Source: Methylosinus sp. C49 (GTDB taxonomy: Bacteria > Pseudomonadota > Alphaproteobacteria > Rhizobiales > Beijerinckiaceae). From it: a DNA stretch of 64,000 bases. The DNA is taken from NCBI RefSeq assembly GCF_009936375.1, contig NZ_AP022332.1, forward strand, positions 186,001 to 250,000, written 5' to 3'. Made by a program: the position numbers and the translations under genes. Every line of letters begins with the position of its first letter. The stretch's first letter is position 1. Under the pieces are notes generated by a model. It did no database searches, was not told the DNA's origin, and worked only from the letters and a program-made list of their open reading frames with translations. Of the stretch, positions 1-64,000 are shown piece by piece.

Positions 1-1364
1 CCCTGCCGAACGGCGAATCGCTGTGGAGCGCCGATCACGATCAGCTCTCCGTCGGCCAGCCCTTGACGCTCACCTTCGACAATGGCCAGGGCCTCGTCTT
101 CAAGCGCAAGATCGCTGTCGACGACCAATATATGTTCTCCGTGACCGACAGCGTCGAGAATCACGGCCAGGGCTCCGTCACCCTCTATCCCTATCTGCGC
201 GTCTCGCGCATCGGCGCTCTGGAGAGCGCCGGCTATGCGGCCCTGCACGAGGGCTTTGTCGGCGTGCTGGGCGAGGCCGGCCTGCAGGAGCTGAAGTTCG
301 AGAAGGTCGAGAAAGAGCCGCACGCCACCAAATCTTTCGAGGCGACCGGCGGCTGGCTCGGCTTCACCGAGAAATACTGGGCCGCCGTGCTGGTGCCGCA
401 GCAGGACCGCACGCTGGTGGCGCGCTTCTCGGCTTCGGGCGCTGGAACGACCAAGGCCTATCAGGCCGATACGGTGGAGGCGCCGCTGACCATCGCGCCG
501 GGCGCCTCCGGCTCCGTGGCCTCGCGCATCTTCGCCGGCGCCAAGGTCGTCGACACGCTCGACGCCTATGAGGGCCAGGGCATCAAGCTCTTCGACCGAC
601 TCATCGATTGGGGCTGGTTCTACTTCCTCACCCGGCCGATGTTCCGCATCATCGACGGCCTGTTCCATGTGCTCGGCAATTTCGGCCTCGCCATTCTGGC
701 CGTCACCGTGCTGGTCAAGATCGCCTTCCTGCCGCTCGCCAATAAGAGCTATCTGGCCGTGGCCAAGATGAAGGCGATTCAGCCCAAGATCGCGGAGCTG
801 AAGGCGAAATACGGCGACGACAAGCAGACCTTGAGCCGCGAGCAGATGGAATTGTTCCGCCGCGAGAAGGTCAATCCGGCCGGCGGCTGCCTGCCCGCCC
901 TGCTGCAGATTCCGGTGTTCTTCTCGCTCTATAAGGTGCTGGTCATCACCATCGAGATGCGCCACGCGCCCTTCTATGGCTGGATCAAGGACCTCTCCGC
1001 GCCGGACCCGACCAACATCTTCAACCTCTTCGGCCTCATTCCCTTCGACCCCACTCAGATTCCGGTGTTCGGCTCGTTTCTGTGGCTCGGCGTCTGGCCG
1101 ATCGTCATGGGCGTCTCCATGTGGGTGCAGATGAAGATGAACCCGGAGCCGACCGACGAGGTGCAGAAGATCGCCTTCGGCTGGATGCCGGTGATCTTCA
1201 CCTTCTCGATGGGCGGCTTCGCCTCCGGCCTCGTGATCTATTGGACCTGGAACAATGTGCTCTCGGTGGCGCAGCAATGGGTCATCATGAAGCGCGCGGG
1301 CGTCAAGTTCGAGCTGTGGGACAATCTGAAGAACACTTTCGCCTTCCTCAAGAAGCCCGCCTGA
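1..1364 (+). CDS. yidC: Membrane protein insertase YidC, C-terminal part (5' end outside window)
   Basis: The frame is open from the first bases of the window and ends with TGA at 1362-1364, giving about 453 residues, so only the N-terminal region is missing. The first half is the periplasmic beta-rich domain of Gram-negative YidC. The second half is the conserved insertase domain, beginning near the [13 protein letters not shown] segment, with the hydrophobic helices and the cytoplasmic hairpin ([18 protein letters not shown], then [16 protein letters not shown]) typical of the family. YidC inserts and folds inner-membrane proteins with or without Sec. It is followed after 7 bases by engB, the usual rhizobial order. 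Confidence 0.97.
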
Positions 1365-1371
1365 TCGCGCC

Positions 1372-2034
1372 TTGAACGAAGCCCGCGACGAGGATTTCAC
1401 GGAACCGGGCCGGCTGCTCTTCGCCGGCCCGTGCGATTTTATATTCGCCAGCGCGAAATCCGGCGATCTGCCGCCGATCGGCCCGCCGGAGATCGCCTTC
1501 GCCGGCCGCTCCAATGTCGGCAAATCCTCTCTGCTCAACGCTCTCACCGGCCGCAAGGCGCTGGCGCGCGTCTCCAACACGCCGGGGCGCACGCAGCAGC
1601 TCAATTTCTTCGCGCTGGGCGCCGCGCCGGGCGCGGAGCCGCTGCGCCTCGTCGACATGCCCGGCTATGGCTACGCCGCCGTCGGCAAGGAGAAGATCGC
1701 CAATTGGACGCGGCTGATGGAGGAGTTTCTGCGCGGCCGCGCCTCGCTGATCCGCGTTTTCGTGCTCATCGACAGCCGCCGCGGCGTGAAGGATCTCGAC
1801 GAGCAGATGTTCGACCTGCTCGACCGCGCCGCCGTCTCCTATCAGATCGTGCTGACCAAGCATGACGAGTTGAAGGTCTCCGAGCGCGAGAGCGCCGTCG
1901 CCGCCGTGGAGGCCGCGCTGGCCAAGCGCCCGGCCGCCTTCCCGCGCCTCGCCGTCACCTCCTCCCGCACGGGCGATGGCGTGACGGAGCTTCGCGCCGG
2001 GATCGCGCGGCTGCTGGCCGAACGAAACGCTTGA
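1372..2034 (+). CDS. engB: Ribosome biogenesis GTP-binding protein EngB (YihA/YsxC)
   Basis: A 220-residue TrmE-Era-EngA-EngB-type GTPase needed for large ribosomal subunit assembly. The P-loop GRSNVGKS is at residues 45-52, the G3 motif is DMPGYGYA, G4 is LTKHDE and a G5-like TSSRTGDG lies near the end. The length is usual for alphaproteobacterial EngB. The start is taken as TTG at 1372, 7 bases after the yidC stop; there is no ATG before the P-loop that keeps the N-terminal helix, so initiation at TTG is an inference. Probably co-transcribed with yidC. Confidence 0.95.
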
Positions 2035-2092
2035 ATATTGCAGCCTCGTCCTTTCTAAAAGGGTCGAGCTTCATCCAACCACAGGCGGACCC

Positions 2093-2977
2093 ATGACCGA
2101 GGATTCGGCCGACAGCGCGCTCCAGCAAGCACGTATTCTCATGCAGGCGCTGCCGCATATGCTGCGCTATGACGAGGCGACCGTCGTGGTGAAATATGGC
2201 GGCCACGCCATGGGCGACGACAAGGTCGCGCGCGATTTCTCCCGCGACATGGTGCTGCTCGAGCAATCGGGCGTGAACCCCGTCGTCGTGCATGGCGGCG
2301 GCCCGCAGATCGGCGCCATGCTCGGCAAGCTCGGCATAAAATCCGAATTCGCCGACGGGCTGCGCGTCACCGACAAGGCGACGATGGAAATCGTCGAAAT
2401 GGTGCTCGCCGGCTATATCAACAAGCAGATCGTCGGCTTCATCAATTCCGAGGGCGGCCGCGCGATCGGCCTCTGCGGCAAGGACGGCCGCATGGTGACG
2501 GCCGAAAAGCTCGCGCGCCCCAATCACGAGGACGGCAAGGCGATCGATCTCGGCTTCGTCGGCGAGGTGGCGAAGGTCGACACCACAGTGCTCGATCAGG
2601 TGCTCGGCCGCGAGCTGATCCCCGTGCTCGCGCCGGTGGCGCAGGGCCTCGACGGCGAGACCTACAATATCAACGCCGACACTTTCGCGGGCGCCATAGC
2701 CGGCGCGCTCGGCGCCAAGCGCCTCTTGTTCCTCACCGACGTTCCGGGCGTGCTGGACAAGAACAAGCAGCTCATAAAGGAGCTGAAGGTGGAGGATATT
2801 CCCGGCCTCGTCGCCGACGGCACCATCACCGGCGGCATGATCCCCAAGGTCGAGACCTGCATGTATGCGATCGAGCGCGGCGTCGAAGGCGTCGTGATTC
2901 TCGACGGCAAGCTGCCGCACGCCGTTTTGATCGAGCTTTTGACAGATCATGGCGCGGGCACGCTGATAACGAGGTGA
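2093..2977 (+). CDS. argB: Acetylglutamate kinase ArgB
   Basis: 294 residues, an amino acid kinase fold enzyme that phosphorylates N-acetylglutamate with ATP, the second step of arginine biosynthesis. The nucleotide-binding N-terminal strand [13 protein letters not shown] and the substrate loop [10 protein letters not shown] are present, as are the C-terminal [12 protein letters not shown] and [10 protein letters not shown] segments. The length and the C-terminal GAGTLITR ending match ArgB of Rhizobiales. ATG at 2093 follows a 58-base gap after engB. The neighbourhood engB-argB-HAD-dapD is a common one in this order. Confidence 0.97.
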
Positions 2978-3070
2978 CGCATTGATAGCGAAGCGCGTGG
3001 CGACGAAACGATCCAAGAGCCGCCTCACGGCTCCAGATCGTGTCGCCTCACGCACGGGGCGGCGCGCGCG

Positions 3071-3796
3071 ATGACGGAGCCCGCGGACGAGCCGCGCCTT
3101 CTGACCATCGCCAATCGCTTCGCCCATGTCGACACATGGGTCTTCGATCTCGACAACACGCTCTATCCCGCCTCATCGGATCTCTGGCCGAAGATCGACC
3201 ATCGGATCACTCTGTTCATGATCCGCCTGTTCGGCCTCGACGGAATGTCGTCGCGCGCGCTGCAGAAATACTACTACAAGCATTACGGCACAACGCTGCG
3301 CGGGCTGATGACCGAGCATGGCGTCGACGCCGACGCTTTCTTGAAATTCGTCCATGACGTCGATCGCTCGTCGCTGCCGCCAAATCATTCGCTGGCGGCG
3401 GCGATCGCCGCGCTGCCGGGCCGCAAGCTCATTCTCACCAATGGCTCGCGCGAGCATGCGCTCGACACGGCGAGGCAGCTCGCCATCGATCATATTTTCG
3501 AGGATGTCTTCGATATCGTCGCGGCCGATTTCATCGCCAAGCCGCATGAGGGCGCCTATGAGCGCTTCTTCGATCGCCACGCCATCGAGCCGAAGCGCTC
3601 CGCCCTTTTCGAGGACATAGCGCGCAATCTCATCATCCCCCATGCGCGCGGCATGACCACCGTGCTGGTGACGCCGGAAGCCGGCCATGAGGAAAAGCGC
3701 GAATCCTGGGAGATCGCCCATGGACGCGAGCCGCATGTGGATTTTACGACCAATGATCTCGCTGGGTTTTTGGAAGGGCTGACGGTAAAGAGATGA
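3071..3796 (+). CDS. HAD-family hydrolase, pyrimidine 5'-nucleotidase type
   Basis: 241 residues. HAD motif I is FDLDNTLYP (D26 and D28 nucleophile and acid), motif II is LILTNGS, motif III is the Lys in AKPHEGAYE, and motif IV is ALFEDIARNL, where acidic residues bind magnesium. The cap and the SDLWPKIDHRITLFM stretch fit the Sdt1-like pyrimidine 5'-nucleotidase subgroup. Expected role is dephosphorylation of pyrimidine nucleotides or a related small phosphate; the substrate is not shown by sequence. It usually sits next to dapD, but here about 6.9 kb separates them. A decayed copy of bases 3652-3693 occurs at 9208-9250. Confidence 0.88.
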   Translation: MTEPADEPRLLTIANRFAHVDTWVFDLDNTLYPASSDLWPKIDHRITLFMIRLFGLDGMSSRALQKYYYKHYGTTLRGLMTEHGVDADAFLKFVHDVDRSSLPPNHSLAAAIAALPGRKLILTNGSREHALDTARQLAIDHIFEDVFDIVAADFIAKPHEGAYERFFDRHAIEPKRSALFEDIARNLIIPHARGMTTVLVTPEAGHEEKRESWEIAHGREPHVDFTTNDLAGFLEGLTVKR

Positions 3797-3847
3797 TGCC
3801 CGGAATGGCTATTTCGCATGTTCTCTTTAACCTGGGGGACCGCTCCA

Positions 3848-4129
3848 ATGCTGCAGCCCATTGCTACGCCCGAGTCATTTGTCGAACTCGTGATTCAAGA
3901 GGCAATAAAGCGTGGCTATGTTCTCGAGAGAGGGACGCGCAACGGACGACAAATCGACTTTGGGAACAAAAAGCTACATGAAGGACATCTTCGGTCGCTG
4001 TTTCCTGCGATCCTCAGTCCGAGCGCAGATATAAAAAAAATGATTGAAAGCGTGGCTCCGGGGCGGCCGTGTGCTCATAAGCCCATGAAAGAAATAATCC
4101 ACGCTATCAGCATTAATTTTGTTCGGTGA
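3848..4129 (+). CDS. Small hypothetical protein, low-GC orphan
   Basis: 93 residues from ATG at 3848, preceded by a purine-rich GGGGGACC about 8 bases upstream; a longer frame from 3818 is possible. I do not recognise a family. The protein is mixed polar (ATPESFVELVIQEAIKRGY near the start, a basic middle, KKMIESVAP towards the end) with no signal peptide or membrane segment. Base composition is visibly more AT-rich than the neighbours, for example an A-run near 4036. That, and its place at the edge of the accessory block next to mazEF, suggest acquisition by transfer. Whether it is translated is uncertain. Confidence 0.4.
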   Translation: MLQPIATPESFVELVIQEAIKRGYVLERGTRNGRQIDFGNKKLHEGHLRSLFPAILSPSADIKKMIESVAPGRPCAHKPMKEIIHAISINFVR

Positions 4130-4140
4130 AATCGAGCGCC

Positions 4141-4473
4141 TCAAATTCCCAATAGCGGCCTGAGCTTCGCCGTTGCCACCGCCAGCTCGCTCTTCGAGGC
4201 GGAGCCCTTCTTCTTCGCCTTGCGCGCGCGCCAGTCCAGACTTTTCACCTGATCGACGAGGGCCGCCGATGGCGTCGGTCCCGCGATCGCGACCTCGAAG
4301 GGATAGCCCTTGATCTTCGTCGTCATCGGACAGCAGATCATCAGCCCGGTCTTGGCGTTATAGGCATTCGGGCTCAACACGAGCGCGGGACGATGCCCCG
4401 CTTGCTCATGGCCGGCCTGTGGATCGAAGCTCAGCCATACTATGTCGCCACGCTCGGGCGTATAGGCCGCCAT
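4141..4473 (-). CDS. mazF: MazF/PemK-type mRNA interferase toxin
   Basis: 110 residues. The N-terminal RGDIVWLSFDPQAGHEQAGH, the following RPALVLSPNAYN and the CPMTTKIKGYPFEV strand are the hallmark segments of MazF-fold endoribonucleases; the conserved Arg and Thr lie in RPALVLS and CPMTT. The C-terminal SALVDQVKSLDWRARK helix is also typical. The enzyme cleaves RNA at short sequence motifs when not bound by its antitoxin. It overlaps the mazE stop codon by one base (TAATG), so the two are translationally coupled. Confidence 0.93.
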   Translation of the reverse strand: MAAYTPERGDIVWLSFDPQAGHEQAGHRPALVLSPNAYNAKTGLMICCPMTTKIKGYPFEVAIAGPTPSAALVDQVKSLDWRARKAKKKGSASKSELAVATAKLRPLLGI

Positions 4474-4715
4474 TAGAGCGTCTCGCGGCCGACAGGCGGT
4501 CCGAAGCTCTCCTCCTCATGCAGGTTTTCAGACGTCACACCTGCGAGAAGGTCCTCGAGAGAGAATTCGGGCGCCGCGAGCGGCTCTATCACCACGCTGC
4601 CGCCTTCGACGCGCACCTCGACGGCTTGGTCGATCTCGAGGCGCGCCTGCTCCATGACGGCCGAGGGTATGCGCACAGCCGCGGAGTTGCCCCATTTTTT
4701 GACGATCGCTCGCAT
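4473..4715 (-). CDS. mazE: MazE-type antitoxin (AbrB-fold)
   Basis: 80 residues. The N-terminal half is the swapped-hairpin AbrB/MazE DNA-binding domain (AIVKKWGNSAAVRIPSAVME), and the acidic C-terminal tail (EEESFGPP) is the toxin-binding, protease-sensitive part. It is transcribed ahead of mazF and should repress the pair; the perfect palindrome TCTACATTGTAGA 17 bases upstream of the start is a good operator candidate. It lies inside the accessory block. Confidence 0.92.
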   Translation of the reverse strand: MRAIVKKWGNSAAVRIPSAVMEQARLEIDQAVEVRVEGGSVVIEPLAAPEFSLEDLLAGVTSENLHEEESFGPPVGRETL

Positions 4716-4731
4716 CGCAACCCCAAAAGTA

Positions 4732-4744
4732 TCTACATTGTAGA
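4732..4744. promoter_or_regulatory. Palindromic operator candidate for mazEF
   Basis: TCTACATTGTAGA is a perfect 13-base palindrome 17 bases upstream of the mazE ATG, in an AT-rich patch. MazE-type antitoxins bind such palindromes in their own promoter. The role is inferred from position only. Confidence 0.5.
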
Positions 4745-4876
4745 AACATAAGATTGGGACGCCGCGTCGTCAAGTCATTTCCCATCCCGTTCAGAAACTG
4801 TCACATTTCCGCAACGGAGCGGCATTCTTTGTAACGTTGTCTTGACTGTATAGCGCCCGCTCTCTTCAATGCGACG

Positions 4877-5290
4877 ATGATACGAGCGGGGGCACATCAG
4901 CGGTTGAGAACGTGCGTGATCGCGCGCGTGCTCGCCTGCCTGCTCATGCTGCAGGGCTTCATCGTCGCCGCTGGCCCCTCTCTCGCGGAACAAGCAAGCG
5001 ACCCCGCCGGCTGGAGCGAAATTCACGCGACGGCGACCAAGCTCTGCGCTAGCGAGAACGGCGTCGCAAATCCACTGAGCGATCATTCCTCCTGCGAGCG
5101 CTGCATGTTCTGCACGCTCGGCGCACGCGGCGTCGCGCTGACCCTCGCGGCGCTCTGGCGCCTTACGGCGATCTCGCCGCCCGAACCGGATTCGCGCCAC
5201 GCGCCACGCAGCGCCGACGCCGCCGAATCCACGACGCCGCCCGGCTGGGCCAGCACCTGGTCGTCGCGCGCGCCGCCCTCCTTCTCCTGA
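4877..5290 (+). CDS. Small exported cysteine protein, DUF2946-like
   Basis: 137 residues with an N-terminal hydrophobic segment (VLACLLMLQGFIVAAG) read as a signal peptide or anchor. A Cys appears in TKLCASENG, then an H..C..C..C cluster in SDHSSCERCMFCTLGARG, followed by a weakly hydrophobic helix. This H..C..C plan resembles DUF2946 proteins, which often sit beside TonB-dependent receptors and are suspected to bind metal; that link is family knowledge, not proof. The receptor gene starts 85 bases downstream on the same strand. Two similar small proteins flank the second receptor and exbB. Membership of DUF2946 is judged by eye. Confidence 0.65.
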   Translation: MIRAGAHQRLRTCVIARVLACLLMLQGFIVAAGPSLAEQASDPAGWSEIHATATKLCASENGVANPLSDHSSCERCMFCTLGARGVALTLAALWRLTAISPPEPDSRHAPRSADAAESTTPPGWASTWSSRAPPSFS

Positions 5291-5375
5291 TCCGAAACGA
5301 ATCGCGGCTCTCTCGCCGCATCTTTCCATCGGAATCGCGCGCGCCCGCGTGGCGTCGCGCCAGGAGCAATTTCAC

Positions 5376-7652
5376 ATGTCTCGTAACGCCCTCATGCGCG
5401 GCGCATCCGCCGGCGCGCTGTCTTTCGTCGTCTTTTCATCCGCCGCTGCGCAGGAGGCCCTGCCCGCCATCGACATCTCCGGCGAGCAGCGCCCTGCCGC
5501 CGGCCCCTCGCGCGGAAAGCTGCAGCCGCCGAATGGCAAGCTGCAGCTCGACGTCGCCTCGCAGACCGGCAGCCGCCTCGGCCTGACGCCGCGCGAGACG
5601 CCCTCCTCCGTCTCCATCGTCGATCGCGCCACCATAGAAGCGCGCGGCGCGCAGACGACGCAGGAGGTCATTCAGCGCATGCCGGGCGTCATCGCCTCGG
5701 ACCCGCCGGGCTCGGCAGGGTCGATCAGCCTGCGCGGCTTCGGCGCGTCGTCGGTGACGCAAATGTTCAACGGCATCACCGTGCAATATGACGCCATCGC
5801 GGGCCGTCCGGTCGACAGCTGGCTCTACGACCGCATCGAGCTTCTCGGCGGCGCCTCCTCTTACCTCTACGGCCAGGGCGCCGTCGGCGGCGCGGTGAAT
5901 TACGTCAGCAAGGTCGCCACGCGCGGCGAGGAGCGCAATGAGGCGCTGCTGATGGGCGGCATGTGGTTCAACCGCCGCGCGTCTTACGGCTTCAACAAGC
6001 AGCTCGACGAGAATAATTGGCTGCAATTCGATCTGAGCTACAAAGGCTCGCAAGGCTGGGTCGAGGATTCCAATCATAATTCCGGCGCCGGCTCCATTTC
6101 CTGGCTCACCGATATCGCGCCCGGCCTCTCCAATACTGTCGCGGTGGAGTTTCAGAGCGAGCAGCGCGACTCCTATTGGGGCACGCCGGTTCCGCGTCCG
6201 CTCGGCGGAACGGGCACAATCGCCTGGGGAACCTTCGGCCTGCCGGTGCTCGATCTCAAATTCGATCCCGGCGTGCGCTTCAAGAACTACAACAGCCTGA
6301 AGCCGGTCTTCGACCAGCAGGTGCTGTGGGCGCGCGACATCACGGAATATAAGCTGGACGAGGAGACGAGCTTTAAAAACACCTTCTATCTCTATCGCGC
6401 CGACCGGCAATATCAAAACGTCGAATCCTATCGCTATAATGCGACCAACACGCTGATCGACCGCAGCGGGTCTTTCGCCACCCGCCACGTCCAGAGCCTC
6501 GTCGGCGACAGGCTGGAGGCGACGAATGCGACGACCCTGTTCGGCCTCGAGTCGAAAACGGTCGCGGGCATAGACTTTTCGCTCAATCAGCAGACGCGCA
6601 ACGGAGGCCTCGAATCGGGACTGGCCGTCGACACGGTCGAGCCCTATGGCTATTCGGCCTATAAGCTCTATCAGGACAATCCATTGGCGACGAGCTATGT
6701 GGGCGACGCGCGCAGCAAGCTCTACACTCTGGCGCTCTTCGCCGAGAACCGGCTGTCGCTGACGCCGCAGCTTCATCTCGTGACGGGCCTGCGCTGGGAG
6801 AAGATCAGCCTCGAGCGTTTCAATTACCGCATTCCGACCCTGCCCAGCGCCTCGAACCCCTATGGCAATCCCGCCTATTTCGGCAAAGGATACGAGCCGA
6901 TCACCTGGCGCGCCGCGCTGATGTACGACGTGACCAGGGAGGCGAACGTCTATGTCTCCTACAGCACGGCTGCCGATCCGCCCTCCGGCATTCTGCTCAC
7001 CAACAACGCCGGCGGCGTGCGCAATTTCGAGCTCACCACCGGCTGGCAGATCGAGGCGGGAACGAAGCTCGATTTCTGGGAGGGCAGAGGCTCGGCGACT
7101 CTCGCAGGCTATTTCATCGAGCGCAACAATGTCACCACTTCCGATCCGGCCAATCCCAACAGCGTCATCAATGTCGGCAAGCAATCGTCGAACGGCATAG
7201 AGGCCAATGTCGGCTTGCAGGTGTTGGATAATCTCAGCGTGCAGGGCAACGCGGCCTGGATCAATCCGAAATTCGAGAGCTTCGAGGAGGCGGCGACGAT
7301 CGCCGGAACCACGCTACGCGTGTCGCGCGCCGGCAATCGGCCGACCAATATGGCGCGTTGGATCGCCAATGGCTGGATCACCTGGGATTTCCTGCCCGAT
7401 TGGCAGGCGACCTTTGCGGCGCGCTTCGTCGGCGATCGCTTCGCCGACAACGCCAATACGATGCGCATACCGGCCTATACGACTTTCGACGCCGGCCTCT
7501 CCTGGCGCGTGACGCCCAATGCGAAGCTGACCGCCATGCTGAAGAACATGACCGACGCCGCTTATGTCGAATGGGCGTCGGGCGGCACTGGACCGCTACT
7601 GCGGCTCGGCCAGCCGCGCACGGTCGAATTGTCGCTGAAGATGACCTTCTGA
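5376..7652 (+). CDS. TonB-dependent outer-membrane receptor (siderophore type)
   Basis: 758 residues from ATG 5376, chosen because AGGAGC lies 9 bases upstream and the signal peptide then begins directly (MSRNALMRGASAGALSF to AAAQ). The mature N-terminus carries LPAIDISGE, a Ton-box-like segment, followed by a plug domain (ETPSSVSIVDRATIEARGAQ, then SISLRGFGASSVTQMFNGI) and a 22-strand barrel with a C-terminal aromatic (LSLKMTF). The plug wording is that of FhuA/FpvA-like siderophore receptors. It imports a metal chelate driven by TonB-ExbBD, probably from the set at 27.8-29.7 kb. It is followed after 12 bases by a PepSY membrane protein. The substrate is unknown. Confidence 0.93.
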   Translation: MSRNALMRGASAGALSFVVFSSAAAQEALPAIDISGEQRPAAGPSRGKLQPPNGKLQLDVASQTGSRLGLTPRETPSSVSIVDRATIEARGAQTTQEVIQRMPGVIASDPPGSAGSISLRGFGASSVTQMFNGITVQYDAIAGRPVDSWLYDRIELLGGASSYLYGQGAVGGAVNYVSKVATRGEERNEALLMGGMWFNRRASYGFNKQLDENNWLQFDLSYKGSQGWVEDSNHNSGAGSISWLTDIAPGLSNTVAVEFQSEQRDSYWGTPVPRPLGGTGTIAWGTFGLPVLDLKFDPGVRFKNYNSLKPVFDQQVLWARDITEYKLDEETSFKNTFYLYRADRQYQNVESYRYNATNTLIDRSGSFATRHVQSLVGDRLEATNATTLFGLESKTVAGIDFSLNQQTRNGGLESGLAVDTVEPYGYSAYKLYQDNPLATSYVGDARSKLYTLALFAENRLSLTPQLHLVTGLRWEKISLERFNYRIPTLPSASNPYGNPAYFGKGYEPITWRAALMYDVTREANVYVSYSTAADPPSGILLTNNAGGVRNFELTTGWQIEAGTKLDFWEGRGSATLAGYFIERNNVTTSDPANPNSVINVGKQSSNGIEANVGLQVLDNLSVQGNAAWINPKFESFEEAATIAGTTLRVSRAGNRPTNMARWIANGWITWDFLPDWQATFAARFVGDRFADNANTMRIPAYTTFDAGLSWRVTPNAKLTAMLKNMTDAAYVEWASGGTGPLLRLGQPRTVELSLKMTF

Positions 7653-7664
7653 GAGGAGGCGAAC

Positions 7665-9212
7665 ATGAAGAGATATCTCTATCTCGCTCATCGCTGGCTC
7701 GGGATCGCGGCCTGTCTCTTCATGGCCATGTGGTTCTTCTCGGGCGTCGTCATGATGTATGTCGGCTATCCCAAGCTCTTGCCGTCGGAGAGGCTGGCGG
7801 CGCTGCCGCCGCTCGATGCGGCGCGCTGCTGCGTCGCCCTCTCCCGTGCTTTCGACGCCGCGGGAGAGGGCGGCGCGCCGCAATCCGTCCGCCTCACCAG
7901 CATCGCCGGCGCGCCGACTTTCATTTTCGGGCGGCGCGCGAAGGACAGCGGCCCGCAATTCACGGCGGCGCGCGCCAGCGACGGCGCGCGCGTGACCGGC
8001 GTTTCAGAGGAGAACGCCATCGCCGCCGCGCGCGCCTTCCTCGGCGGCGAGGCGAGCTATGACGGAATCGTCGACGAAGACCAATGGACGCATTCCAAAG
8101 GTCTCGACGGACTGCGCCCGCTGCATCGCGTCTATATGTCCGATGCGGATTCGACGCTGCTCTATGTCTCTTCCGTCACTGGCGAGGTGGTCCGCGACGC
8201 GACGCGGACGGAGCGCCTCTGGAACTGGGCCGGCGCCTGGATCCATTGGCTCTATCCGTTCCGCGGCGGCTGGTTCGAGGCCTATTGGCATGACATCATC
8301 GTCTATTCCTCGCTCGTCGGAACCGTGCTCGCCGTCACCGGCCTCGTCGTCGGCGTCATGCGCTGGCGTTTTCGCGCGCCCTATAGGACCGGCGCGCGCA
8401 CGCCCTATCGCGAAGGCATGATGAAATGGCACCATATCGTCGGCCTCATCGGCGGCGCGACGGCCGTCACTTTCGTGTTCAGCGGCCTGATGTCGATGAA
8501 CCCGTGGAAAATCTTCGAGACCAGATCGGCCTTCGACGCCAAACCCTATTATGGCGGCGCGCTCGCGCCCGAGCGCTTCCCTCTCTCGGTCGCGCAAGCG
8601 CTGACGAAATTCGCCGATGATGGATTCGCGGCGCGCGAGCTCGAGCTGCGCGTCATCGACGGCGCCGGCTATTATGTCGGCTTCAGCGCCGGCGGCGCGA
8701 CGCGAATCTTGCGCGCAGAGGCCGACGCCGCGCCCGCCTTCACGCTGCCGCTCGACGAGTTGAAGCGGCTCGGCGCGCGGCTCGTCCCCGACGCGAAAGT
8801 CACGGCGGCGACGGTGATGGAGACCTACGACTTCTATTATTTCGCGCGCGCGCCACACACCATGCATGGCGATGTCGACAAGCGCCTGCCTGTATTGCGG
8901 CTCGAGTTCGACGACGCCGCCGGAACCTGGGCGCATATCGACCCGCATACGGGCGCCGTGCTCGGCAAGCTGGATTCGGGGCGCCGCGCGAGCCGCTGGC
9001 TGTTCGCCTTTCTGCACAGCTGGGACGCGCCGGCGCTGCTCGCGGCGCGGCCCTTGTGGGACGTGCTCATGCTGGCGCTCAATGGCGCGGGCTTCGCGCT
9101 CAGCGTCACCGGAATCGTCATCGGCTGGCGACGGCTGAAGCGCAAATTCGGCGAGCGCCAAGCGCCGGCGCGATCGGCGTCGCCGAGCTTGGCGAGATCG
9201 AGCCGCGCATGA
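7665..9212 (+). CDS. PepSY-associated inner-membrane protein (iron-regulated type)
   Basis: 515 residues with four predicted membrane helices: about residues 8-35 (WLGIAACLFMAMWFFSGVV), 208-232, 262-285 (HHIVGLIGGATAVTFVFSGL) and 465-488. Large periplasmic loops lie between them; conserved His residues (HRW, HDIIVY, HHIVG) could bind haem or support metal reduction. Such proteins are commonly encoded next to siderophore receptors and thought to act in ferric-chelate reduction. GGAGG precedes the ATG. The last residues (SPSLARSSRA) come from DNA nearly identical to part of the pentapeptide-repeat gene at 9841-9879, so the native C-terminus may have been replaced. Confidence 0.88.
   Translation: MKRYLYLAHRWLGIAACLFMAMWFFSGVVMMYVGYPKLLPSERLAALPPLDAARCCVALSRAFDAAGEGGAPQSVRLTSIAGAPTFIFGRRAKDSGPQFTAARASDGARVTGVSEENAIAAARAFLGGEASYDGIVDEDQWTHSKGLDGLRPLHRVYMSDADSTLLYVSSVTGEVVRDATRTERLWNWAGAWIHWLYPFRGGWFEAYWHDIIVYSSLVGTVLAVTGLVVGVMRWRFRAPYRTGARTPYREGMMKWHHIVGLIGGATAVTFVFSGLMSMNPWKIFETRSAFDAKPYYGGALAPERFPLSVAQALTKFADDGFAARELELRVIDGAGYYVGFSAGGATRILRAEADAAPAFTLPLDELKRLGARLVPDAKVTAATVMETYDFYYFARAPHTMHGDVDKRLPVLRLEFDDAAGTWAHIDPHTGAVLGKLDSGRRASRWLFAFLHSWDAPALLAARPLWDVLMLALNGAGFALSVTGIVIGWRRLKRKFGERQAPARSASPSLARSSRA
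9172..9210 (+). repeat. 39-base segment copied from the pentapeptide-repeat gene
   Basis: Bases 9172-9210 match 9841-9879 in 37 of 39 positions, in the same orientation. At 9841-9879 the DNA is part of the minus-strand pentapeptide gene; here it is read on the plus strand as the end of the PepSY gene. It runs directly into the HAD-gene fragment at 9208. Confidence 0.8.
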
Positions 9213-9250
9213 CCACCGTGCTGGTGGCGCCTGACGCCTGGCTATGAGGA
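9208..9250 (+). pseudogene. Decayed fragment of the HAD nucleotidase gene 3' region
   Basis: Bases 9208-9250 align with 3652-3693 inside the HAD gene at 38 of 42 positions with one inserted base, which shifts the frame after MTTVLVAPDA. Similarity fades further on. It is too short to encode anything. It marks a duplication or rearrangement involving the HAD gene, which now lies 5.5 kb upstream, at the far side of the TonB receptor block. Confidence 0.75.
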
Positions 9251-9281
9251 GCGCCGCGGACTACTGGCGACGGGCCACCCC

Positions 9282-9320
9282 CACGGGGCCGACCGAGCCC
9301 ACCGACCGAGCCCACCGACA
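9282..9320 (+). repeat. Short direct repeat CGACCGAGCCCAC
   Basis: Two adjacent copies of a 13-base unit followed by a partial third, in the 199-base gap between the PepSY gene and the next gene. No other feature is visible in this gap apart from the HAD fragment. Confidence 0.6.
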
Positions 9321-9411
9321 TGGAACGTCATTTGCGTAATCGGCCAGCGAGGTCGCGCTTCGACGAATTGAAGCCGCCTCGAAGCCTTTTCGATGGTTTG
9401 GGGAGCGAGCC

Positions 9412-9765
9412 ATGGTCGATTCGATTGGCGCCGTCGTGGTGGGAACGTTCGGCCTCGCGGCGGAGGCGGCGGCCAAAGGCGCGGCGGGCGCGGCCGTCAT
9501 CGACGGCTATGACGCCCTGAAGTCTGGCCTTTCCACCTTCGCCAAGAGGGAGATCGCCGAGCTGGAGCCGCGGCCGCGTTCGATCGGAATGCAAATCGCC
9601 GTCGCTGAAATCATCGACGCCCAATCGGAGGAGACGAGAACGGCGCTTTGCGTCCTCGCCGCGACGCTCGTCGCCCGGCTGAGGGACGGCGCTCCGGCCG
9701 CCGGACTCGACATCGGCCGCCTCGCCGCGCTGGAAGCGCAGCTCAGCGCCCTCGCTCCAAAATAG
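9412..9765 (+). CDS. Small hypothetical protein
   Basis: 117 residues from ATG 9412 with a good GGGGAGC ribosome site 6 bases upstream. I do not recognise a family. The N-terminal third is Ala/Gly-rich and weakly hydrophobic (IGAVVVGTFGLAAEAAAKGA), the rest is helical with a stretch of acidic and basic residues (STFAKREIAELEPRPR). No Cys cluster or catalytic motif is seen. Its end overlaps the end of the oppositely oriented pentapeptide gene by 23 bases. Codon use looks like that of the host. Confidence 0.5.
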   Translation: MVDSIGAVVVGTFGLAAEAAAKGAAGAAVIDGYDALKSGLSTFAKREIAELEPRPRSIGMQIAVAEIIDAQSEETRTALCVLAATLVARLRDGAPAAGLDIGRLAALEAQLSALAPK

Positions 9766-10456
9766 GGGCCGCCGGCGGCAGCCGCGCGCTGTCGAGATCG
9801 GCGCCGTGGAAGCTCGCGCCGGCGACATCCGCGCCGGAGAGATCGGCATCGCCGAGCTTGGCGTGATCGAGCCGCGCATTGCGCAAGCTCGCGCCGGCAA
9901 AGCGCGCCGAGGCCAGCACGGCATGGGTGAGATTGGCGCCGGTCAGATCGGCGCCATCGAAGATCGCGGCGGTGAGATCGGCGCGCACCGGAACCATGCC
10001 CTGATTGGCCGGATCGGCGCCGAGATCGGCCTCGACCAGCTTCGCCTTCACGAAGCGCGCGCCGCGGCCGCCGCCGATGATGCGGGCGCGCGTCAGATCG
10101 GCGCCGGAAAAATCCGCATCGTCGAGAATGGCGGCATAGAGGATCGCGCCGGAAAGATCGGCGCCCGAGAGATCGGCCTCGCGCAGATCGGCGCGGGTGA
10201 GATTGGCCTCGCCGAGCCGCGCGCCGACGAGCTTCGCCCCGGCGAGCCGCGCAGCGAAGAGATCGGCGCGCCGAAGGTCCAGCCCCGAGAGATCGAGGCC
10301 GGAGAGATCGAGATCGGTGAGCGCCACGGGCTTTCCGGCGGAGGCGGCGATCAGCTGCTCTATATCGGCGCGGCTTCGATCCGCCGCCGCGGCCGCCAGC
10401 GGCGCGAGACTCAGGACGACGGCGGCCAAAAGGCGGCTCGCTCGGGCCGAGGACAT
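9743..10456 (-). CDS. Exported pentapeptide-repeat protein
   Basis: 237 residues. A signal peptide (ASRLLAAVVLSLAPLAAAAA) is followed by a short helical part (RADIEQLIAASAGKPVALTD) and then from about residue 47 to 225 by A(D/N)LXX repeats, such as LSGADLSGAILYAAILDDAD and ADLTGANLTHAV. Such repeats form a right-handed quadrilateral beta-helix; the periplasmic location is inferred from the signal. A break of about 20 residues (GADPANQGMVPVR) interrupts the helix. The function is unknown; cytosolic members mimic DNA, which an exported one would not. The repetitive DNA could have promoted the recombination seen at 9172-9210. Confidence 0.85.
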   Translation of the reverse strand: MSSARASRLLAAVVLSLAPLAAAAADRSRADIEQLIAASAGKPVALTDLDLSGLDLSGLDLRRADLFAARLAGAKLVGARLGEANLTRADLREADLSGADLSGAILYAAILDDADFSGADLTRARIIGGGRGARFVKAKLVEADLGADPANQGMVPVRADLTAAIFDGADLTGANLTHAVLASARFAGASLRNARLDHAKLGDADLSGADVAGASFHGADLDSARLPPAAPILERGR

Positions 10457-10688
10457 TATGAAGGCTCCCTCGCTCTGCGTCGCTTCTGCGGCGACGGCGG
10501 GCGAGCCTACCCCCGAGACGCCGCCCCGGCTGCGGGAAAGAATGCGCGATGCGCTGGAAAGACGTCCCGCCGCCGGCGCGGCGATCGGCCCCTATTTCCG
10601 CGATTGACAGGGCGGCGGCCTTGCCGCCTATAGCCCTGACCCTTTCTGCGGGCCGCCTGCCCGCGACCTCTCGGAGCTGGACGATTTC

Positions 10689-11546
10689 ATGCCGCACACT
10701 GGTCTCGAGAATCTCATCACCACCGCCTTCGAAGACAGGGCCAATATCGACGCCTCCACGCAGGGCGACATTCGCCACGCGGTCGAGAGCGCGCTGCGTC
10801 TGCTCGATTCGGGCAAGCTGCGCGTCGCCGAGAAGATCGAGGGCGCGACCGGCCCCGGCTCCTGGAAGGTCAATCAATGGCTGAAGAAGGCGGTCCTCCT
10901 CTCCTTCCGCCTCAATGATATGAGCGTGATCGAGGGCGGGCCGGGCGGCGCGAGCTGGTGGGACAAGGTTCCCTCGAAATTCGCCGGCTGGGGCGCGGCC
11001 GAGCACAAGGCGGCGGGCTTCCGCTCCGTGCCGGGCGCGATCGTGCGTCACTCCGCCTTCGTCGCGCCGGGCGTGATCCTGATGCCCTCCTTCGTCAATC
11101 TCGGCGCCCATGTGGACGCGGGGACCATGGTCGACACATGGGCGACGGTCGGCTCCTGCGCGCAGATCGGCAAGAATGTGCATCTTTCCGGCGGCGTCGG
11201 CATTGGCGGCGTGCTGGAGCCGCTGCAGGCCGGCCCCACCATCATCGAGGACGATTGCTTCATCGGCGCGCGCTCGGAGATCGTCGAGGGCGTCGTCGTC
11301 GGCCAAGGCTCGGTGATTTCCATGGGCGTCTTCATCGGCGCCTCGACCAAGGTGATCGACCGCGCCACCGGCCAGATTCACATCGGCTATGTGCCGCCCT
11401 ATTCGGTCGTGGTGTCGGGCAATCTGCCGGGCAAGCCGCTGCCGGACGGCTCGGCCGGGCCATCGCTCTATTGCGCCGTCATTGTGAAGACCGTCGACGC
11501 GCAGACGCGCGGCAAGACGGCGATCAACGAGCTGCTGAGGGACTGA
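10689..11546 (+). CDS. dapD: 2,3,4,5-tetrahydropyridine-2,6-dicarboxylate N-succinyltransferase
   Basis: 285 residues, the succinylase step of lysine and meso-diaminopimelate synthesis. The N-terminal helical domain ([16 protein letters not shown]) is followed by a left-handed beta-helix of hexapeptide repeats ([36 protein letters not shown]) and the C-terminal [11 protein letters not shown] ending typical of DapD. GGAG is found upstream of the ATG. It partners with dapA at 48.6 kb in the same pathway. Its stop overlaps the start of the next gene. Confidence 0.97.
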
Positions 11547-12025
11547 TGGAGCTTCCCTCGCGCGAGCGCCTGAGCTTCCTCTATCGCACGGAGGAGGGAC
11601 GCCTCGACCGCGCCGGCTGGAGCTGCGGCGCAGCCGGCCTCGTCGCCGCGCTCGTCCCGCTGACGCTGATCTGGCTGGCGCTCTTCCCCTATACGGATCA
11701 CGACCTCGCGAAGGATCCGTTCTTCGTCTGGCAGACGGTGGCCGCCTACGCCTATCTCACCTTCTATGCGCTGGCGATTCTGCTGATCGCCGTGAGCTTC
11801 GTGAATCTCTCGGCCAAGCGCTTCCGCGCGCTCGACCGTCCCGCGCCGCTGCTGCTCGCGGGCCTCCTGCCCTTCGCCGCGCTAGTGGCGGGCGCCATGC
11901 ACTGGCTGCAGCCGCGCGTCGCCGAGGTGATGCCCTATTGGCCCGTGGCGCTCACCGATCTCGCGCTCGCCGCGGTCGCGCTGTGGGTGGGGTACGAGCT
12001 GGGGGTGAGAGAGGGCGGGGAGTGA
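11546..12025 (+). CDS. Small inner-membrane protein of unknown function
   Basis: 159 residues starting with ATG that overlaps the dapD stop (TGATG), so translational coupling to dapD is likely. After a polar N-terminus (RLSFLYRTEEGRLDRAGW) there are four hydrophobic segments, around residues 26-47, 60-85, 93-113 and 125-150. The N-terminal wording vaguely recalls DUF805 proteins, but I would not assign it. The position suggests only that it shares the dapD transcript. Confidence 0.75.
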   Translation: MELPSRERLSFLYRTEEGRLDRAGWSCGAAGLVAALVPLTLIWLALFPYTDHDLAKDPFFVWQTVAAYAYLTFYALAILLIAVSFVNLSAKRFRALDRPAPLLLAGLLPFAALVAGAMHWLQPRVAEVMPYWPVALTDLALAAVALWVGYELGVREGGE

Positions 12026-12121
12026 CGGCTCGGACTGAGTCACATATCCCCCACGCGTTGACGCCTCCGCCCGGCGCCCATAGTGTGCGCCCCTCTTCGC
12101 AACTGCAACAAAAGCCGCATC

Positions 12122-13822
12122 ATGCCCACGTCCGAGCCTTTGCCCGCCGATCTCCTCGAAGCCGCCCGCGTCTCGCCGGCCTGGCCATTCGAAGAGGCGC
12201 GCAAGCTCGTCAAACGCGTGGCCGAGACCGGCCAGACCAAAGTGCTGTTCGAGACCGGCTATGGCCCCTCCGGCCTGCCGCATATCGGCACTTTCGGCGA
12301 GGTGGCGCGCACCTCCATGGTGCGCCACGCCTTCGAGGTGCTGACCGAGGGAAAGATCGAGACGCGCCTGCTCGCCTTTTCGGACGATATGGACGGGCTG
12401 CGCAAAGTGCCCGACAATATCCCCAATAAGGAGCTGGTCCGCGCCCATCTCGGCAAGCCGCTGACCAAGGTGCCGGACCCGTTCGGCACGCATGAGAGCT
12501 TCGGCGCGCACAACAACGCCCGTCTGCGCGCCTTTCTCGACGCTTTCGGCTTCACTTACGAATTCGCTTCCTCGACGGACTATTACACCTCCGGTCGCTT
12601 CGACGCGGCGCTGCTGCATATGCTGGCGCGCTATGAGGAGGTGATGAAGATCATGCTGCCGACGTTCCGCGAGGAGCGCGCAGCGACCTATTCTCCCTTC
12701 CTGCCGATTCACCCCGTTACGGGAATCGTCATGCAGGTTCCGCTCGATTCCATCGATACGGCGGCGGGGACCATCTCCTGGCGCGATCCCGAGAGCGGCG
12801 AGGCCTTCGTCACGCCGGTCACCGGCGGCCACTGTAAACTCCAGTGGAAGCCGGATTGGGCGATGCGCTGGTATGCGCTCTCGGTCGATTATGAAATGGC
12901 CGGCAAGGATCTCATCGATTCGGTGAAGCTGTCCTCGGCCATTGTGCGCGCGCTCGGCGGACGGCCGCCGGAGGGCTTCAATTACGAGCTCTTCCTCGAC
13001 GAGAAGGGCCAGAAGATATCGAAGTCCAAGGGCAATGGCCTCACCATCGAGGAGTGGCTGACCTACGCCAGCCCGGAGAGCCTCGCGCAATTCATGTTTC
13101 AAAAGCCGAGCGCGGCCAAGAAGCTCTATTTCGACGTCATTCCGCGCAATGTCGACGATTACCTCTCTTTTCTCGAGGCCTATCAGCGGCAGGCGTGGAA
13201 GGAGCGGCTCGGCAATCCGGCGTGGCACATTCACTTCGGCGCGCCGCCGGAGCCGGAGACGCTCGCCCATGACGGCGACGCCAAGGGGACGGCGATCTCC
13301 TTCTCCATGCTGCTCAATCTGGCGACCGTCGCCAACGCCGAGGACCCGTCCGTCCTCTGGGGCTTTCTACGCCGCTATGCGCCGAATGTGTCGCCGCAGA
13401 ATCATCCGCGCCTCGACAAGCTCGTCGGCTATGCGGTCGCCTACTTTCGCGACTTCGTGCGGCCCGCGAAAAAATATCGCGCCGCCGACGATGTGGAGCG
13501 CGGCGTGCTGACGACTCTTTCGCAGACGCTGGCGTCGCTGCCGAAGGACGCCAGCGCCGAGGATATTCAGACCGCGCTCTATGATGTCGCGCGCGCCGTG
13601 CCGCGCTATCAGGATTTGAAGGCCAAGGGCGCGACGCCGGAACGGCCGGGCGTGTCGAATGATTTCTTCAACATGCTCTATGAGGTTCTGCTCGGCGAGA
13701 GCCGCGGCCCGCGCTTCGGCTCCTTCGTCGCGCTGTTCGGCATTGAAGAAACGCGCGGCCTCATCGCCAAGGCGCTCGCCGGGGAATTGCTCGGCGTCTC
13801 GAGCACAGCCCCCTCGCCCTGA
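12122..13822 (+). CDS. lysK: Lysyl-tRNA synthetase, class I
   Basis: 566 residues. The class I signatures HIGT (in [14 protein letters not shown]) and KISKSKG are present, with the Rossmann catalytic domain and the C-terminal helical anticodon-binding part. Class I LysRS is mainly archaeal but is standard in Alphaproteobacteria, where it replaces LysS. ATG 12122 is taken as the start; an in-frame ATG at 12083 would add 13 residues that do not look family-like. The last four codons and the stop lie in a dispersed repeat (13807 onward), so the native end has been overwritten. Confidence 0.95.
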
Positions 13823-13920
13823 GGAGGCCCGAAGGGGCCGTCTCGAAGGGGCGCCCCCTGGAGCATCCTTCGAGGCTTTTTGCGTTCCGCAAAAAGCGCC
13901 TCATGATGAGGGGTGGGATT
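13807..13920 (+). repeat. Dispersed inverted-repeat element, copy 1
   Basis: Bases 13858-13903 are identical over 46 positions to the reverse complement of 40703-40748, and 13807-13824 match the reverse complement of 40791-40808. The middle is diverged. The element holds a perfect hairpin, GCTTTTTGCG-TTC-CGCAAAAAGC, at 13874-13896. It supplies the final codons and stop of lysK. Confidence 0.85.
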
Positions 13921-13932
13921 GTCGGAGGAAAC

Positions 13933-14481
13933 ATGCGCGCTGCGGATGCGGATATTCTGATCCTGCCGGGGCTCGGCGGCTCCGGCCTCGAGCATTGGCA
14001 GACGCGCTGGGCGAAAAAGCTCTCCACCGCGCGCTGCGTGGCGCAGGCGGATTTCGACGCGCCGCGCTTTCCCGAATGGATCGAGACCATAGAGCGCGAG
14101 ATCGCCGCGGCGACGCGCCCCGTGGTGCTGGTCACGCATTCGCTCGGCGGCGTAGCGGCGCTGCATGTCGCCGCGCGTGGCGGCGACAAGATCGCCGCCG
14201 GCTTCCTCGTCGCGCCGCCCTCGGAGCGCGCGATCAACGAGCTCACCGCGATCGACCCCGCCTTTCTGCCGATTCCGCGCGAGCGGCTGCGCTTTCCCGC
14301 GCTGCTCGTCGCCAGTTCCGACGATCCTTATGCGGAGGCGGATTTCTCGAGGGCCTTGGCGCAGGACATAGGCGCAGAGCTGGTGGACGCCGGCGCGGCC
14401 GGGCATATCAACGCCGATAGCGGCCATGGGCCTTGGCCCGAGGGCTCGCTGCGTTTTGCGGGGTTTTTGTCGAAGCTTTAG
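13933..14481 (+). CDS. RBBP9/YdeN-family serine hydrolase
   Basis: 182 residues from ATG 13933, preceded by GGAGGAA, which decides against the longer frame from 13903. The nucleophile motif is VTHSLGGVAALH, the acid is the Asp in ASSDDPYA, and the catalytic His is in GHINADSGHG, the arrangement of RBBP9-like alpha/beta hydrolases. The N-terminal LILPGLGGSGLEHWQTRW carries the oxyanion region. Likely a small esterase; the substrate is unknown. Confidence 0.88.
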   Translation: MRAADADILILPGLGGSGLEHWQTRWAKKLSTARCVAQADFDAPRFPEWIETIEREIAAATRPVVLVTHSLGGVAALHVAARGGDKIAAGFLVAPPSERAINELTAIDPAFLPIPRERLRFPALLVASSDDPYAEADFSRALAQDIGAELVDAGAAGHINADSGHGPWPEGSLRFAGFLSKL

Positions 14482-14485
14482 CGCA

Positions 14486-14604
14486 CCCCCTCCCTCACCC
14501 TCCCCCGCTTTGCGGGAGAGAGAGGCGACGAGGTATCGCTAAGCTTCGATGAAGCGCCGAATGTACCCCCTCTCCCGCGAAGCGGGGGAGGGCTGGGGAG
14601 GGGG
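14486..14604. repeat. Intergenic inverted-repeat element
   Basis: Two arms of opposite orientation, 14486-14521 and 14566-14604, each carry a GC-rich hairpin built on CCCGC-TTT-GCGGG or CCCGC-GAA-GCGGG. It lies between the convergent hydrolase and ABC ATPase genes. The look is that of REP-like elements scattered in rhizobial genomes; it may also serve as a bidirectional terminator. Confidence 0.65.
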
Positions 14605-14606
14605 CC

Positions 14607-15353
14607 TCAGCGCCCGCGCATCGCCTCGATTTCCCTGCGCGCCCGCGCCTCCAGCGAATCGGCGGCCTCTCGCGTCATCAGCTTGCGCGGCGTCATCACG
14701 TCGAGCGTCGCGCCGACGCGCGAGGGGCGTGGCGACAGAAGAAAAATAACGTCGGCGAGTTCGATCGCCTCGCGCAGATCATGGGTGACGATCAGCGTCG
14801 TCACATGGCGCTCGTCGATCAGCGCGGCGATGCGCGCGCGCAGATCGCGCGCCAGCGCGTCGTCGAGCGAGACGAAGGGCTCGTCCAGCAGCAGAAGATC
14901 GGGCTCGATCGCCAGCGCCCGCGCAATGGCGACGCGGCGCGCGAGGCCGAGCGACAATTCGCCGGGAAAATGCAGCGCATGCTCCTCGAGCTCCAGCGCG
15001 GCGAGCAGAGCGGCGAGCGTCTGCTCGCTCGCCAGCGGCGCCGCGATGCGCAGATTGTCGATGACGCTGCGCCAAGGCAGCAGGCGCGGCTCCTGAAACA
15101 CCACGCCGAGCCGCCCGCCCGCGGGAAGCGTCACCGCGCCGGAAAATTCCGTGTCGAGACCGGCGATGATGCGCAGCAATGTGGTCTTGCCGCAGCCGGA
15201 CGGGCCGACGACGGCGCCGGCGCGGCCGACGGGAAGCGAAAGCGCGAAGTTTTCCAGCGCTCGCTGCGGCCGGCCGCCGGCGGAAAGATAATCCTTATGC
15301 GAAACCCTGACCTCGAGCAGGGCGGCGGCGCCATCGCGAGACATGTCGTTCAA
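14607..15353 (-). CDS. ABC importer ATP-binding protein (SsuB/TauB type)
   Basis: 248 residues. Walker A is GPSGCGKTT, the Q-loop is VVFQEPRLLPW, the signature region is the divergent GELSLGLARRVAIARAL, Walker B is LLLLDEPF and the switch His is in IVTHD. The LPW after the Q-loop is characteristic of the sulfonate/taurine/nitrate subfamily. The signature reads LSLGL rather than LSGGQ, a mild deviation. The start overlaps the permease by 59 bases; a second Met at 15344 is an alternative. Last gene of a three-gene importer operon. Confidence 0.92.
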   Translation of the reverse strand: MNDMSRDGAAALLEVRVSHKDYLSAGGRPQRALENFALSLPVGRAGAVVGPSGCGKTTLLRIIAGLDTEFSGAVTLPAGGRLGVVFQEPRLLPWRSVIDNLRIAAPLASEQTLAALLAALELEEHALHFPGELSLGLARRVAIARALAIEPDLLLLDEPFVSLDDALARDLRARIAALIDERHVTTLIVTHDLREAIELADVIFLLSPRPSRVGATLDVMTPRKLMTREAADSLEARARREIEAMRGR

Positions 15354-16050
15354 AGGGCTGCACCAGGAGAGTTTCGACGGCGAGCATCAGCAGGACGAAG
15401 GGAATCGCATAGGCGAGCAGCAAACGCACGTCGAAAAGCTGAAACGCCATATTGATCTCGAAGCCGACGCCATTGGAGCGGCCGATCAGCTCCACCACCA
15501 GCACGATCTTCCACACGAGCGAGAGGCCGGAGCGCGTCGCCGCCGCGATATAGGGCGCGAGCTGCGGCAAGACGATATGCTGCAGCCGCGCGGCCGGGCG
15601 CAGGCGGAAGACCTCGGCCATCTCATCGAGCTCGTGATCGAGCGCGCGGGCGCCCTCCCGCATCACGACAATGGCGTTGGGCAGCTTGTTGAGCGCCACC
15701 GCGCCCACCGCCGCCGCCTCGGTGAGACCGGCCCAGAGATAGGCCAGCACAATGACCACCAGCGCCGGCAGATTGAGGAGAATGACCAGCCAGGGATCGA
15801 ACAGCCGATCCAGCGCCGGCCGCCGTCCCATGGCGTAGCCGAGCGCCGCGCCCAGACTCATGGCCAGCAGAAAAGCGGCGGCGACGCGGGCCAATGTCGC
15901 CGCGAGATTGGCGAAGAGCGCGCCGCTCTCGGCCTCATGGGCGATCGCCTCGAAGACGGGGAGCGGCCCGGGCAAGCGGCGCGGATCGGAAAACAGCGCC
16001 GCGCCCTGCCAGAAAGCCAGCAGCAGCGCCAACGACAGGAGGCGGATCAC
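15295..16050 (-). CDS. ABC importer permease (SsuC/TauC type)
   Basis: 251 residues with six predicted membrane helices, beginning with LLSLALLLAFWQGAALF. The EAA loop lies around EMAEVFRLRPAARLQHIVLP, where the coupling Gly position is occupied differently from the consensus. This wording fits binding-protein-dependent permeases for sulfonates, nitrate or thiamine precursors. The start overlaps the stop of the binding-protein gene by 4 bases. Confidence 0.92.
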   Translation of the reverse strand: MIRLLSLALLLAFWQGAALFSDPRRLPGPLPVFEAIAHEAESGALFANLAATLARVAAAFLLAMSLGAALGYAMGRRPALDRLFDPWLVILLNLPALVVIVLAYLWAGLTEAAAVGAVALNKLPNAIVVMREGARALDHELDEMAEVFRLRPAARLQHIVLPQLAPYIAAATRSGLSLVWKIVLVVELIGRSNGVGFEINMAFQLFDVRLLLAYAIPFVLLMLAVETLLVQPFERHVSRWRRRPARGQGFA

Positions 16051-17030
16051 CGCAGCGCGCTCGCCGCGGGCTCGTAGAAAGTGCCCGCGGGCAAGGTCTT
16101 CGCCGAGCCGACTAGCGCCGCGCCGCCGATCTCAGCCAGAGTGGCGTAGAGGCCGGCGGCGTCCTCCCGCTCCTCCGCGACGCTGCGGGCGGGAATGCCC
16201 TCCACATAGCTTTTGCGGTAGAGCGCGAGCACGGCGGTGTCCTTGGCCGGAATGCGCTGCAGGGCGACGCGCCAGGCGGCGTCGGAGGCGGCGATCAGAT
16301 GGCGCGCCTTGTCGATCATGGCGAAGAAGCGCGCCAGCGGCGCTGCGTTGTTCGCGGCGAAGCCCTCGTCGAACACATAGCCGGTGACGACCGGCGCGCC
16401 CTTGGCGCCGAGCGCCGTCTCCACCTTGCGCAGATCGATGACGCGGGAGAGGCCGCGCGCCTCGAGATCGGCGGCGAAATTCCAGAATTCGAGCGCGGCG
16501 TCCAGCTCGCCCTCGGCGGCCTTTTCGGCGATCAGCGGCGGCGCGCCATAGACGATGGTCGCCGTCTTCTCAAGGTCGACTCCCTGGCGCTTCGCATAGG
16601 CGCGCAGCAACAGCCAGCTCTTGTCGAGCGGACCGCCGGCGACGCCGAGCTTCTTGCCGGAGAGATCGGCGACGCTCTTCACCGCTTTGTCGCGCGCCAT
16701 CAGCGCGCCTATGGCGGTGGAATGCGGATAGAAGGTGAGCTTGGCGCCCTCCGAGCGCTGGCGCGCAACCCACAGCCAGTCGGAGACGACGATATCGACG
16801 GAGCCGCTCTGAATGGCGATCTTGGCGGCGTCGGTATTGGCGAGCTCCGTGACCGCCAGCTCGAGCCCCGCCTCCTTATCGAGCCCGAAGGCGGAGACGA
16901 CGGCGAGCTCCCACACGCCCGAGCCGGTCTTCTGCAGGCCGAGGCGGAGCCGGTCGGCCGCGCGCGCCGGCGCGATGGCGAGAAGCGCGACCAGCGCCGC
17001 GAGCAGGAGCTTTTGGAAAATCGGTCGCAA
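16047..17030 (-). CDS. ABC importer periplasmic substrate-binding protein (SsuA/NMT1 type)
   Basis: 327 residues. The start is taken as TTG at 17030, because it gives a clean signal peptide (FQKLLLAALVALLAIAPARA) with AGAGG upstream; the open frame runs further but through a repeat element. The mature part has the two-lobed NMT1/SsuA layout (LQKTGSGVWELAVVSAFGLD, then SVDIVVSDWLWVARQR and KKLGVAGGPLDKSWLLL). The ligand is not evident; aromatic sulfonates, nitrate, or a pyrimidine are all possible in this family. First gene of the importer operon with the permease and ATPase. Confidence 0.88.
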   Translation of the reverse strand: MRPIFQKLLLAALVALLAIAPARAADRLRLGLQKTGSGVWELAVVSAFGLDKEAGLELAVTELANTDAAKIAIQSGSVDIVVSDWLWVARQRSEGAKLTFYPHSTAIGALMARDKAVKSVADLSGKKLGVAGGPLDKSWLLLRAYAKRQGVDLEKTATIVYGAPPLIAEKAAEGELDAALEFWNFAADLEARGLSRVIDLRKVETALGAKGAPVVTGYVFDEGFAANNAAPLARFFAMIDKARHLIAASDAAWRVALQRIPAKDTAVLALYRKSYVEGIPARSVAEEREDAAGLYATLAEIGGAALVGSAKTLPAGTFYEPAASALR

Positions 17031-17085
17031 GATGAATCCCGCCTCTCTGAAGGGCGCTCGCGTGAACGACGAGACGGGCGCCTTC

Positions 17086-17211
17086 ACCCTCCCCTCGAGG
17101 GGGAGGGTCGGATGGCGAAGCCATCCGGGGTGGGGTCGCACGGCAAAGACTCGGCGAAAACACCCTCTCCCGATCGCCTTCGGCGCTCGGCCTCCCCCCT
17201 CTAGGGGGAGG
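17086..17211. repeat. Intergenic element bounded by two palindromes
   Basis: The 301-base gap 17031-17331 between the importer operon and the DUF3526-type permease holds no gene. It contains a palindrome at 17086-17108 (CCCTCCCC-TCGA-GGGGAGGG core) and another at 17191-17211 (CCTCCCCC-CTCTA-GGGGGAGG). Between them is a third, ATGGCGAAGCCAT. This is a REP-like element of another family than that at 13807. Confidence 0.65.
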
Positions 17212-17331
17212 TGGAAACGCCTCTCCCGGCGCCACTTCTCGTTCACCCTGCGCCTCTGTGATGATTATTCACGACGCAGGATAGCACAATTCCCGAGGCG
17301 GGCGCGCAAAACGCCCGCGACGCAGCGTCGC

Positions 17332-18783
17332 TCACGCCGCCTTGCAGCGCCGCAGCCCGCGCCACGCCAGCACGGCGAGCAGCAGGGTCGGCAGCCCCAC
17401 GCCGCCGGCGAGCGCGGAGGCGACGCCGGCCGAAGCGCTCGCCACATCCGCGCTCGCGGGGAAGCGCGGCAGAGCGGCGTAATCGGCCTGCGTCAACGAC
17501 TGGCCCGCATGGGCGCGCGACCAGAAGAAATCGCGCCAGCGCTTGTGAAAATCGTCGAGCTGCGCGGAGAATTCCGCATAGCGGCGGTCCCCCGAGCCGG
17601 CGATATCGGCGACCGAGCGATACATCAGCAGCGCCGGCGAGAGAAAGGACAATTGGTCGGCGAGCGCGCGCTGGCGGGCGAGCTGCGCTTCGTGCCGCGC
17701 CATCACCGCCTCGACGCGCGCATTGGCTGTCTCCAGCACGGCGAGGCGGCGAATGGTGCGCTCCTTCGCGTCGCCGAGCTTCATCTCCGTCGCCGTGGCG
17801 TCGGGGTGCTCCTCGGCGTAGCGGGCGAGAGCGGCGTCGCGCTCGCGATCGGCGTCGGTCGCAGCGGCGCGGGCGGCGAGCGTCATCTCCGAGCGCGAGG
17901 GCGCCGGATAGAGCGCGTCGGCGAGCGTGTTGACGGCGGCGGGCGCGATCATGGTGAGGCCAGCCCAAACCGCGATGAGCGCCAGCGCATTATAGGCGGA
18001 GCTTTTGCCGAAACTGTCGACGACAGCCGCGAGCAACGCCCAAAAGGCGCCATAGGCGAAGATCGCCGCGATGAGCAGCGCGAAGGCGCAGGAAGCGAGC
18101 GGCTCGGCCCCGCGCAGAAGATAGACGCCGGCGCATGTCGCCGCGATCATCGCCAGTATCGGCAATCCCGCCCGCGCCGCCAGCTTGCCGAGCAGCACGG
18201 CGGTCGGGCTCTCCGCGCTGGCGAGGGTGAGGGCGAGCGTGCCCTTCTCGCGCTCGCCGGCCGAAAGATCGAAGCAGAGCGCGAGAATCGCTAGAGGAAA
18301 CACGAAGACCAGCACGAAGGCGAGATCGATCGAGCCGCTGGCGAGATGCGCCGGATTCTCGATCTCATCGGCGAAGAGGAAGCTGTCCTTGGTCCCGCTC
18401 GTCACTTTGAGCGAGGCGGGGAAAAGATCGCTCTGCCCTGTGGCGACGATCGCGAGCGGCGTCGGCTCCAACGCCGCCACCGCCGCCGCTGAGCCGCCGC
18501 CGACGAAGACGGCGTTGCGCGGATCGCGATAGGGCGGCGTCTCGCCCTTCACGCGGCCAGCGTCCAAATCGGCGAGCGTCTTGCGCAGCGCATCGAGGCG
18601 CAGCGTCTCGTCGCGCCGCGCATCTTCTATCGCCGCTTTTTGCGCGGCGATGCGCTCGGCGCCGTCGAAAAAGGCGAGCGCGCTCATTGTCGCGATCGCC
18701 GCGAGCACGGCCCATGCGGCGGCGTCGCGCCGCAGAAGCCGCCATTCGAACCGCCATGCGGCGAGAAACGCAGAGAGAGTCAT
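17332..18783 (-). CDS. ABC-2 type permease, DUF3526-like (second of pair)
   Basis: 483 residues from ATG 18783. One N-terminal membrane helix (AAWAVLAAIATMSALAFFDG) is followed by a long periplasmic domain, then a block of about five helices from near residue 190 (IDLAFVLVFVFPLAILALCF, with the SAGEREKGTLALTLA motif of ABC-2 permeases), a second soluble stretch (long helix rich in Arg, Ala and Glu) and a final helix. This split architecture is that of DUF3526 permeases. It lies 8 bases after its paralogue, and the two should form one transporter with the ATPase at 20.3 kb. The substrate is unknown. Confidence 0.82.
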   Translation of the reverse strand: MTLSAFLAAWRFEWRLLRRDAAAWAVLAAIATMSALAFFDGAERIAAQKAAIEDARRDETLRLDALRKTLADLDAGRVKGETPPYRDPRNAVFVGGGSAAAVAALEPTPLAIVATGQSDLFPASLKVTSGTKDSFLFADEIENPAHLASGSIDLAFVLVFVFPLAILALCFDLSAGEREKGTLALTLASAESPTAVLLGKLAARAGLPILAMIAATCAGVYLLRGAEPLASCAFALLIAAIFAYGAFWALLAAVVDSFGKSSAYNALALIAVWAGLTMIAPAAVNTLADALYPAPSRSEMTLAARAAATDADRERDAALARYAEEHPDATATEMKLGDAKERTIRRLAVLETANARVEAVMARHEAQLARQRALADQLSFLSPALLMYRSVADIAGSGDRRYAEFSAQLDDFHKRWRDFFWSRAHAGQSLTQADYAALPRFPASADVASASAGVASALAGGVGLPTLLLAVLAWRGLRRCKAA

Positions 18784-18791
18784 GGCGGGCC

Positions 18792-20273
18792 TCACAAAGG
18801 TCTGAGGCGTCGCGCGGCGAAGCCGGCGAGCGCTGCGGTCAGCACGGCCCAGAGCGCGAGCGCGACGAGATCGCCGCGCGCATGGGCGAGCGCGAAGGAA
18901 ACGGCCGGCGCGGCGTAATCGAAGGAGGGGATGCGTTCCCACATATCGCGTGACGCGACATAGGAAGCGTCGCCATAGCGCGCATTATGGATGAGGTCCT
19001 CGCTCGCCGCCGTCTGAATGCGGCGCCTGTGCGCCTCCGCCGCGGTGGCGAAATCAAATTGATGCCAGGAATCCGTTCCCGAGAAGCTCGTCGAGAAGGG
19101 CTGCATGGCGAGCGCGGGAAAGAGAAAGCCCGGCGCCGCGCGCAGCCTGTCCTGCGCGTCGAAAGCGGCCTGCAGCGCGCCGAAATGCTTGTCGAAAATG
19201 ACGAAGCCGTTCTCGTCGTCCTTGCGCAGCGCGAGGCCGCGGAAATTGACCGGCAGATCCTCTATGCGCGAGACGCCATATTGCGCCAGCACGCCGTCGC
19301 GAAAGGCGACGAAGGCCGGATGCGTCTCGTCATGGCCGAATGTCTTCTTCTTGTCCTCGGCGATGGCGTTGCGGAATTCGAGCGCGGTGGGCAGCGGCGC
19401 GGCGCGCTTGGCGACATCTGTCATCACGCGCGGCGCGAGAAAACAATTGGCGAGCCAGAAGGCCAGCAGAGCGACGAGCGCCGTGCGCGTGGATTTGGCG
19501 AAAGCCGACACGCCGAGCGCGAGAAAGACGAAGCCCGCGAGATAGAGGCCATAGCCGAAGGAGAGCGCCAGCAGACGCTCTAGCTGATCGGCGACGGAGA
19601 AATCATGATCGGCGAGGAAGAGCGTCGCCAGCACGGCCGCTACGAAAGCGGGAATGAGCAGGACCGAAAGAGCGCCGAGCGCGGCGAGCGCCTTGCCGGC
19701 GAGAATATCGACCGGCGAGGCGCCGAGGCTCATCAGCTGGCGCAGCGTGCCGCGCTCGCGCTCGCCGGCGAAACCAGCGAAGCCGAGCAGGATGGCGACG
19801 AGCGGCATGATCGTCTGCAGCACGAAAGCGAAGGAGAGGCCGCCGAGCCGCGCGCCGACGCCGGCGTCGCGCGCCGAGCGAAACTGCGCCTCGTTCTGTC
19901 TATGCGCCTCCAGCCAGACGGCCTCGCCGACATAGGCGTCGACGCCCGGATCGGCGAGCGCCAGCGGGCTCTGCGGCTTGAATGCGTATTGGCCGAAATG
20001 CGCGGCGGCGTGCGGATTCTTCGCGCCCTGCCCCGTCCACAGCGCGCGGTCGGTCGCGGCGGCGGCGGCGCGTTCGCGATCCAGCCGCATATGCTGCGCG
20101 GCGCCGAAAGCGAGCGCGCCCAGCATCAGCAGGAAGACGAGGCCGAACAGCCAAGCGAGCCGGCTGTCGCGGCGCAGCTCCGCCCATTCCTTATAGGCCA
20201 CGGCGCGGGCGACGCGCCAACGGCCGGCTGGCGCCTGCGTCGCAGGCGCTTTCGCGACGACGATCTCGCTCAT
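18792..20273 (-). CDS. ABC-2 type permease, DUF3526-like (first of pair)
   Basis: 493 residues from ATG 20273, which overlaps the ATPase stop by 4 bases. The same plan as the next gene: an N-terminal helix (LAWLFGLVFLLMLGALAFGA), a periplasmic domain, a multi-helix block starting near residue 165 with the ABC-2 motif FAGERERGTLRQLMSLGAS, another extracytoplasmic region of about 170 residues and a C-terminal helix. Sequence similarity to its neighbour shows duplication. Such transporters are often found near TonB receptors; one receptor lies 4 kb away here. Confidence 0.83.
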   Translation of the reverse strand: MSEIVVAKAPATQAPAGRWRVARAVAYKEWAELRRDSRLAWLFGLVFLLMLGALAFGAAQHMRLDRERAAAAATDRALWTGQGAKNPHAAAHFGQYAFKPQSPLALADPGVDAYVGEAVWLEAHRQNEAQFRSARDAGVGARLGGLSFAFVLQTIMPLVAILLGFAGFAGERERGTLRQLMSLGASPVDILAGKALAALGALSVLLIPAFVAAVLATLFLADHDFSVADQLERLLALSFGYGLYLAGFVFLALGVSAFAKSTRTALVALLAFWLANCFLAPRVMTDVAKRAAPLPTALEFRNAIAEDKKKTFGHDETHPAFVAFRDGVLAQYGVSRIEDLPVNFRGLALRKDDENGFVIFDKHFGALQAAFDAQDRLRAAPGFLFPALAMQPFSTSFSGTDSWHQFDFATAAEAHRRRIQTAASEDLIHNARYGDASYVASRDMWERIPSFDYAAPAVSFALAHARGDLVALALWAVLTAALAGFAARRLRPL

Positions 20274-20992
20274 GCGGCCGCTCCTCTGAACTGCTCGAGA
20301 TAGGCGCGCTCGAGGCCGAGATGATCGACGTCGTCGGCGCCGAAGACGGAGACGAGCCGGCCCGCCTGCATCACGCCGATGCGCGTGCCGCATTGCTTGG
20401 CGAGGAAGAGATCATGCGTGACCATCAATATGGCCATGCCCTGCTTGCGCAGCTTCTCGACCAGAGCGGCGAATTCATTGGCGGCGAGCGGATCGAGGCC
20501 GGAGGTCGGCTCGTCGAGCAGCAGCGCCTGCGCGCGCCGCGCGAGAGCGATGGCGACGCCGACCTTCTGCCGCATGCCCTTGGAATAGCTGGCGACGCGG
20601 CGGAAGGCCGCCTCCTCCGCGAGCCCGGCCTCTGCGAGCAGCGCCAGCAATTCGTCGCGCGCGTGGCGACGGCCGCCGGAGATCTCGGTGAAATATTCGA
20701 GATTCTCGAGCCCGGTGAGCGCGCCATAGAGCATGACGGTCTCCGGGATATAGGCGAGACGCCGCCGCGCCTCGAGCGGCTCGCGCGCCGAATCGACGCC
20801 TCCGACCAGCGCGTGGCCGGAAGTCGGCGCGATGAAATTGAGGAAGAGATTGACGGTCGTCGTCTTGCCGGCGCCATTGGGGCCGAGCAGGCAGAAGGCC
20901 TCGCCGCCGGGAATATGCAGATTCAGCCGGTCGAGGGCGGGGCGATCCGCCTTGCCCTCATATCTCTTGGTCAGCTCGCGCGCTTCCAACAT
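20270..20992 (-). CDS. ABC-2 system ATP-binding protein
   Basis: 240 residues. Walker A is GPNGAGKTT, the signature is YSKGMRQKVG in the family form without LSGGQ, Walker B is LLLDEPTSGLD and the switch His is in VTHD. YIPETVMLYGALTGLENLEY is the Q-loop region typical of ABC-2 exporters such as those for Na or antibiotics. Leading gene of the ATPase-permease-permease operon. It is divergent from rpiA across a 306-base gap. Confidence 0.92.
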   Translation of the reverse strand: MLEARELTKRYEGKADRPALDRLNLHIPGGEAFCLLGPNGAGKTTTVNLFLNFIAPTSGHALVGGVDSAREPLEARRRLAYIPETVMLYGALTGLENLEYFTEISGGRRHARDELLALLAEAGLAEEAAFRRVASYSKGMRQKVGVAIALARRAQALLLDEPTSGLDPLAANEFAALVEKLRKQGMAILMVTHDLFLAKQCGTRIGVMQAGRLVSVFGADDVDHLGLERAYLEQFRGAAA

Positions 20993-21298
20993 GCGAAATC
21001 GCCTCCCGACGCCGAGGGCTGTTCTCGCAGCTTTCCGCGCATGGCGTGGGAAGTCGCTTCGAAGCGCCCGTCCGACCCGGCATCACATCGGCGCGCGCTC
21101 GCATGATACGACAGCGCAGTCACGCCCGATCGGCAGTGCTGGCCTCCGCCCTGTCGTATGCAATTCGTGTAAGTTTTTCATGCCAACGGCTCGCTTGTCA
21201 ATTGCTCCGCCGCCGATAGCGTCTCCCCGCCGCCGTTGCTTTCGGCCGGCGAAACGACTATCGGGCATTCTCCCGATCGACCGACAGAGGACGCCGCC
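20993..21298. other. Divergent intergenic region, no gene seen
   Basis: 306 bases between the ABC ATPase (leftward) and rpiA (rightward), so it must hold promoters for both. An AT-richer patch at 21155-21205 (CAATTCGTGTAAGTTTTTC) is the only distinctive piece. I see no convincing operator and no small gene. Confidence 0.5.
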
Positions 21299-22015
21299 AT
21301 GCCCGCCCCTTCCGCCGATGAGCTGAAACGACAGGCGGCCGCCATGGCCCTCGAGGCCGTTACGCCGGGAATGCGGCTCGGGCTCGGCACGGGCTCCACA
21401 GCGGCGCATTTCGTCGATCTGCTCGGGGCGAAGGTGAAAGCCGGGCTCGACGTGCTCTGCGTGCCCACTTCCGAGCGCACGCGCGCGCAGGCCGCCGCGC
21501 TGGGCGTGCCGCTGGCGACGCTGGAGGAGGCGCCGGAGCTGGACCTCACCGTCGACGGCGCCGATGAGCTCGACGCGAAAATGCGCCTCATCAAGGGCGG
21601 CGGCGGCGCGCTGCTGCGGGAAAAAATCGTCGCTGCGGCGTCGAAACGCTTCATCGTCATCGCCGACGAATCGAAGAAGGTCGAAACGCTCGGCGCCTTC
21701 CCGCTGCCGGTGGAGATCGATCCTTTCGGCGCGAAGGCGACGCGGCTGCATGTGGAGCGCGTCGCGCGCGATCTCGGCCTCGCCGGGACCGTCGGCCCGC
21801 GACTGACGCCGGACGGCCATGTTTTCGTCACCGACGGCGGCCATTTGATCCTCGATTGCGCATTCCGCGCGATTTCCGATCCCGACGCGCTGGCCGATCG
21901 TCTCTCCGCCATTCCCGGCGTCGTCGAGCATGGATTGTTCATCGGCCTCGCCACGGCGGCGGTCGTCGCCGGCCGCGACGGCGTTGCAACGCTCGGCCGG
22001 CTGGACCCGGCGTGA
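21299..22015 (+). CDS. rpiA: Ribose-5-phosphate isomerase A
   Basis: 238 residues, interconverting ribose 5-phosphate and ribulose 5-phosphate in the pentose phosphate pathway. The family motifs [23 protein letters not shown] and [14 protein letters not shown] are all present, including the catalytic Asp and Lys. ATG 21299 is chosen because ACAGAGG lies 9 bases upstream; an upstream in-frame start at 21236 would add 21 unrelated residues. Probably co-transcribed with the next two genes. Confidence 0.96.
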
Positions 22016-22063
22016 CCGAGCGACGCAAAGCCGCCGAATTGGTTTCACGAGGAGACGTCCCGA

Positions 22064-22615
22064 GTGATTTTTCGCCTGACGATCGGTTTCGCCGCAATCC
22101 TTCTGGCGACCGCCGCCATCGCCGCCGAGCAGCGGCCGAGCGCCGCCCCTGCGGCGGCCGTCTCGCCGCCCGTCGCCTCCGCTCCGACAGTCGCGGCCAC
22201 GCCGGCGCAGCTGGCGCTGGCGCGAGCGGTTCTCGTCGATTCCGGCGTCGCCTCGTCTTTCCGGCTCATCATTCCGCAATATCTCGAGCAGATCGCCCTT
22301 TCGGTGACGCGCACGCGGCCCGAAATGGTGCCGGACCTCAATCTCGTCCTCGCCGCCGTGCGGCCCGAATTCGACAAGAAGGTCGAGGAGATGATCGACA
22401 GCGCCGCGCAGCTCTACACGCAGCGCTTCTCGCAAAAGGAGCTCGAGGATGTCGCCGCTTTCTTCAAGAGCGCCTCGGGCCGCAAATATGTCGGCATGCA
22501 GCCGGTGCTGATGAGCGACATGTTCGTCGCCATGCAGGCGTGGTCGCAGAAGATTTCCGTCGACATGATGACGCGCGTGCGCGAAGAGATGCGCAAGAAG
22601 GGCCACGAGCTCTAG
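22064..22615 (+). CDS. Exported DUF2059-family protein
   Basis: 183 residues with a GTG start at 22064 and AGGAG 11 bases upstream. A signal peptide (FRLTIGFAAILLATAAIAAE) is followed by an Ala/Pro-rich linker and an all-helical domain containing YTQRFSQKELEDVAAFFKS and SGRKYVGMQPVLM, the signature of DUF2059. The biochemical role of the family is unknown. It sits between rpiA and glutathione reductase in the same direction, an arrangement frequent in Rhizobiales. Confidence 0.88.
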   Translation: MIFRLTIGFAAILLATAAIAAEQRPSAAPAAAVSPPVASAPTVAATPAQLALARAVLVDSGVASSFRLIIPQYLEQIALSVTRTRPEMVPDLNLVLAAVRPEFDKKVEEMIDSAAQLYTQRFSQKELEDVAAFFKSASGRKYVGMQPVLMSDMFVAMQAWSQKISVDMMTRVREEMRKKGHEL

Positions 22616-22707
22616 CCGCCCCATGAACGGAGAAATCTGGAGCGGGCGAGCTCTGGCGGGACCCGTGCGGGCCTTTCCCCCTCGGGTCGCAGATTCCGGG
22701 GTTCGAA

Positions 22708-24075
22708 ATGGCAGAGCATGATTATGATCTCGTCGTCATAGGCGCAGGCTCGGGCGGCGTTCGCGCGGCGCGCATCGCCGCCGGCTATGGCGCGAAAGTC
22801 GCGATATGCGAGGAGTTCCGCATCGGCGGAACCTGCGTGATCCGCGGCTGCGTGCCGAAAAAGCTCTATGTGATGGCGAGCCGCTTCCATGATGATTTCG
22901 AGGATGCCGCCGGCTTCGGCTGGCGCGTCGGCGAAGTGGCGTTCGACTGGAAGGCGCTGGTCGCCGCCAAGGAGGCGGAGATCACCCGCCTCTCCGGCCT
23001 TTATGCGCAAAATCTTGAGAAGGCCGGCGTCGAGGTCATTCGCGAGCGCGGCATGATCGCCGGGCCGAATGAAGTGTCCTTCGCCGGCGGCAGGCGCGTC
23101 TCGACGCGTTACATTCTGGTCGCCGCCGGCGGCGCGCCGACGTTGCGGCCGGACATTCCGGGCCTCGAGCACGCCATCTCCTCCAATGAGATTTTCGATC
23201 TGCCGGAACTGCCGAAGAGCCTGCTCGTCGTCGGCGGCGGCTATATCGCCGTGGAGTTCGCCAGCGTCTTCGCGCGATTGGGCTCCAAGGTGCATTTGTC
23301 GCTGCGCGCCGATCTGCCCTTGCGCGGCTTCGACGAGAATTTGCGACGTCTGCTGGACGAGGGGCTCGTCGGTGCGGGCATTGAGATTCACCGCGGCGCT
23401 CTGCCCACCGCGCTCGAGAAGACCGCGAGCGGACTCGTCGCGACGCTGCAGAATGGCGCGCGGCTCGACATTGACGCCGCTCTGCTGGCGACTGGCCGCG
23501 CGCCGCTGACGCAGGGCCTCGGGCTCGAGGCTTCGGGCGTCGCGATGAAGGAGAGCGGCGCGATCATCGTCGATGAGTATTCGCGCACCAATGTTCCGTC
23601 CATCTACGCCGTCGGCGATGTGACCGACCGCATCAATCTGACGCCCGTCGCCATTCGCGAGGGGCACGCCTTCGCGGACACTGTGTTCGGCGGCAAGGAT
23701 GTCCGCGTCAGTCACGAGCTGGTGCCGACGGCCGTGTTCACCACGCCGGAGATCGGAACCGTCGGCCTCGGCGAGGCCGAGGCGCATGCGAAATACGGCC
23801 GCCTCGAGGTCTTCGAGACCAGCTTCCGGCCGATGCGCGCGACGCTGTCGAAGCGCGCGGAAAAAGTCTTCATGAAGATTTTGGTCGAGGCCGCCAGCGA
23901 TCGCGTCGTCGGCGTGCATATTCTGGGGCCGGAGGCGGGAGAGATGGCGCAGCTTCTCGCCATTGCGCTGCGGCTCGGCGCGCGCAAGGCCGATTTCGAC
24001 GCGACGATGGCGCTGCATCCGACGCTCGCCGAAGAGCTGGTGACGATGCGCACGCCGAGCCGCATCGTCGAATAA
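22708..24075 (+). CDS. gor: Glutathione-disulfide reductase
   Basis: 455 residues, an NADPH- and FAD-dependent oxidoreductase that keeps cytosolic glutathione reduced. The FAD fold GAGSGGVRAARIAA is at the N-terminus, the redox-active pair is in GGTCVIRGCVPKKL, the NADPH-binding fold is VVGGGYIAVEFASVFARLG, the second FAD motif is YAVGDVTD, and the catalytic His/Glu is in HPTLAEEL. The GCVPKKLYV wording marks Gor rather than lipoamide dehydrogenase. The stop falls inside the A-run of a terminator read from the other strand. Confidence 0.94.
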   Translation: MAEHDYDLVVIGAGSGGVRAARIAAGYGAKVAICEEFRIGGTCVIRGCVPKKLYVMASRFHDDFEDAAGFGWRVGEVAFDWKALVAAKEAEITRLSGLYAQNLEKAGVEVIRERGMIAGPNEVSFAGGRRVSTRYILVAAGGAPTLRPDIPGLEHAISSNEIFDLPELPKSLLVVGGGYIAVEFASVFARLGSKVHLSLRADLPLRGFDENLRRLLDEGLVGAGIEIHRGALPTALEKTASGLVATLQNGARLDIDAALLATGRAPLTQGLGLEASGVAMKESGAIIVDEYSRTNVPSIYAVGDVTDRINLTPVAIREGHAFADTVFGGKDVRVSHELVPTAVFTTPEIGTVGLGEAEAHAKYGRLEVFETSFRPMRATLSKRAEKVFMKILVEAASDRVVGVHILGPEAGEMAQLLAIALRLGARKADFDATMALHPTLAEELVTMRTPSRIVE

Positions 24076-24097
24076 AAAAGCGAGCCCGAACGCTCGC
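24074..24097 (-). terminator. Rho-independent terminator of the second TonB receptor
   Basis: On the minus strand a stem GCGAGC/GCTCGC with a 6-base loop is followed directly by TTTTTTATT. It lies 46 bases past the receptor stop. Confidence 0.75.
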
Positions 24098-24106
24098 GAT
24101 ATCGAG

Positions 24107-24135
24107 AGGCGATCCGAAAAACTCCCGGATCGCCT
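24107..24135. terminator. Second hairpin between convergent genes
   Basis: A perfect 10-base stem, AGGCGATCCG/CGGATCGCCT, with a loop of 9 bases containing an A-run, between gor and the receptor gene. It may stop transcription from the gor side or act with the adjacent terminator. Confidence 0.5.
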
Positions 24136-24142
24136 CGTCGCC

Positions 24143-26647
24143 TCACTTCACGAAGGACACATCGAACAGCGGCGGCTCGTCTCCCTCGAAGAATATGCCG
24201 CGCTCGCCCTTGTCGCGCCCGAACTCATATTTGGCCGACATCGTGTATGTGCGCTGCGGGAACGGATGGAACAGGAAGTATTTGTAATTGCCGATGTTGT
24301 CGATGCCGAAGTCGAAGCTGATGTGCTTGTTCCACTTGTAGTGGATCTTCGTGTCGACGACGAAGAAGCGGTCGAAGCTCTGATAGACGCCATGGGCGAT
24401 GTCGTTATTGGCGAGCGTCGTCCACATCTGGCCCTGATAACGGGCGGCGACCGTGAAGGCCCAATGATCGTCCGGCCGATAGGTCGCCTGCATGGTGGCC
24501 CGCCAATCCGGCACATTGGGCACGCGCTTGCCGGCGACAGAGAGCGCCCAATTGTCGTAGTTCGTGCCGCCCGACGGCGCCCATTTACTGTCGGAAATGA
24601 CGCGGGCGTTGAGATAGGTCACGCTGCCGACGAGCTCGAGCCCTTTGACGACGACATTGTCCTTGCGCGCCGCCAGCTCGACGCCGCTGTTGCGGACGCG
24701 ATCGACATTGGTCGTCTGCGAGGCGGTGAAGTTCTGCCCGGTGACGAAAGTGCTCTGCGAGATGATCGCATCGCGCACTTCCTCGTCGAAGAGCGAGACG
24801 CGCACGGAGCCGTCCGCGATCTTGCGCTCGACCGCGAGCTCCTTGCTGAGCGCCACTTCCGGCCGCAGATTGGGGTTGGGATTGACCACCGTTCCGGTCG
24901 CGCCCGGGATCGTCGTCAGATTATAGAGCTCCTTGGCCGTCGGAAAGCGATTGGCGAGGCCGATCGAGCCGGTGATCGTCCAATCCTCGTCCGGCGTCCA
25001 TTGCAGCGAGCCCTTGGGCGAGAAGCGCGTGTGATAGAGATTGGGCTGATAGATCGGCAGCATGCTCGCCGCCGTCGCGGTCGAGCCGAAGCCATTGGCT
25101 TTGATGCTTCCGAGCGACTGATTATAGCCATCCGTCGCCGCCCAATGCTCCCAGCGGCCGCCGACGGTGAATTTGAACTCCTTCGAGATCTTCCACGAAT
25201 CTTGCGCCCATAGAGCCTGGGTGCGCGTCGTGCCATTGCCGATCGAGGCCGCGACGCCATAGGACGAGGCCATGCCGCTCGTCCAATCGGTGGTGAGCCA
25301 GGTGGGATTGTTCAGATGGAACTGATCCCCATGCAGGCCGAAGCTGATGTCGTGGCCCGCGAGAACGCCGTCTGGCCGCAGAATGCCCTTGAGGTCGAGC
25401 AGCGTCCAATAGGTGCCGTTGTAGCGGACATCCTTGCCGGTCGAGGAATAGCCGACCGGCGCGGCCGTGTAGGGCGAGCGCTGATCGGACTGGAGATAGG
25501 TGAAATGCGAGGCCGAGACCTCGAAGTCGAAGGGGCCGCCGCTGTTGGATTTCACCGCGAGCGCATTGGTGAGCATTTTCTCCTGCACGCGGTAATAGCC
25601 ATTGGCGAAGCTCTGCATCGCCGAGGAGCCGATGCTGCCCGTTCCGCTCGTCGCGCCGAAGGCCTGCAGGCCGCCGGAGACATAGGATTGCGGGATAGAG
25701 GTTCCGTCATTGCTCCAGAAGCCGAGCGTGTAGGTCGCGCGAATGGTCGGCGAGAAGTCGTAGGCCAATTTCAGCTTGGCGTTGACCTGATCGTTCTCGA
25801 GATTGCCGGTGGCGCCGAGAACGGTGGCCGGCCCGCCGAATTTTGTGTTGCCGAAATAGGCGCCCGGCCAGCCATAGAGGCTGCTCGACGTCACATAGGT
25901 GAGCGGCTGCGTCGTGCCATGGGCGTAATTGCCGGTGAGGAACCAGGAGAAATCGCCGATCTTGTCGCCGACGGAGGCGCTCGTCACCTCGGTGTGGAAC
26001 AGTCTGCTCGTTCCATAGAGCGAGAAGTCTTGCAGCGAGACGCTCTGCTTGGCGGTGACTTCCAGCTTGTCGGGCATGCGCGTGGTGATCTGCAGCACGC
26101 CGCCCATCGAATTGCCCGGATATTGCGCCGAGAACGGCCCGTAGAGCATGTCGACGCGCTCGATCTCTTCCGGCGCGACGAGGCCCCAGCGCGGCGCGCC
26201 GATGCTGTTGTCATTGCCGATGAGGGCGGTGAGCAGGAGATCGTCGGCATAGACGAGGCTGCGGGCGCTCGACGAGACGCCCCAGGTGCGCGTCTGCAGC
26301 ACGGCCTGCGTGTCGCCATTGTTGCGTTTGCGCACGAACAGGCTCGGCAGATATTTGACCACGTCTTCCGTGTCGATGACGTTGATCGTCTCGTCGATCT
26401 GCTTGCGGGTCACGCTGGCGACGGTGTTCGGCAGATCGAATTTCTGCACGAAGGCCGGCTTGCCGTCCGGCAGAGTGGGCGACCACACGGAGGCCGGCGC
26501 CGGCCGGCGCGACTGCGCGGGCTGCCCCTCGCCGCTGATGTCGATCGTCGGCAGCGACTCCTGGGCGCGGGCCGGGAGAATGGCGGCGGAGCAGACGATG
26601 AAGAGCGCGCCGGCGGAGACGCCGCGCAGCAGATGGTGGCGATACAT
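24143..26647 (-). CDS. TonB-dependent outer-membrane receptor, second copy
   Basis: 834 residues from ATG 26647, where a signal peptide begins (MYRHHLLRGVSAGALF to PARAQ). The mature N-terminus has LPTIDISGE, nearly the same Ton-box-like segment as the first receptor, followed by a plug (ETINVIDTEDVVKYLPSLFV, DMLYGPFSAQYPGNSMGG) and a C-terminal barrel ending in an FDVSFVK strand. The plug resembles those of OMR receptors for metals or cobalamin-like ligands, but the substrate is not determinable. Preceded by a DUF2946-like gene and divergent from exbB-exbD-tonB, which should energise it. Ends at a clear terminator. Confidence 0.93.
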   Translation of the reverse strand: MYRHHLLRGVSAGALFIVCSAAILPARAQESLPTIDISGEGQPAQSRRPAPASVWSPTLPDGKPAFVQKFDLPNTVASVTRKQIDETINVIDTEDVVKYLPSLFVRKRNNGDTQAVLQTRTWGVSSSARSLVYADDLLLTALIGNDNSIGAPRWGLVAPEEIERVDMLYGPFSAQYPGNSMGGVLQITTRMPDKLEVTAKQSVSLQDFSLYGTSRLFHTEVTSASVGDKIGDFSWFLTGNYAHGTTQPLTYVTSSSLYGWPGAYFGNTKFGGPATVLGATGNLENDQVNAKLKLAYDFSPTIRATYTLGFWSNDGTSIPQSYVSGGLQAFGATSGTGSIGSSAMQSFANGYYRVQEKMLTNALAVKSNSGGPFDFEVSASHFTYLQSDQRSPYTAAPVGYSSTGKDVRYNGTYWTLLDLKGILRPDGVLAGHDISFGLHGDQFHLNNPTWLTTDWTSGMASSYGVAASIGNGTTRTQALWAQDSWKISKEFKFTVGGRWEHWAATDGYNQSLGSIKANGFGSTATAASMLPIYQPNLYHTRFSPKGSLQWTPDEDWTITGSIGLANRFPTAKELYNLTTIPGATGTVVNPNPNLRPEVALSKELAVERKIADGSVRVSLFDEEVRDAIISQSTFVTGQNFTASQTTNVDRVRNSGVELAARKDNVVVKGLELVGSVTYLNARVISDSKWAPSGGTNYDNWALSVAGKRVPNVPDWRATMQATYRPDDHWAFTVAARYQGQMWTTLANNDIAHGVYQSFDRFFVVDTKIHYKWNKHISFDFGIDNIGNYKYFLFHPFPQRTYTMSAKYEFGRDKGERGIFFEGDEPPLFDVSFVK

Positions 26648-26727
26648 TTGTGATGTCCTTCCCTGACGCCCTCTCTTCGAGGGCGCGCGTCGAATTGCGG
26701 CGCTTTTTGCGCCGCGGCTTTGTCGCG

Positions 26728-27093
26728 TCAGGAGAAGGGAGGCGGCGCGCGGGTCGGCGCATTGTCGTCGTCGCGCGAGAAAGGCGCGCCGGCGAAGGCG
26801 AAGATGGCGCCGGCGGCGTGCGCGCGAGGGGGCTGCGTCGCCACCCACGCCATTGTGGTCAGAAGCGGGGGCGCCCCGGCGCCGAGCTCGCAGAAAGCGC
26901 AGCCGCCATGCCGATGAGATTGGTCGCTTTTGGGCGCTTGCTTGCCGATCTCAGCGGATGGCTCGCCCGCCTCGACATGGGCGACGAGGCAGAGGCGCGC
27001 CGCCTCGCCATGCGCGCGCATGCCGCCGAGAGGCGCGGTCAGCGCCTGGCCCAGCAGGGCGAGAAGGAAGAGGAGCTTGGCGATCGCCGCCAT
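26728..27093 (-). CDS. Small exported cysteine/histidine protein, DUF2946-like
   Basis: 121 residues with a signal peptide-like N-terminus (AKLLFLLALLGQALTAPLGG). A Cys is found in ARLCLVAHVE and then the His/Cys group SHRHGGCAFCELGAG, followed by a hydrophobic segment (PPLLTTMAWVATQP). The plan C, then H-H-C-F-C matches the protein upstream of the first receptor (HSSCERCMFC), and again it precedes a receptor, 80 bases upstream. A metal-handling role is inferred from context and residues only. Confidence 0.62.
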   Translation of the reverse strand: MAAIAKLLFLLALLGQALTAPLGGMRAHGEAARLCLVAHVEAGEPSAEIGKQAPKSDQSHRHGGCAFCELGAGAPPLLTTMAWVATQPPRAHAAGAIFAFAGAPFSRDDDNAPTRAPPPFS

Positions 27094-27232
27094 CGCGCGC
27101 GTTAACTCTATCGATAAACCAGCTTCGAATTAGCGCGCTTCGTCAAATAATTCCAAGACCCCGCAGATTGTCAGAAGTTAAAAAATCCGTTAAGAGACAT
27201 TTATGTCACACACGGGGGGACAGCGCAGAGAA
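27094..27232. promoter_or_regulatory. Divergent, AT-rich control region
   Basis: Between the leftward receptor operon and the rightward exbBD-tonB operon. Strikingly AT-rich compared with the surroundings (for example CAAATAATTCC and GTTAAAAAATCCGTTAAGAG). It must contain promoters in both directions and is the likely site for a metal-responsive regulator. I found no recognisable Fur, Irr or RirA box by eye. Confidence 0.5.
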
Positions 27233-27622
27233 ATGCGCGCGATCTGCGCGATCGCCGCTGTTTGCGCGCTCATTTTCGCCCTCCTCGTTTCTGGCGCGCC
27301 GCATCGCGTTGCGAGCGCGCCCGCCGATGGACGCGCGGGCGCGCAGGTCGCCGCCCGCAGCGTGTGCCATGACGTGCTCTCCGATACGCGCGACGGAACG
27401 CCGGACAGTCCTGTCAAGAAAGGCGCGCGATGCCCCTGCTGCCTCGCCGCGCATTCTGGTCCGGCCGTTCTTCCCGACCGCATCTCGGTCGCCCTGCGCC
27501 GCGAGACCGCGGCGCGTCCCGCGGTCTATCGCGCCTTCGCCGCCGCGCCGCCGCCTTTTGCTTTGTCGCAAGCCGTCAATGGCGCCCGAGCGCCGCCCGC
27601 CGCTGGCGTGGCTCTCTCCTGA
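27233..27622 (+). CDS. Third small exported cysteine protein, DUF2946-like
   Basis: 129 residues from ATG 27233; an in-frame ATG at 27203 is an alternative. A signal peptide (AICAIAAVCALIFALLVSG) precedes VCHDVLSD and then ARCPCCLAAHSGPAVLPD, a CxCC motif. The order Cys, then a Cys cluster, then a short tail matches the two other small proteins, though the His before the cluster is missing. First gene in the exbBD-tonB direction, 171 bases before exbB. Function unknown. Confidence 0.55.
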   Translation: MRAICAIAAVCALIFALLVSGAPHRVASAPADGRAGAQVAARSVCHDVLSDTRDGTPDSPVKKGARCPCCLAAHSGPAVLPDRISVALRRETAARPAVYRAFAAAPPPFALSQAVNGARAPPAAGVALS

Positions 27623-27793
27623 CGACAGTCCGATTCCGCGCCGATACGCGCGGGAGCGACGAAAAGGGTTTCGACGGCGCCTCCCCGTTCGAGCGAATCG
27701 CCGCCGTCAGACGAACAAAATAATCAACAACAACAAACGCTGATCGACGGCGGCCGCCGTGCGATCGGGGAACCCCAAGCGCGAGTGCGTCCT

Positions 27794-28435
27794 ATGGATT
27801 ACGGCTCAATTTCTCCTGTCACCATGTTCCTGAACGCCGGCCCCGTGGGCAAGGTGGTCATGGCCGTCCTGCTGCTGGCGTCGGTCTGGACCTGGGTGCT
27901 GATCGTCGAGGGCGTCGTCGCCGTCGCGCGCATCGGCAAATCGGCGCGCGCCGCACGCTCGGGCGGCCCGGCCGGTCTGCTCGCGCCGATCGAGGCCGCC
28001 GGCGAGCACGCCGCCTCCTTCGATCTTCCCGGCGAGTCCATCGGCGAGAAGCGCGAGCGCGTCGCCGAGATCATGAGCCGCGTCGGGCGCGAGCTGATGA
28101 CCAAGGCGGAGGGTGGCCTGCCCAATCTCGCCGTCATCTCCTCTGTCGCGCCCTTCGTCGGCCTGTTCGGCACCGTCTGGGGCATTATGACCAGCTTCGC
28201 CGGCATCGCCCAATCGCAAGACACCAGCCTCGCGGTGGTCGCGCCGGGCATCGCCGAGGCGCTCGCCGCCACCGCCTATGGCCTCGCGGCCGCCATTCCC
28301 GCTTCGGTCGGCTATAACCGCATCGGCGCGGCTTTCGCGCGCGCCGGCCAGCAGGTCGCCCATTATGTCGAGGACAAGGCGCTCGACGCCACCAGCGGCC
28401 ACATCGTGACAGCTAGAAAGCGGGAGGCCGCGTGA
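27794..28435 (+). CDS. exbB: Biopolymer transport protein ExbB
   Basis: 213 residues, MotA/TolQ/ExbB proton-channel family. Three membrane helices: near residues 15-38 (VVMAVLLLASVWTWVLIVEG), about 112-140 (PFVGLFGTVWGIMTSFAGIA) and about 155-178. The family motif GLFGTVWG and the later AEALAATAYGLAAAIPA are intact. It forms with ExbD the inner-membrane motor that transfers proton-motive force to TonB. ATG 27794 is used rather than the GTG at 27785. Its stop overlaps exbD (TGATG). Confidence 0.95.
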   Translation: MDYGSISPVTMFLNAGPVGKVVMAVLLLASVWTWVLIVEGVVAVARIGKSARAARSGGPAGLLAPIEAAGEHAASFDLPGESIGEKRERVAEIMSRVGRELMTKAEGGLPNLAVISSVAPFVGLFGTVWGIMTSFAGIAQSQDTSLAVVAPGIAEALAATAYGLAAAIPASVGYNRIGAAFARAGQQVAHYVEDKALDATSGHIVTARKREAA

Positions 28436-28974
28436 TGGCCGGACTTCCGACGCGCTTCAAGAATGGCGACAGCCTCTATCAGCCGCTCGCCGAGATAAAT
28501 GTGACGCCGCTCGTCGACGTCATGCTGGTGCTGCTCATCATCTTCATGGTGACGGCGCCTCTGCTCGCCAAGGGCATGAAGGTCAATCTCCCGCAGTCCA
28601 AGGCGGCGCAGCCGCTCAATCCCAAGGAGCCGATCGTCGTCGCCGTCTCCAAGGACGGCAAGGTGGCGCTCGGCGCCGATGAAGTTTCGCCCGAGGCGCT
28701 CGTCGACGGCATCAAGGCGATGATGGGCTCCGACACGAGCCGCATCGTTCATGTGCGTGGCGACAAGGAGGCCAATTACGGCGAGGTGATCGCCGTGATG
28801 GACAAATTGGCGACCAATGGCATCACCCATATCGCCATACTCACCGACTCGCGGCCCAAGGGCGCGGCGACGCCGGCCGCAGCCGCTGGAGCGAAGCCCG
28901 CTGCGGCGAGCCCGGCCGCTCCTGCGGCGGCGATTCCTGCGGCGGCGGTTCCCGCGGGAGGGGCGGCGAAATGA
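28435..28974 (+). CDS. exbD: Biopolymer transport protein ExbD
   Basis: 179 residues. The single N-terminal membrane helix contains the essential Asp in NVTPLVDVMLVLLIIFMV, followed by the periplasmic domain (VHVRGDKEANYGEVIAVMDK). The C-terminal 40 residues are an unusual low-complexity tail of Ala and Pro repeats (AAPAAAIPAAAVPAGG), longer than ordinary ExbD ends at about 140 residues. Coupled to exbB upstream and to tonB downstream by a 4-base overlap. Confidence 0.95.
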   Translation: MAGLPTRFKNGDSLYQPLAEINVTPLVDVMLVLLIIFMVTAPLLAKGMKVNLPQSKAAQPLNPKEPIVVAVSKDGKVALGADEVSPEALVDGIKAMMGSDTSRIVHVRGDKEANYGEVIAVMDKLATNGITHIAILTDSRPKGAATPAAAAGAKPAAASPAAPAAAIPAAAVPAGGAAK

Positions 28975-29690
28975 CGGATGCGATCCTCTCCTCCTTCGAG
29001 CACGAGCGGACGCCCATCGGCGCCCCGCCGCCCGTCAGACCCGGCTGGCTGCGGCCGGCGAGCTTCGCAGGCGTCATCGTCGCCCATGCGGCGATCGGCT
29101 GGCTTCTGCTGAAACTCGCGGTGCCGAGCATCGCCAGCCTCGACTCGGTCAGCATGGAGCTCATCCCGCAGGGCGATTTCTTCGAAGCGCAGGAAGTGAG
29201 CGCCGCGGAAGAGGAGCCGCCGCCGCCCGAGGAGATCGAGCAGCCCGATCTCGCTATTCCGCCGCCGCAAGTGATGGCGCCCGATGCGCCGTCGCTGCCG
29301 CAGCAGAAAGAGATCGTCGAGAAAAAGAAGAAGATCGTCGAGAAGAAGAAGGACGTCGACCGCGATAAGAAGCGCGAGGCCGTCGCTCAGCGCAGGTTGG
29401 GCGCGCCGGAAGGGCAGTCACAGAGCAATGGCATGTCGCAGAGCGCCTATAAGGCGCTGCTCGCGGCGGCGATCCGCAGCCACACGCCCGGCACAGCAGG
29501 GCTCGGCGAGGGCACGGCGCAGTGCACCTTCCATGTGACAGCCGGCGGCGGCATCACCAGCATCTCGGTCTCCGGCTCGTCGCCCGCCCATGCCGCTCTC
29601 GCGCGGCGAATATTGGGCTCGGTCCATGCGCCGCCGCCTCCCGGCGGATCGTTCGTCGCAAGTCAGAGCTTCCACTTCCACGCCAACTGA
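28971..29690 (+). CDS. tonB: Energy transducer TonB
   Basis: 239 residues. A cytoplasmic N-terminus of about 30 residues precedes the anchor helix (FAGVIVAHAAIGWLLLKLAV), then an acidic Pro-rich stretch (EEEPPPPEEIEQPD) and a Lys-rich stretch (EKKKKIVEKKKDVDRDKK), and then the C-terminal domain from about residue 155 (SQSAYKALLAAAIRSHTPG to GGSFVASQSFHFHAN). The C-terminal domain is of the short rhizobial type. It connects ExbBD to the Ton box of the outer-membrane receptors. Four proteins resembling its last domain follow. Confidence 0.93.
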   Translation: MTDAILSSFEHERTPIGAPPPVRPGWLRPASFAGVIVAHAAIGWLLLKLAVPSIASLDSVSMELIPQGDFFEAQEVSAAEEEPPPPEEIEQPDLAIPPPQVMAPDAPSLPQQKEIVEKKKKIVEKKKDVDRDKKREAVAQRRLGAPEGQSQSNGMSQSAYKALLAAAIRSHTPGTAGLGEGTAQCTFHVTAGGGITSISVSGSSPAHAALARRILGSVHAPPPPGGSFVASQSFHFHAN

Positions 29691-29717
29691 CGCGACGAAA
29701 AGATCGAGAGACGCGAA

Positions 29718-30086
29718 ATGAGATTGTCATCGCTGACGATCGCCGGTCTGATGTCCGTCTCCGTCCTCGCCGCAGCAGACGCCGCCGCAAAGCCGCGCGC
29801 TCCCGCGGAGCCGGCGGCGAATGCGTCGGCTTCGGCGGCGGATCACATGTACAAATCGCTGCTGGCGCAGGCGATCCGTCGCCACACGCCACGGCGAGTG
29901 ACCATCGGCCGCGGCGCTGCGATTTGTAAATTCCTCGTCGGGAAAAGCGGCGGCATTACGATCATCGCCGCCTCGGGCTCATCGCCCGCTCACGCGACCC
30001 TGGCGCGGCGGATCATCGAATCGCTCCGCGCGCCGCCGCCGCCCGACGGGGCCTTTGTCGCCTCCCAGAGTTTTCACTTCAACTGA
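29718..30086 (+). CDS. Secreted TonB C-terminal-domain-like protein A
   Basis: 122 residues. A signal peptide (SSLTIAGLMSVSVLAAADAA) and a short Ala/Pro linker lead straight into a domain closely matching the end of TonB: MYKSLLAQAIRRHTP, then SGSSPAHATLARRI and PPPPDGAFVASQSFHFN. No anchor helix and no long Pro/Lys spacer are present. Its similarity to TonB at the previous gene is much higher than that of the next three, so it looks like a recent duplicate. If exported, it would be free in the periplasm, where it could occupy receptor Ton boxes or bind another partner; this is a proposal. Confidence 0.8.
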   Translation: MRLSSLTIAGLMSVSVLAAADAAAKPRAPAEPAANASASAADHMYKSLLAQAIRRHTPRRVTIGRGAAICKFLVGKSGGITIIAASGSSPAHATLARRIIESLRAPPPPDGAFVASQSFHFN

Positions 30087-30113
30087 GCGCAAAAAAAGAT
30101 CGAGGGACGTTCA

Positions 30114-30617
30114 ATGAAAAGAATCGCGATATTGATGATCGCCGGGCTCGTCTCCGGCTCCGCTCTCGCGGTCGAGGGCGAAGCGGCGGCTCCCGCCGCG
30201 GCCGAATCCGCCGCCTCGCCTGCTCCCGCTCCCGCAGTGGCCGAGCACAAAGCCACGGAAGCCAAGCCCAAGGCAAAGCCGCAAAAGGCCGCCGACAAGG
30301 AAAAGAGCAAGGACGCGGACAAGAGCAAGGACAAGAAGCAAGCCGAGAAGGCGAAGCCCGCCCTCTCCAAGCAGGCCTATGTCAAGCTGCTCGCCGCCGA
30401 GATCAAGCGCCACACGCCGAAGGCCTCCGACGCGCAGACCGGCTCCATCCATGTCGCCTTCACGATCGGCGCCGGCGGCCGCGTCGTGTCGCACAAGGTG
30501 CAGAGCGCCTCCAATCCGGCGCTCGAGCCCGTCGTCAATCAAATCCTCGCCGCGGTTCACACCGTGTCGCCGCCCGGCGGCTCCTTCTCCGCGGTGCAGG
30601 AATTCAACTTCCACTGA
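30114..30617 (+). CDS. Secreted TonB C-terminal-domain-like protein B
   Basis: 167 residues. Signal peptide (RIAILMIAGLVSGSALA), then a long Ala/Pro segment and a Lys/Asp/Glu-rich segment (KAADKEKSKDADKSKDKKQ) that mimics the spacer of TonB, then the domain (SKQAYVKLLAAEIKRHTPK to PPGGSFSAVQEFNFH). It therefore keeps spacer and C-terminal domain but replaces the membrane anchor by a signal peptide. If the signal is not cleaved it could still be tethered; a cleavage site at LAVEG is plausible. Confidence 0.8.
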   Translation: MKRIAILMIAGLVSGSALAVEGEAAAPAAAESAASPAPAPAVAEHKATEAKPKAKPQKAADKEKSKDADKSKDKKQAEKAKPALSKQAYVKLLAAEIKRHTPKASDAQTGSIHVAFTIGAGGRVVSHKVQSASNPALEPVVNQILAAVHTVSPPGGSFSAVQEFNFH

Positions 30618-30632
30618 TTGGCGGGAAGATTC

Positions 30633-30965
30633 ATGAAATCCTCGGCCCTCGCGATAGCGCTCTTCCTCTGCGCGGGGGCCGCCCTCGGCGCCGAGTCGCG
30701 GCAACCGAATGTTTATGTCGCGCTCGTGAATGCGACTTTGGCGAGACAGAGCTTTCCGGCGCCGCATCCCGCAGGACGGGTCGACGCGGAGATCGAGATA
30801 GGCGCGGACGGATATGTCGTCTCCTCCCGCCTGCGGGGTTCCGATGCGCGCCTCGTGACGTTGACGCGCGACAGGCTGGCGCGAGTCAGCCTGCCGCCTC
30901 CGCCCCGTGGACAATGCCACCTGCGCTATCGTTTCGTTTTCGTGCGTGAAGGACAGGCCAGATGA
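30633..30965 (+). CDS. Secreted TonB C-terminal-domain-like protein C (diverged)
   Basis: 110 residues from ATG 30633 with GGGAAG upstream; a TTG at 30618 is less likely. A signal peptide (SALAIALFLCAGAALGA) is followed directly by a diverged domain (YVALVNATLARQSFP, then EIEIGADGYVVSSRLRGSD and LPPPPRGQCHLRYRFVF). It shares the repeated order helix, G-strand, PPPP turn and last strand with its neighbours but not the FH ending, and has a single Cys in the last loop. Assigned to the group by position and layout. Confidence 0.68.
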   Translation: MKSSALAIALFLCAGAALGAESRQPNVYVALVNATLARQSFPAPHPAGRVDAEIEIGADGYVVSSRLRGSDARLVTLTRDRLARVSLPPPPRGQCHLRYRFVFVREGQAR

Positions 30966-31321
30966 GACGCTCGATCTTTATTCTCGCTTTCACCATGCTC
31001 GCCTGCGCGGCTCAGGCCGCGGGCGACGCCAATGGTCCGGCTCCGGCGGCGCAGGCGCCCTCCGGCCTCTCGCAGAGCAAGTTTCTCGGCCTGCTCTATA
31101 GCGAGATCGCCAAGCGCACGCCGATGGCGAGCCCCGCCGGCCCCGGCTCGGCGACGGCCAGCTTCCACATCGACGCCGCCGGCAAGGTCGACAAGGTGAC
31201 GATCGCTCAGTCGAGCAGTCCGAAACATGCGGAGATCGTCCGCAAGATTCTCTCCGGCTTGATCGCCCCGCCGCCGCCCGGCGGCTCCTTCGACGGCTCG
31301 CAGCGATTCAACTTCCACTGA
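30962..31321 (+). CDS. Secreted TonB C-terminal-domain-like protein D
   Basis: 119 residues, start overlapping the stop of the previous gene by 4 bases. Signal peptide (SIFILAFTMLACAAQAAG), short Ala/Pro linker, then the domain (SQSKFLGLLYSEIAKRTP, then ATASFHIDAAGKVDKVTIAQ and PPPPGGSFDGSQRFNFH). The domain wording is close to TonB and protein B. Last of the four tandem anchor-less paralogues. Confidence 0.8.
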   Translation: MRRSIFILAFTMLACAAQAAGDANGPAPAAQAPSGLSQSKFLGLLYSEIAKRTPMASPAGPGSATASFHIDAAGKVDKVTIAQSSSPKHAEIVRKILSGLIAPPPPGGSFDGSQRFNFH

Positions 31322-31382
31322 CGCGGCGACGGCGCGCGCCGTCCATTGCTTCCGATCCTCCTTCGCTGAGAAAGACATCGCC

Positions 31383-32657
31383 ATGAAACGCGCCGCGCTC
31401 GCCCTCCTCGCCCTCGTCGCCGCATCGAGCGCTCTCGCGCAGGAAAAAGCCGGCCGCGAGGAGAAAATGGGCAAGATGGCCCATGCCGCGCCGCCCGCCT
31501 GCGCCGATCCGCTGCCCAAATGCGCGGTCAGCGCGACGCCCTCCTTCGGCGCCGATGGACGGCTGTGGCTGACCTATTCTGGCGCCGGCAAGGTCTATGG
31601 CGCGGTTTCCAGCGACAATGGCAAGAGCTTCGCCCCGCCCTTCGTCATCGCGGCGCCGGCCGGAACGCTGGACGACAATGGCGAGGCGCGGCCCAAGATC
31701 GTCGCTCTCGCCGATGGGACTCTCGTGGCGAGCTTCACCACGCGGCCCGAGAAGAGCTATGAGGGCACGGTCTTCGTCACGCGCTCGACCGACGAGGGCA
31801 AGAGCTTCGCGCCGCCGCAGCCGCTCGTCGACGACAAGGGCCAGCGCTTCGAGACCTTCATCGTCGGCCCCCAAGGGCGCCTCTTCGCCGCCTGGCTCGA
31901 CAAGCGCGACGCCGCCAGAGCGAAAGCCGCCGGCGAGAGCTTCGAGGGCAGCGGCGTCGCCGTCGCCTGGTCGGACGATGGCGGCAAAAGCTTCTCCGGC
32001 AAGAGCATTCTGCTCGATCACAGCTGCGAGTGCTGCCGCATCGGCGCGGCGCTCGACCGCGACGGCCAGCCCGTCTTCATCTGGCGCCATGTGTTCGAGA
32101 ATAATCGCCGCGACCATATGGCGGCCAAGCTCTCCGCCGATGGCAAGACGCTGACCGGCTCGCGCGTCAGCCTCGACGATTGGGCGACCACTTGCCCGCA
32201 TCAGGGGCCGGCGATGGCGATCGACGCCGCCGGACGTTGGCACATCGCATGGTTCACGCGCGGCAAGACGCGCCAGGGCCTGTTCTATGCGCGCAGCGAG
32301 GATGGCGGAAAGAGCTTCTCCGAGCCTCAGCGCATCGGCGACGCCGAGCGCGCGCCGCAGCGTCCGCAGCTGCTCGTCGTCGGCGACAAGCTCTATCGCG
32401 CCTGGAAGGAGTTCGACGGAACGCTGACGACGATCCTCGCGCAGAGCTCGCGCGACGGCGGCGAGAGCTTCGACGCGCCGCGCGTGCTGGCGCAGACGGC
32501 GGAAGCGTCGGACCATCCTCTGCTCGTCGAGAGCAAGGGCGTCGCCTATCTCTCCTGGCTGACGCAGCAGGAGGGCTACCGGCTGATTGCGCTGGAGCGC
32601 GGCCACGCCGCCACGCCGGCGCCAAAAGCCACCGCCGGGCTCGCGACGAAGCGCTGA
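31383..32657 (+). CDS. Exported Asp-box (BNR) beta-propeller protein with cysteine cluster
   Basis: 424 residues with a signal peptide (RAALALLALVAASSALAQ). Five Asp-box motifs are visible: SSDNGKSF, STDEGKSF, SDDGGKSF, SEDGGKSF and SRDGGESF, as in sialidase-like propellers. The Arg triad of true sialidases is not apparent, so enzymatic activity is doubtful. Cysteines are in PACADPLPKC near the start, the cluster HSCECCRIG in the middle, and TTCPH later, which together could bind a metal or form disulfides. It follows the TonB-like array after 61 bases on the same strand, which suggests a role in the same uptake system. Confidence 0.8.
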   Translation: MKRAALALLALVAASSALAQEKAGREEKMGKMAHAAPPACADPLPKCAVSATPSFGADGRLWLTYSGAGKVYGAVSSDNGKSFAPPFVIAAPAGTLDDNGEARPKIVALADGTLVASFTTRPEKSYEGTVFVTRSTDEGKSFAPPQPLVDDKGQRFETFIVGPQGRLFAAWLDKRDAARAKAAGESFEGSGVAVAWSDDGGKSFSGKSILLDHSCECCRIGAALDRDGQPVFIWRHVFENNRRDHMAAKLSADGKTLTGSRVSLDDWATTCPHQGPAMAIDAAGRWHIAWFTRGKTRQGLFYARSEDGGKSFSEPQRIGDAERAPQRPQLLVVGDKLYRAWKEFDGTLTTILAQSSRDGGESFDAPRVLAQTAEASDHPLLVESKGVAYLSWLTQQEGYRLIALERGHAATPAPKATAGLATKR

Positions 32658-32763
32658 GCCGCCGCGCCCCTACGGACAAGACCGGATAGATCGCTCGGCC
32701 TTCTGCGCGCTATGTCGGTGACGCCTGCGATGCGCCGCGGGCGCAGCGAGAGCGCCGCCTTCG

Positions 32764-34086
32764 ATGAAGCGATCGATCATCTTCGGCGTGGAGAGCGTCG
32801 CCCGCGGCCTCGGCCGGCTGGAGCCGCGACACATCCTCGCCTATCTCGTGGTCGCCTTTCTCTCCTGGCGCATCGTCGCCCATGGGCTCTCCGCTCTGCT
32901 GGCGCCGCATGATCCACGCAAGGCGCTGACCTTCGACGCCGCCGATCCGACGACGCTCATGCAGCTGGCGCAGCGCGAGCTGGCGCAAGACGACAAAGCG
33001 CGCGCGAAGAAGGCGCGCTCGATCGCGGCGCGGCTTCTCGCCGTCGATCCGCTCGCGCCCGGCGCCTTGTCGCTCTACGGCAAAGTGGCGGAGCGGCTCG
33101 GCGACGCGGAGCGCGCCGAGCGCATTCTGCGTCTCGCCGCCGCGCATCTGCCCATCGATCTCGTCGCGCATGTCTGGCTCTATACCAGCGCGCTCGCCAA
33201 TGGGCGGCTGCTCGAGGCGCTGGATGAGCTGGACATATTGCTGCGTGCGCGTCCGTCGTTGGCGCGACAGCTCGCGCCGTCCTTGCAGGCGACGCTGGGC
33301 GGCGGCGCGGCGGTGGAGGACCGTTTCTTTCGGCAGCTGGCGGCGGCTCCGCCCTGGCGCGCAGCCATGCTCGCAGAGCTCGCGCCCATCATCCAGAATC
33401 CGAATGTGCTGCTTCGTCTCTTCGGAAGTCTGAAGACGTCCAAGGCGCCTCCATCCGATGAGGAGATGGGTCCGCTTCTGGCGCGGCTGCTGCACGACGG
33501 ACGCTATGACGAAGCCTATGCGGCCTGGCTCGCGCATCTGCCACAGGAGCGGCTCGGCAAGCTCGGCCTGCTCTATAATGAGAGTTTTCAATATCCGGTC
33601 TCTAATCTCCCCTTCGACTGGACATTCACGCCGACGAGCGGCGCGACGATCGCGCTGACCGAAGAAAGCGAACGCAAGACGCTGAGCGTCGAATTCTCCG
33701 GCGCGCGCGTCTCTTTCGGACACGTGAGGCATATGCTCATGCTCGCGCCCGGGCGATACGCATTCTCCGGCGCCGCTGGAACCGACGATCTCGACAATGA
33801 GCTGGGGCTGCGCTGGCGAATCTATTGCGCGGCGAATCCGTCGCAGACTCTGGCGACGACGCGGCTATTGAAGAAGACCACTCCGCTGCGCGTGTTTCGT
33901 ACCGAGTTCACGGTGCCGAGCGAAGGTTGCGATGCGCAATGGCTCAAGCTCGAAATTCCGGTGCGAATCGTTTCCGACGCCGATGTCAGCGGCAGCGCGC
34001 ACTACGTGAATCTCGCAGTTGAAAGTCTCGCGAGCGCGTCTAGCTCGAGCAATGCGGCAGGCGCCATCGTGCATGACCGCAAATAG
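32764..34086 (+). CDS. Membrane-anchored TPR-like protein of a polysaccharide-type cluster
   Basis: 440 residues. A membrane helix near residues 26-46 (ILAYLVVAFLSWRIVAHGLS) is followed by helical repeats about residues 62-250 of TPR type (AKKARSIAARLLAVDPLAPG, EAYAAWLAHLPQERL). From about residue 270 there is a beta-rich domain (FDWTFTPTSGATIALTE to GSAHYVNLAVESL) that looks like a jelly-roll carbohydrate-binding module. This layout occurs near O-antigen ligases. The exact role is unknown. Confidence 0.7.
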   Translation: MKRSIIFGVESVARGLGRLEPRHILAYLVVAFLSWRIVAHGLSALLAPHDPRKALTFDAADPTTLMQLAQRELAQDDKARAKKARSIAARLLAVDPLAPGALSLYGKVAERLGDAERAERILRLAAAHLPIDLVAHVWLYTSALANGRLLEALDELDILLRARPSLARQLAPSLQATLGGGAAVEDRFFRQLAAAPPWRAAMLAELAPIIQNPNVLLRLFGSLKTSKAPPSDEEMGPLLARLLHDGRYDEAYAAWLAHLPQERLGKLGLLYNESFQYPVSNLPFDWTFTPTSGATIALTEESERKTLSVEFSGARVSFGHVRHMLMLAPGRYAFSGAAGTDDLDNELGLRWRIYCAANPSQTLATTRLLKKTTPLRVFRTEFTVPSEGCDAQWLKLEIPVRIVSDADVSGSAHYVNLAVESLASASSSSNAAGAIVHDRK

Positions 34087-34156
34087 ACCGGCGATAGCGC
34101 CAATGCTAACGTCGATTCACGCCCCGCTCGGGCGATTTGGCTAATCGGGGGTTTCA

Positions 34157-34675
34157 ATGAAGAGAATTTTTACGACGATCGCCATTTTCGGCTGCTGCGC
34201 GCAAATGGCTCACGCCGAGAGCGCGGCCGTCGGCGCGCAGCCGAATCAACGCCGCGGCGTCTGCGCCGTCGGCGAAGCGCGCCTGACGAATGTGAAGGGC
34301 GGCGTGCTTCTGTCGCGCGGCGGCTCGTTCACGGAGCTGCGCGACGCCGCGTCCTTGTCGCCCGGCGATCGCGTTCTCGTGCGTGAAGGCTCCGCGAGCA
34401 TAACGCTCGGCGATAAGACGGCGGTGCGCGCCGACGCGGGCGCGATGGTGACCATCGCCGAAAACGACGGCGCGATTTGCGCGAAGCGCGTCTCGTCCAA
34501 TCCCGCGACCGTCGCCCAGGAGAGCTCTTTCGATCCGGGGCCTTATGTCGCCGGCGGCTTCGCGGCGATCATCGTTGGCGTGGGCGTCGGCGTCGGCGTC
34601 TCCAACACAGGCAACAACAACGACGATCAGCAGCGCAACGCCGCGCTTCTGCTGCTGCAATCCTTGAGCAATTGA
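34157..34675 (+). CDS. FecR-domain-like exported protein
   Basis: 172 residues, ATG preceded by GGGGG. A signal peptide (RIFTTIAIFGCCAQMAHAE) and then a FecR-like beta domain (VKGGVLLSRGGSFTELRD, LSPGDRVLVREGSASITLGD, RADAGAMVTIAE), followed by a Gly/Val hydrophobic helix (AAIIVGVGVGVGVSN) and a polar C-terminus. There is no ECF sigma factor next to it, so it is not a canonical FecIR regulator; FecR-like proteins of this type are known in polysaccharide export loci. It precedes the ligase gene by 18 bases. Confidence 0.72.
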   Translation: MKRIFTTIAIFGCCAQMAHAESAAVGAQPNQRRGVCAVGEARLTNVKGGVLLSRGGSFTELRDAASLSPGDRVLVREGSASITLGDKTAVRADAGAMVTIAENDGAICAKRVSSNPATVAQESSFDPGPYVAGGFAAIIVGVGVGVGVSNTGNNNDDQQRNAALLLLQSLSN

Positions 34676-34693
34676 CGCGAGCGCGCGCCGCTC

Positions 34694-36046
34694 ATGCGCA
34701 AGACCGAGATTCTCTGCGGCGTCGCCCTGGCGGCGTCGCTGATCTTCGGCGGCGCGACGCAGAAAGGCGGCGTCTCGGATGTCGTTGTTCAGCTCGCGGC
34801 GCTTCCGCTGCTGGCGCTCGTCTTGCCGGACATAGGCAGGAGCCTCGCGGGGCGCGGTTGGATCACGGCTTTGCTCGGCGTCACCGTCGCCGTTCCGCTG
34901 CTGCAGCTCATTCCGCTCGCGCCCTCGGTTTGGAGCCTGCTGCCTGGGCGCGACGCCGTCGCCGACACCTATCGCATCGCCGAGCTTTCTCCGCCATGGC
35001 TCGGCCTTTCCGTAGCGCCATGGGCGACGTCGATCAGCCTTCTCGCTCTGACCGCGCCGATCGCCATTTTTCTCGGCGTCTTGTCCTGCCACGCCGATGA
35101 GCGGCAACGCCTGATGCTGCTCGCCACAGGCATCGGAACGGCGACCGTCCTGCTCGAGGTGATGCAGGTTCTGCAGGGCCCGAAAACCACGCTTCACTTT
35201 TACAGCGCCGCCGACGTCGGCCTCTTCGTCAATAAAAATCATACAGCGGCCCTTCTCTATTCGGTGACGCCGCTCGCCGCCTATGCGCTGGAGCGATATT
35301 TGTCGCGGCGTTCCGTCTATGGCGTGCTGGCGATGTTCGCGCTGTTCATGCTGTTCACGCTCGGTCTCATGATGACGGGCTCGCGCGCGGCCCTGCTGTT
35401 CGGCCTCGTCTCGGCGGCGCTCTCCTATGCGCTCATTCTCGGCGACCGGCTCGGCCATGCGAGAGCCGACAAGGCGGCGATCTATTTCGTCATCGCGCCA
35501 GCGCTCATCATCACCGGCCTGCTGGCGCCCTATTTCGGGCTCGCGCAAATCATCGACCGGTTAGCGGGCCAGGATATCGCCGCCGATACGCGCTGGACCG
35601 TGCTCCGCGTCTCCTTCGAGACGGCGCAGGCGTTCTTCCCCATCGGCTCCGGCCTCGGCACATTCGATCGCGTCTATCCACTATACGAGCCGACGAGCAT
35701 GATCCTCCCCGCGATCGTCAATCACGCGCACAACGATATTGTCGAATTGGCGATGGAACTCGGGCTCGTCGGCGTTCTGCTCGTGCTCTGTTGGCTCGCC
35801 GCGATGCTGATCGCCGCCTTGCGTAATTTCAGCGAGGGCAGTGCGACATTGAGAAAAGAGCGCTTCGCCGCTCTCATCGTCGTCGGGCTGCTGTTCGCGC
35901 ATTCGACGATCGACTATCCGCTGCGAACCTCGGCGCTCGCCGCCGTCTTCGCGATGTGCTGCGCCGTCATCTTCAAGAAATCGAGCCACGCCGCGCGCCG
36001 CGACGAGCATGCGTCGCGGCGAACGGAGCTCGTCCACGAGCTATGA
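34694..36046 (+). CDS. O-antigen ligase / polymerase family membrane protein
   Basis: 450 residues, polytopic with about 11 membrane helices. The Wzy_C-type periplasmic loop lies about residues 300-350 (IGSGLGTFDRVYPLYEPTS then VNHAHNDIVELAMELG), where the HNDIVEL His is the family's best conserved residue. Such enzymes transfer or polymerise undecaprenyl-linked glycans on the outer face of the inner membrane. Which glycan cannot be told. The stop overlaps the next start (ATGA). Confidence 0.88.
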   Translation: MRKTEILCGVALAASLIFGGATQKGGVSDVVVQLAALPLLALVLPDIGRSLAGRGWITALLGVTVAVPLLQLIPLAPSVWSLLPGRDAVADTYRIAELSPPWLGLSVAPWATSISLLALTAPIAIFLGVLSCHADERQRLMLLATGIGTATVLLEVMQVLQGPKTTLHFYSAADVGLFVNKNHTAALLYSVTPLAAYALERYLSRRSVYGVLAMFALFMLFTLGLMMTGSRAALLFGLVSAALSYALILGDRLGHARADKAAIYFVIAPALIITGLLAPYFGLAQIIDRLAGQDIAADTRWTVLRVSFETAQAFFPIGSGLGTFDRVYPLYEPTSMILPAIVNHAHNDIVELAMELGLVGVLLVLCWLAAMLIAALRNFSEGSATLRKERFAALIVVGLLFAHSTIDYPLRTSALAAVFAMCCAVIFKKSSHAARRDEHASRRTELVHEL

Positions 36047-36477
36047 GCGCGCGGCGCGGCTCTGTGGCGCTCGCTCTCATGCTCGCCGGATGTCAGGGCG
36101 CGCCGCTGGCGACGCCGCGCGACGCCGGCGGCAATTTGCGCGCCTATATCGACGAGGCGCGCCGGCTCGACGCGCGCGGCGCGCCGAAAGCCATTCGCGG
36201 CGTCTGCGCTTCCGCCTGCACGATCTTTCTCGGCCTGCGCAATGTCTGCGTGGAGCCCGGCGCGCAATTCTGGTTCCACGCTGCGCATCTGCCCGATGAT
36301 CCGCGCCCCGACAGTCTCGGCTCGCTCGAGATGCTCGCCTTCTACCCCCCGCGCGTGCGCGAGTGGGTCATGCGATCGGGCGCGCTCGACAGCACGGATT
36401 TCGACAAGGCCAAGATGCTCTCCGGCGAAGCGCTCATCGCCATGGGCGTGCCGCCTTGCCGGGACGCGGCACTGTAG
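36043..36477 (+). CDS. Lipoprotein with ClpP-like fold (COG3904 type)
   Basis: 144 residues starting at an ATGA overlap with the ligase stop. A lipobox LAGC at about residues 14-17 (LALMLAGCQG) indicates a lipid-anchored envelope protein. The middle has GVCASACTIFLGLRNVCVEP followed by GAQFWFHAAH, the Ser-containing nucleophile loop and His strand of periplasmic ClpP-like proteins. Catalytic activity is not certain. Probably in the same transcript as the ligase. Confidence 0.72.
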   Translation: MSARRGSVALALMLAGCQGAPLATPRDAGGNLRAYIDEARRLDARGAPKAIRGVCASACTIFLGLRNVCVEPGAQFWFHAAHLPDDPRPDSLGSLEMLAFYPPRVREWVMRSGALDSTDFDKAKMLSGEALIAMGVPPCRDAAL

Positions 36478-36514
36478 AATCTCCCCGCGACGAGTGTCGA
36501 GGCCAGTCTCCAGA

Positions 36515-37060
36515 CTAGCAGGCGGCGACCTGCTCCGACGTCAATTTGACCTTCACCGGACGGCTGAGCAGCTCCATCAGCACGGTGACGCGATCGCGCT
36601 CGTCGAGGTCGATGATCGTGGCGACGAAGTCTTGGAACGCACCGCCAGCGATGCGCACCGTCTGGCCGATCTCGAAGGAGCGCGACGGCGCGACGATCAC
36701 GCCGTCGATCTCTCTTATTTTCAAATCTTCGATGAAATCTCCGGGAAGAAAGCTCGGCTGCTCGCCGGAACGAACCAGCGTTCTCACGCCGAAGGTCGAG
36801 CAGATCGGCCCCCAGCGCGTGTCGGCCGCGAGCTCCACGAAAACATAGCCGGGAAACAACGGCCGCGAGACCTCTCGCGTGCGACGCGCATGACGCACGC
36901 GCTCGAGCATGAAGGGGCAATAGGCATGGAATTGCTGCCGCATCAGATTTTCGAGGGCGAGACGTTCTCGGTGAGGATGCGTGTTCACCACCGCCCAGCC
37001 GCGCGCGCGGCGCATGGAAAGGTCTTCGACGATATCTTCCATATCTCGACACGACGCCAT
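36515..37060 (-). CDS. NusG/RfaH-like transcription antitermination factor
   Basis: 181 residues from ATG 37060, which has GAGG 10 bases upstream; a TTG at 37081 is an alternative. The NGN domain (GWAVVNTHPHRERLALENL, then FPGYVFVELAADTRWGPI and STFGVRTLVRSG) is followed by a KOW domain (IGQTVRIAGGAFQDFVATII). It is a second NusG-type protein beside the housekeeping one expected elsewhere. Its place, opposite and next to the ligase cluster, matches RfaH-type factors that extend transcription through polysaccharide operons. Confidence 0.85.
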   Translation of the reverse strand: MASCRDMEDIVEDLSMRRARGWAVVNTHPHRERLALENLMRQQFHAYCPFMLERVRHARRTREVSRPLFPGYVFVELAADTRWGPICSTFGVRTLVRSGEQPSFLPGDFIEDLKIREIDGVIVAPSRSFEIGQTVRIAGGAFQDFVATIIDLDERDRVTVLMELLSRPVKVKLTSEQVAAC

Positions 37061-37081
37061 GAGGAACCTCGACTGCTGCAA

Positions 37082-37323
37082 TGAGACGAAGACATAATTT
37101 CTCGCTCCGATGCGGAGACCGCGCCGGCTGCGATAATGATTGGAACTCGAGAATGCGCCGACGCGCGCTTCGCGTCGGAAGGTCAGGCGCTCTTCACGAG
37201 CGGCGGCTCGATAATCATCATGATCAATCCGCTTTCTGTCGACGCAATGCGGCGATCATATACGGCCCGGTAACAAATTGTAAACGCCCGCCGCCTCGTG
37301 GAGGTCGCGCCGAGCCTGCGTGA
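37082..37323. other. Intergenic region upstream of the NusG-like gene
   Basis: 242 bases between the NusG-like gene and the uvrD stop. It is AT-richer in places (GATAATGATTGG) and should hold the NusG-like promoter. No gene or clear terminator seen. Confidence 0.4.
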
Positions 37324-39651
37324 TTATCCGCACTGGACAAAGCTCTCGAGCACCATCTTGCGTCCGGCCTTGTCGAAATCGACCTGCAGCTTGGCGCCGT
37401 CGACATTGACCACTGTGCCCGGCCCGAACTTCTGGTGAAACACGCGCGCGCCGATCGCAAAGCGTGCGCTCGCGGAGGATTTCGCCAGCACTTCGCCCTC
37501 TATGGTCAGCGGCGCGCGGCGTGAGGCGGGTTTGCTCGCGCCGCTCTCGCGCGCGGTTTGCGCGCGCTTCCATCCCGGCGTCGAATAGCTCGAGCCATAG
37601 CTGTCCATATTGGCGAAGCGCGACACGCCGTAAGAGCCATATTGCGAGCCGCCGGAGGCTTCCTTCACCTCGACATTGGCGGCCGGCAGATCGTCGAGAA
37701 AACGCGAGGGCAGAGTCGTCTGCCACAGGCCATGAATGCGCCGATTTGTCGCGAAGAAAATCTTCAGCCGCCGCTTGGCCCGCGTGATGCCCACATAGGC
37801 GAGGCGGCGCTCCTCCTCCAATCCGGCGCGGCCATTGTCGTCCAGCGAGCGCTGATGCGGAAACAGGCCTTCCTCCCAGCCGGGGAGATAGACGGTCTCG
37901 AACTCGAGCCCTTTGGCGCCATGCAGCGTCATGATCGACACGCGCCGCTGATCGGCGGCCTCATCCGTCTCCATCACCAGCGACACATGCTCGAGAAACC
38001 CCGAAAGATCGGGGAATTCTTCCATGGCGCGCACCAGCTCTTTCAAATTCTCGAGCCGGCCCGCCGCCTCTGGCGTCTTGTCGTCGCGCCACATTTGCGT
38101 GTAGCCGGATTCGTCCAGCACCATCTCGGCGAGCTCGTTCTGCGGCGTCGTCTCGATGAGGCTGCGCCAGCGATCGAAATCGGCGATCAGCGCGCGCAGC
38201 GTCGCACGCGGCTTGGGCTTCAGCTCTTCCGTCTCGACGATGACGCGCGCCGCCTGCATCAGCGGCGCGCTCTCGCGGCGGGAATATTCGTGCAGCACTT
38301 GCAACGTGGCGTCGCCCAATCCGCGCTTGGGCGTGTTGACGATGCGCTCGAAGGCGAGATCGTCGAAAGGCTGCGCGACGCAGCGCAGATAGGCGAGCGC
38401 GTCGCGTATCTCCAGCCGCTCGTAGAAGCGCGGGCCGCCGATCACGCGATAGGGCAGGCCGAGCGTGATGAAGCGCTCCTCGAACTCGCGCATCTGGAAA
38501 GACGCGCGCACGAGAATGGCGATCTCCTCGAGATCATGCCCCTTGCGCTGCAATTGCTCGATATCTTCGCCGATCGCGCGCGCTTCCTCCTCGCTGTCCC
38601 ACACGCCGGTGACGCTGGGCTTCTCGCCATCGGCGCCTTCGGTGAACAGCGTCTTGCCGAGCCGTCCCTCATTGCGCGCGATGAGATGCGAGGCGGCCGC
38701 GAGAATATGCCCCGTGGAGCGATAATTGCGCTCCAGCCGCACGATTTTCGCGCCGGGAAAATCCTTCTCGAAGCGCAGAATATTCTCCACCTCGGCGCCG
38801 CGCCAACCGTACACGCTTTGATCGTCGTCGCCGACGCAGCAGACATTGTGCCGCCCCTGCGCGATGAGGCGCAGCCAGAGATATTGCGCGGTGTTGGTGT
38901 CCTGATATTCGTCGACGAGAATATATTTGAAGCGCTGCCGATAGTCGTCGAGCACATCGGCGTTCTCGCGAAAGAGCCGCAATGTCTCGAGCAGAAGATC
39001 GCCGAAATCGACGGCGTTCAGCACCTTCAGGCGCTCCTGATAGAGCGCGTAGAGCCTCTTGCCCTTGCCGTCGCCGAAGCTCTGCGCCTCGCCGAGGGGG
39101 ACCTGATCCGGCGAGAGGCCGCGGTTCTTCCAGGCGTCGATCTGATGCGCGAGGCCGCGCGGCGGCCAGCGCTTGTCGTCTATGTTCTCGGCCTGCAGCA
39201 CCTGCTTCATCAAGCGGATCTGATCGTCGGTGTCGAGAATGGTGAAATTGGATTTGAGCCCCGCCAGCTCGGCGTGGCGGCGCAGGATTTTCGCGCTGAT
39301 CGCGTGAAACGTGCCGAGCCATTGCAGCGCCTCGGCGCCGGGGCCGGCCAAGCTCTCGATACGCTCGCGCATCTCGCGCGCGGCCTTGTTGGTGAAGGTG
39401 ACGGCGAGGATTTCCCAAGGCCGCGCCCGTCCGCTCGAGAGTATGTGCGCGATGCGCGTCGTCAGCACGCGCGTCTTGCCCGTGCCGGCGCCGGCGAGCA
39501 CCAGCAGCGGACCGTCGATGGTCTCGACGGCGGCGCGCTGCTCGGGATTGAGCGCCTCCAGAAAGCGCCCCCGTCCGGCGAGCGCAGCGGCGCGCGCGGC
39601 GAGCCCTCCCTCGAGCGGCGTGAAGTCTTCCGGCGGCGCTTGACGTGACAA
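37324..39651 (-). CDS. uvrD: ATP-dependent DNA helicase UvrD/PcrA
   Basis: 775 residues, superfamily 1A 3'-5' helicase of nucleotide excision and mismatch repair. Motif I is GAGTGKTRVL, motif II is VDEYQDTN, motif III GDDDQSVYGWRGA, motif IV around NYRSTGHI, motif V TLHGAKGLEF and motif VI VGITRAKRRL. The C-terminal tail ends with a tudor-like part (VFHQKFGPGTVVNVDGAKLQ) that contacts RNA polymerase in relatives. The start is TTG at 39651; no ATG is available ahead of the first motif. Confidence 0.95.
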   Translation of the reverse strand: MSRQAPPEDFTPLEGGLAARAAALAGRGRFLEALNPEQRAAVETIDGPLLVLAGAGTGKTRVLTTRIAHILSSGRARPWEILAVTFTNKAAREMRERIESLAGPGAEALQWLGTFHAISAKILRRHAELAGLKSNFTILDTDDQIRLMKQVLQAENIDDKRWPPRGLAHQIDAWKNRGLSPDQVPLGEAQSFGDGKGKRLYALYQERLKVLNAVDFGDLLLETLRLFRENADVLDDYRQRFKYILVDEYQDTNTAQYLWLRLIAQGRHNVCCVGDDDQSVYGWRGAEVENILRFEKDFPGAKIVRLERNYRSTGHILAAASHLIARNEGRLGKTLFTEGADGEKPSVTGVWDSEEEARAIGEDIEQLQRKGHDLEEIAILVRASFQMREFEERFITLGLPYRVIGGPRFYERLEIRDALAYLRCVAQPFDDLAFERIVNTPKRGLGDATLQVLHEYSRRESAPLMQAARVIVETEELKPKPRATLRALIADFDRWRSLIETTPQNELAEMVLDESGYTQMWRDDKTPEAAGRLENLKELVRAMEEFPDLSGFLEHVSLVMETDEAADQRRVSIMTLHGAKGLEFETVYLPGWEEGLFPHQRSLDDNGRAGLEEERRLAYVGITRAKRRLKIFFATNRRIHGLWQTTLPSRFLDDLPAANVEVKEASGGSQYGSYGVSRFANMDSYGSSYSTPGWKRAQTARESGASKPASRRAPLTIEGEVLAKSSASARFAIGARVFHQKFGPGTVVNVDGAKLQVDFDKAGRKMVLESFVQCG

Positions 39652-39751
39652 GGCGATTCTCCTTCGAAGCGGGGAGAATATAGGAGAACGGAAGGCGAAT
39701 CACCGTCCGATTCTCGATATGCCCCGAATGTGGAGACCGCGAAGGCGCGCA

Positions 39752-40651
39752 TCACTCCTTCGGGAAATCCAGCCGCATCTCGCGATAGCGCTCGGGGTCG
39801 TCGGCCCAGTTCTCGCGCACCTTCACGAACAAAAAGAGATGCACCTTCTGCTCGGCGGCTTCCGCGATCTCGCGGCGAGCGGCTTGGCCGATCGCCTTTA
39901 TGGTGCGGCCGCCTTCGCCGATGACGATCTTCTTCTGCCCGTCGCGTGTGACATAGATCGTCTGCTCTATGCGCGCCGAGCCGTCCTTCTGATTTTGCCA
40001 GGAATCGGTCTCGACCGTCGATTGATAGGGCAATTCGTCGTGCAGACGCTCGAATATCTTCTCGCGCGTGATCTCGGCGGCGAGCAGCCGCAGCGGCGCG
40101 TCGGAGAGTTGGTCCTCGGGATAGAGCCAGGGCGAGGGCTTCATCAGCGCGGCGAGCTTGGCTTTGAGATCGGCGACGCCATCGCCGTTCAGCGCCGAGA
40201 TCATATAGGTCTCGATGAAATTCGCCTTTTCCGTCAGCGCCGCCGTGAGCGCCAGCAGCGAATCGCGCGGCGCCAGATCGATCTTGTTGAGCGCGAGAAT
40301 CTTCGGCGCGGAGAGCTCGGCGAGCTTGGCGACGATCTCCTCCACCTCCGCGACGAGGCCGCGGCGCGCATCGACGAGCAGCACAATGGCGTCGGCGTCG
40401 CCGGCGCCGGAAATGGCGCTCGCCACCATGGCGCGGTCCAGCCGGCGCTTGGGCGCGAATATGCCGGGCGTGTCGACCAGAATGATCTGCGCCTCGCCTT
40501 CAAGCGCTATGCCGCGCACCAGCGCGCGCGTCGTCTGCGCCTTGCGCGAGACGATCGACACTTTCGCGCCGACGAGCTGATTGAGCAGCGTCGATTTGCC
40601 GGCGTTGGGCGCGCCGACGAGAGCGACGAAGCCACAGCTTGTTTCGGTCAC
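39752..40651 (-). CDS. era: GTPase Era
   Basis: 299 residues with G1 GAPNAGKST, G3 DTPGIF, G4 NKIDL and a C-terminal KH domain (KKIVIGEGGRTIKAIG) that binds the 3' end of 16S rRNA during 30S maturation. GTG start at 40651. It follows rnc on the minus strand with a dispersed repeat in the 175-base gap between them. The order rnc-era is conserved. Confidence 0.96.
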   Translation of the reverse strand: MTETSCGFVALVGAPNAGKSTLLNQLVGAKVSIVSRKAQTTRALVRGIALEGEAQIILVDTPGIFAPKRRLDRAMVASAISGAGDADAIVLLVDARRGLVAEVEEIVAKLAELSAPKILALNKIDLAPRDSLLALTAALTEKANFIETYMISALNGDGVADLKAKLAALMKPSPWLYPEDQLSDAPLRLLAAEITREKIFERLHDELPYQSTVETDSWQNQKDGSARIEQTIYVTRDGQKKIVIGEGGRTIKAIGQAARREIAEAAEQKVHLFLFVKVRENWADDPERYREMRLDFPKE

Positions 40652-40688
40652 GAGAATGCGCCTTTCGATGTTGGCCTTACGGCGAATA

Positions 40689-40808
40689 CAATCCCCTCAT
40701 CCTGAGGCGCTTTTTGCGGAACGCAAAAAGCCTCGAAGGATGCTCCAGCGCGCGCGCCTGCGGCCCTTCGAGACGCCGGCTGCGCCGGCTCCTCAGGGCG
40801 AGGGGGCT
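40689..40808 (-). repeat. Dispersed inverted-repeat element, copy 2
   Basis: Reverse-complement copy of 13807-13920: 46 identical bases at 40703-40748 and 18 at 40791-40808, with a diverged centre. It holds the same GCTTTTTGCG/CGCAAAAAGC hairpin and lies between rnc and era. Confidence 0.85.
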
Positions 40809-40826
40809 GAAGTTGAGTCGGGGCGC

Positions 40827-41528
40827 TCACGCGTCCTCCCTCTCTATCCCTTCGCGGTCGAGAAAGGCCTGAGCGGCGGATTGCTCCGCGGCCCGCTTGG
40901 AGGCGCCGGCGCCTTGCGCGGCCACGAATCCCTCGACCTCCACCGCCACCTCGAAGAAGGGCGCATGGTCCGGCCCGCTGCGCGCGGCGAGCCGGTAGCG
41001 CGGCGTGGCCAGGCGGCGGGCCTGCGCCCATTCCTGCAGCGCGGTCTTGGCGTCGCGCAGCCTTCGTCCCGGCGCGCGCATGCGCTCGGCGAAGGCGGCG
41101 CGCACCACGGCCTCGGCCGCCTGCGGGCCGCCGTCGAGATAGACCGCGCCGATGATCGCCTCGCACATATCGCCCAATATGGCGCGTTTTTTCCGGCCGC
41201 CCGTCTGCGCCTCGCCGTCGCCGAGCCGCATGAAAGGGCCGACGCCCCAGCGCTCAGAGACCTCGGCGCAGGATTCCTTGCGGACGAGATCGGCGAGCCG
41301 CCGCGATAATTCGCCTTCGCTCTCCTGCGGGAAATTCTCATAGAGCATGTGGGCGACGACGACGCCGAGCACGCGGTCGCCGAGAAACTCCAGCCGCTCA
41401 TAGGACTCGGGCCGCGCCGCCGAGGCGCTGACATGGGTCAGCGCATGCTCGAGCAGGCCGCGATTGACGAAGCCATGACCGACGCTCGCCTCGAGCGTGG
41501 CGAGGTCCTCCCGACCGAGAGCTCCCAT
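40827..41528 (-). CDS. rnc: Ribonuclease III
   Basis: 233 residues from ATG 41528, the usual length. The catalytic signature is ERLEFLGDRVLG and the second acidic cluster is GDMCEAIIGAVYLDGG; the C-terminal double-stranded-RNA-binding domain starts near TALQEWAQARRL and ends with GASKRAAEQSAAQAFLD. An upstream in-frame ATG at 41585 would overlap lepB by 31 bases and is less likely. Processes rRNA and regulates by cleavage of duplex RNA. Confidence 0.94.
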   Translation of the reverse strand: MGALGREDLATLEASVGHGFVNRGLLEHALTHVSASAARPESYERLEFLGDRVLGVVVAHMLYENFPQESEGELSRRLADLVRKESCAEVSERWGVGPFMRLGDGEAQTGGRKKRAILGDMCEAIIGAVYLDGGPQAAEAVVRAAFAERMRAPGRRLRDAKTALQEWAQARRLATPRYRLAARSGPDHAPFFEVAVEVEGFVAAQGAGASKRAAEQSAAQAFLDREGIEREDA

Positions 41529-41554
41529 TTGCGTCTGCTTTGCGTCGAGCCGCG

Positions 41555-42346
41555 TCAATGCGCCGGCTTGAACAGCCGATCCCATCTGACCGTCCAGGGC
41601 CAGCGCCAGAAGGCCAGAGCATATTCGTCCTTCTGCACCGAGAAGAAGATGATCTCGGCGCGGCCCACCAGATTTTCGAAGGGCACATAGCCGACGCCGC
41701 CTTCTTCCGGCGCGAAGCGCGAATCGGTTGAGTTGTCGCGATTGTCGCCCATCATGAAATAATTGTTCGGCGGCACCACGAAGAGCTCGGTGTTGTCCTT
41801 ATAGCCGTGGTCGCCCTCGATCTCGATGATCGTATGGGCGACGCCGCCGGGCAGCGTCTCGGTATAGGTCGGCACCTCGACCTCGCGGCCGTCGCGGCCC
41901 TCGTGCTTCTCCTTGGCCTTGGCCTCGCGCGGCACGATCTCGCCATTGATGTAGAGGCGGCCCTCGATCATCTGGACGCGGTCGCCCGGCAGGCCGATCA
42001 CGCGCTTGATGTAATCGGTCTCATTGTCGCGCGGCAGCTTGAACACCACGACATCGCCGCGCTTGGGCTGCGAGCCGAGCACGCGGCCGGAGAAGAGATC
42101 GAGCCGCCAGTCGAGATAAGGCACGGAGGGCAGCGAGTAGTTCGAATAGCCATAGGCGTATTTCGAGACGAAGACGTAATCGCCGATCAGCAATGTCGGG
42201 ATCATCGAGCCCGAGGGAATGTTGAAGGGCTGAAACAGCAGCGTGCGAATGACGAGCGCGATGACCAGCGCCTGGACGATCACCTTGATCGTCTCGAGCA
42301 ATCCACCTTCGTCGCGCCGTTCGGCGACCGAGACGTTCCTGCTCAA
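41555..42346 (-). CDS. lepB: Signal peptidase I
   Basis: 263 residues, membrane-anchored by an N-terminal helix (IKVIVQALVIALVIRTLLF). The catalytic Ser is in NIPSGSMIPTL, the Lys in DYIKRVIGLPGD, and the box E region is FMMGDNRDNSTDSR. It removes signal peptides of exported proteins such as those encoded in this window. Transcribed in the conserved order acpS-lepB-rnc-era. Confidence 0.96.
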   Translation of the reverse strand: MSRNVSVAERRDEGGLLETIKVIVQALVIALVIRTLLFQPFNIPSGSMIPTLLIGDYVFVSKYAYGYSNYSLPSVPYLDWRLDLFSGRVLGSQPKRGDVVVFKLPRDNETDYIKRVIGLPGDRVQMIEGRLYINGEIVPREAKAKEKHEGRDGREVEVPTYTETLPGGVAHTIIEIEGDHGYKDNTELFVVPPNNYFMMGDNRDNSTDSRFAPEEGGVGYVPFENLVGRAEIIFFSVQKDEYALAFWRWPWTVRWDRLFKPAH

Positions 42347-42396
42347 ACCACGTCACTCCTTAAGTTGGCCAAAGCCGCTCTTGGGTCGTCCGCTCG

Positions 42397-42458
42397 CGAG
42401 CGAGCCTGAAGGCGCGCGGTCCATCGAGCCTCGGACCGCGCGCCTTCAGGCTCGCTCG
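42397..42458. repeat. Perfect 26-base inverted repeat (hairpin) between acpS and lepB
   Basis: Arms 42397-42422 and 42433-42458 are exactly complementary over 26 bases, with a 10-base loop. No T-run follows on either strand, so it is not a classical Rho-independent terminator. It could act as an mRNA processing or stability element in the operon. Confidence 0.85.
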
Positions 42459-42471
42459 AAAAGCTCGTCTA

Positions 42472-42867
42472 TCACGTCAACGCCTCTATGAGAACCTGGG
42501 CCTGCGCGAGCGGATATTCGTCGGTCAATGTGAGGTGAATGACGATCCGCGCGCCCTGCGGCGCGATCTCGGCCAGACGCTCGGCGGCGCCGCCGGTCAG
42601 CTCGACCGTCGGCTTGCCGGAGGGCAGATTGACGACGCCCATGGTTTTCCAGGTGATTCCTTCGCTTATGCCGGTGCCGAGCGCCTTGGCGCAGGCCTCC
42701 TTGGCGGCGAAACGCTTGGCGTAGGAGGCCGCACGTGCGGCTCGTCCCTCCGATTTCTCGCGCTCGACATCGGTGAAGCAGCGGCGGATGAAGCGCTCGC
42801 CATAGCGCTCGAGCGCCTGCTCTATGCGGCGAATGTCGCAGAGATCGCTGCCGAAGCCGATGATCAT
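42472..42867 (-). CDS. acpS: Holo-[acyl-carrier-protein] synthase
   Basis: 131 residues. The N-terminal [13 protein letters not shown] contains the magnesium-binding Asp, and [14 protein letters not shown] carries the Glu of the family. Transfers 4'-phosphopantetheine from CoA to acyl carrier protein. Its start overlaps the end of pdxJ by 4 bases. Confidence 0.95.
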
Positions 42868-43616
42868 GCGGCGCCCGCGCCTTCGACGATCGCCCGCCGC
42901 ATGGCGCGGATCGATTCGGCGAGGCCGACGAAGACCGCTTCGCCGATGAGGAAATGGCCGATGTTCAGCTCGACGATCTGCGGCAGCGCCGCGATGCGCT
43001 TCGCTGTCGCATAGTCCAGCCCATGGCCGGCGTGGCACTCGAGCCCGCGCTCGGCCGTATGGGCCGCGGCCGCGACGATGCGGGCGAACTCGCGCTCGGC
43101 GGCCTCGTGATCCCCCACCTCGACAGCGTGGCACCAGGCGCCGGTGTGCAGCTCGACGACCGGCGCCTTGATCGAAGCCGCGGCGTCGATCGCCTCCGCG
43201 CTCGGCTCGATGAACAAGGAGACGCGAACGCCGGCGCGGCTCAGCTCGTCGACGAAGGGGACGAGATGGTCATGCCCGCCGATGACGTCCAGCCCGCCCT
43301 CTGTGGTGCGCTCGGTGCGGCGCTCCGGCACCAGGCAGACGGCGTGAGGCTTGGTCGTGAGCGCAATGTCGAGCATCTGCTCGGTCGCGGCCATCTCGAA
43401 ATTGAGCGGCTTGGAGATCTCCGCCTTCAGCCGCGCCATGTCGGCGTCGCGAATATGGCGGCGATCCTCCCGCAAATGCGCGGTGATTCCGTCCGCGCCC
43501 GCCTCTATCGCCAGCAGAGCGGCGCGCACAGGGTCCGGCGAGAGGCCGCCGCGGGCGTTGCGAATGGTGGCGACGTGATCGACATTCACGCCGAGACGTA
43601 TGCGGCGAGCAGTCAT
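42864..43616 (-). CDS. pdxJ: Pyridoxine 5'-phosphate synthase
   Basis: 250 residues, TIM-barrel enzyme of the DXP-dependent vitamin B6 pathway. [17 protein letters not shown] at the start and [12 protein letters not shown] are strongly conserved; [10 protein letters not shown] carries a catalytic His and [15 protein letters not shown] binds phosphate. 28 bases downstream of rsh in the same direction. Confidence 0.96.
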
Positions 43617-43644
43617 GTTTCCTCACCCCGAGCTTTCATCTCGC

Positions 43645-45855
43645 TCACCCGATGACGCGCTCGACCTTGCTGACCAGAGCGCTCGCCCGCAGCCGGGCGA
43701 TGATGTCGTTCAAATGTTTCAGATCGGCGACCTCGAGATCGAATCGCATCTCACGAAAGTCGGGAGAATGAATGGCGAAGGCGACATTGTCGATATTGGC
43801 CCCCGTCTCGCCGATCAGCGTCGCCAGCCCGCCCAGCGTTCCCGGCTCGTTGATCGCCGTCACCACCAGGCAGGCCGGAAACAGCTCCCGGCTCTCCGGG
43901 TCTATGTCCCAGCGCACGTCCAGCCAGCGGTCGGGCTGATCGTCGAAGGCGGTGAGCGCTGGCGATTGGATCGGATATATGGTGATGCCTTCGCCTGGAG
44001 TCAGTATGCCGACGATACGGTCGCCCGGCACAGCGCCGCCCTCCGGCGCGAAGCGCACCGGCACGTCGCCGCGCAGGCCGCGGATCGGAATGGCGCTGGC
44101 ATGGTCGGGCGAGCCGGGGGCCTTGAACACGACATTGGCGTTGGACTTCATGCCGAACCAGCCGGGCTCGCCGGGCTCGAGGCGCATCTGCTGCGCGGGC
44201 TTCCGCTCCTCGCTGAAATCGGGATAGACCGCCTTCACCACATCGCCCGAATAGATCTCGCCGCGGCCGACGGCGGCGAAAGCGTCCTCCAGCGAGGCGC
44301 GGGCGAGGCGCGGCAGCGCGGCTTTCAGCTTCTCGTCCGAGACCGCTCGGCCGGCGCGCTCGAAAGCGCGGGTGACGATCTGCCGGCCGAGCCCGGCATA
44401 TTGCATCCGCACCGCCTCGCGCGTCGCGCGGCGAATGGCGGAGCGCGCCTTGCCGGTGACGACCAGCGATTCCCAGGCCGCCGGCGGCACGTGACTCTCC
44501 GCGCGGATGATCTCCACCTCGTCGCCATTCTGCAATTGCGACAGGACCGGCGCGATGCGTCCGTTGATCTTGGCGCCGACGGCGGAATCGCCGACGCGCG
44601 TATGCACCGCATAGGCGAAGTCGATCGGCGTCGCGCCGCGCGGCAGGGCGATCAGCCCGCCCTTGGGCGTGAAGCAGAACACCTGGTCCTGAAACAATTC
44701 GAGCCGCGTGTGCTCGAGGAACTCCTCCGGGCTGTCGCCATGGGCGAGCAGTTCCAGCGTGTCCTGCAGCCATTTGAAGGCGCGGCTCTCCTTGGCCAGC
44801 TCCTCCTTGCCCTCGTCGCTGGAGGAATCCTTATACAGCGCATGAGCGGCGATGCCGAAGCGCGCGATCTCGTGCATGGCCGCGGTGCGGATCTGCAGCT
44901 CGACGCGCTGATGGCCGGGGCCGATCACGGTGGTGTGAATGGAGCGATAGTCGTTCTGCTTGGGCGTCGAGATGTAATCCTTGAACCGCCCCGGCACACT
45001 CGGCCATTTGGTGTGCACGATGCCCAGCGCGCGATAGCAATCTTCCACATCGTCGACAATGATGCGAAAGCCGAAAATATCGGAGAGCTGCTCGAAGGCG
45101 ATCGACTTGCGCTCCATCTTGCGCCAGACGGAATAGGGCGTCTTCTGCCGCCCGGTGACGGCCGCATGAATCCCGCGCGCTGCGAACTCCTGCGTCAGCT
45201 CTTTCTCGATCTTCTTGATGATGCGGCCATTTTTCGCGCGCAGATCGTGCAGGCGCGATTCGATCGCCTGATAGGCCTCCGGCGTCAGATGGCGGAAGGC
45301 GAGGCCCTCCAGCTCCTCGCGCAAGCGCTGCATGCCCATGCGTCCGGCGAGCGGCGCGTAGATGTCCAGCGTCTCCTGCGCGATGCGGGCGCGCTTTTCC
45401 GGCGGCACGAAATGCAGCGTGCGCATATTGTGCAGCCGGTCCGCCAGCTTCACCAGCAGCACGCGCACATCCTCGGCGACGGCGAGCAGCAGCTTACGAA
45501 AATTCTCGCCCTGCGCGGCTTTCTTGGAGACGAGGTCGAGCTTCTCGATCTTGGTCAGTCCGTCGACCAGCTTGCCGATCTGCGGGCCGAACAGGCGATT
45601 GATCTCGTCGAGCGTGGAGCTCGTGTCCTCCACCGTGTCGTGCAGCACGGCGGCGACGATGGTGGCGTCGTCGAGCTTGAGGTCGGTGAGAATGGCCGCG
45701 ACTTCGAGCGGATGCGAGAAATAAGGGTCGCCGGAGGCGCGAGTCTGCTGACCATGCGCCTTCATGGCGTAGACATAGGCGCGATTGAGCAGGTCCTCGT
45801 CGACCTGCGGATTATATTTTCGAACTCGCTCGACGAGCTCGTATTGGCGCATCAT
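43645..45855 (-). CDS. rsh: Bifunctional (p)ppGpp synthase/hydrolase, RelA/SpoT homologue
   Basis: 736 residues. An HD hydrolase domain near the start (YFSHPLEVAAILTDLKLDD, VLHDTVEDT), the synthetase domain from about residue 240 (the RPYSVWRKM-type KTPYSVWRKMERKS and FGFRIIVDDVEDCYRALG), a TGS domain (CFTPKGGLIALPRGATPIDF), and a C-terminal ACT domain (VTAINEPGTLGGLATLIGET). Single long RSH is the usual alphaproteobacterial form; it controls the stringent response. Confidence 0.96.
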   Translation of the reverse strand: MMRQYELVERVRKYNPQVDEDLLNRAYVYAMKAHGQQTRASGDPYFSHPLEVAAILTDLKLDDATIVAAVLHDTVEDTSSTLDEINRLFGPQIGKLVDGLTKIEKLDLVSKKAAQGENFRKLLLAVAEDVRVLLVKLADRLHNMRTLHFVPPEKRARIAQETLDIYAPLAGRMGMQRLREELEGLAFRHLTPEAYQAIESRLHDLRAKNGRIIKKIEKELTQEFAARGIHAAVTGRQKTPYSVWRKMERKSIAFEQLSDIFGFRIIVDDVEDCYRALGIVHTKWPSVPGRFKDYISTPKQNDYRSIHTTVIGPGHQRVELQIRTAAMHEIARFGIAAHALYKDSSSDEGKEELAKESRAFKWLQDTLELLAHGDSPEEFLEHTRLELFQDQVFCFTPKGGLIALPRGATPIDFAYAVHTRVGDSAVGAKINGRIAPVLSQLQNGDEVEIIRAESHVPPAAWESLVVTGKARSAIRRATREAVRMQYAGLGRQIVTRAFERAGRAVSDEKLKAALPRLARASLEDAFAAVGRGEIYSGDVVKAVYPDFSEERKPAQQMRLEPGEPGWFGMKSNANVVFKAPGSPDHASAIPIRGLRGDVPVRFAPEGGAVPGDRIVGILTPGEGITIYPIQSPALTAFDDQPDRWLDVRWDIDPESRELFPACLVVTAINEPGTLGGLATLIGETGANIDNVAFAIHSPDFREMRFDLEVADLKHLNDIIARLRASALVSKVERVIG

Positions 45856-46051
45856 AGGCGTCGACCGGCGATCGGGTTGCGCGGATCGTCGGGGGCGTCG
45901 CGGAGCTCACGGGGAAGATCGGACGGGAGGCGGCGCGAGCGCCCGAAACCGGCCGACGGCCGCATTCAGGCGCGATTGTAGAACAGCTCGCCGCCAGTCC
46001 CTAGCGTTTTTGGCGGGCGCGCAGGACGATCGGGCGAACGCCGGCGGGCGA

Positions 46052-46435
46052 TTACTCGCCTTCGTCCTCGACCTCCGCCGGAGGCACCAGACCCTCGAGG
46101 CCGCGGAGAAGATCCTCTTCCGTCATGCGGTCGAATTGCGCGTCGCCGCCATCGGAATCGGGCGAGGCGGCCAGCGACGGCACAGTCTCGGTCTCCGGCT
46201 CGTCGACCTCGACATGGCGCTGCAGCGAATGGATGAAGTCTTCCTTCAGATCGTCCGGCGAAAGCGCGGTCTCGGCGATCTCGCGCAGCGCGACGACGGG
46301 ATTTTTGTCCTTGTCGCGCTCGACCAGAATGGACTGGCCGGAGGAGATCAGCCGCGCGCGATGCGCCGCGAGCAGGACCAGATCGAAGCGGTTCTCGATT
46401 TTGTCGATGCAGTCTTCGACGGTGACGCGCGCCAT
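46052..46435 (-). CDS. rpoZ: RNA polymerase omega subunit
   Basis: 127 residues. The N-terminal conserved part ([41 protein letters not shown]) is RpoZ; the acidic C-terminal 60 residues are the usual alphaproteobacterial extension. Immediately upstream of rsh, as in many relatives. Confidence 0.95.
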
Positions 46436-46837
46436 GACGACTCCTCTAGCGTTCGATCGGTCGGGCTGCTACACTAATTTTTTGCCGCTGGCAATGCGCG
46501 ACGCGCGCACGCCACGCGGGCCGCCGCGGCCGGCACAGCCCTAGCCGCTTGTCGAGACATCTATTGCTGTAGTATTTCTGGACGGAATTTTCATCTACCC
46601 CCTTGACGACCGCCGATACATGGTCGATTTACGGCTTTAACGAAGTGCGTGACTGTAATGTGACCGAAAACTGTTCGCGGCTTCGCCCCTGTCCACGACG
46701 CGGCGAGCGGAAACGGTTAAGGCTTCGCATCACAGCCGATTCGCGTCATTGTAGAGATGCGTGCTGCCAGTAGGGTCGACAGCGCGTGCGGCAAGCGGCG
46801 GCCCCTCCATACTGGACCCGACAAGAGACCAACAACT
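46436..46837. other. Divergent intergenic region of 402 bases, no gene seen
   Basis: Separates rpoZ (leftward) from the NYN gene (rightward). An AT-richer part at 46560-46670 includes TTGACG at 46603-46608 with GATTTA 17 bases later, a possible rightward promoter. The longer frames in the interval have no start with a ribosome site and look spurious. Confidence 0.5.
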
Positions 46838-47452
46838 ATGGCAGACCCGGAACGAATTGCCTTATTCATTGACGGCGCCAACCTCTATGCGACGGCCAAA
46901 TCGCTCGGATTCGATATCGATTACAAGCGGCTGTTGCGCGAGTTCCAGGGCAAGGGCCGCCTCATTCGCGCCTTCTATTATACGGCGCTGATCGAGGATC
47001 AGGAATATTCGTCGATTCGTCCGCTGATCGATTGGCTCGACTATAACGGCTACGCCGTCGTGACCAAGCCGACCAAGGAATTCGTCGACTCGCTCGGCCG
47101 CCGCAAGGTCAAGGGCAATATGGACATAGAGCTCGCCGTCGACGCCATGGAGATGGCCGAGCATATCGACCATATGGTCCTGTTCTCTGGCGATGGCGAC
47201 TTCCGCTCGCTGGTCGAGGCCGTGCAGCGCAAGGGCGTTCGCGTCTCGGTGATCTCGACGATCACCACCCAGCCGCCGATGATCGCCGACGAGCTTCGCC
47301 GTCAGGCCGATGAATTCGTCGATCTCATCCATCTCGTCGGCAAGATCGGCCGCGATCCTGGCGAGCGCGCCGAGCGCATGCAGCGCTTCCAGGAGCGCCG
47401 GCCGCAGCCGGTGACGCCGGGCGGCGCCCCCGACGACGATCACGAGGCCTGA
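46838..47452 (+). CDS. NYN-domain (LabA/DUF88-type) protein
   Basis: 204 residues from ATG 46838. The PIN-like NYN fold is visible in RIALFIDGANLYATAKSLG, then KGNMDIELAVDAMEMAEHID and HMVLFSGDGDFRSLVEAVQR, with conserved Asp residues in IDGAN, NMDIEL and SGDGDF that bind metal in such nucleases. The C-terminus is basic and disordered. Gene next to rpoZ in many Rhizobiales; RNA cleavage is suspected for the family. Confidence 0.88.
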   Translation: MADPERIALFIDGANLYATAKSLGFDIDYKRLLREFQGKGRLIRAFYYTALIEDQEYSSIRPLIDWLDYNGYAVVTKPTKEFVDSLGRRKVKGNMDIELAVDAMEMAEHIDHMVLFSGDGDFRSLVEAVQRKGVRVSVISTITTQPPMIADELRRQADEFVDLIHLVGKIGRDPGERAERMQRFQERRPQPVTPGGAPDDDHEA

Positions 47453-47519
47453 TCCTTCAAAGTCAGCATCTTGCGCGGATGAGCCGGGCCCTGATTGCCC
47501 GCTCTGTCCGCGCTTGGTC

Positions 47520-48122
47520 ATGTACCGGCGGGAGCTGAGAGCGCACCATCCCGACTGGCATAATGCGCCCGTCGCCGATTTCGGCCCGCGTGCGGCGCGC
47601 TTGCTGATCGTCGGCCTCGCCCCGGGGCGCATGGGCGCCAATCGCACCGGCCGCCCTTTCACCGGCGACGACGCCGGCCGTCTCCTCTACGCCACTCTCG
47701 CGGAAACCGGTTTTTCCCGCGGCGTCTATGACGCCCGCGCCGATGATGGCGTCGCGCTCGTCGATTGCCGAATCACCAATGTCCTGCGCTGCGTTCCGCC
47801 CGGCAACAAGCCGCTCTCCGCCGAGCTTTCGGCCTGTCGCCCTTTTCTCGAGGCGGGTTTGCGCCGGCTGAGCCGGGTGAGACTAATTGTCGCGCTCGGC
47901 CGAATCGCCCATGAGGGCGTGCTGCGCGCCTTCTCACTGAAGCCCGGCGGCTTCCCCTTCGCCCATGGCCGCGAGCATGAGATCGTCGCGAATACTCGCA
48001 ATAGGCGAATTATTCTTATCGACAGCTATCATTGCTCGCGTCTCAACACGAATACGGGCGCGTTGACGCCGCAGATGTTCAGCGCGATCTTCGCTCGGGC
48101 TCGGGAAATTTTAGAAAAATAG
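47520..48122 (+). CDS. Type-5 uracil-DNA glycosylase (UdgB-like)
   Basis: 200 residues from ATG 47520; a TTG 6 bases earlier is an alternative. The motif LLIVGLAPGRMGANRTGRP plus FTGDDAGRLLY is the active-site region of family 5 UDGs, LVDCRITNVLRCVPPGNKP is the conserved loop after it, and SYHCSRLNTNTG holds the His motif of the second site. Cys residues expected to bind an iron-sulfur cluster (in VDCRITNVLRC, SACRPFL and later) are present. Removes uracil or other deaminated bases from DNA. Confidence 0.85.
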   Translation: MYRRELRAHHPDWHNAPVADFGPRAARLLIVGLAPGRMGANRTGRPFTGDDAGRLLYATLAETGFSRGVYDARADDGVALVDCRITNVLRCVPPGNKPLSAELSACRPFLEAGLRRLSRVRLIVALGRIAHEGVLRAFSLKPGGFPFAHGREHEIVANTRNRRIILIDSYHCSRLNTNTGALTPQMFSAIFARAREILEK

Positions 48123-48137
48123 CGCTGAATATTTCCC

Positions 48138-48614
48138 TCAGCCACGGTCGCGCAGCAGCCGGCTCTTCTCGCGGCCCCAGTCGCGCTTCTTCTCCACCTC
48201 GCGCTTGTCGTGCAACTTCTTGCCGCGCCCCAGCGCGATCTGCAGCTTGGCGCGGCCGCGCTCGTTGAAATAGAGCTTCATCGGCACGATGGTCATGCCC
48301 TCGCGCTCGACGCCCTGCGCCAGCTTGGCGATCTCGCGCTGCTTCAGCAGCAGCTTGCGCAGCCTTTTCGGCTCGTGATTGAAGCGATTGCCGGAGAGAT
48401 ATTCGGGAATGGTGGCGTTGACGAGCCAAGCCTCGCCCTTGCGGTCGACATGGGCGTAGCTCTCGGCGATGGTCGCCTTGCCGGTGCGCAGCGACTTCAC
48501 CTCCGTGCCGGTCAGCGACAGACCGGCCTCGAAGGTCTCGCCGATCTCATAATCATAGCGCGCGCGCCGATTGTCGGCGACGACCTTGAAATTGGGCTTT
48601 TCTTTCTCGGCCAC
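48138..48614 (-). CDS. smpB: SsrA-binding protein SmpB
   Basis: 158 residues. The OB-fold body ([39 protein letters not shown]) and the C-terminal basic tail ([20 protein letters not shown]) are those of SmpB, which brings tmRNA to stalled ribosomes. 24 bases after dapA on the same strand. No tmRNA gene was seen in the window. Confidence 0.96.
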
Positions 48615-48638
48615 TTGCGCGCGTCCTGCTGCTTCCGC

Positions 48639-49532
48639 TCAGGCGTCCAGCACGCCGGCGAGAACCATCGCGTCGCGAATGGCCTTTTTCGTCGGCTCGG
48701 CGGAGTCGACCAGCGGCAGCCGCACCTCCTCCCGCACGCGGCCGAGCAGGGAGAGGCCGTATTTGGCCCCGGTCACGCCGGCCTCGAGGAAGAGCGCCTG
48801 CTGCAGAGCGGTGAGGCGGTCCTGCAGCGCCAGCGCGGTTTTGAAATCCCCGGCCAGCGCGGCGTTCTGCAGATCGGCGCAGAGCCGAGGCGCGACATTG
48901 GAGACGACCGAGATGACGCCGATCGCGCCGACGGCGACGCTCGCCAGAGCGAGAATATCGTCGCCGGAGAATTGCACGAATTCGGCGCCGCAGGCGGCGC
49001 GCTGCTGGAGAATGCGGCCGACATTGCCGGTGGCGTCCTTGACGCCGACAATGTTCTTCAGCTCCGCCAGCCGAGCCATGGTCGCGACGCTGATGTCGAC
49101 AACCGAGCGCGGCGGGATGTTGTAGACGATGATCGGAACGGAGACCGCCTCCGCCACAGCGGCGAAATGCTGATAGAGGCCTTCCTGATTCGGCTTGTTG
49201 TAGTAAGGCGTGACCACGAGCACGCCATCCGCCCCCGCCTGCTGGGCATGGAGGGCGAGCTCCACCGCCTCGCGCGTGTTGTTGGAGCCGGCGCCGGCGA
49301 TCACCGGAACGCGGCCGGCCGCCTGCCGGATCACGGTCTCGACGACGGCGCGATGCTCCTCATGGCTCAAAGTCGGGCTCTCGCCCGTCGTACCCACTGG
49401 AACCAGGCCATGCGTCCCGCTCTCGATCTGCCAGTCGACGAGCGCGCGCAGAGCGGCGTGATCGACCACGCCATCGGCGAAAGGCGTGACCAGAGCGGTA
49501 TAGGATCCTCGGAACACTGGCTTGTCGTTCAT
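48639..49532 (-). CDS. dapA: 4-hydroxy-tetrahydrodipicolinate synthase
   Basis: 297 residues from ATG 49532. The TIM barrel shows [12 protein letters not shown] at the N-terminus, [14 protein letters not shown], the Tyr in [12 protein letters not shown] and the Schiff-base Lys in VGVKDATGN. First committed step of lysine and diaminopimelate synthesis; with dapD at 10.7 kb it belongs to the same pathway. The longer frame upstream of 49532 is not family-like. Confidence 0.96.
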
Positions 49533-49652
49533 CTGCCGTCGCTTTCGCTGCGCCACGCGGGCGCCGTAATCGCCGCGCTTACTGACTGGGATTGGTACGG
49601 AGAAATTTCGGTCCGTCCTCGCGGCGGCCGTTCCGCCCTGGGAAGACGGCAA

Positions 49653-49845
49653 CTGTCATAGCCTCTGGGCGTTGGGGTGAAAAGGGTCCGCAGCGTCCCT
49701 TCGCGCGGAATCGGCGAACAGCTCGAGCGGCCGGTCGACGCGGAGCGAAAAATTCGAAAATGCCGCTGCTTAGCGATTTGGTTGACAGTTCCGCAACGAA
49801 ATGGCCGCAGGCTGGATTACGTTAAGAGTTCGGAGCGTTGGGCCG
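49653..49845. other. Divergent intergenic region, no gene seen
   Basis: 193 bases between dapA (leftward from 49532; the gap starts at 49533) and the transglycosylase gene. Contains CGATTTGGTTGACAGTTCC near 49773, where TTGACA is a consensus -35 hexamer for rightward transcription. No gene. Confidence 0.45.
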
Positions 49846-52113
49846 ATGACGAATCGCCACAGTGGGGCCGCGCGCCTCGTTCTCATCGTCGCCGCCCTGG
49901 GCGTGGCGGCGGCCTTCTACCCGGCCACGCAGCGCCGCGCGCCGGACCGCGACGGCGACGATCCGCCGCCCGCCGGCGCCGCCTTCTCGCCTCCAGAGCC
50001 CTCCTCGCCTCGAGCGCCCTGGGCGCCGCGCGATTCGGCGCGCGAGGCGCTGCATGATTTCCTCGGTCCCGCCGCGCCGCCCGATCCGCGCGTCGCCGGC
50101 CTGCTGCGCCGGCCGTCGGCGGGAGAGGACGCGTCCAAGCTGCTCTCCTACGCGCCGCCCAATGGCGGGCTCGATCTCGAGGCGCGCGTCCTGCAGCCGC
50201 CCGAGGCCGCCGTTCTGCTCGGAACCGATTACGACGCTTTCGGCCGCGCGCTCGCCGCCTATAAAGCCAATGATTTTTCCGCCGGCGATCAGGCGCTCGC
50301 CGGCGTCGAAGCTCCGCTCGCCCGCGCCGCCGCCCAATGGGCCGGCTTGCGGCTGCATCCGCGCGAGGCCGGCTTCGCGCGCCTGTCGAAATTTCTCGCC
50401 GAGCATCCCGATTGGCCGGCCTCGGCCTGGCTGCGCCAGCGCGTCGAGGAGGCGCTCTATGGCGATAAGCACCCAGATCGGCTGATCGTCGATTATTTCG
50501 CCGAGCGTCCGCCTAAGACGCCGGCCGGAAGGCTGGCGCTCGCCCGCGTCATGGCCCGCCGTGGCGAGCCGCTGGAGGTCGCGGCGCTCATCAAGCCCAT
50601 GTGGCGCGAGGATGATTTCAACGAGCAGCTGGAGGCGGGCGCAAAAAAAGAGTTCGGCGATTATCTCGACGTCGCCGATCACAAATATCGCGCCGATCGT
50701 CTGCTCTACGCCGAGAAGACCGGCCCTGCTCTGCGCATCGCCGCCCATGCCGGCAAGGATGCGCTCGATCTCGCCCGCGCCCGCGCGCTGGCGATCAATG
50801 AGAGCGCTTCGGAAAAGACTTTCTCCGCTCTGGCGGCGGAGGCGCAGAAGGATCCGGGAATCCTCTTCGCGCGCATTCACATGCTGCGCCATCAAAAGAA
50901 GCTCGTCGAGGCGGCGGCGCTGCTGCGCTCCGCCCCGCGCGATCCGCGCCTCATCGTCGATGGCGACGCCTGGTGGGTGGAGCGGCGGCTCATCTCGCGC
51001 AAGCTCATGGATATCGGGCAATTCCCGCAAGCCTATGAGCTTTGCGCGCAGCATTCGGCGCGCTCGCTCTCTTATCGCGTCGAGGCGGAATTTCATGCGG
51101 GCTGGATCGCGCTGCGATTCCTGAACGATCCCGCCAAAGCGCAGCGGCATTTCGAGGAGATCGCCCGCATCGCCGAGACGCCGATTCAAAAATCGCGCGG
51201 CGCCTATTGGCTCGCCCGCGCCCGGGAGGCCGCCGGCGCGGCCGAGGCGGCGCGCGCCTCCTACGAGACCGCCGCTCTGCAATCGACGACCTTCTACGGT
51301 CAGCTCGCCCGCGCGCGGCTCGGCGCCTTCGACTCGCCTTTGCGTCCGACGCCCGAGCCCGCCCATGGCGACGCCCGCGACGAATCGGTGCGTGCGGTGG
51401 AGCTGCTCTTCGCCGCCGGCGAGAAGGAGATGGCGGCGCAGCTCGCCGCCGACGCCGCCAAGACGCTGGTCGGCGAGGCGCAGCTCGCGGCGCTGACCGA
51501 TGTGGCGCAACGCCGCCGCGAGGCGAAAATCTCGCTCACCCTCGGCAAGCTCGCCTCCTATCGCGGCATTGCGATCGACGACGCGGCTTTTCCGTCTTTC
51601 GGCATACCCGCTTTCGCGGCGCTGCCGGGCTCGGCCTCGCGGGCGATCGTCTACGCCATCGCCCGGCAGGAGAGCGCCTTCGATCCCAAGGCCGTCTCCA
51701 GCGCCGGCGCCATGGGGCTGATGCAGATGATCGCCTCCACCGCGCGCCACACCGCGCAGCAGACGGGAGTCGGCTTCGATCTCAAGCGCATGATCGACGA
51801 GCCCGCCTTCAACGCGCGGCTCGGCGCGGCGCATCTCGGCATGCTGCTCGAGGAGCACAAGGGCTCCTACATTCTCGCCTTCGCCGCCTATAACGCCGGC
51901 GGCAAAAGGGTGAAGGAATGGATCGACGCCTATGGCGATCCGCGCAAGAAGGAGGTCGATCCCATCGATTGGGTGGAGCGCATTCCGATCAGCGAGACGC
52001 GCAATTACGTTCAGCGCGTGATCGAGAATCTGACCGTCTATCGCGCCCGCTTCGGCGACCGCGAGACGCGCGCGCCGCAGAGCGATCTGTGGCGACAGCA
52101 GGCCGCGAATTGA
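49846..52113 (+). CDS. slt: Soluble lytic murein transglycosylase
   Basis: 755 residues from ATG 49846. A single hydrophobic segment (ARLVLIVAALGVAAAFYPA) anchors or exports the protein. A long alpha-superhelical U-domain fills residues 100-570, and the C-terminal SLT domain shows AIARQESAFDPKAVSSAGAM, with the catalytic Glu in QES, followed by GLMQMIASTARH and ILAFAAYNAGGKRV. It cleaves peptidoglycan to anhydro-muropeptides. The usual neighbour of dapA in this group, in opposite direction. Confidence 0.93.
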   Translation: MTNRHSGAARLVLIVAALGVAAAFYPATQRRAPDRDGDDPPPAGAAFSPPEPSSPRAPWAPRDSAREALHDFLGPAAPPDPRVAGLLRRPSAGEDASKLLSYAPPNGGLDLEARVLQPPEAAVLLGTDYDAFGRALAAYKANDFSAGDQALAGVEAPLARAAAQWAGLRLHPREAGFARLSKFLAEHPDWPASAWLRQRVEEALYGDKHPDRLIVDYFAERPPKTPAGRLALARVMARRGEPLEVAALIKPMWREDDFNEQLEAGAKKEFGDYLDVADHKYRADRLLYAEKTGPALRIAAHAGKDALDLARARALAINESASEKTFSALAAEAQKDPGILFARIHMLRHQKKLVEAAALLRSAPRDPRLIVDGDAWWVERRLISRKLMDIGQFPQAYELCAQHSARSLSYRVEAEFHAGWIALRFLNDPAKAQRHFEEIARIAETPIQKSRGAYWLARAREAAGAAEAARASYETAALQSTTFYGQLARARLGAFDSPLRPTPEPAHGDARDESVRAVELLFAAGEKEMAAQLAADAAKTLVGEAQLAALTDVAQRRREAKISLTLGKLASYRGIAIDDAAFPSFGIPAFAALPGSASRAIVYAIARQESAFDPKAVSSAGAMGLMQMIASTARHTAQQTGVGFDLKRMIDEPAFNARLGAAHLGMLLEEHKGSYILAFAAYNAGGKRVKEWIDAYGDPRKKEVDPIDWVERIPISETRNYVQRVIENLTVYRARFGDRETRAPQSDLWRQQAAN

Positions 52114-52193
52114 CGCCCGGCGATTGTGTCCCGCTCCATTGGCGCGGGCGCGGCGAGCGCTTATATCGAACTCGCCTCACAGTGGAGCGTTCC

Positions 52194-52496
52194 GTGTCGC
52201 AGAAGCACGATATCGACAAGCCGGCCGAGATCGAGATCCTCCCGCCCGAGAGCGAGAGCCGTCCCCGCTACCGCTCGCGCACGCGCATATGGATCGGCGG
52301 GACCGATGGCGTGAAGGTCATCAAGGTCGGGCCGGTGGGCGCCGCTCTGCTGACGCTCGCCAGCGCGGTGATCCTCGCCATGGGACTAATCTTCTTCGCC
52401 AGCGCTTTTGTGGTGCTGCTGCCCATCGTGCTCGTCGTCGGGGCGATCGCCTATCTCACCGGAGCCGGCGGCAATCCCTTCCGCCGCGGCCGCTGA
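52194..52496 (+). CDS. Small membrane protein, unknown function
   Basis: 100 residues from GTG 52194, with GGAG at 52184-52187; a GTG at 52182 is possible. A polar N-terminus of about 45 residues (KPAEIEILPPESESRPRYRS) is followed by one long or two close hydrophobic helices (AALLTLASAVILAMGLIFFA and SAFVVLLPIVLVVGAIAYLT). Similar short proteins occur downstream of slt in Rhizobiales. No function known to me. Confidence 0.7.
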   Translation: MSQKHDIDKPAEIEILPPESESRPRYRSRTRIWIGGTDGVKVIKVGPVGAALLTLASAVILAMGLIFFASAFVVLLPIVLVVGAIAYLTGAGGNPFRRGR

Positions 52497-52722
52497 GACC
52501 AGATTCCGGCTTTGCGGAGCGGGCCGGCGCTGGTAGATAGGGCCATGGTCCTGCGCCGCAGCATACGAATTATTGGCCCGGCCCGCGCTCGAGCGTGATC
52601 CAAGCTCGCGCGGCGACCGGGTTCTCGCGCCGATCAAGGCGCCCTTCCGCTTGTTTTCCCTCCCCTTTCGCGCGCCGCCCCGGCTCGGGGCGCAGCCCGC
52701 GAGCGCAGCGGTTTCCGATAAG

Positions 52723-55700
52723 ATGAACGAGAAGACCAAAGACAAGGCCCAAGAGGACAAAGGCCCCGATTTCTCCAAGAGCCTCTATCTGCCGCAGACG
52801 GATTTCCCCATGCGCGCCGGCCTGCCGCAGCGCGAGCCGGAAATCCTCGCGCGCTGGGAGAAGATCGGCCTCTACGCCAAGCTGCGCGAGAGCGCCAAGG
52901 GACGGCCGAAATTCGTGCTCCATGACGGGCCGCCCTACGCCAATGGCAACATCCACATCGGCCATGCGCTGAACAAGATCCTCAAGGATCTCGTCACCCG
53001 CAGCCGGCAGATGGCCGGCAAGGACAGCAATTACGTCCCCGGCTGGGACTGCCACGGCCTGCCGATCGAATGGAAGATCGAGGAGGAGAACTACCGCTCC
53101 AAGGGCAAGAAGAAGCCGGACTTCGCCGATCCGACCGCCATCGTCGCCTTCCGCCAGGAGTGCCGCGCCTATGCCGCGCATTGGCTCTCCGTGCAGCGCG
53201 AGGAGTTCAAAAGGCTCGGCGTGACGGGCGATTGGGCCAATCCCTACGCCACGATGAATTTCCCGGCCGAGGCGCATATCGCCCGCGAGCTGATGAAATT
53301 CGCCGAGAATGGGCTGCTCTATCGCGGATCGAAGCCGGTGATGTGGAGCGTCGTCGAGAAGACCGCGCTCGCGGAAGCGGAGGTGGAGTATGAGGACCAT
53401 GTCAGCGACACGGTGCATGTCGCCTTTCCGGTGAAGGACGGCCCGGGCGCCGTCGTCATCTGGACGACGACTCCCTGGACGCTGCCCGGCAATCGCGCGA
53501 TCTCTTATTCGCACAAGATCGCCTATGGCCTCTATCGCGTGACCGTGGCGCCAGAGAACAATTGGGCGAAAGTCGGCGCGACTTATGTGCTCGCCGACAA
53601 GCTCGCCGAAGACGTGTTCAAAGCGGCGAAAGTGGAGAGCTTCGAGCGTCTGCGCGATGTTCCCGCGCAAGAGCTTTCGAGCTTTGTCGCGTCGCATCCG
53701 CTCAGCGCTTTGGGATATGATTTCAAAGTGCCGCTGCTCGATGGCGACCACGTCACCGACGACACGGGTACCGGCTTCGTCCACACCGCGCCCGGCCATG
53801 GCCGCGAGGACTTCGACATTTGGATGGCGAGCGGGCGTATGCTCGCCGAGCGCGGCATCGATGCGCGCATTCCCTATACGGTCGACGCCGACGGCTTCTA
53901 CACGGATGAAGCGCCGGGCTTTCCCGGCAAGCGCGTGCTCACCGAGAAGGGCGACAAGGGCGACGCCAATGAGGCGGTGATTCAAGCGCTGGTCGCGGCG
54001 GGAAATCTCGTCGCGCGCGGGCGGCTGAAGCATCAATATCCGCATTCATGGCGCTCGAAGAAGCCGGTCATCTTCCGCAACACGCCGCAATGGTTCATCG
54101 CGCTCGACAAGAAATTCGCGCAGGACGCCGGCGCTGTCGCGAAGGGCGACGGCGCGCCCGGCGACAATGCGCCCACGCTGCGCGACATCGCGCTCGATGA
54201 AATCTCCCGCACGCAATGGGTTCCCGCGGCCGGCGAGAATCGCATTCGCGGCATGATCGCCAATCGTCCCGATTGGGTGGTCTCGCGTCAGCGCGCCTGG
54301 GGCGTGCCGATCGCCGTCTTCGTGAAGAAGGGCGGCCACGACATTCTCGTCGATGCGCGTGTGAACGCCCGCATCGTGGAGGCCTTCGAGAAGGAGGGCG
54401 CCGACGCCTGGTATGAGGAGGGCGCGGCGCAGCGCTTCCTTGCGCCCGACTACGACCCTGAAGATTACGAGAAGATCGACGATGTTCTCGACGTGTGGTT
54501 CGATTCCGGCTCGACGCATTCCTTCACGCTGGAAGACCCGGTTCATTTCCCCGGCCTCGCGGGAATCAAGCGCAAGCGCGATGGTGGCGCCGATGAGGTG
54601 CTCTATCTCGAGGGCTCGGATCAGCATCGCGGCTGGTTCCATTCCTCGCTGCTGGAATCCTGCGGCACGCGCGGCCGCGCGCCTTATGACATCGTGCTGA
54701 CGCATGGCTTCACGCTCGATGAGCATGGCCATAAAATGTCGAAGTCGAAAGGCAATGTCGTCGCGCCGCAAAAGGTGATCGCCGACGCCGGCGCCGATAT
54801 TCTGCGCCTGTGGGTGGCGAGCGTCGATTACAGCGACGATCAGCGCATCGGGCCGGAAATCCTCAAAAGCGTCACCGATAATTACCGCAAGCTGCGTAAC
54901 ACCATCCGCTGGATGCTCGGCACGCTCGCGCATTATCGCGCGCAGGAGAAGATCGCTTATGCCGATCTGCCGGAGCTGGAGCGGCTCGTGCTGCATCGTC
55001 TGTCGGAGCTCGGCGAGGAGGTCGGCGCGGCCTATGCGGAGTTCGACTATAAGAAGGTCGTCGCGCTGCTGACGCCGTTCCTCACCAGCGATCTCTCGGC
55101 TTTCTATTTCGACATTCGCAAGGACGCGCTCTATTGCGATCCGCCGTCGAGCGTGAAGCGCAAGGCGGCGCTGACCGTGGTGGAGGAGATGTTCCGCGCG
55201 GTGACGACATGGCTCGCGCCCATTCTCGCCTTCACGGCGGAAGAGGCTTGGCTGTCGCGCTATCCCGATGCGGCGTCCGTGCATCTCGAGAGCTTCGCCG
55301 ATCTGCCCGCGTCCTGGCGCGACGAGGCGCTGGCGGAAAAATGGGAGAAGCTCCGCGCCATCCGCTCCGTCGTGACCGGCGCGCTGGAGATAGAGCGTGC
55401 GCAAAAGCGCATCGGCTCGTCGCTGGAGGCGGCGCCGGTCGTCCATGTGGCGGACGCCGATCTGCGCGCGACGCTCACGGGCGTGGACTTCGCCGAAATC
55501 TGCATCGTGTCGGATATAGCGATCGACGCGAGCGAAGGGCCGGCCGAGGCCTTCCGCCTGCCCGAGGTCGCGGGCGTGGCCGTGGTTCCGCGGCGGGCTT
55601 CGGGCGTCAAATGCGCCCGCTCCTGGAAATATTTCGACCCCGCGACGGCGCAGGCCGATTATCCCGGCGTCACCCCCCGCGACGCGCAGGCGCTGCGGGA

Positions 55701-55731
55701 GCTGACAGCGGCGGGGAAGTGGCCGGCGTAA
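52723..55731 (+). CDS. ileS: Isoleucyl-tRNA synthetase
   Basis: 1002 residues from ATG 52723; an open frame of 50 codons upstream has no family similarity. HIGH motif: [20 protein letters not shown] motif: [10 protein letters not shown]. The CP1 editing domain ([19 protein letters not shown], then [12 protein letters not shown]) is present and intact. The C-terminal anticodon-binding part ends at about residue 1000. Bacterial type-1 enzyme, standard length. Confidence 0.96.
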
Positions 55732-55777
55732 GGGTTTCTTGGCGAGTGGCCGTTTAGCTTCGAACATGCGGGACCTC

Positions 55778-55930
55778 CCTTCTCCCACTTGTGGGAGAAG
55801 GTGGCCTCGCGAAGCGAGGTCGGATGAGGGCCTGCGCCGCAGCCCGCGATTTGCAAGATTCCGGGAAGCCTCGGGGACCCTCATCCGACCCGGCTTCGCC
55901 GGGCCACCTTCTCCCGCAAGCGGGAGAAGG
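55778..55930. repeat. Intergenic inverted-repeat element with two long arms
   Basis: Arms 55778-55830 and 55878-55930 are about 53 bases long and inverted relative to each other, with small differences. Each contains hairpins (CTTCTCCCAC-TTG-GTGGGAGAAG-like and CTTCGCCG-like). It lies between ileS and the flippase gene. An open frame runs through it, but only by chance. Confidence 0.8.
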
Positions 55931-55960
55931 AATCGCGCCGAGAGGGAGAGGTTCGAAAAA

Positions 55961-57400
55961 TTGAAGGTTCTCGCCGCCTTCCTCGCCAACACCGTCGCAA
56001 ACTTCCTCATCGGCCTGCTGGTGGCGAAATTCCTCGGGCCGGAGGAATATGGCCGCTTCGCGCTGGCTTTTGCGATCGGCGTCGTCATTCAGACCGGCGC
56101 TTTCGATTGGATGCGCCTTTCGGCGACGCGCTTTTATTCGACGCGCGTGCGCGAGGCGGAGCCGGCCATACGCGCAACGCTCGATTTCGCCTATCTCGCG
56201 ACAACGGCGGTGGTCATTGTCGTCGGCGGTCTGTTTCTCCTCATCGCGCCGCCCTTCGCGCTCGGCGATACGCTCATCGCTCTGGCGCTGGCGACGGCGG
56301 CGATCAATGGGCTGTTCGACTATTCCACGGCGCTGCTGCGCGCGCGTTTCGAGGACAAGAGCTATAGCCGCGTCGTTCTCGCCAAGAATATTCTCGCGCT
56401 CGCTCTCACCGGCGGCGGCGCCTTCGTCTTTCATTCGGCCGGAATGGCGATCGCCGGCAGCCTCGCCAGCCTCCTCGGCGCCGTCTTCACCGCGCGCGTC
56501 TCGCTGAAGGATCCCGGCGCCTCGCCGCGCGGCGCGCGCATGGCGACGGCGCGCATGCTCATCGCCTATAGCGCGCCCATCGTCGCGGCGAACATGCTCT
56601 ACCAATCCGTGCCGCTGGCGGCGCGGGCGCTCGTCACCGCCTATTACGGCTTTGCCGAGACGGGGCAATTCTCGCTCGCCTATGATCTCGGCATTCGCGC
56701 CATTTTCGCCATGGGCTCGGCGCTGGATGTGCTGCTGTTCCAGATCGCCGTCGCCGCCCATGAGCGGCACGGGGCGGAGAAGGGCAAGGAGCAGATCGCC
56801 CGCAATATGACGATCGTCGCGGCCTTTCTGCTGCCCGCCTGCGCCGGCATCTGGCTCACAATGCCCTCGATCGAGGCGCTGATCGTGCCGCCGCAATTTC
56901 GTGGGCCGTTCGGCCATTATCTCGATTTGCTGCTGCCCGGCCTCTTCGCCATGGGGCTCATCCAATTCGCGGTCAATCCGGTGTTTCAGATCGAGAAGAA
57001 GACGGCGCCGCTCATCGGCGCGGCCTCGGTCGCGGTGGTCGCGGGCCTCTGCTTCGCCTTTGTCATCCCGCGCGGCGCGGACGCCTCCAGCCTCGCGCTC
57101 GCCCAATGCCTCGCCTATGTGGCGGCGCTGGCGGCGCTGGTTCTGTTCGCGGCGCGCACCTCGCCGCAATGGCCGCGCGGACGCGACATGCTCGGCGCGC
57201 TGGCGGCGACCGGGGCGATGGTTCTGGCGCTGCATCCGCTCGCCGGCCTCGAGCCCGGCATTCTCACTTTGCTCCTGCAGGTCGGCGTCGGCGGTTTCGT
57301 CTATTGCGGCGCAGTGCTGGCCCTCGACATAGCCGGGATGCGCGGCCTCGCGTTCTCCCGCGCCGCGCCCATATTGGCCAGAGCTCGGGCCGCGCTATAA
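55961..57400 (+). CDS. Lipid-linked polysaccharide flippase (Wzx/MATE-type exporter)
   Basis: 479 residues from TTG 55961, supported by GAGGGAGAGG upstream and by starting just after a repeat element. About 12-14 membrane helices; the N-terminal AAFLANTVANFLIGLLVAKF and GPEEYGRFALAFAIG are typical of the polysaccharide-transport (PST/Wzx) family. It should flip lipid-linked oligosaccharides across the inner membrane. It may work with the ligase at 34.7 kb, but the two are 20 kb apart. Confidence 0.85.
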   Translation: MKVLAAFLANTVANFLIGLLVAKFLGPEEYGRFALAFAIGVVIQTGAFDWMRLSATRFYSTRVREAEPAIRATLDFAYLATTAVVIVVGGLFLLIAPPFALGDTLIALALATAAINGLFDYSTALLRARFEDKSYSRVVLAKNILALALTGGGAFVFHSAGMAIAGSLASLLGAVFTARVSLKDPGASPRGARMATARMLIAYSAPIVAANMLYQSVPLAARALVTAYYGFAETGQFSLAYDLGIRAIFAMGSALDVLLFQIAVAAHERHGAEKGKEQIARNMTIVAAFLLPACAGIWLTMPSIEALIVPPQFRGPFGHYLDLLLPGLFAMGLIQFAVNPVFQIEKKTAPLIGAASVAVVAGLCFAFVIPRGADASSLALAQCLAYVAALAALVLFAARTSPQWPRGRDMLGALAATGAMVLALHPLAGLEPGILTLLLQVGVGGFVYCGAVLALDIAGMRGLAFSRAAPILARARAAL

Positions 57401-57467
57401 ATTGGCGCGAGGCCGGGCGTGATCGCCCGGCGCGAGCGGGCGGCGCAGCCGGGGGAGAATGGTCTAG

Positions 57468-58175
57468 ATGGTGCTGCCGCTACATGACGACGCGCCGCTG
57501 CATTATGTGCGGCGGCCTTACGTCAATTGGACGCTGATGGCGCTCAACATCTTCGTCTTCGTCGCCGTGTTCAGCGAATCTTTCGGCGATCCGCTCACTG
57601 TGGTGCGCGGCTTCGGCCTCATACCTGCGGTGCTGTTCGGCCGCGCCGAGCTCGCCCCCTGGATCGTCACGCCCGGCCCCGAATGGACGCTGCTGACCAG
57701 CCTCTTCTTCCATTCCGGGCTCGGCCATCTCGCGGGAAACATGATCTTTCTCTATGTCTTCGGCGATAATGTCGAGGACGCCATGGGGTCCGCGGGCTAT
57801 CTCGTCTTCTATCTGCTCTGCGGCGTCTCGGCCGCCATGCTGTTCGCTGTAGGCGCGCCGCTCACCCTCACGCCGCTCGTCGGCGCCTCGGGGGCGATCT
57901 CGGGCGTCTGCGCCGCCTTCATCCTGCTCTATCCGCGCTCGACCATTTTCGGCCTCGTCGCCGGGATCATCCCCATCCATGCGCCCGCCTCGCTCTTCGT
58001 CGGCACATGGATTCTGTTTCAGCTGTTCAACGCCTTCACCGACGATCAGGGCCAGGTCGGCTGGTGGGCGCATATCGGCGGCATATTGGCCGGGCTCATT
58101 CTGACGCCGCTGTTCAAGCGGCGCGACGTGCAATGGTTCGGCCCACGGCCTTTCCACCACGGCCCCTGGGGCTGA
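57468..58175 (+). CDS. Rhomboid-family intramembrane serine protease
   Basis: 235 residues, ATG 57468 with GGGGGAG upstream. The catalytic Ser is in VGASGAISGVCAAF and the His in GWWAHIGGILAG; the helix 2 HxxxN region is FHSGLGHLAGNMIFL. Six or seven membrane helices. Substrates of bacterial members are mostly unknown. Confidence 0.92.
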   Translation: MVLPLHDDAPLHYVRRPYVNWTLMALNIFVFVAVFSESFGDPLTVVRGFGLIPAVLFGRAELAPWIVTPGPEWTLLTSLFFHSGLGHLAGNMIFLYVFGDNVEDAMGSAGYLVFYLLCGVSAAMLFAVGAPLTLTPLVGASGAISGVCAAFILLYPRSTIFGLVAGIIPIHAPASLFVGTWILFQLFNAFTDDQGQVGWWAHIGGILAGLILTPLFKRRDVQWFGPRPFHHGPWG

Positions 58176-58186
58176 GCCGATCGGCG

Positions 58187-58960
58187 ATGATGATCCGGCC
58201 GACCGTCCTGCTGCTGACCGCGACCGTCGATCCGGGCGCTTACGCCGCCGAGATCGCGCGGCGCGACCTCGAGGTGAGAAAAAGCGACTACCGGAACGCG
58301 TTGCGGTTTTTCATGCGGCTGCCGGACGCGCGCATCTCAGGCGTGGTGTTCTGCGAGAATTCCGGCGCGGATCTCGCTTTTCTGGACGCGGACGCGCTTC
58401 GCAGCGAGACCGGGCGGCCGCTCGAGATCATCGGCTTCGACGGCAATCGCCGGCCGGAGGGCCTCCATTATGGCTATTCGGAGCTCGGAATCGTCGATCA
58501 CGCCTGCCGAAGCAGCCGCTTGCTCGCGCAGAGCGAGCGCTTTTTCAAAGTAACCGGCAGGCTGACCTTCGAGCGGCTCTCCGCGCTGATGGACCATCTG
58601 CCGGAGGATCGCCGCTTCGCCGCCGATTTTCGCCGCGCCTATTCCAAGGAAGGCGGGGCGCCTCTGCGGGCGCGCACGGAGCTGATGCTCTTCGCGAAGG
58701 ATTTCTACCTCGAGCATTTCTTCGAGCGGCGCGACGAGATGATCGCGCCTTCCCTGATGCTGGAAGAATTCTTCGCGCGCCTGATCGCGCCGCTGCGCGG
58801 TCGGGGGGAAGAGGACGGCCTGACGCTGCGCTGGCCGATCGAATGCCCGGCCTCCGGCCACGCCGCGCGGGACAATTCCGACTATGATTCTGCGCCCATT
58901 CGCGCCAAGCGCCGCCTGCGCGCGCTGGCCCGCGTCGCCGCCCCTTGGCTGTGGATCTGA
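58187..58960 (+). CDS. Hypothetical protein of polysaccharide-locus type
   Basis: 257 residues. The layout (TVLLLTATVDPGAYA at the start, VVFCENSGADLAFLDADAL, then LHYGYSELGIVDHACRSSRL and FFKVTGRLTFERLSALM) resembles uncharacterised proteins in LPS and capsule loci that may be glycosyltransferases. No DXD motif is clear. It is 12 bases after the rhomboid gene, so co-transcription is likely. Function unproven. Confidence 0.65.
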   Translation: MMIRPTVLLLTATVDPGAYAAEIARRDLEVRKSDYRNALRFFMRLPDARISGVVFCENSGADLAFLDADALRSETGRPLEIIGFDGNRRPEGLHYGYSELGIVDHACRSSRLLAQSERFFKVTGRLTFERLSALMDHLPEDRRFAADFRRAYSKEGGAPLRARTELMLFAKDFYLEHFFERRDEMIAPSLMLEEFFARLIAPLRGRGEEDGLTLRWPIECPASGHAARDNSDYDSAPIRAKRRLRALARVAAPWLWI

Positions 58961-59230
58961 CCCGCAAATCCGCAATGGCAGTGTCTGCGACAGAGCTTCC
59001 CGCCGGATGAGCGCCCGCGGCGCCGGAGGTTTCGGCCGGCGCGGGTTTGACAGGGCGGCGAGCCGAGGCTACCAGAGCGTCTTCCGAGCTTTCCGCGCGC
59101 GCCTCGCGCCGCGCGGCGCTAATTCGTTCTCGACGCGGCGCTCGAAAAAGCCGATCGGGGCCTTTCGGCCACAGAGCGCGATTTTTTCGAAACAATCGAG
59201 ACGAAGGTCAATCTCGCCGGGAGTTGCGCG

Positions 59231-59977
59231 ATGAAGGTTCTCGTGCCCGTCAAACGGGTGGTCGACTATAATGTGAAGATCAGGGTCAAGCCGGACGGTT
59301 CGGGCGTCGACGTCGCCAATGTGAAATTTTCGATGAATCCTTTCGACGAGATCGCCGTCGAGGAGGCCATTCGCCTGAAGGAGGCCGGCAAGGCGACGGA
59401 AGTCGTGCTCGTGACCATCGGCCCGGCCAAGGCGGACGAGACTTTGCGCTCCGGCATGGCCATCGGCGCCGACCGCGGAATTCACGTCAAGACCGACGAG
59501 CTGGTCGAGCCGCTGGCGGTGGCGAAGATTCTCGCCAAAATCGTCGCCGAGGAGGCTCCTGGCCTCGTCATTCTCGGTAAGCAGGCGATCGACGACGACA
59601 GCAATCAGACCGGCCAGATGCTCGCCGCTCTGCTCGGCTGGGGCCAGGGCACCTTCGCCTCCAAGGTGGAGATCGCCGAGGGCTCCGTGGATGTGACGCG
59701 CGAGGTCGATGGCGGCCTGCAGACGGTCACGCTGAAGCTGCCCGCCGTGGTGACGACGGATCTGCGCCTCAACGAGCCGCGCTACGCCAGCCTGCCGAAC
59801 ATCATCAAGGCGAAGAAGAAAGAGGTCGCGGCCAAGGCCCCGGCCGATTACGGCGTCGACGTCACGCCGCGCCTCGAGGTGCTGAAGACGGCCGAGCCGC
59901 CGGCCCGCAAGGCCGGCATAAAGGTCGGCTCCGTCCCCGAATTGCTGGAAAAGCTCAAGACTGCGGGAGTTCTGTAA
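59231..59977 (+). CDS. etfB: Electron transfer flavoprotein beta subunit
   Basis: 248 residues. The N-terminal [20 protein letters not shown], the AMP-binding [18 protein letters not shown] and the [20 protein letters not shown] loop are standard for EtfB. It forms a heterodimer with EtfA and passes electrons from acyl-CoA and other dehydrogenases to ETF:quinone oxidoreductase. Directly followed by etfA without any gap. Confidence 0.96.
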
Positions 59978-60922
59978 ATGACGGCGCTCATCGTCGCGGA
60001 AGTCACAGAGTCCGCGCTCGCCCCCTCCACCGCCAAGGCGCTGACGGCGGCGCTGCAGATCGGCGGCGGCGTTCATATTCTCGTCGCGGGCGAGAATGTC
60101 GGCCCGGCGGCCGAGGCCGCGGCCAAGCTCTCGGGCGTCGAGAAAGTGCTCATCGCCGACAATGCGGCCTATGGCCATCACCTGGCCGAGCCGCTGGCGG
60201 CGCTGATCGTGGGCCTCGCCGGCGCCTATGACGCCATTCTCGCGCCCTCCACCTCCAGCTCGAAGAATGTGCTGCCGCGCGTCGCCGCTCTGCTCGACGT
60301 GGCGCAGCTGTCGGACATCATCAAGGTCGTCTCCGCCGACATTTTCGAGCGGCCGATCTACGCCGGCAACGCCATTCAGACCGTGCGCTCCAAGGACGCC
60401 AAAAAGGTCATCACCGTGCGCACCGCCTCCTTCACGGCGACGGGCGAGGGCGGCTCCGCTTCGATCGAGGCGATCGGCGCGGGCTCCGATCCGGCGGTGT
60501 CGAGCTTCAAGAGCGAGGCGCTGGCCAAATCCGAGCGGCCGGAGCTGACGGCGGCCAAGATCATCGTCTCGGGCGGCCGCGGCTTGGCGAGCTCGGAGAA
60601 TTTCAAGGAATATATCGAGCCTGTGGCGACCCGCCTCGGCGCGGCGATCGGCGCCTCGCGCGCGGCCGTCGACGCCGGCTACGCCCCCAATGATCTGCAG
60701 GTCGGCCAGACCGGCAAGGTGGTGGCGCCGGACCTCTATGTCGCCGTCGGCATCTCCGGCGCGATCCAGCATCTCGCCGGCATGAAGGACTCCAAGGTCA
60801 TCGTCGCGATCAACAAGGACGAGGAGGCGCCGATCTTCCAGGTGGCCGACTATGGCCTCGTCGCGGATCTCTTCCCGACCTTGAAGGAGCTCGACGCCGA
60901 GCTGGCCAAGGCCGGTCGCTGA
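59978..60922 (+). CDS. etfA: Electron transfer flavoprotein alpha subunit
   Basis: 314 residues. The C-terminal FAD-binding domain is clear: [37 protein letters not shown], and [15 protein letters not shown], with [18 protein letters not shown] near the end. The N-terminal domain contains the ALIVAEV start and [14 protein letters not shown]. Partner of EtfB. Confidence 0.96.
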
Positions 60923-61171
60923 GGGGTTTGGGGCTCTTTCCCCGCTCGCGCGCGCAGCGAGCGGCGGAAGCCGGTGGGGGCGACGTCGCAAATATCTGGC
61001 GCCGCTCTCGATTCCCAGTCGGGCCGGCGGCCCGCCGGGATTGACGCCCTCCCAGGTCAGGGCGATGAAGCGGCCTGTTTCGCTGCGGTGCAAACGCCGG
61101 TTTTCACAAAGGCCGAACGCGCGCTATACTGAATTGGAAGCGCTCCGCTTCTCGCTGGTGGTGTTCGAAAG

Positions 61172-62053
61172 ATGGGCTCTGAAATTCGCAAGATCGGCAT
61201 TGTCGGCGCCGGGCAGATGGGCAAGGGCATTGCCCAGGTCTGCGCGGTCGCGGGTTTCGATGTGGCGCTCAACGACCTCTCCGAGAGCCGCATCGACGCC
61301 GGCCTGGACGATATAGCGACGCATCTCGCCAAGGCGGTGGAGCGCGGCCAGATCGACGAGGAGGCCCGCAAGGCCGCCGTCGCCCGCATCCATCCGGCCA
61401 AGGATTACGCCGCTTTTTCCGACAGCGACCTCGTGATCGAGGCCGCCACTGAGAATGAGGAGGTCAAGCGCGGCATCCTCACCGAGCTCGGCCCCAAGCT
61501 GCGGCCGGGCGCCTTCATCGGCACCAACACCTCCTCCATCTCCATCACCCGCCTCGCCGCGGTGACGGGGCGGCCGGAGCAGTTCATCGGCATTCATTTC
61601 ATGAACCCGGTGCCGAAGATGCAGCTCGTCGAGGTGATTCGCGGCATCGCCACCGAGGACAAGACCTTCGAGGCGGCCAAGCAATTCATCGGCGAGCTCG
61701 GCAAGACGGTGACGGTGTCGGAGGATTTTCCGGCCTTCATCGTCAATCGCATCCTGCTGCCGATGATAAACGAGGCGATCTACACGCTCTATGAGGGCGT
61801 CGGCTCGGTGGAGGCGATCGACACGGCGATGAAGCTCGGCGCCAATCATCCGATGGGGCCGCTGCAGCTCGCCGATTTCATCGGCCTCGACGTCTGCCTG
61901 TCGGTGATGCAGGTGCTGCACGAGGGGCTGGCCGACTCCAAATATCGGCCCTGCCCGCTGCTGGTGAAATATGTCGAGGCCGGCTGGCTCGGCCGCAAGA
62001 CGCAGCGCGGCTTCTACGATTACCGCAGCGGCACGCCGGTCCCGACCCGCTGA
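61172..62053 (+). CDS. 3-hydroxybutyryl-CoA dehydrogenase
   Basis: 293 residues. The NAD-binding fold is IGIVGAGQMGKGIAQVCAVA, the catalytic His/Asn region is FIGIHFMNPVPKMQLVEVI and the C-terminal helical domain has LGANHPMGPLQLADFIGLD. This is the PaaH/Hbd group, acting in beta-oxidation or polyhydroxybutyrate metabolism. Downstream of etfBA, a sensible functional neighbour since acyl-CoA oxidation feeds ETF. 250 bases separate it from etfA and no clear terminator is seen there. Confidence 0.95.
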   Translation: MGSEIRKIGIVGAGQMGKGIAQVCAVAGFDVALNDLSESRIDAGLDDIATHLAKAVERGQIDEEARKAAVARIHPAKDYAAFSDSDLVIEAATENEEVKRGILTELGPKLRPGAFIGTNTSSISITRLAAVTGRPEQFIGIHFMNPVPKMQLVEVIRGIATEDKTFEAAKQFIGELGKTVTVSEDFPAFIVNRILLPMINEAIYTLYEGVGSVEAIDTAMKLGANHPMGPLQLADFIGLDVCLSVMQVLHEGLADSKYRPCPLLVKYVEAGWLGRKTQRGFYDYRSGTPVPTR

Positions 62054-62098
62054 GGCGACGCCTGGAGCAAGGCCGCACGGCCGGAATGCTCCGGGCTT

Positions 62099-62380
62099 TC
62101 AGAATCCGAGCTCGCTGTGTGAGCCGAGGCGCACCAATTCCAGCCTTTCAGCGTCAGGCTTGCGGTATATGAGCAATAGGTCGGGGCGAAGGTGGCAATC
62201 TCTGTGATCCTTCCATTCCCCGATCAATTCATGGTCGCAATATCGCGCTGGCAACGGCTGATCTGCCGCCAGAAGGTTGACGGCGTCCAAAAGCAGCTGA
62301 TCGATTTTCTTGCCCAGCACCCCTGACCGTTCACGCCGATAATCGTGCCGGAAGCGCGAGGTGTATTTAATCGCCCGCAT
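62099..62380 (-). CDS. YafQ-family mRNA interferase toxin
   Basis: 93 residues of RelE/ParE fold. The N-terminal TSRFRHDYRRE and the C-terminal LLIYRKPDAERLELVRLGSH, plus YCDHELIGEWKDHRDCHLRP, match YafQ. The catalytic His residues (DHEL, DHRDCHL, GSHSEL) are present. The start overlaps the antitoxin end by 14 bases. Family members cleave mRNA on the ribosome. Confidence 0.9.
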   Translation of the reverse strand: MRAIKYTSRFRHDYRRERSGVLGKKIDQLLLDAVNLLAADQPLPARYCDHELIGEWKDHRDCHLRPDLLLIYRKPDAERLELVRLGSHSELGF

Positions 62381-62627
62381 TCAGGCTCTGGAGCAGGTTT
62401 TCAGGGGCGCCGACATCGACGAGCTCACCACGGCGAGCGGCCTTCATAGCCTCGACCGTTTCAGCGTTCGGCACGAGCAGCTCGAACGGCAAGGTCTTGT
62501 CCGTCGCGATCCGAACCATCATGAGCCGGAACGCATCGGACACAGTCAGGCCGATGGTCGCCAGCACGGCGGCGGCTTCCTCTTTCACATGCTCGTCGAT
62601 GCGCGCACGGACGACGGTGTTGGTCAT
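62367..62627 (-). CDS. RelB/DinJ-family antitoxin
   Basis: 86 residues from ATG 62627 with AAGGAG 9 bases upstream; the longer frame from 62657 is rejected. The ribbon-helix-helix N-terminus (NTVVRARIDEHVKEEAAAVL, GLTVSDAFRLMM) binds DNA and the C-terminal part binds the toxin. Encoded ahead of the toxin, as usual, and expected to repress the pair. Confidence 0.9.
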   Translation of the reverse strand: MTNTVVRARIDEHVKEEAAAVLATIGLTVSDAFRLMMVRIATDKTLPFELLVPNAETVEAMKAARRGELVDVGAPENLLQSLNAGD

Positions 62628-62678
62628 GGCTCGTCTCCTTGGGCCACAATGTAGCACATGCGGCAGCCCCTTCGATAG

Positions 62679-63308
62679 TCAGGCCTGCGGCCTGCCGGGA
62701 GCGACGCCCTCCGTCGCGCGTCTCTCGCGTCGCGACGCCGCAGGAATCGCTCGCGCGGCCAATAGCGCGGCGGTCGCTGCGGCGTAGAGCAGGGGCTCCG
62801 CCGGCCAGGATTTCACGATCAGCAGAAAATGCGTCGCCGCCAATATGGCGGCGACATAGACGAGCCGGTGCAGCCGCGCCCAGGCCGCGGCCCCGAGCCG
62901 ACGGATCGCGGCGTTGCTGGAGGTCGCGGCCAAAGGGACGAGGATGACGAAAGCCGCCATGCCGATCGTCACATAGGGCCGCTTCAAAATATCGCGGCCG
63001 ATGGCGGTCCAGTCGAGTCCATGGTCCAACGCGACATAGGCGGAAAGATGCAACGCCGCGTAATAAAAGGCGAGCAGTCCCAGCGCACGGCGATAGCGCA
63101 AGAGATCGACGCCCGCCGCGCGGCGCAGCGGCGCGATCAGCAGGCACAGCAGCAGAAAGCGCAGCGACCAGAGCCCGAGCCCCTGCTCGAGCGTCTTGAT
63201 CGGCTCCGGCCCCAGCCGGTCCTGAAGGCCGAGATAGAAGGTCCAGGCCGCCGGGATGAGGCCCGCGACGTAGACGGCGAGCTTCGGGATGCGGAGAGCG
63301 GCGCGCAT
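62679..63308 (-). CDS. msrQ: Protein-methionine-sulfoxide reductase haem-binding subunit MsrQ
   Basis: 209 residues from ATG 63308. Six membrane helices, with WSLRFLLLCLLIAPLRRAAG, the haem-ligand His residues in ALHLSAYVAL and LHRLVYVAAILAATHFLL, and the FYYAAL segment, as in YedZ/MsrQ. It takes electrons from the quinone pool to MsrP for repair of oxidised periplasmic methionines. One base after msrP. Confidence 0.94.
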   Translation of the reverse strand: MRAALRIPKLAVYVAGLIPAAWTFYLGLQDRLGPEPIKTLEQGLGLWSLRFLLLCLLIAPLRRAAGVDLLRYRRALGLLAFYYAALHLSAYVALDHGLDWTAIGRDILKRPYVTIGMAAFVILVPLAATSSNAAIRRLGAAAWARLHRLVYVAAILAATHFLLIVKSWPAEPLLYAAATAALLAARAIPAASRRERRATEGVAPGRPQA

Positions 63309-63309
63309 G

Positions 63310-64000
63310 TCAGAAATACCGCTCGAGGTCCATGCCGCCATAGAGCGAGGCGACCTGATCGCCATAGCCATTATACATCAGCGTCGGCCGCCTTTTGGCG
63401 AAGAGCCCGCCCTCGCCGATGCGCCGCTCCGTCGCCTGGCTCCAGCGCGGATGCTCGACGTTCGGATTGACGTTGGAATAGAAGCCGTATTCGCGCGGAT
63501 TTTGAATGTTCCAGGACGTTTTGGGCTGCGACTCCACCAGCGAGATGCGCACGATGGATTTGATGCCCTTGAAGCCATATTTCCACGGAACCACTAGCCG
63601 CAGCGGCGCGCCATTCTGATTGGGCAGCGTCTCGCCATAGAGGCCGGTGGCGAGAATTGTGAGCGGATGCAGCGCCTCGTCGAGCCGCAGCCCCTCGACA
63701 TAGGGCCAGGGCAGAAGCTGCAGCAGGCCCTTCTGGCCGGGCATCTCCTCCGGCCGCACCAGAGTCTCGAACGCCACATATTTGGCGGAGCCAAAAGGCT
63801 CAGCGCGCTTCAATATCTCGGAGAGCTGGACGCCGATCCAGGGAATGACCATGGACCAGCCCTCGACACAGCGCATCCGATAGACGCGCTCCTCGAGAGC
63901 GGACGGCTTTATGAGATCCTCGAGCTGGTAATCGGCCGGCTTGGCGACGAGCCCGTCGATCCGCACCTTCCACGGCTTGGTAGTGAGCCTATGGGCGTTG
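63310..64000 (-). CDS. msrP: Protein-methionine-sulfoxide reductase catalytic subunit MsrP (5' end outside window)
   Basis: C-terminal portion of about 229 residues; the frame continues through the right edge of the window, so the Tat signal and the start are missing. [19 protein letters not shown] carries the Cys that binds molybdopterin, and [16 protein letters not shown] and [20 protein letters not shown] are typical MsrP segments. Ends at TGA directly before msrQ. Periplasmic molybdoenzyme. Confidence 0.95.

Follow-up and report, generated by a model that had tools for sequence, protein, structure and literature searches.

The sharing of a few TonB molecules among many TonB-dependent receptors is, to our knowledge, an open question. 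HasB, a TonB paralogue with a dedicated partner, is an inner-membrane protein. In E. coli, uptake is said to be blocked by fragments of TonB in the periplasm, and methane oxidation in alphaproteobacterial methanotrophs depends on copper. Such a block is not shown in the excerpts of PMC11658791, PMC9249621 and PMC12905483 (sources available as excerpts are marked "in part" below). FusB is likewise named an inner-membrane protein, and in the C-terminal domain (CTD) of TonB-family proteins the third strand is the one that pairs with the Ton box (PMC13253070, in part). The SHLS motif of the TonB helix serves in docking to the motor (PMC12204202, in part). In Bordetella, CruR is a copper-sensing upstream ORF, and copper represses the genes downstream of it (PMC9426467, in part); some crtA loci are reported together with ExbBD/TonB genes (PMC9426467, PMC12914433, both in part).

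Organization of the locus

The window, by which we mean the whole 64,000-nucleotide stretch of Methylosinus sp. C49 that was analyzed, contains two divergent gene strings. On the minus strand a TonB-dependent receptor (TBDR; 24143..26647) with Pfam Plug and barrel matches carries, downstream of its signal peptide, the Ton-box-like segment ESLPTIDI, as seen in the N-termini of 8 compared orthologues; a CruR/DUF2946-like ORF (26728..27093) precedes it on the same strand. On the plus strand a second CruR/DUF2946-like ORF (27203..27622) stands first in the exbB operon and is followed by exbB (27785..28435; PF01618, 1.7e-29), exbD (28432..28974; PF02472, 3.4e-33) and tonB (28971..29690), the last assigned from exbBD synteny with Pfam TonB_2 under its cut-off. 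The encoded TonB comprises, in order, a membrane helix with His (VIVAHAAIGWL), a Pro/charged spacer and the CTD. The four consecutive genes that the preliminary description had placed after tonB are all present where it put them, on the plus strand and with no other gene between: A (29718..30086, 122 aa), a predicted signal peptide plus a CTD that is a late duplicate of that of TonB; B (30114..30617, 167 aa), in which the Lys/Asp/Glu-rich spacer described earlier is indeed seen between the predicted signal peptide and the CTD; C (30633..30965, 110 aa), a predicted signal peptide and a drifted CTD; and D (30962..31321, 119 aa), the conserved core member, again a predicted signal peptide and a CTD. 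A gene for a BNR-repeat protein with a CECC motif comes next (31383..32657, plus strand; PF13088, 1.3e-11). The gaps are 27 nt (tonB-A), 27 nt (A-B) and 15 nt (B-C), C and D overlap by 4 nt, and a simple scan found no plus-strand terminator-like site between tonB and D. Co-transcription of A-D with tonB, proposed at the outset, is probable.

Relationship of A-D to the TonB C-terminal domain

By BLASTP, TonB aligns with A at 65% identity over 78 aa (E 2e-32), B with D at 40% (E 2e-18) and C with D at 28% (E 4e-5), and a search with C also retrieves TonB from another Methylosinus genome (E 2e-5). The relationship to the TonB CTD is clear for A, B and D and weaker for C. The preliminary description had A nearly identical to TonB at its end; this holds only in a loose sense, with 26 of the last 34 residues shared by hand count. 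Curated-model cut-offs were reached by none of TonB, B, C and D, and A was not listed at all (Pfam at E<=1; NCBIfam at E<=0.1). Against PF03544/PF13103, D scored at best 17 bits for a gathering cut-off of 24.6 and B 15.2 for one of 22, and the locus TonB fails as well. A CTD profile compared with PDB sequences gave 11 matches at E<=1, all of them TonB, with a best E of only 0.012. In Foldseek searches, the first 23 matches of the D model (best E 8.5e-4) and the first 18 of the C model (best E 0.018, with no value under 0.001) were all TonB/TolA/HasB/FusB CTDs; the C model, whose alignment contained TonB-like rows, does not count as independent evidence. A globular TonB/TolA-type CTD is thus found in A-D, for C on weaker sequence evidence. 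The outcome at odds with the assignment, at least three of the four lacking a TonB-CTD match, was not observed. Chance resemblance was ruled out by the agreement of the BLASTP, PDB-profile and fold results.

Strand 3 residues Q94, F96 and F98 (model numbering) are the commonest in both D and TonB. Helix 1 of D has residues of its own: S19, K20, Y26 and A30 occur in 27-28 of 28 D proteins, and the commonest TonB residue differs at each. TonB has an arginine that forms a salt bridge to the Ton box; a match between it and the basic residue preceding TP was considered and dropped, because the alignment register could not be fixed.

These comparisons bear on the possibility that the CTDs target TonB or ExbD instead of receptors, with hetero-pairs formed with the TonB CTD tuning the share of active TonB. 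TonB-family CTDs can pair via the strand with which they also accept the Ton box, and in the FusB CTD homodimer the C-terminal strand of the partner competes with the receptor box (PMC13253070, in part); A, with its 65% identity to the TonB CTD over 78 aa, would be the natural partner. However, the helix-1 residues are particular to D, and no obvious TonB-D co-variation is seen: in 16 of 18 loci with tonB on the contig from the sister genus, which we infer to be Methylocystis, the PPPPG turn is gone from the locus TonB and Cys has appeared in it, whereas D keeps the turn. We regard this alternative as unlikely.

Predicted export signals in place of an anchor

A home-made signal-peptide filter was passed by 55 of 58 anchorless CTD proteins versus 2 of 35 TonBs. 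The membrane His is present in the 28 TonBs of the two genera, and none occurs in the signal segments of A-D from the window. As the preliminary description had it, A-D are therefore predicted to be without the TonB anchor or ExbB-docking helix and to carry export signals instead. Lipoprotein status was considered for D and ruled out, its MLAC not being retained in orthologues (AIA, LAG). If the signal segments stayed uncleaved, A-D would be membrane-anchored, weakly diverged TonB paralogues. Cleavage is predicted only, by the home-made filter; the cleavage sites are poor in some members, those encoded by the third CTD gene in the sister genus, and several have spacers of 40-80 residues like those of TonB. 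Nevertheless, the failure of 33 of 35 TonBs in a filter that nearly all CTD proteins pass, together with the missing His, makes this very unlikely.

A likely link to copper

A CruR ORF is recognized by a distance of 45 residues (within one or two) from CXXC to a C-terminal RAPP, in an ORF heading a receptor gene. The receptor-side ORF (PF11162, 25.8 bits for a cut-off of 23.7) fits this pattern, with CXXC, 46 residues, RAPP and 3 residues to the end. Its exbB-side counterpart, also above the PF11162 cut-off (25.6 versus 23.7 bits), has CXXC, 48 residues, RAPP and 7 residues to the end; the distance, 3 residues longer here than the 45 of CruR and 48-51 residues in 25 of 28 loci, lies beyond the reported CruR range. 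A CXXC...RAPP ORF is found upstream of exbB in 25 of the 28 loci with D. Taken together, the motifs suggest that the locus is likely a copper-starvation uptake system, with less certainty about control by copper for the CTD genes than for the receptor. No PepSY gene lies behind the TBDR; a separate CruR-like-TBDT-PepSY_TM operon is present at 4877-9212 in the window, with its receptor at 5376-7652. The putative Ton boxes of the locus receptors read ESLPTIDI and EALPAIDI. The excerpt of a copper transcriptome paper (PMC12811070) has nothing on this locus, and PMC9601215 (in part) deals with methanobactin receptors.

Copper-type regulation and the conserved BNR neighbor with its CECC motif would also suit CTDs that bind imported cargo, a copper complex or a peptide, in the periplasm and pass it inwards from the receptor with the BNR protein, and the FusB CTD is known to bind ferredoxin (PMC13253070, in part). 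Mature D as predicted, however, has zero Cys and one Met, and His is not the rule at the C-terminus, where 54% of 28 D proteins have Arg, which renders a cargo-binding function rather improbable.

Conservation and history

The layout is conserved in 9 of 10 Methylosinus genomes, with 1-4 soluble CTD genes (0-4 over the genus), and at 19 opened sister-genus loci, chosen for matching D, with 1-3. D is present in 9 of the 10 Methylosinus genomes and has orthologues in two genera; B is present in 8, one copy cut by a contig end, and survives as a decayed remnant in genome G063; A and C occur in 3 each. D follows tonB in every examined locus with tonB on the contig, and within the fetched stretches the BNR gene comes after the CTD genes at 7 of 9 loci from Methylosinus and 16 of 19 from the sister genus. 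In a tree A is nested within the locus-TonB clade; placement is unreliable for C, X and the double-CTD protein, which have long branches. This distribution points to D as the old core, A as a late tonB duplicate and C as patchy, so that the recent duplication suggested earlier applies to A and not to the array as a whole, D being common to the sister genus.

Median dN/dS over the CTD is 0.17 for D, 0.23 for B and 0.21 for TonB, and highest for C (0.43, three pairs). Purifying selection thus acts on D and B, and for both these values rule out that the genes are pseudogenes. A number of genes that varies from 0 to 4, the remnant of B in G063 and the value for C would fit left-over duplicates without function, a reading that the retention of D in 9 of 10 Methylosinus genomes and in the sister genus, and the low dN/dS of D and B, render highly improbable overall and already unlikely for D and B.

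G065, the sole Methylosinus genome without CTD genes, keeps exbBD-tonB but has no copy of the receptor and only a single PF00593 match. Across six genomes the PF00593 matches and CTD genes beside tonB number 1/0, 7/1, 16/1, 18/1, 29/3 and 45/4, a trend found post hoc in related genomes and confounded with genome size.

Anchorless CTD proteins elsewhere

The architecture is not unique to this operon, because other Alphaproteobacteria also have secreted TonB_C proteins without an anchor, in one case three in tandem, and a second CTD set, unlinked to this locus, is present in the same genome. Another family has a small CTD ORF directly behind a full TonB. No tonB or receptor gene was found near the second set; a D,D-carboxypeptidase gene is. 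The preliminary description knew of no system with this layout, and a search of open-licence papers found no Ton operon described as containing soluble paralogues of the CTD; its parts do occur in other Alphaproteobacteria.

The D,D-carboxypeptidase gene, the further CTD-like matches listed away from the locus in the sister genus, and spacers tens of residues long that are Lys- or Pro/Ala-rich would accord with CTDs that bind peptidoglycan or another envelope component outside the Ton pathway, and a role in peptidoglycan structuring has been proposed for the TonB-like SjdR of Anabaena (PMC8597729, in part). Yet the examined D genes always lie behind tonB where tonB is on the contig, and D and the receptor are both missing in G065; an envelope function is quite unlikely.

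Proposed role

The most likely explanation, though a tentative one, is a Ton system for copper starvation to which soluble CTDs have been added, and our best guess is that A-D would be periplasmic Ton-box-binding accessory proteins influencing which receptors TonB serves. The divergent receptor operon and the exbB-exbD-tonB-A-B-C-D-BNR string, each headed by a CruR-like ORF, would both be made at low copper. A-D would be cleaved and remain periplasmic; there D and B, joined in some strains by A and C, might bind Ton boxes or another strand partner via the third strand of the CTD. Such binding would be non-energised, the bound proteins being unable to pull, and they would therefore act as accessories that hold, shield or hand over the Ton boxes of copper receptors. 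The presumed outcome is an influence on which receptors, among the many of the cell, are served by limited energised TonB. Strand-3 core residues kept in D and TonB, and the joint absence of CTD genes and receptor from G065, speak for accessory proteins of this kind. Against them, the conserved helix-1 residues of D equally fit a different partner, making a simple blocker at the same time as TonB would be counter-productive, no tonB or receptor gene was found near the second CTD set, B is decayed in G063, and the motif spacing of the exbB-side CruR-like ORF exceeds what is reported for CruR. It is conceivable but doubtful that naturally soluble CTDs steer a shared TonB pool, with a copper-gated operon producing one energised TonB and several non-energised look-alikes whose occupation of Ton boxes would give copper receptors selective service amid dozens of competitors.

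A conserved operon with anchorless TonB CTDs beside its own tonB would offer a genetic handle on TonB sharing, and a practical one, the proteins being small, predicted soluble, encoded in tandem and found in a culturable methanotroph genus. The locus suggests, too, that alphaproteobacterial methanotrophs have a route of copper uptake served by a Ton motor of its own.

Comparison with known systems

With the TonB-ExbB-ExbD system (PF03544/PF13103, TIGR01352) the locus shares the alpha-beta-beta-alpha-beta CTD fold, the exbB-exbD-tonB operon and an adjoining receptor with a Ton-box-like segment; unlike TonB, A-D have predicted export signals and no motor-docking helix, and library scores fall under the cut-offs. 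The CruR-regulated cruR-crtA/bfrG-PepSY_TM operons of Bordetella resemble it in the CXXC...RAPP ORF before the receptor, whereas here exbBD-tonB has its own CruR-like ORF with longer spacing, and the soluble CTD genes and the BNR gene are unmentioned in the excerpts of PMC9426467 and PMC12914433. In the CrtA family a PepSY_TM gene mostly comes next, in contrast to the TBDR at 24143..26647. HasB and FusB, TonB paralogues with dedicated partners, have specialised CTDs that are among the closest folds to the C and D models, but A-D are without an anchor. The anchorless TonB_C proteins of other Alphaproteobacteria, such as the three in tandem at locus L134 and the small CTD ORF behind a TonB at locus L135, likewise combine an export signal or hydrophobic start with a TonB-type CTD in tandem genes, although L134 has neither exbBD-tonB nor a receptor among its scanned neighbors and its proteins are above the PF03544 cut-off.

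Anchorless TonB-type domains behind tonB

The four genes directly after tonB in the Methylosinus sp. C49 genome (G000), A (29718-30086), B (30114-30617), C (30633-30965) and D (30962-31321), encode C-terminal domains (CTDs) of the TonB type. The resemblance to the end of TonB noted in the preliminary description is borne out by the agreement of pairwise comparisons (TonB with A, E 2e-32; B with D, E 2e-18; C with D, E 4e-5), a CTD profile search of the PDB in which all 11 matches at E<=1 were TonB (best E 0.012), and Foldseek searches with AlphaFold2 models of C and D (pLDDT 83.9 and 85.3). Both models have the order alpha-beta-beta-alpha-beta, and CTDs of TonB, TolA, HasB or FusB fill ranks 1-23 for D (best E 8.5e-4) and ranks 1-18 for C (best E 0.018). 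The C model is not independent evidence, because TonB-like rows were part of the alignment used to make it; C scores 31.7 bits against a profile made without it and as a query matches the TonB of another Methylosinus genome, G065, at E 2e-5. Pfam and NCBIfam models list nothing for A, and none reaches its cut-off for TonB, B, C or D.

A signal peptide without the TonB membrane helix had also been claimed, and a home-made filter trying every Met upstream of the CTD as a start predicts one for 55 of the 58 CTD proteins without an anchor (28 loci, two genera) versus 2 of 35 TonBs. The failures are A of G061, with Arg within its hydrophobic part, B of G062, at a contig end, and one further ORF lacking a signal peptide at its listed start. 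A near-identical filter using the first start only passes 88 of 773 mostly spurious ORFs, a rate not strictly comparable. These sequences predict proteins that lack the TonB anchor and carry putatively cleavable signal peptides.

Distribution and history

The layout recurs, with at least one signal-peptide CTD gene at the locus in nine of the ten Methylosinus genomes searched and in 19 loci, selected for D, of the sister genus g18. The order is A-B-C-D in G000 and G060, A-B-D in G061, B-C-D in G042 and B-D in G064; B-D is joined by one further CTD in G067 and by a 285-aa protein with two CTDs in G066, and is found in G062 with tonB on a separate contig. G063 retains D and a remnant of B, and G065 has no CTD gene. 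Named relatives are Methylosinus sp. Sm6 (L022) and M. sporium DSM 17706 (L023). The 285-aa double-CTD protein, encoded behind the operon at L062 6046-6903 (Sm6), has a signal peptide and its two TonB-type CTDs in tandem.

The D profile finds matches in 78 of 347 family genomes at 1e-5; among these genomes, matches below 1e-30 are confined to Methylosinus (9 of 10) and g18. Such a match occurs in 33 of 34 g18 genomes among the matches listed, the 34th being a fragment at a contig end, a count covering genomes with a D match, so that g18 genomes lacking D may exist among the 249 unlisted genomes without a match. No third genus with a match below 1e-30 appeared in 347 order genomes (E<=1e-9) or in 289 genomes of the class (E<=1e-6), both of which sets share members with the family sample. 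The 19 opened g18 loci, from 17 genomes, hold one CTD gene in ten cases, two in four and three in five, one of the last with tonB off the contig. Additional CTD-like matches are listed in g18 outside these loci, among them an unlinked tonB (L127).

In a tree of 94 CTDs, D forms one clade spanning both genera (support 89/50, or 88/70 once the double protein's second CTD is included), and the locus TonBs form a separate clade (98/93). Nested within the latter is the A clade (100/100), in a subgroup (81/77) made up of the Methylosinus TonBs and three TonBs from g18. C has no placement, and the support values are modest since just 85 columns remained in the alignment. From this topology D looks older than the split of Methylosinus and g18, and A reads as a late duplicate of TonB; the recent duplication proposed earlier fits A and would not fit D, which both genera share. 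Median CTD dN/dS is 0.17 for D (36 pairs), 0.21 for TonB (28 pairs), 0.23 for B (28 pairs) and, from only three pairs each, 0.30 for A and 0.43 for C; the ExbD median is 0.16 (21 pairs). The locus TonB of g18 has lost the PPPPG turn in 16 of the 18 loci with tonB on the contig (L069, L070, L112-L116, L119-L125, L128, L129) and acquired Cys there and in helix 1, perhaps forming a disulphide; D retains PPPPG.

Possible role of the soluble domains

PMC12204202 describes target binding by TonB CTDs as strand addition, and PMC13253070 places Ton-box pairing at strand 3. Q94, F96 and F98 in strand 3 are retained in D and TonB alike, and helix 1 of D, unlike that of TonB, carries residues of its own. 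G065, the sole Methylosinus genome without CTD genes, has exbBD-tonB, lacks the receptor, and in 2.8 Mb has a single match to the receptor barrel model PF00593. Across six genomes, PF00593 matches and CTD genes beside tonB number 1/0, 7/1, 16/1, 18/1, 29/3 and 45/4, a trend that is post hoc and confounded. With low confidence, we favour a reading in which soluble CTDs of the A-D type would be non-energised, Ton-box-binding accessory proteins.

Anchorless CTDs elsewhere

A PF03544 search of 58 class genomes gave matches in 34, and eight stretches were opened, picked for short or clustered frames. In another alphaproteobacterial family (L134 4026-5133), three TonB_C proteins are encoded in tandem, near LysR, AAA/M41-protease and PLP-enzyme genes and away from exbBD-tonB; all three carry export signals, and the third may be a lipoprotein. 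Further anchorless secreted CTD proteins occur in L136, L138, L139 and L140. In another family, a 141-aa TonB_C ORF, hydrophobic at its start, comes immediately after a full-length TonB (L135 3996-5143), possibly an independent instance of a similar layout. G000 itself has a second CTD set, unlinked to the locus (C1:2291209-2292924; L142 about 9210-10925). Two of its ORFs, ending FNFH and FYYH, were read as a signal peptide followed by a CTD, and a third was seen as a match only; D,D-carboxypeptidase and CobW genes lie nearby. One member has orthologues (80-95%) in four other Methylosinus genomes. Anchorless secreted TonB CTD proteins are therefore a wider kind, not unique to this operon; the new part is the probably copper-gated Ton operon with soluble CTDs.

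Gene order and probable copper control

The receptor gene (24143-26647, minus strand) and a DUF2946-like ORF (26728-27093, minus strand) diverge from a second such ORF (27203-27622, plus strand), followed by exbB, exbD, tonB, A-D and a BNR-repeat protein gene. Starts and stops are tightly spaced along this string, and a simple scan found no plus-strand terminator-like site between tonB and D. The BNR gene (31383-32657), directly 3' of the CTD genes, encodes a CECC motif, is possibly part of a copper route, and follows the CTD genes in seven of the nine Methylosinus loci and 16 of the 19 g18 loci. G000 (4.70 Mb) has 45 PF00593 matches, a high count for its size.

The Bordetella upstream ORF CruR (DUF2946, PF11162) senses copper by CXXC and stalls the ribosome by RAPP. 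CXXC and RAPP are 46 residues apart in the receptor-side ORF and 48 in the exbB-side ORF, with 3 and 7 residues after RAPP. Among 2,594 ORFs from the window and 38 loci, the CXXC...RAPP pattern gave 41 matches. Of these, 25 lie upstream of exbB, with a spacing of 48-51, in 25 of the 28 loci that have D; another 14, spaced 45-46, are receptor-side matches in seven of the nine Methylosinus and seven of the 19 g18 loci; and two precede other receptors. The pattern was absent from the ten scanned loci without D. We infer copper control of the locus from family membership; the case is firmer for the receptor and weaker for the exbB operon, where the spacing exceeds the reported range. One of the two matches ahead of other receptors, a third CruR-like ORF at 4877-5290 (PF11162 21.7 bits, under the 23.7 cut-off; spacing 54), lies before a receptor gene (5376-7652) with a Ton-box-like EALPAIDI and, behind it, a PepSY_TM gene (7665-9212). 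With this CruR-like ORF in first place, the gene order at 4877-9212 of the window is the one reported for CrtA copper operons.
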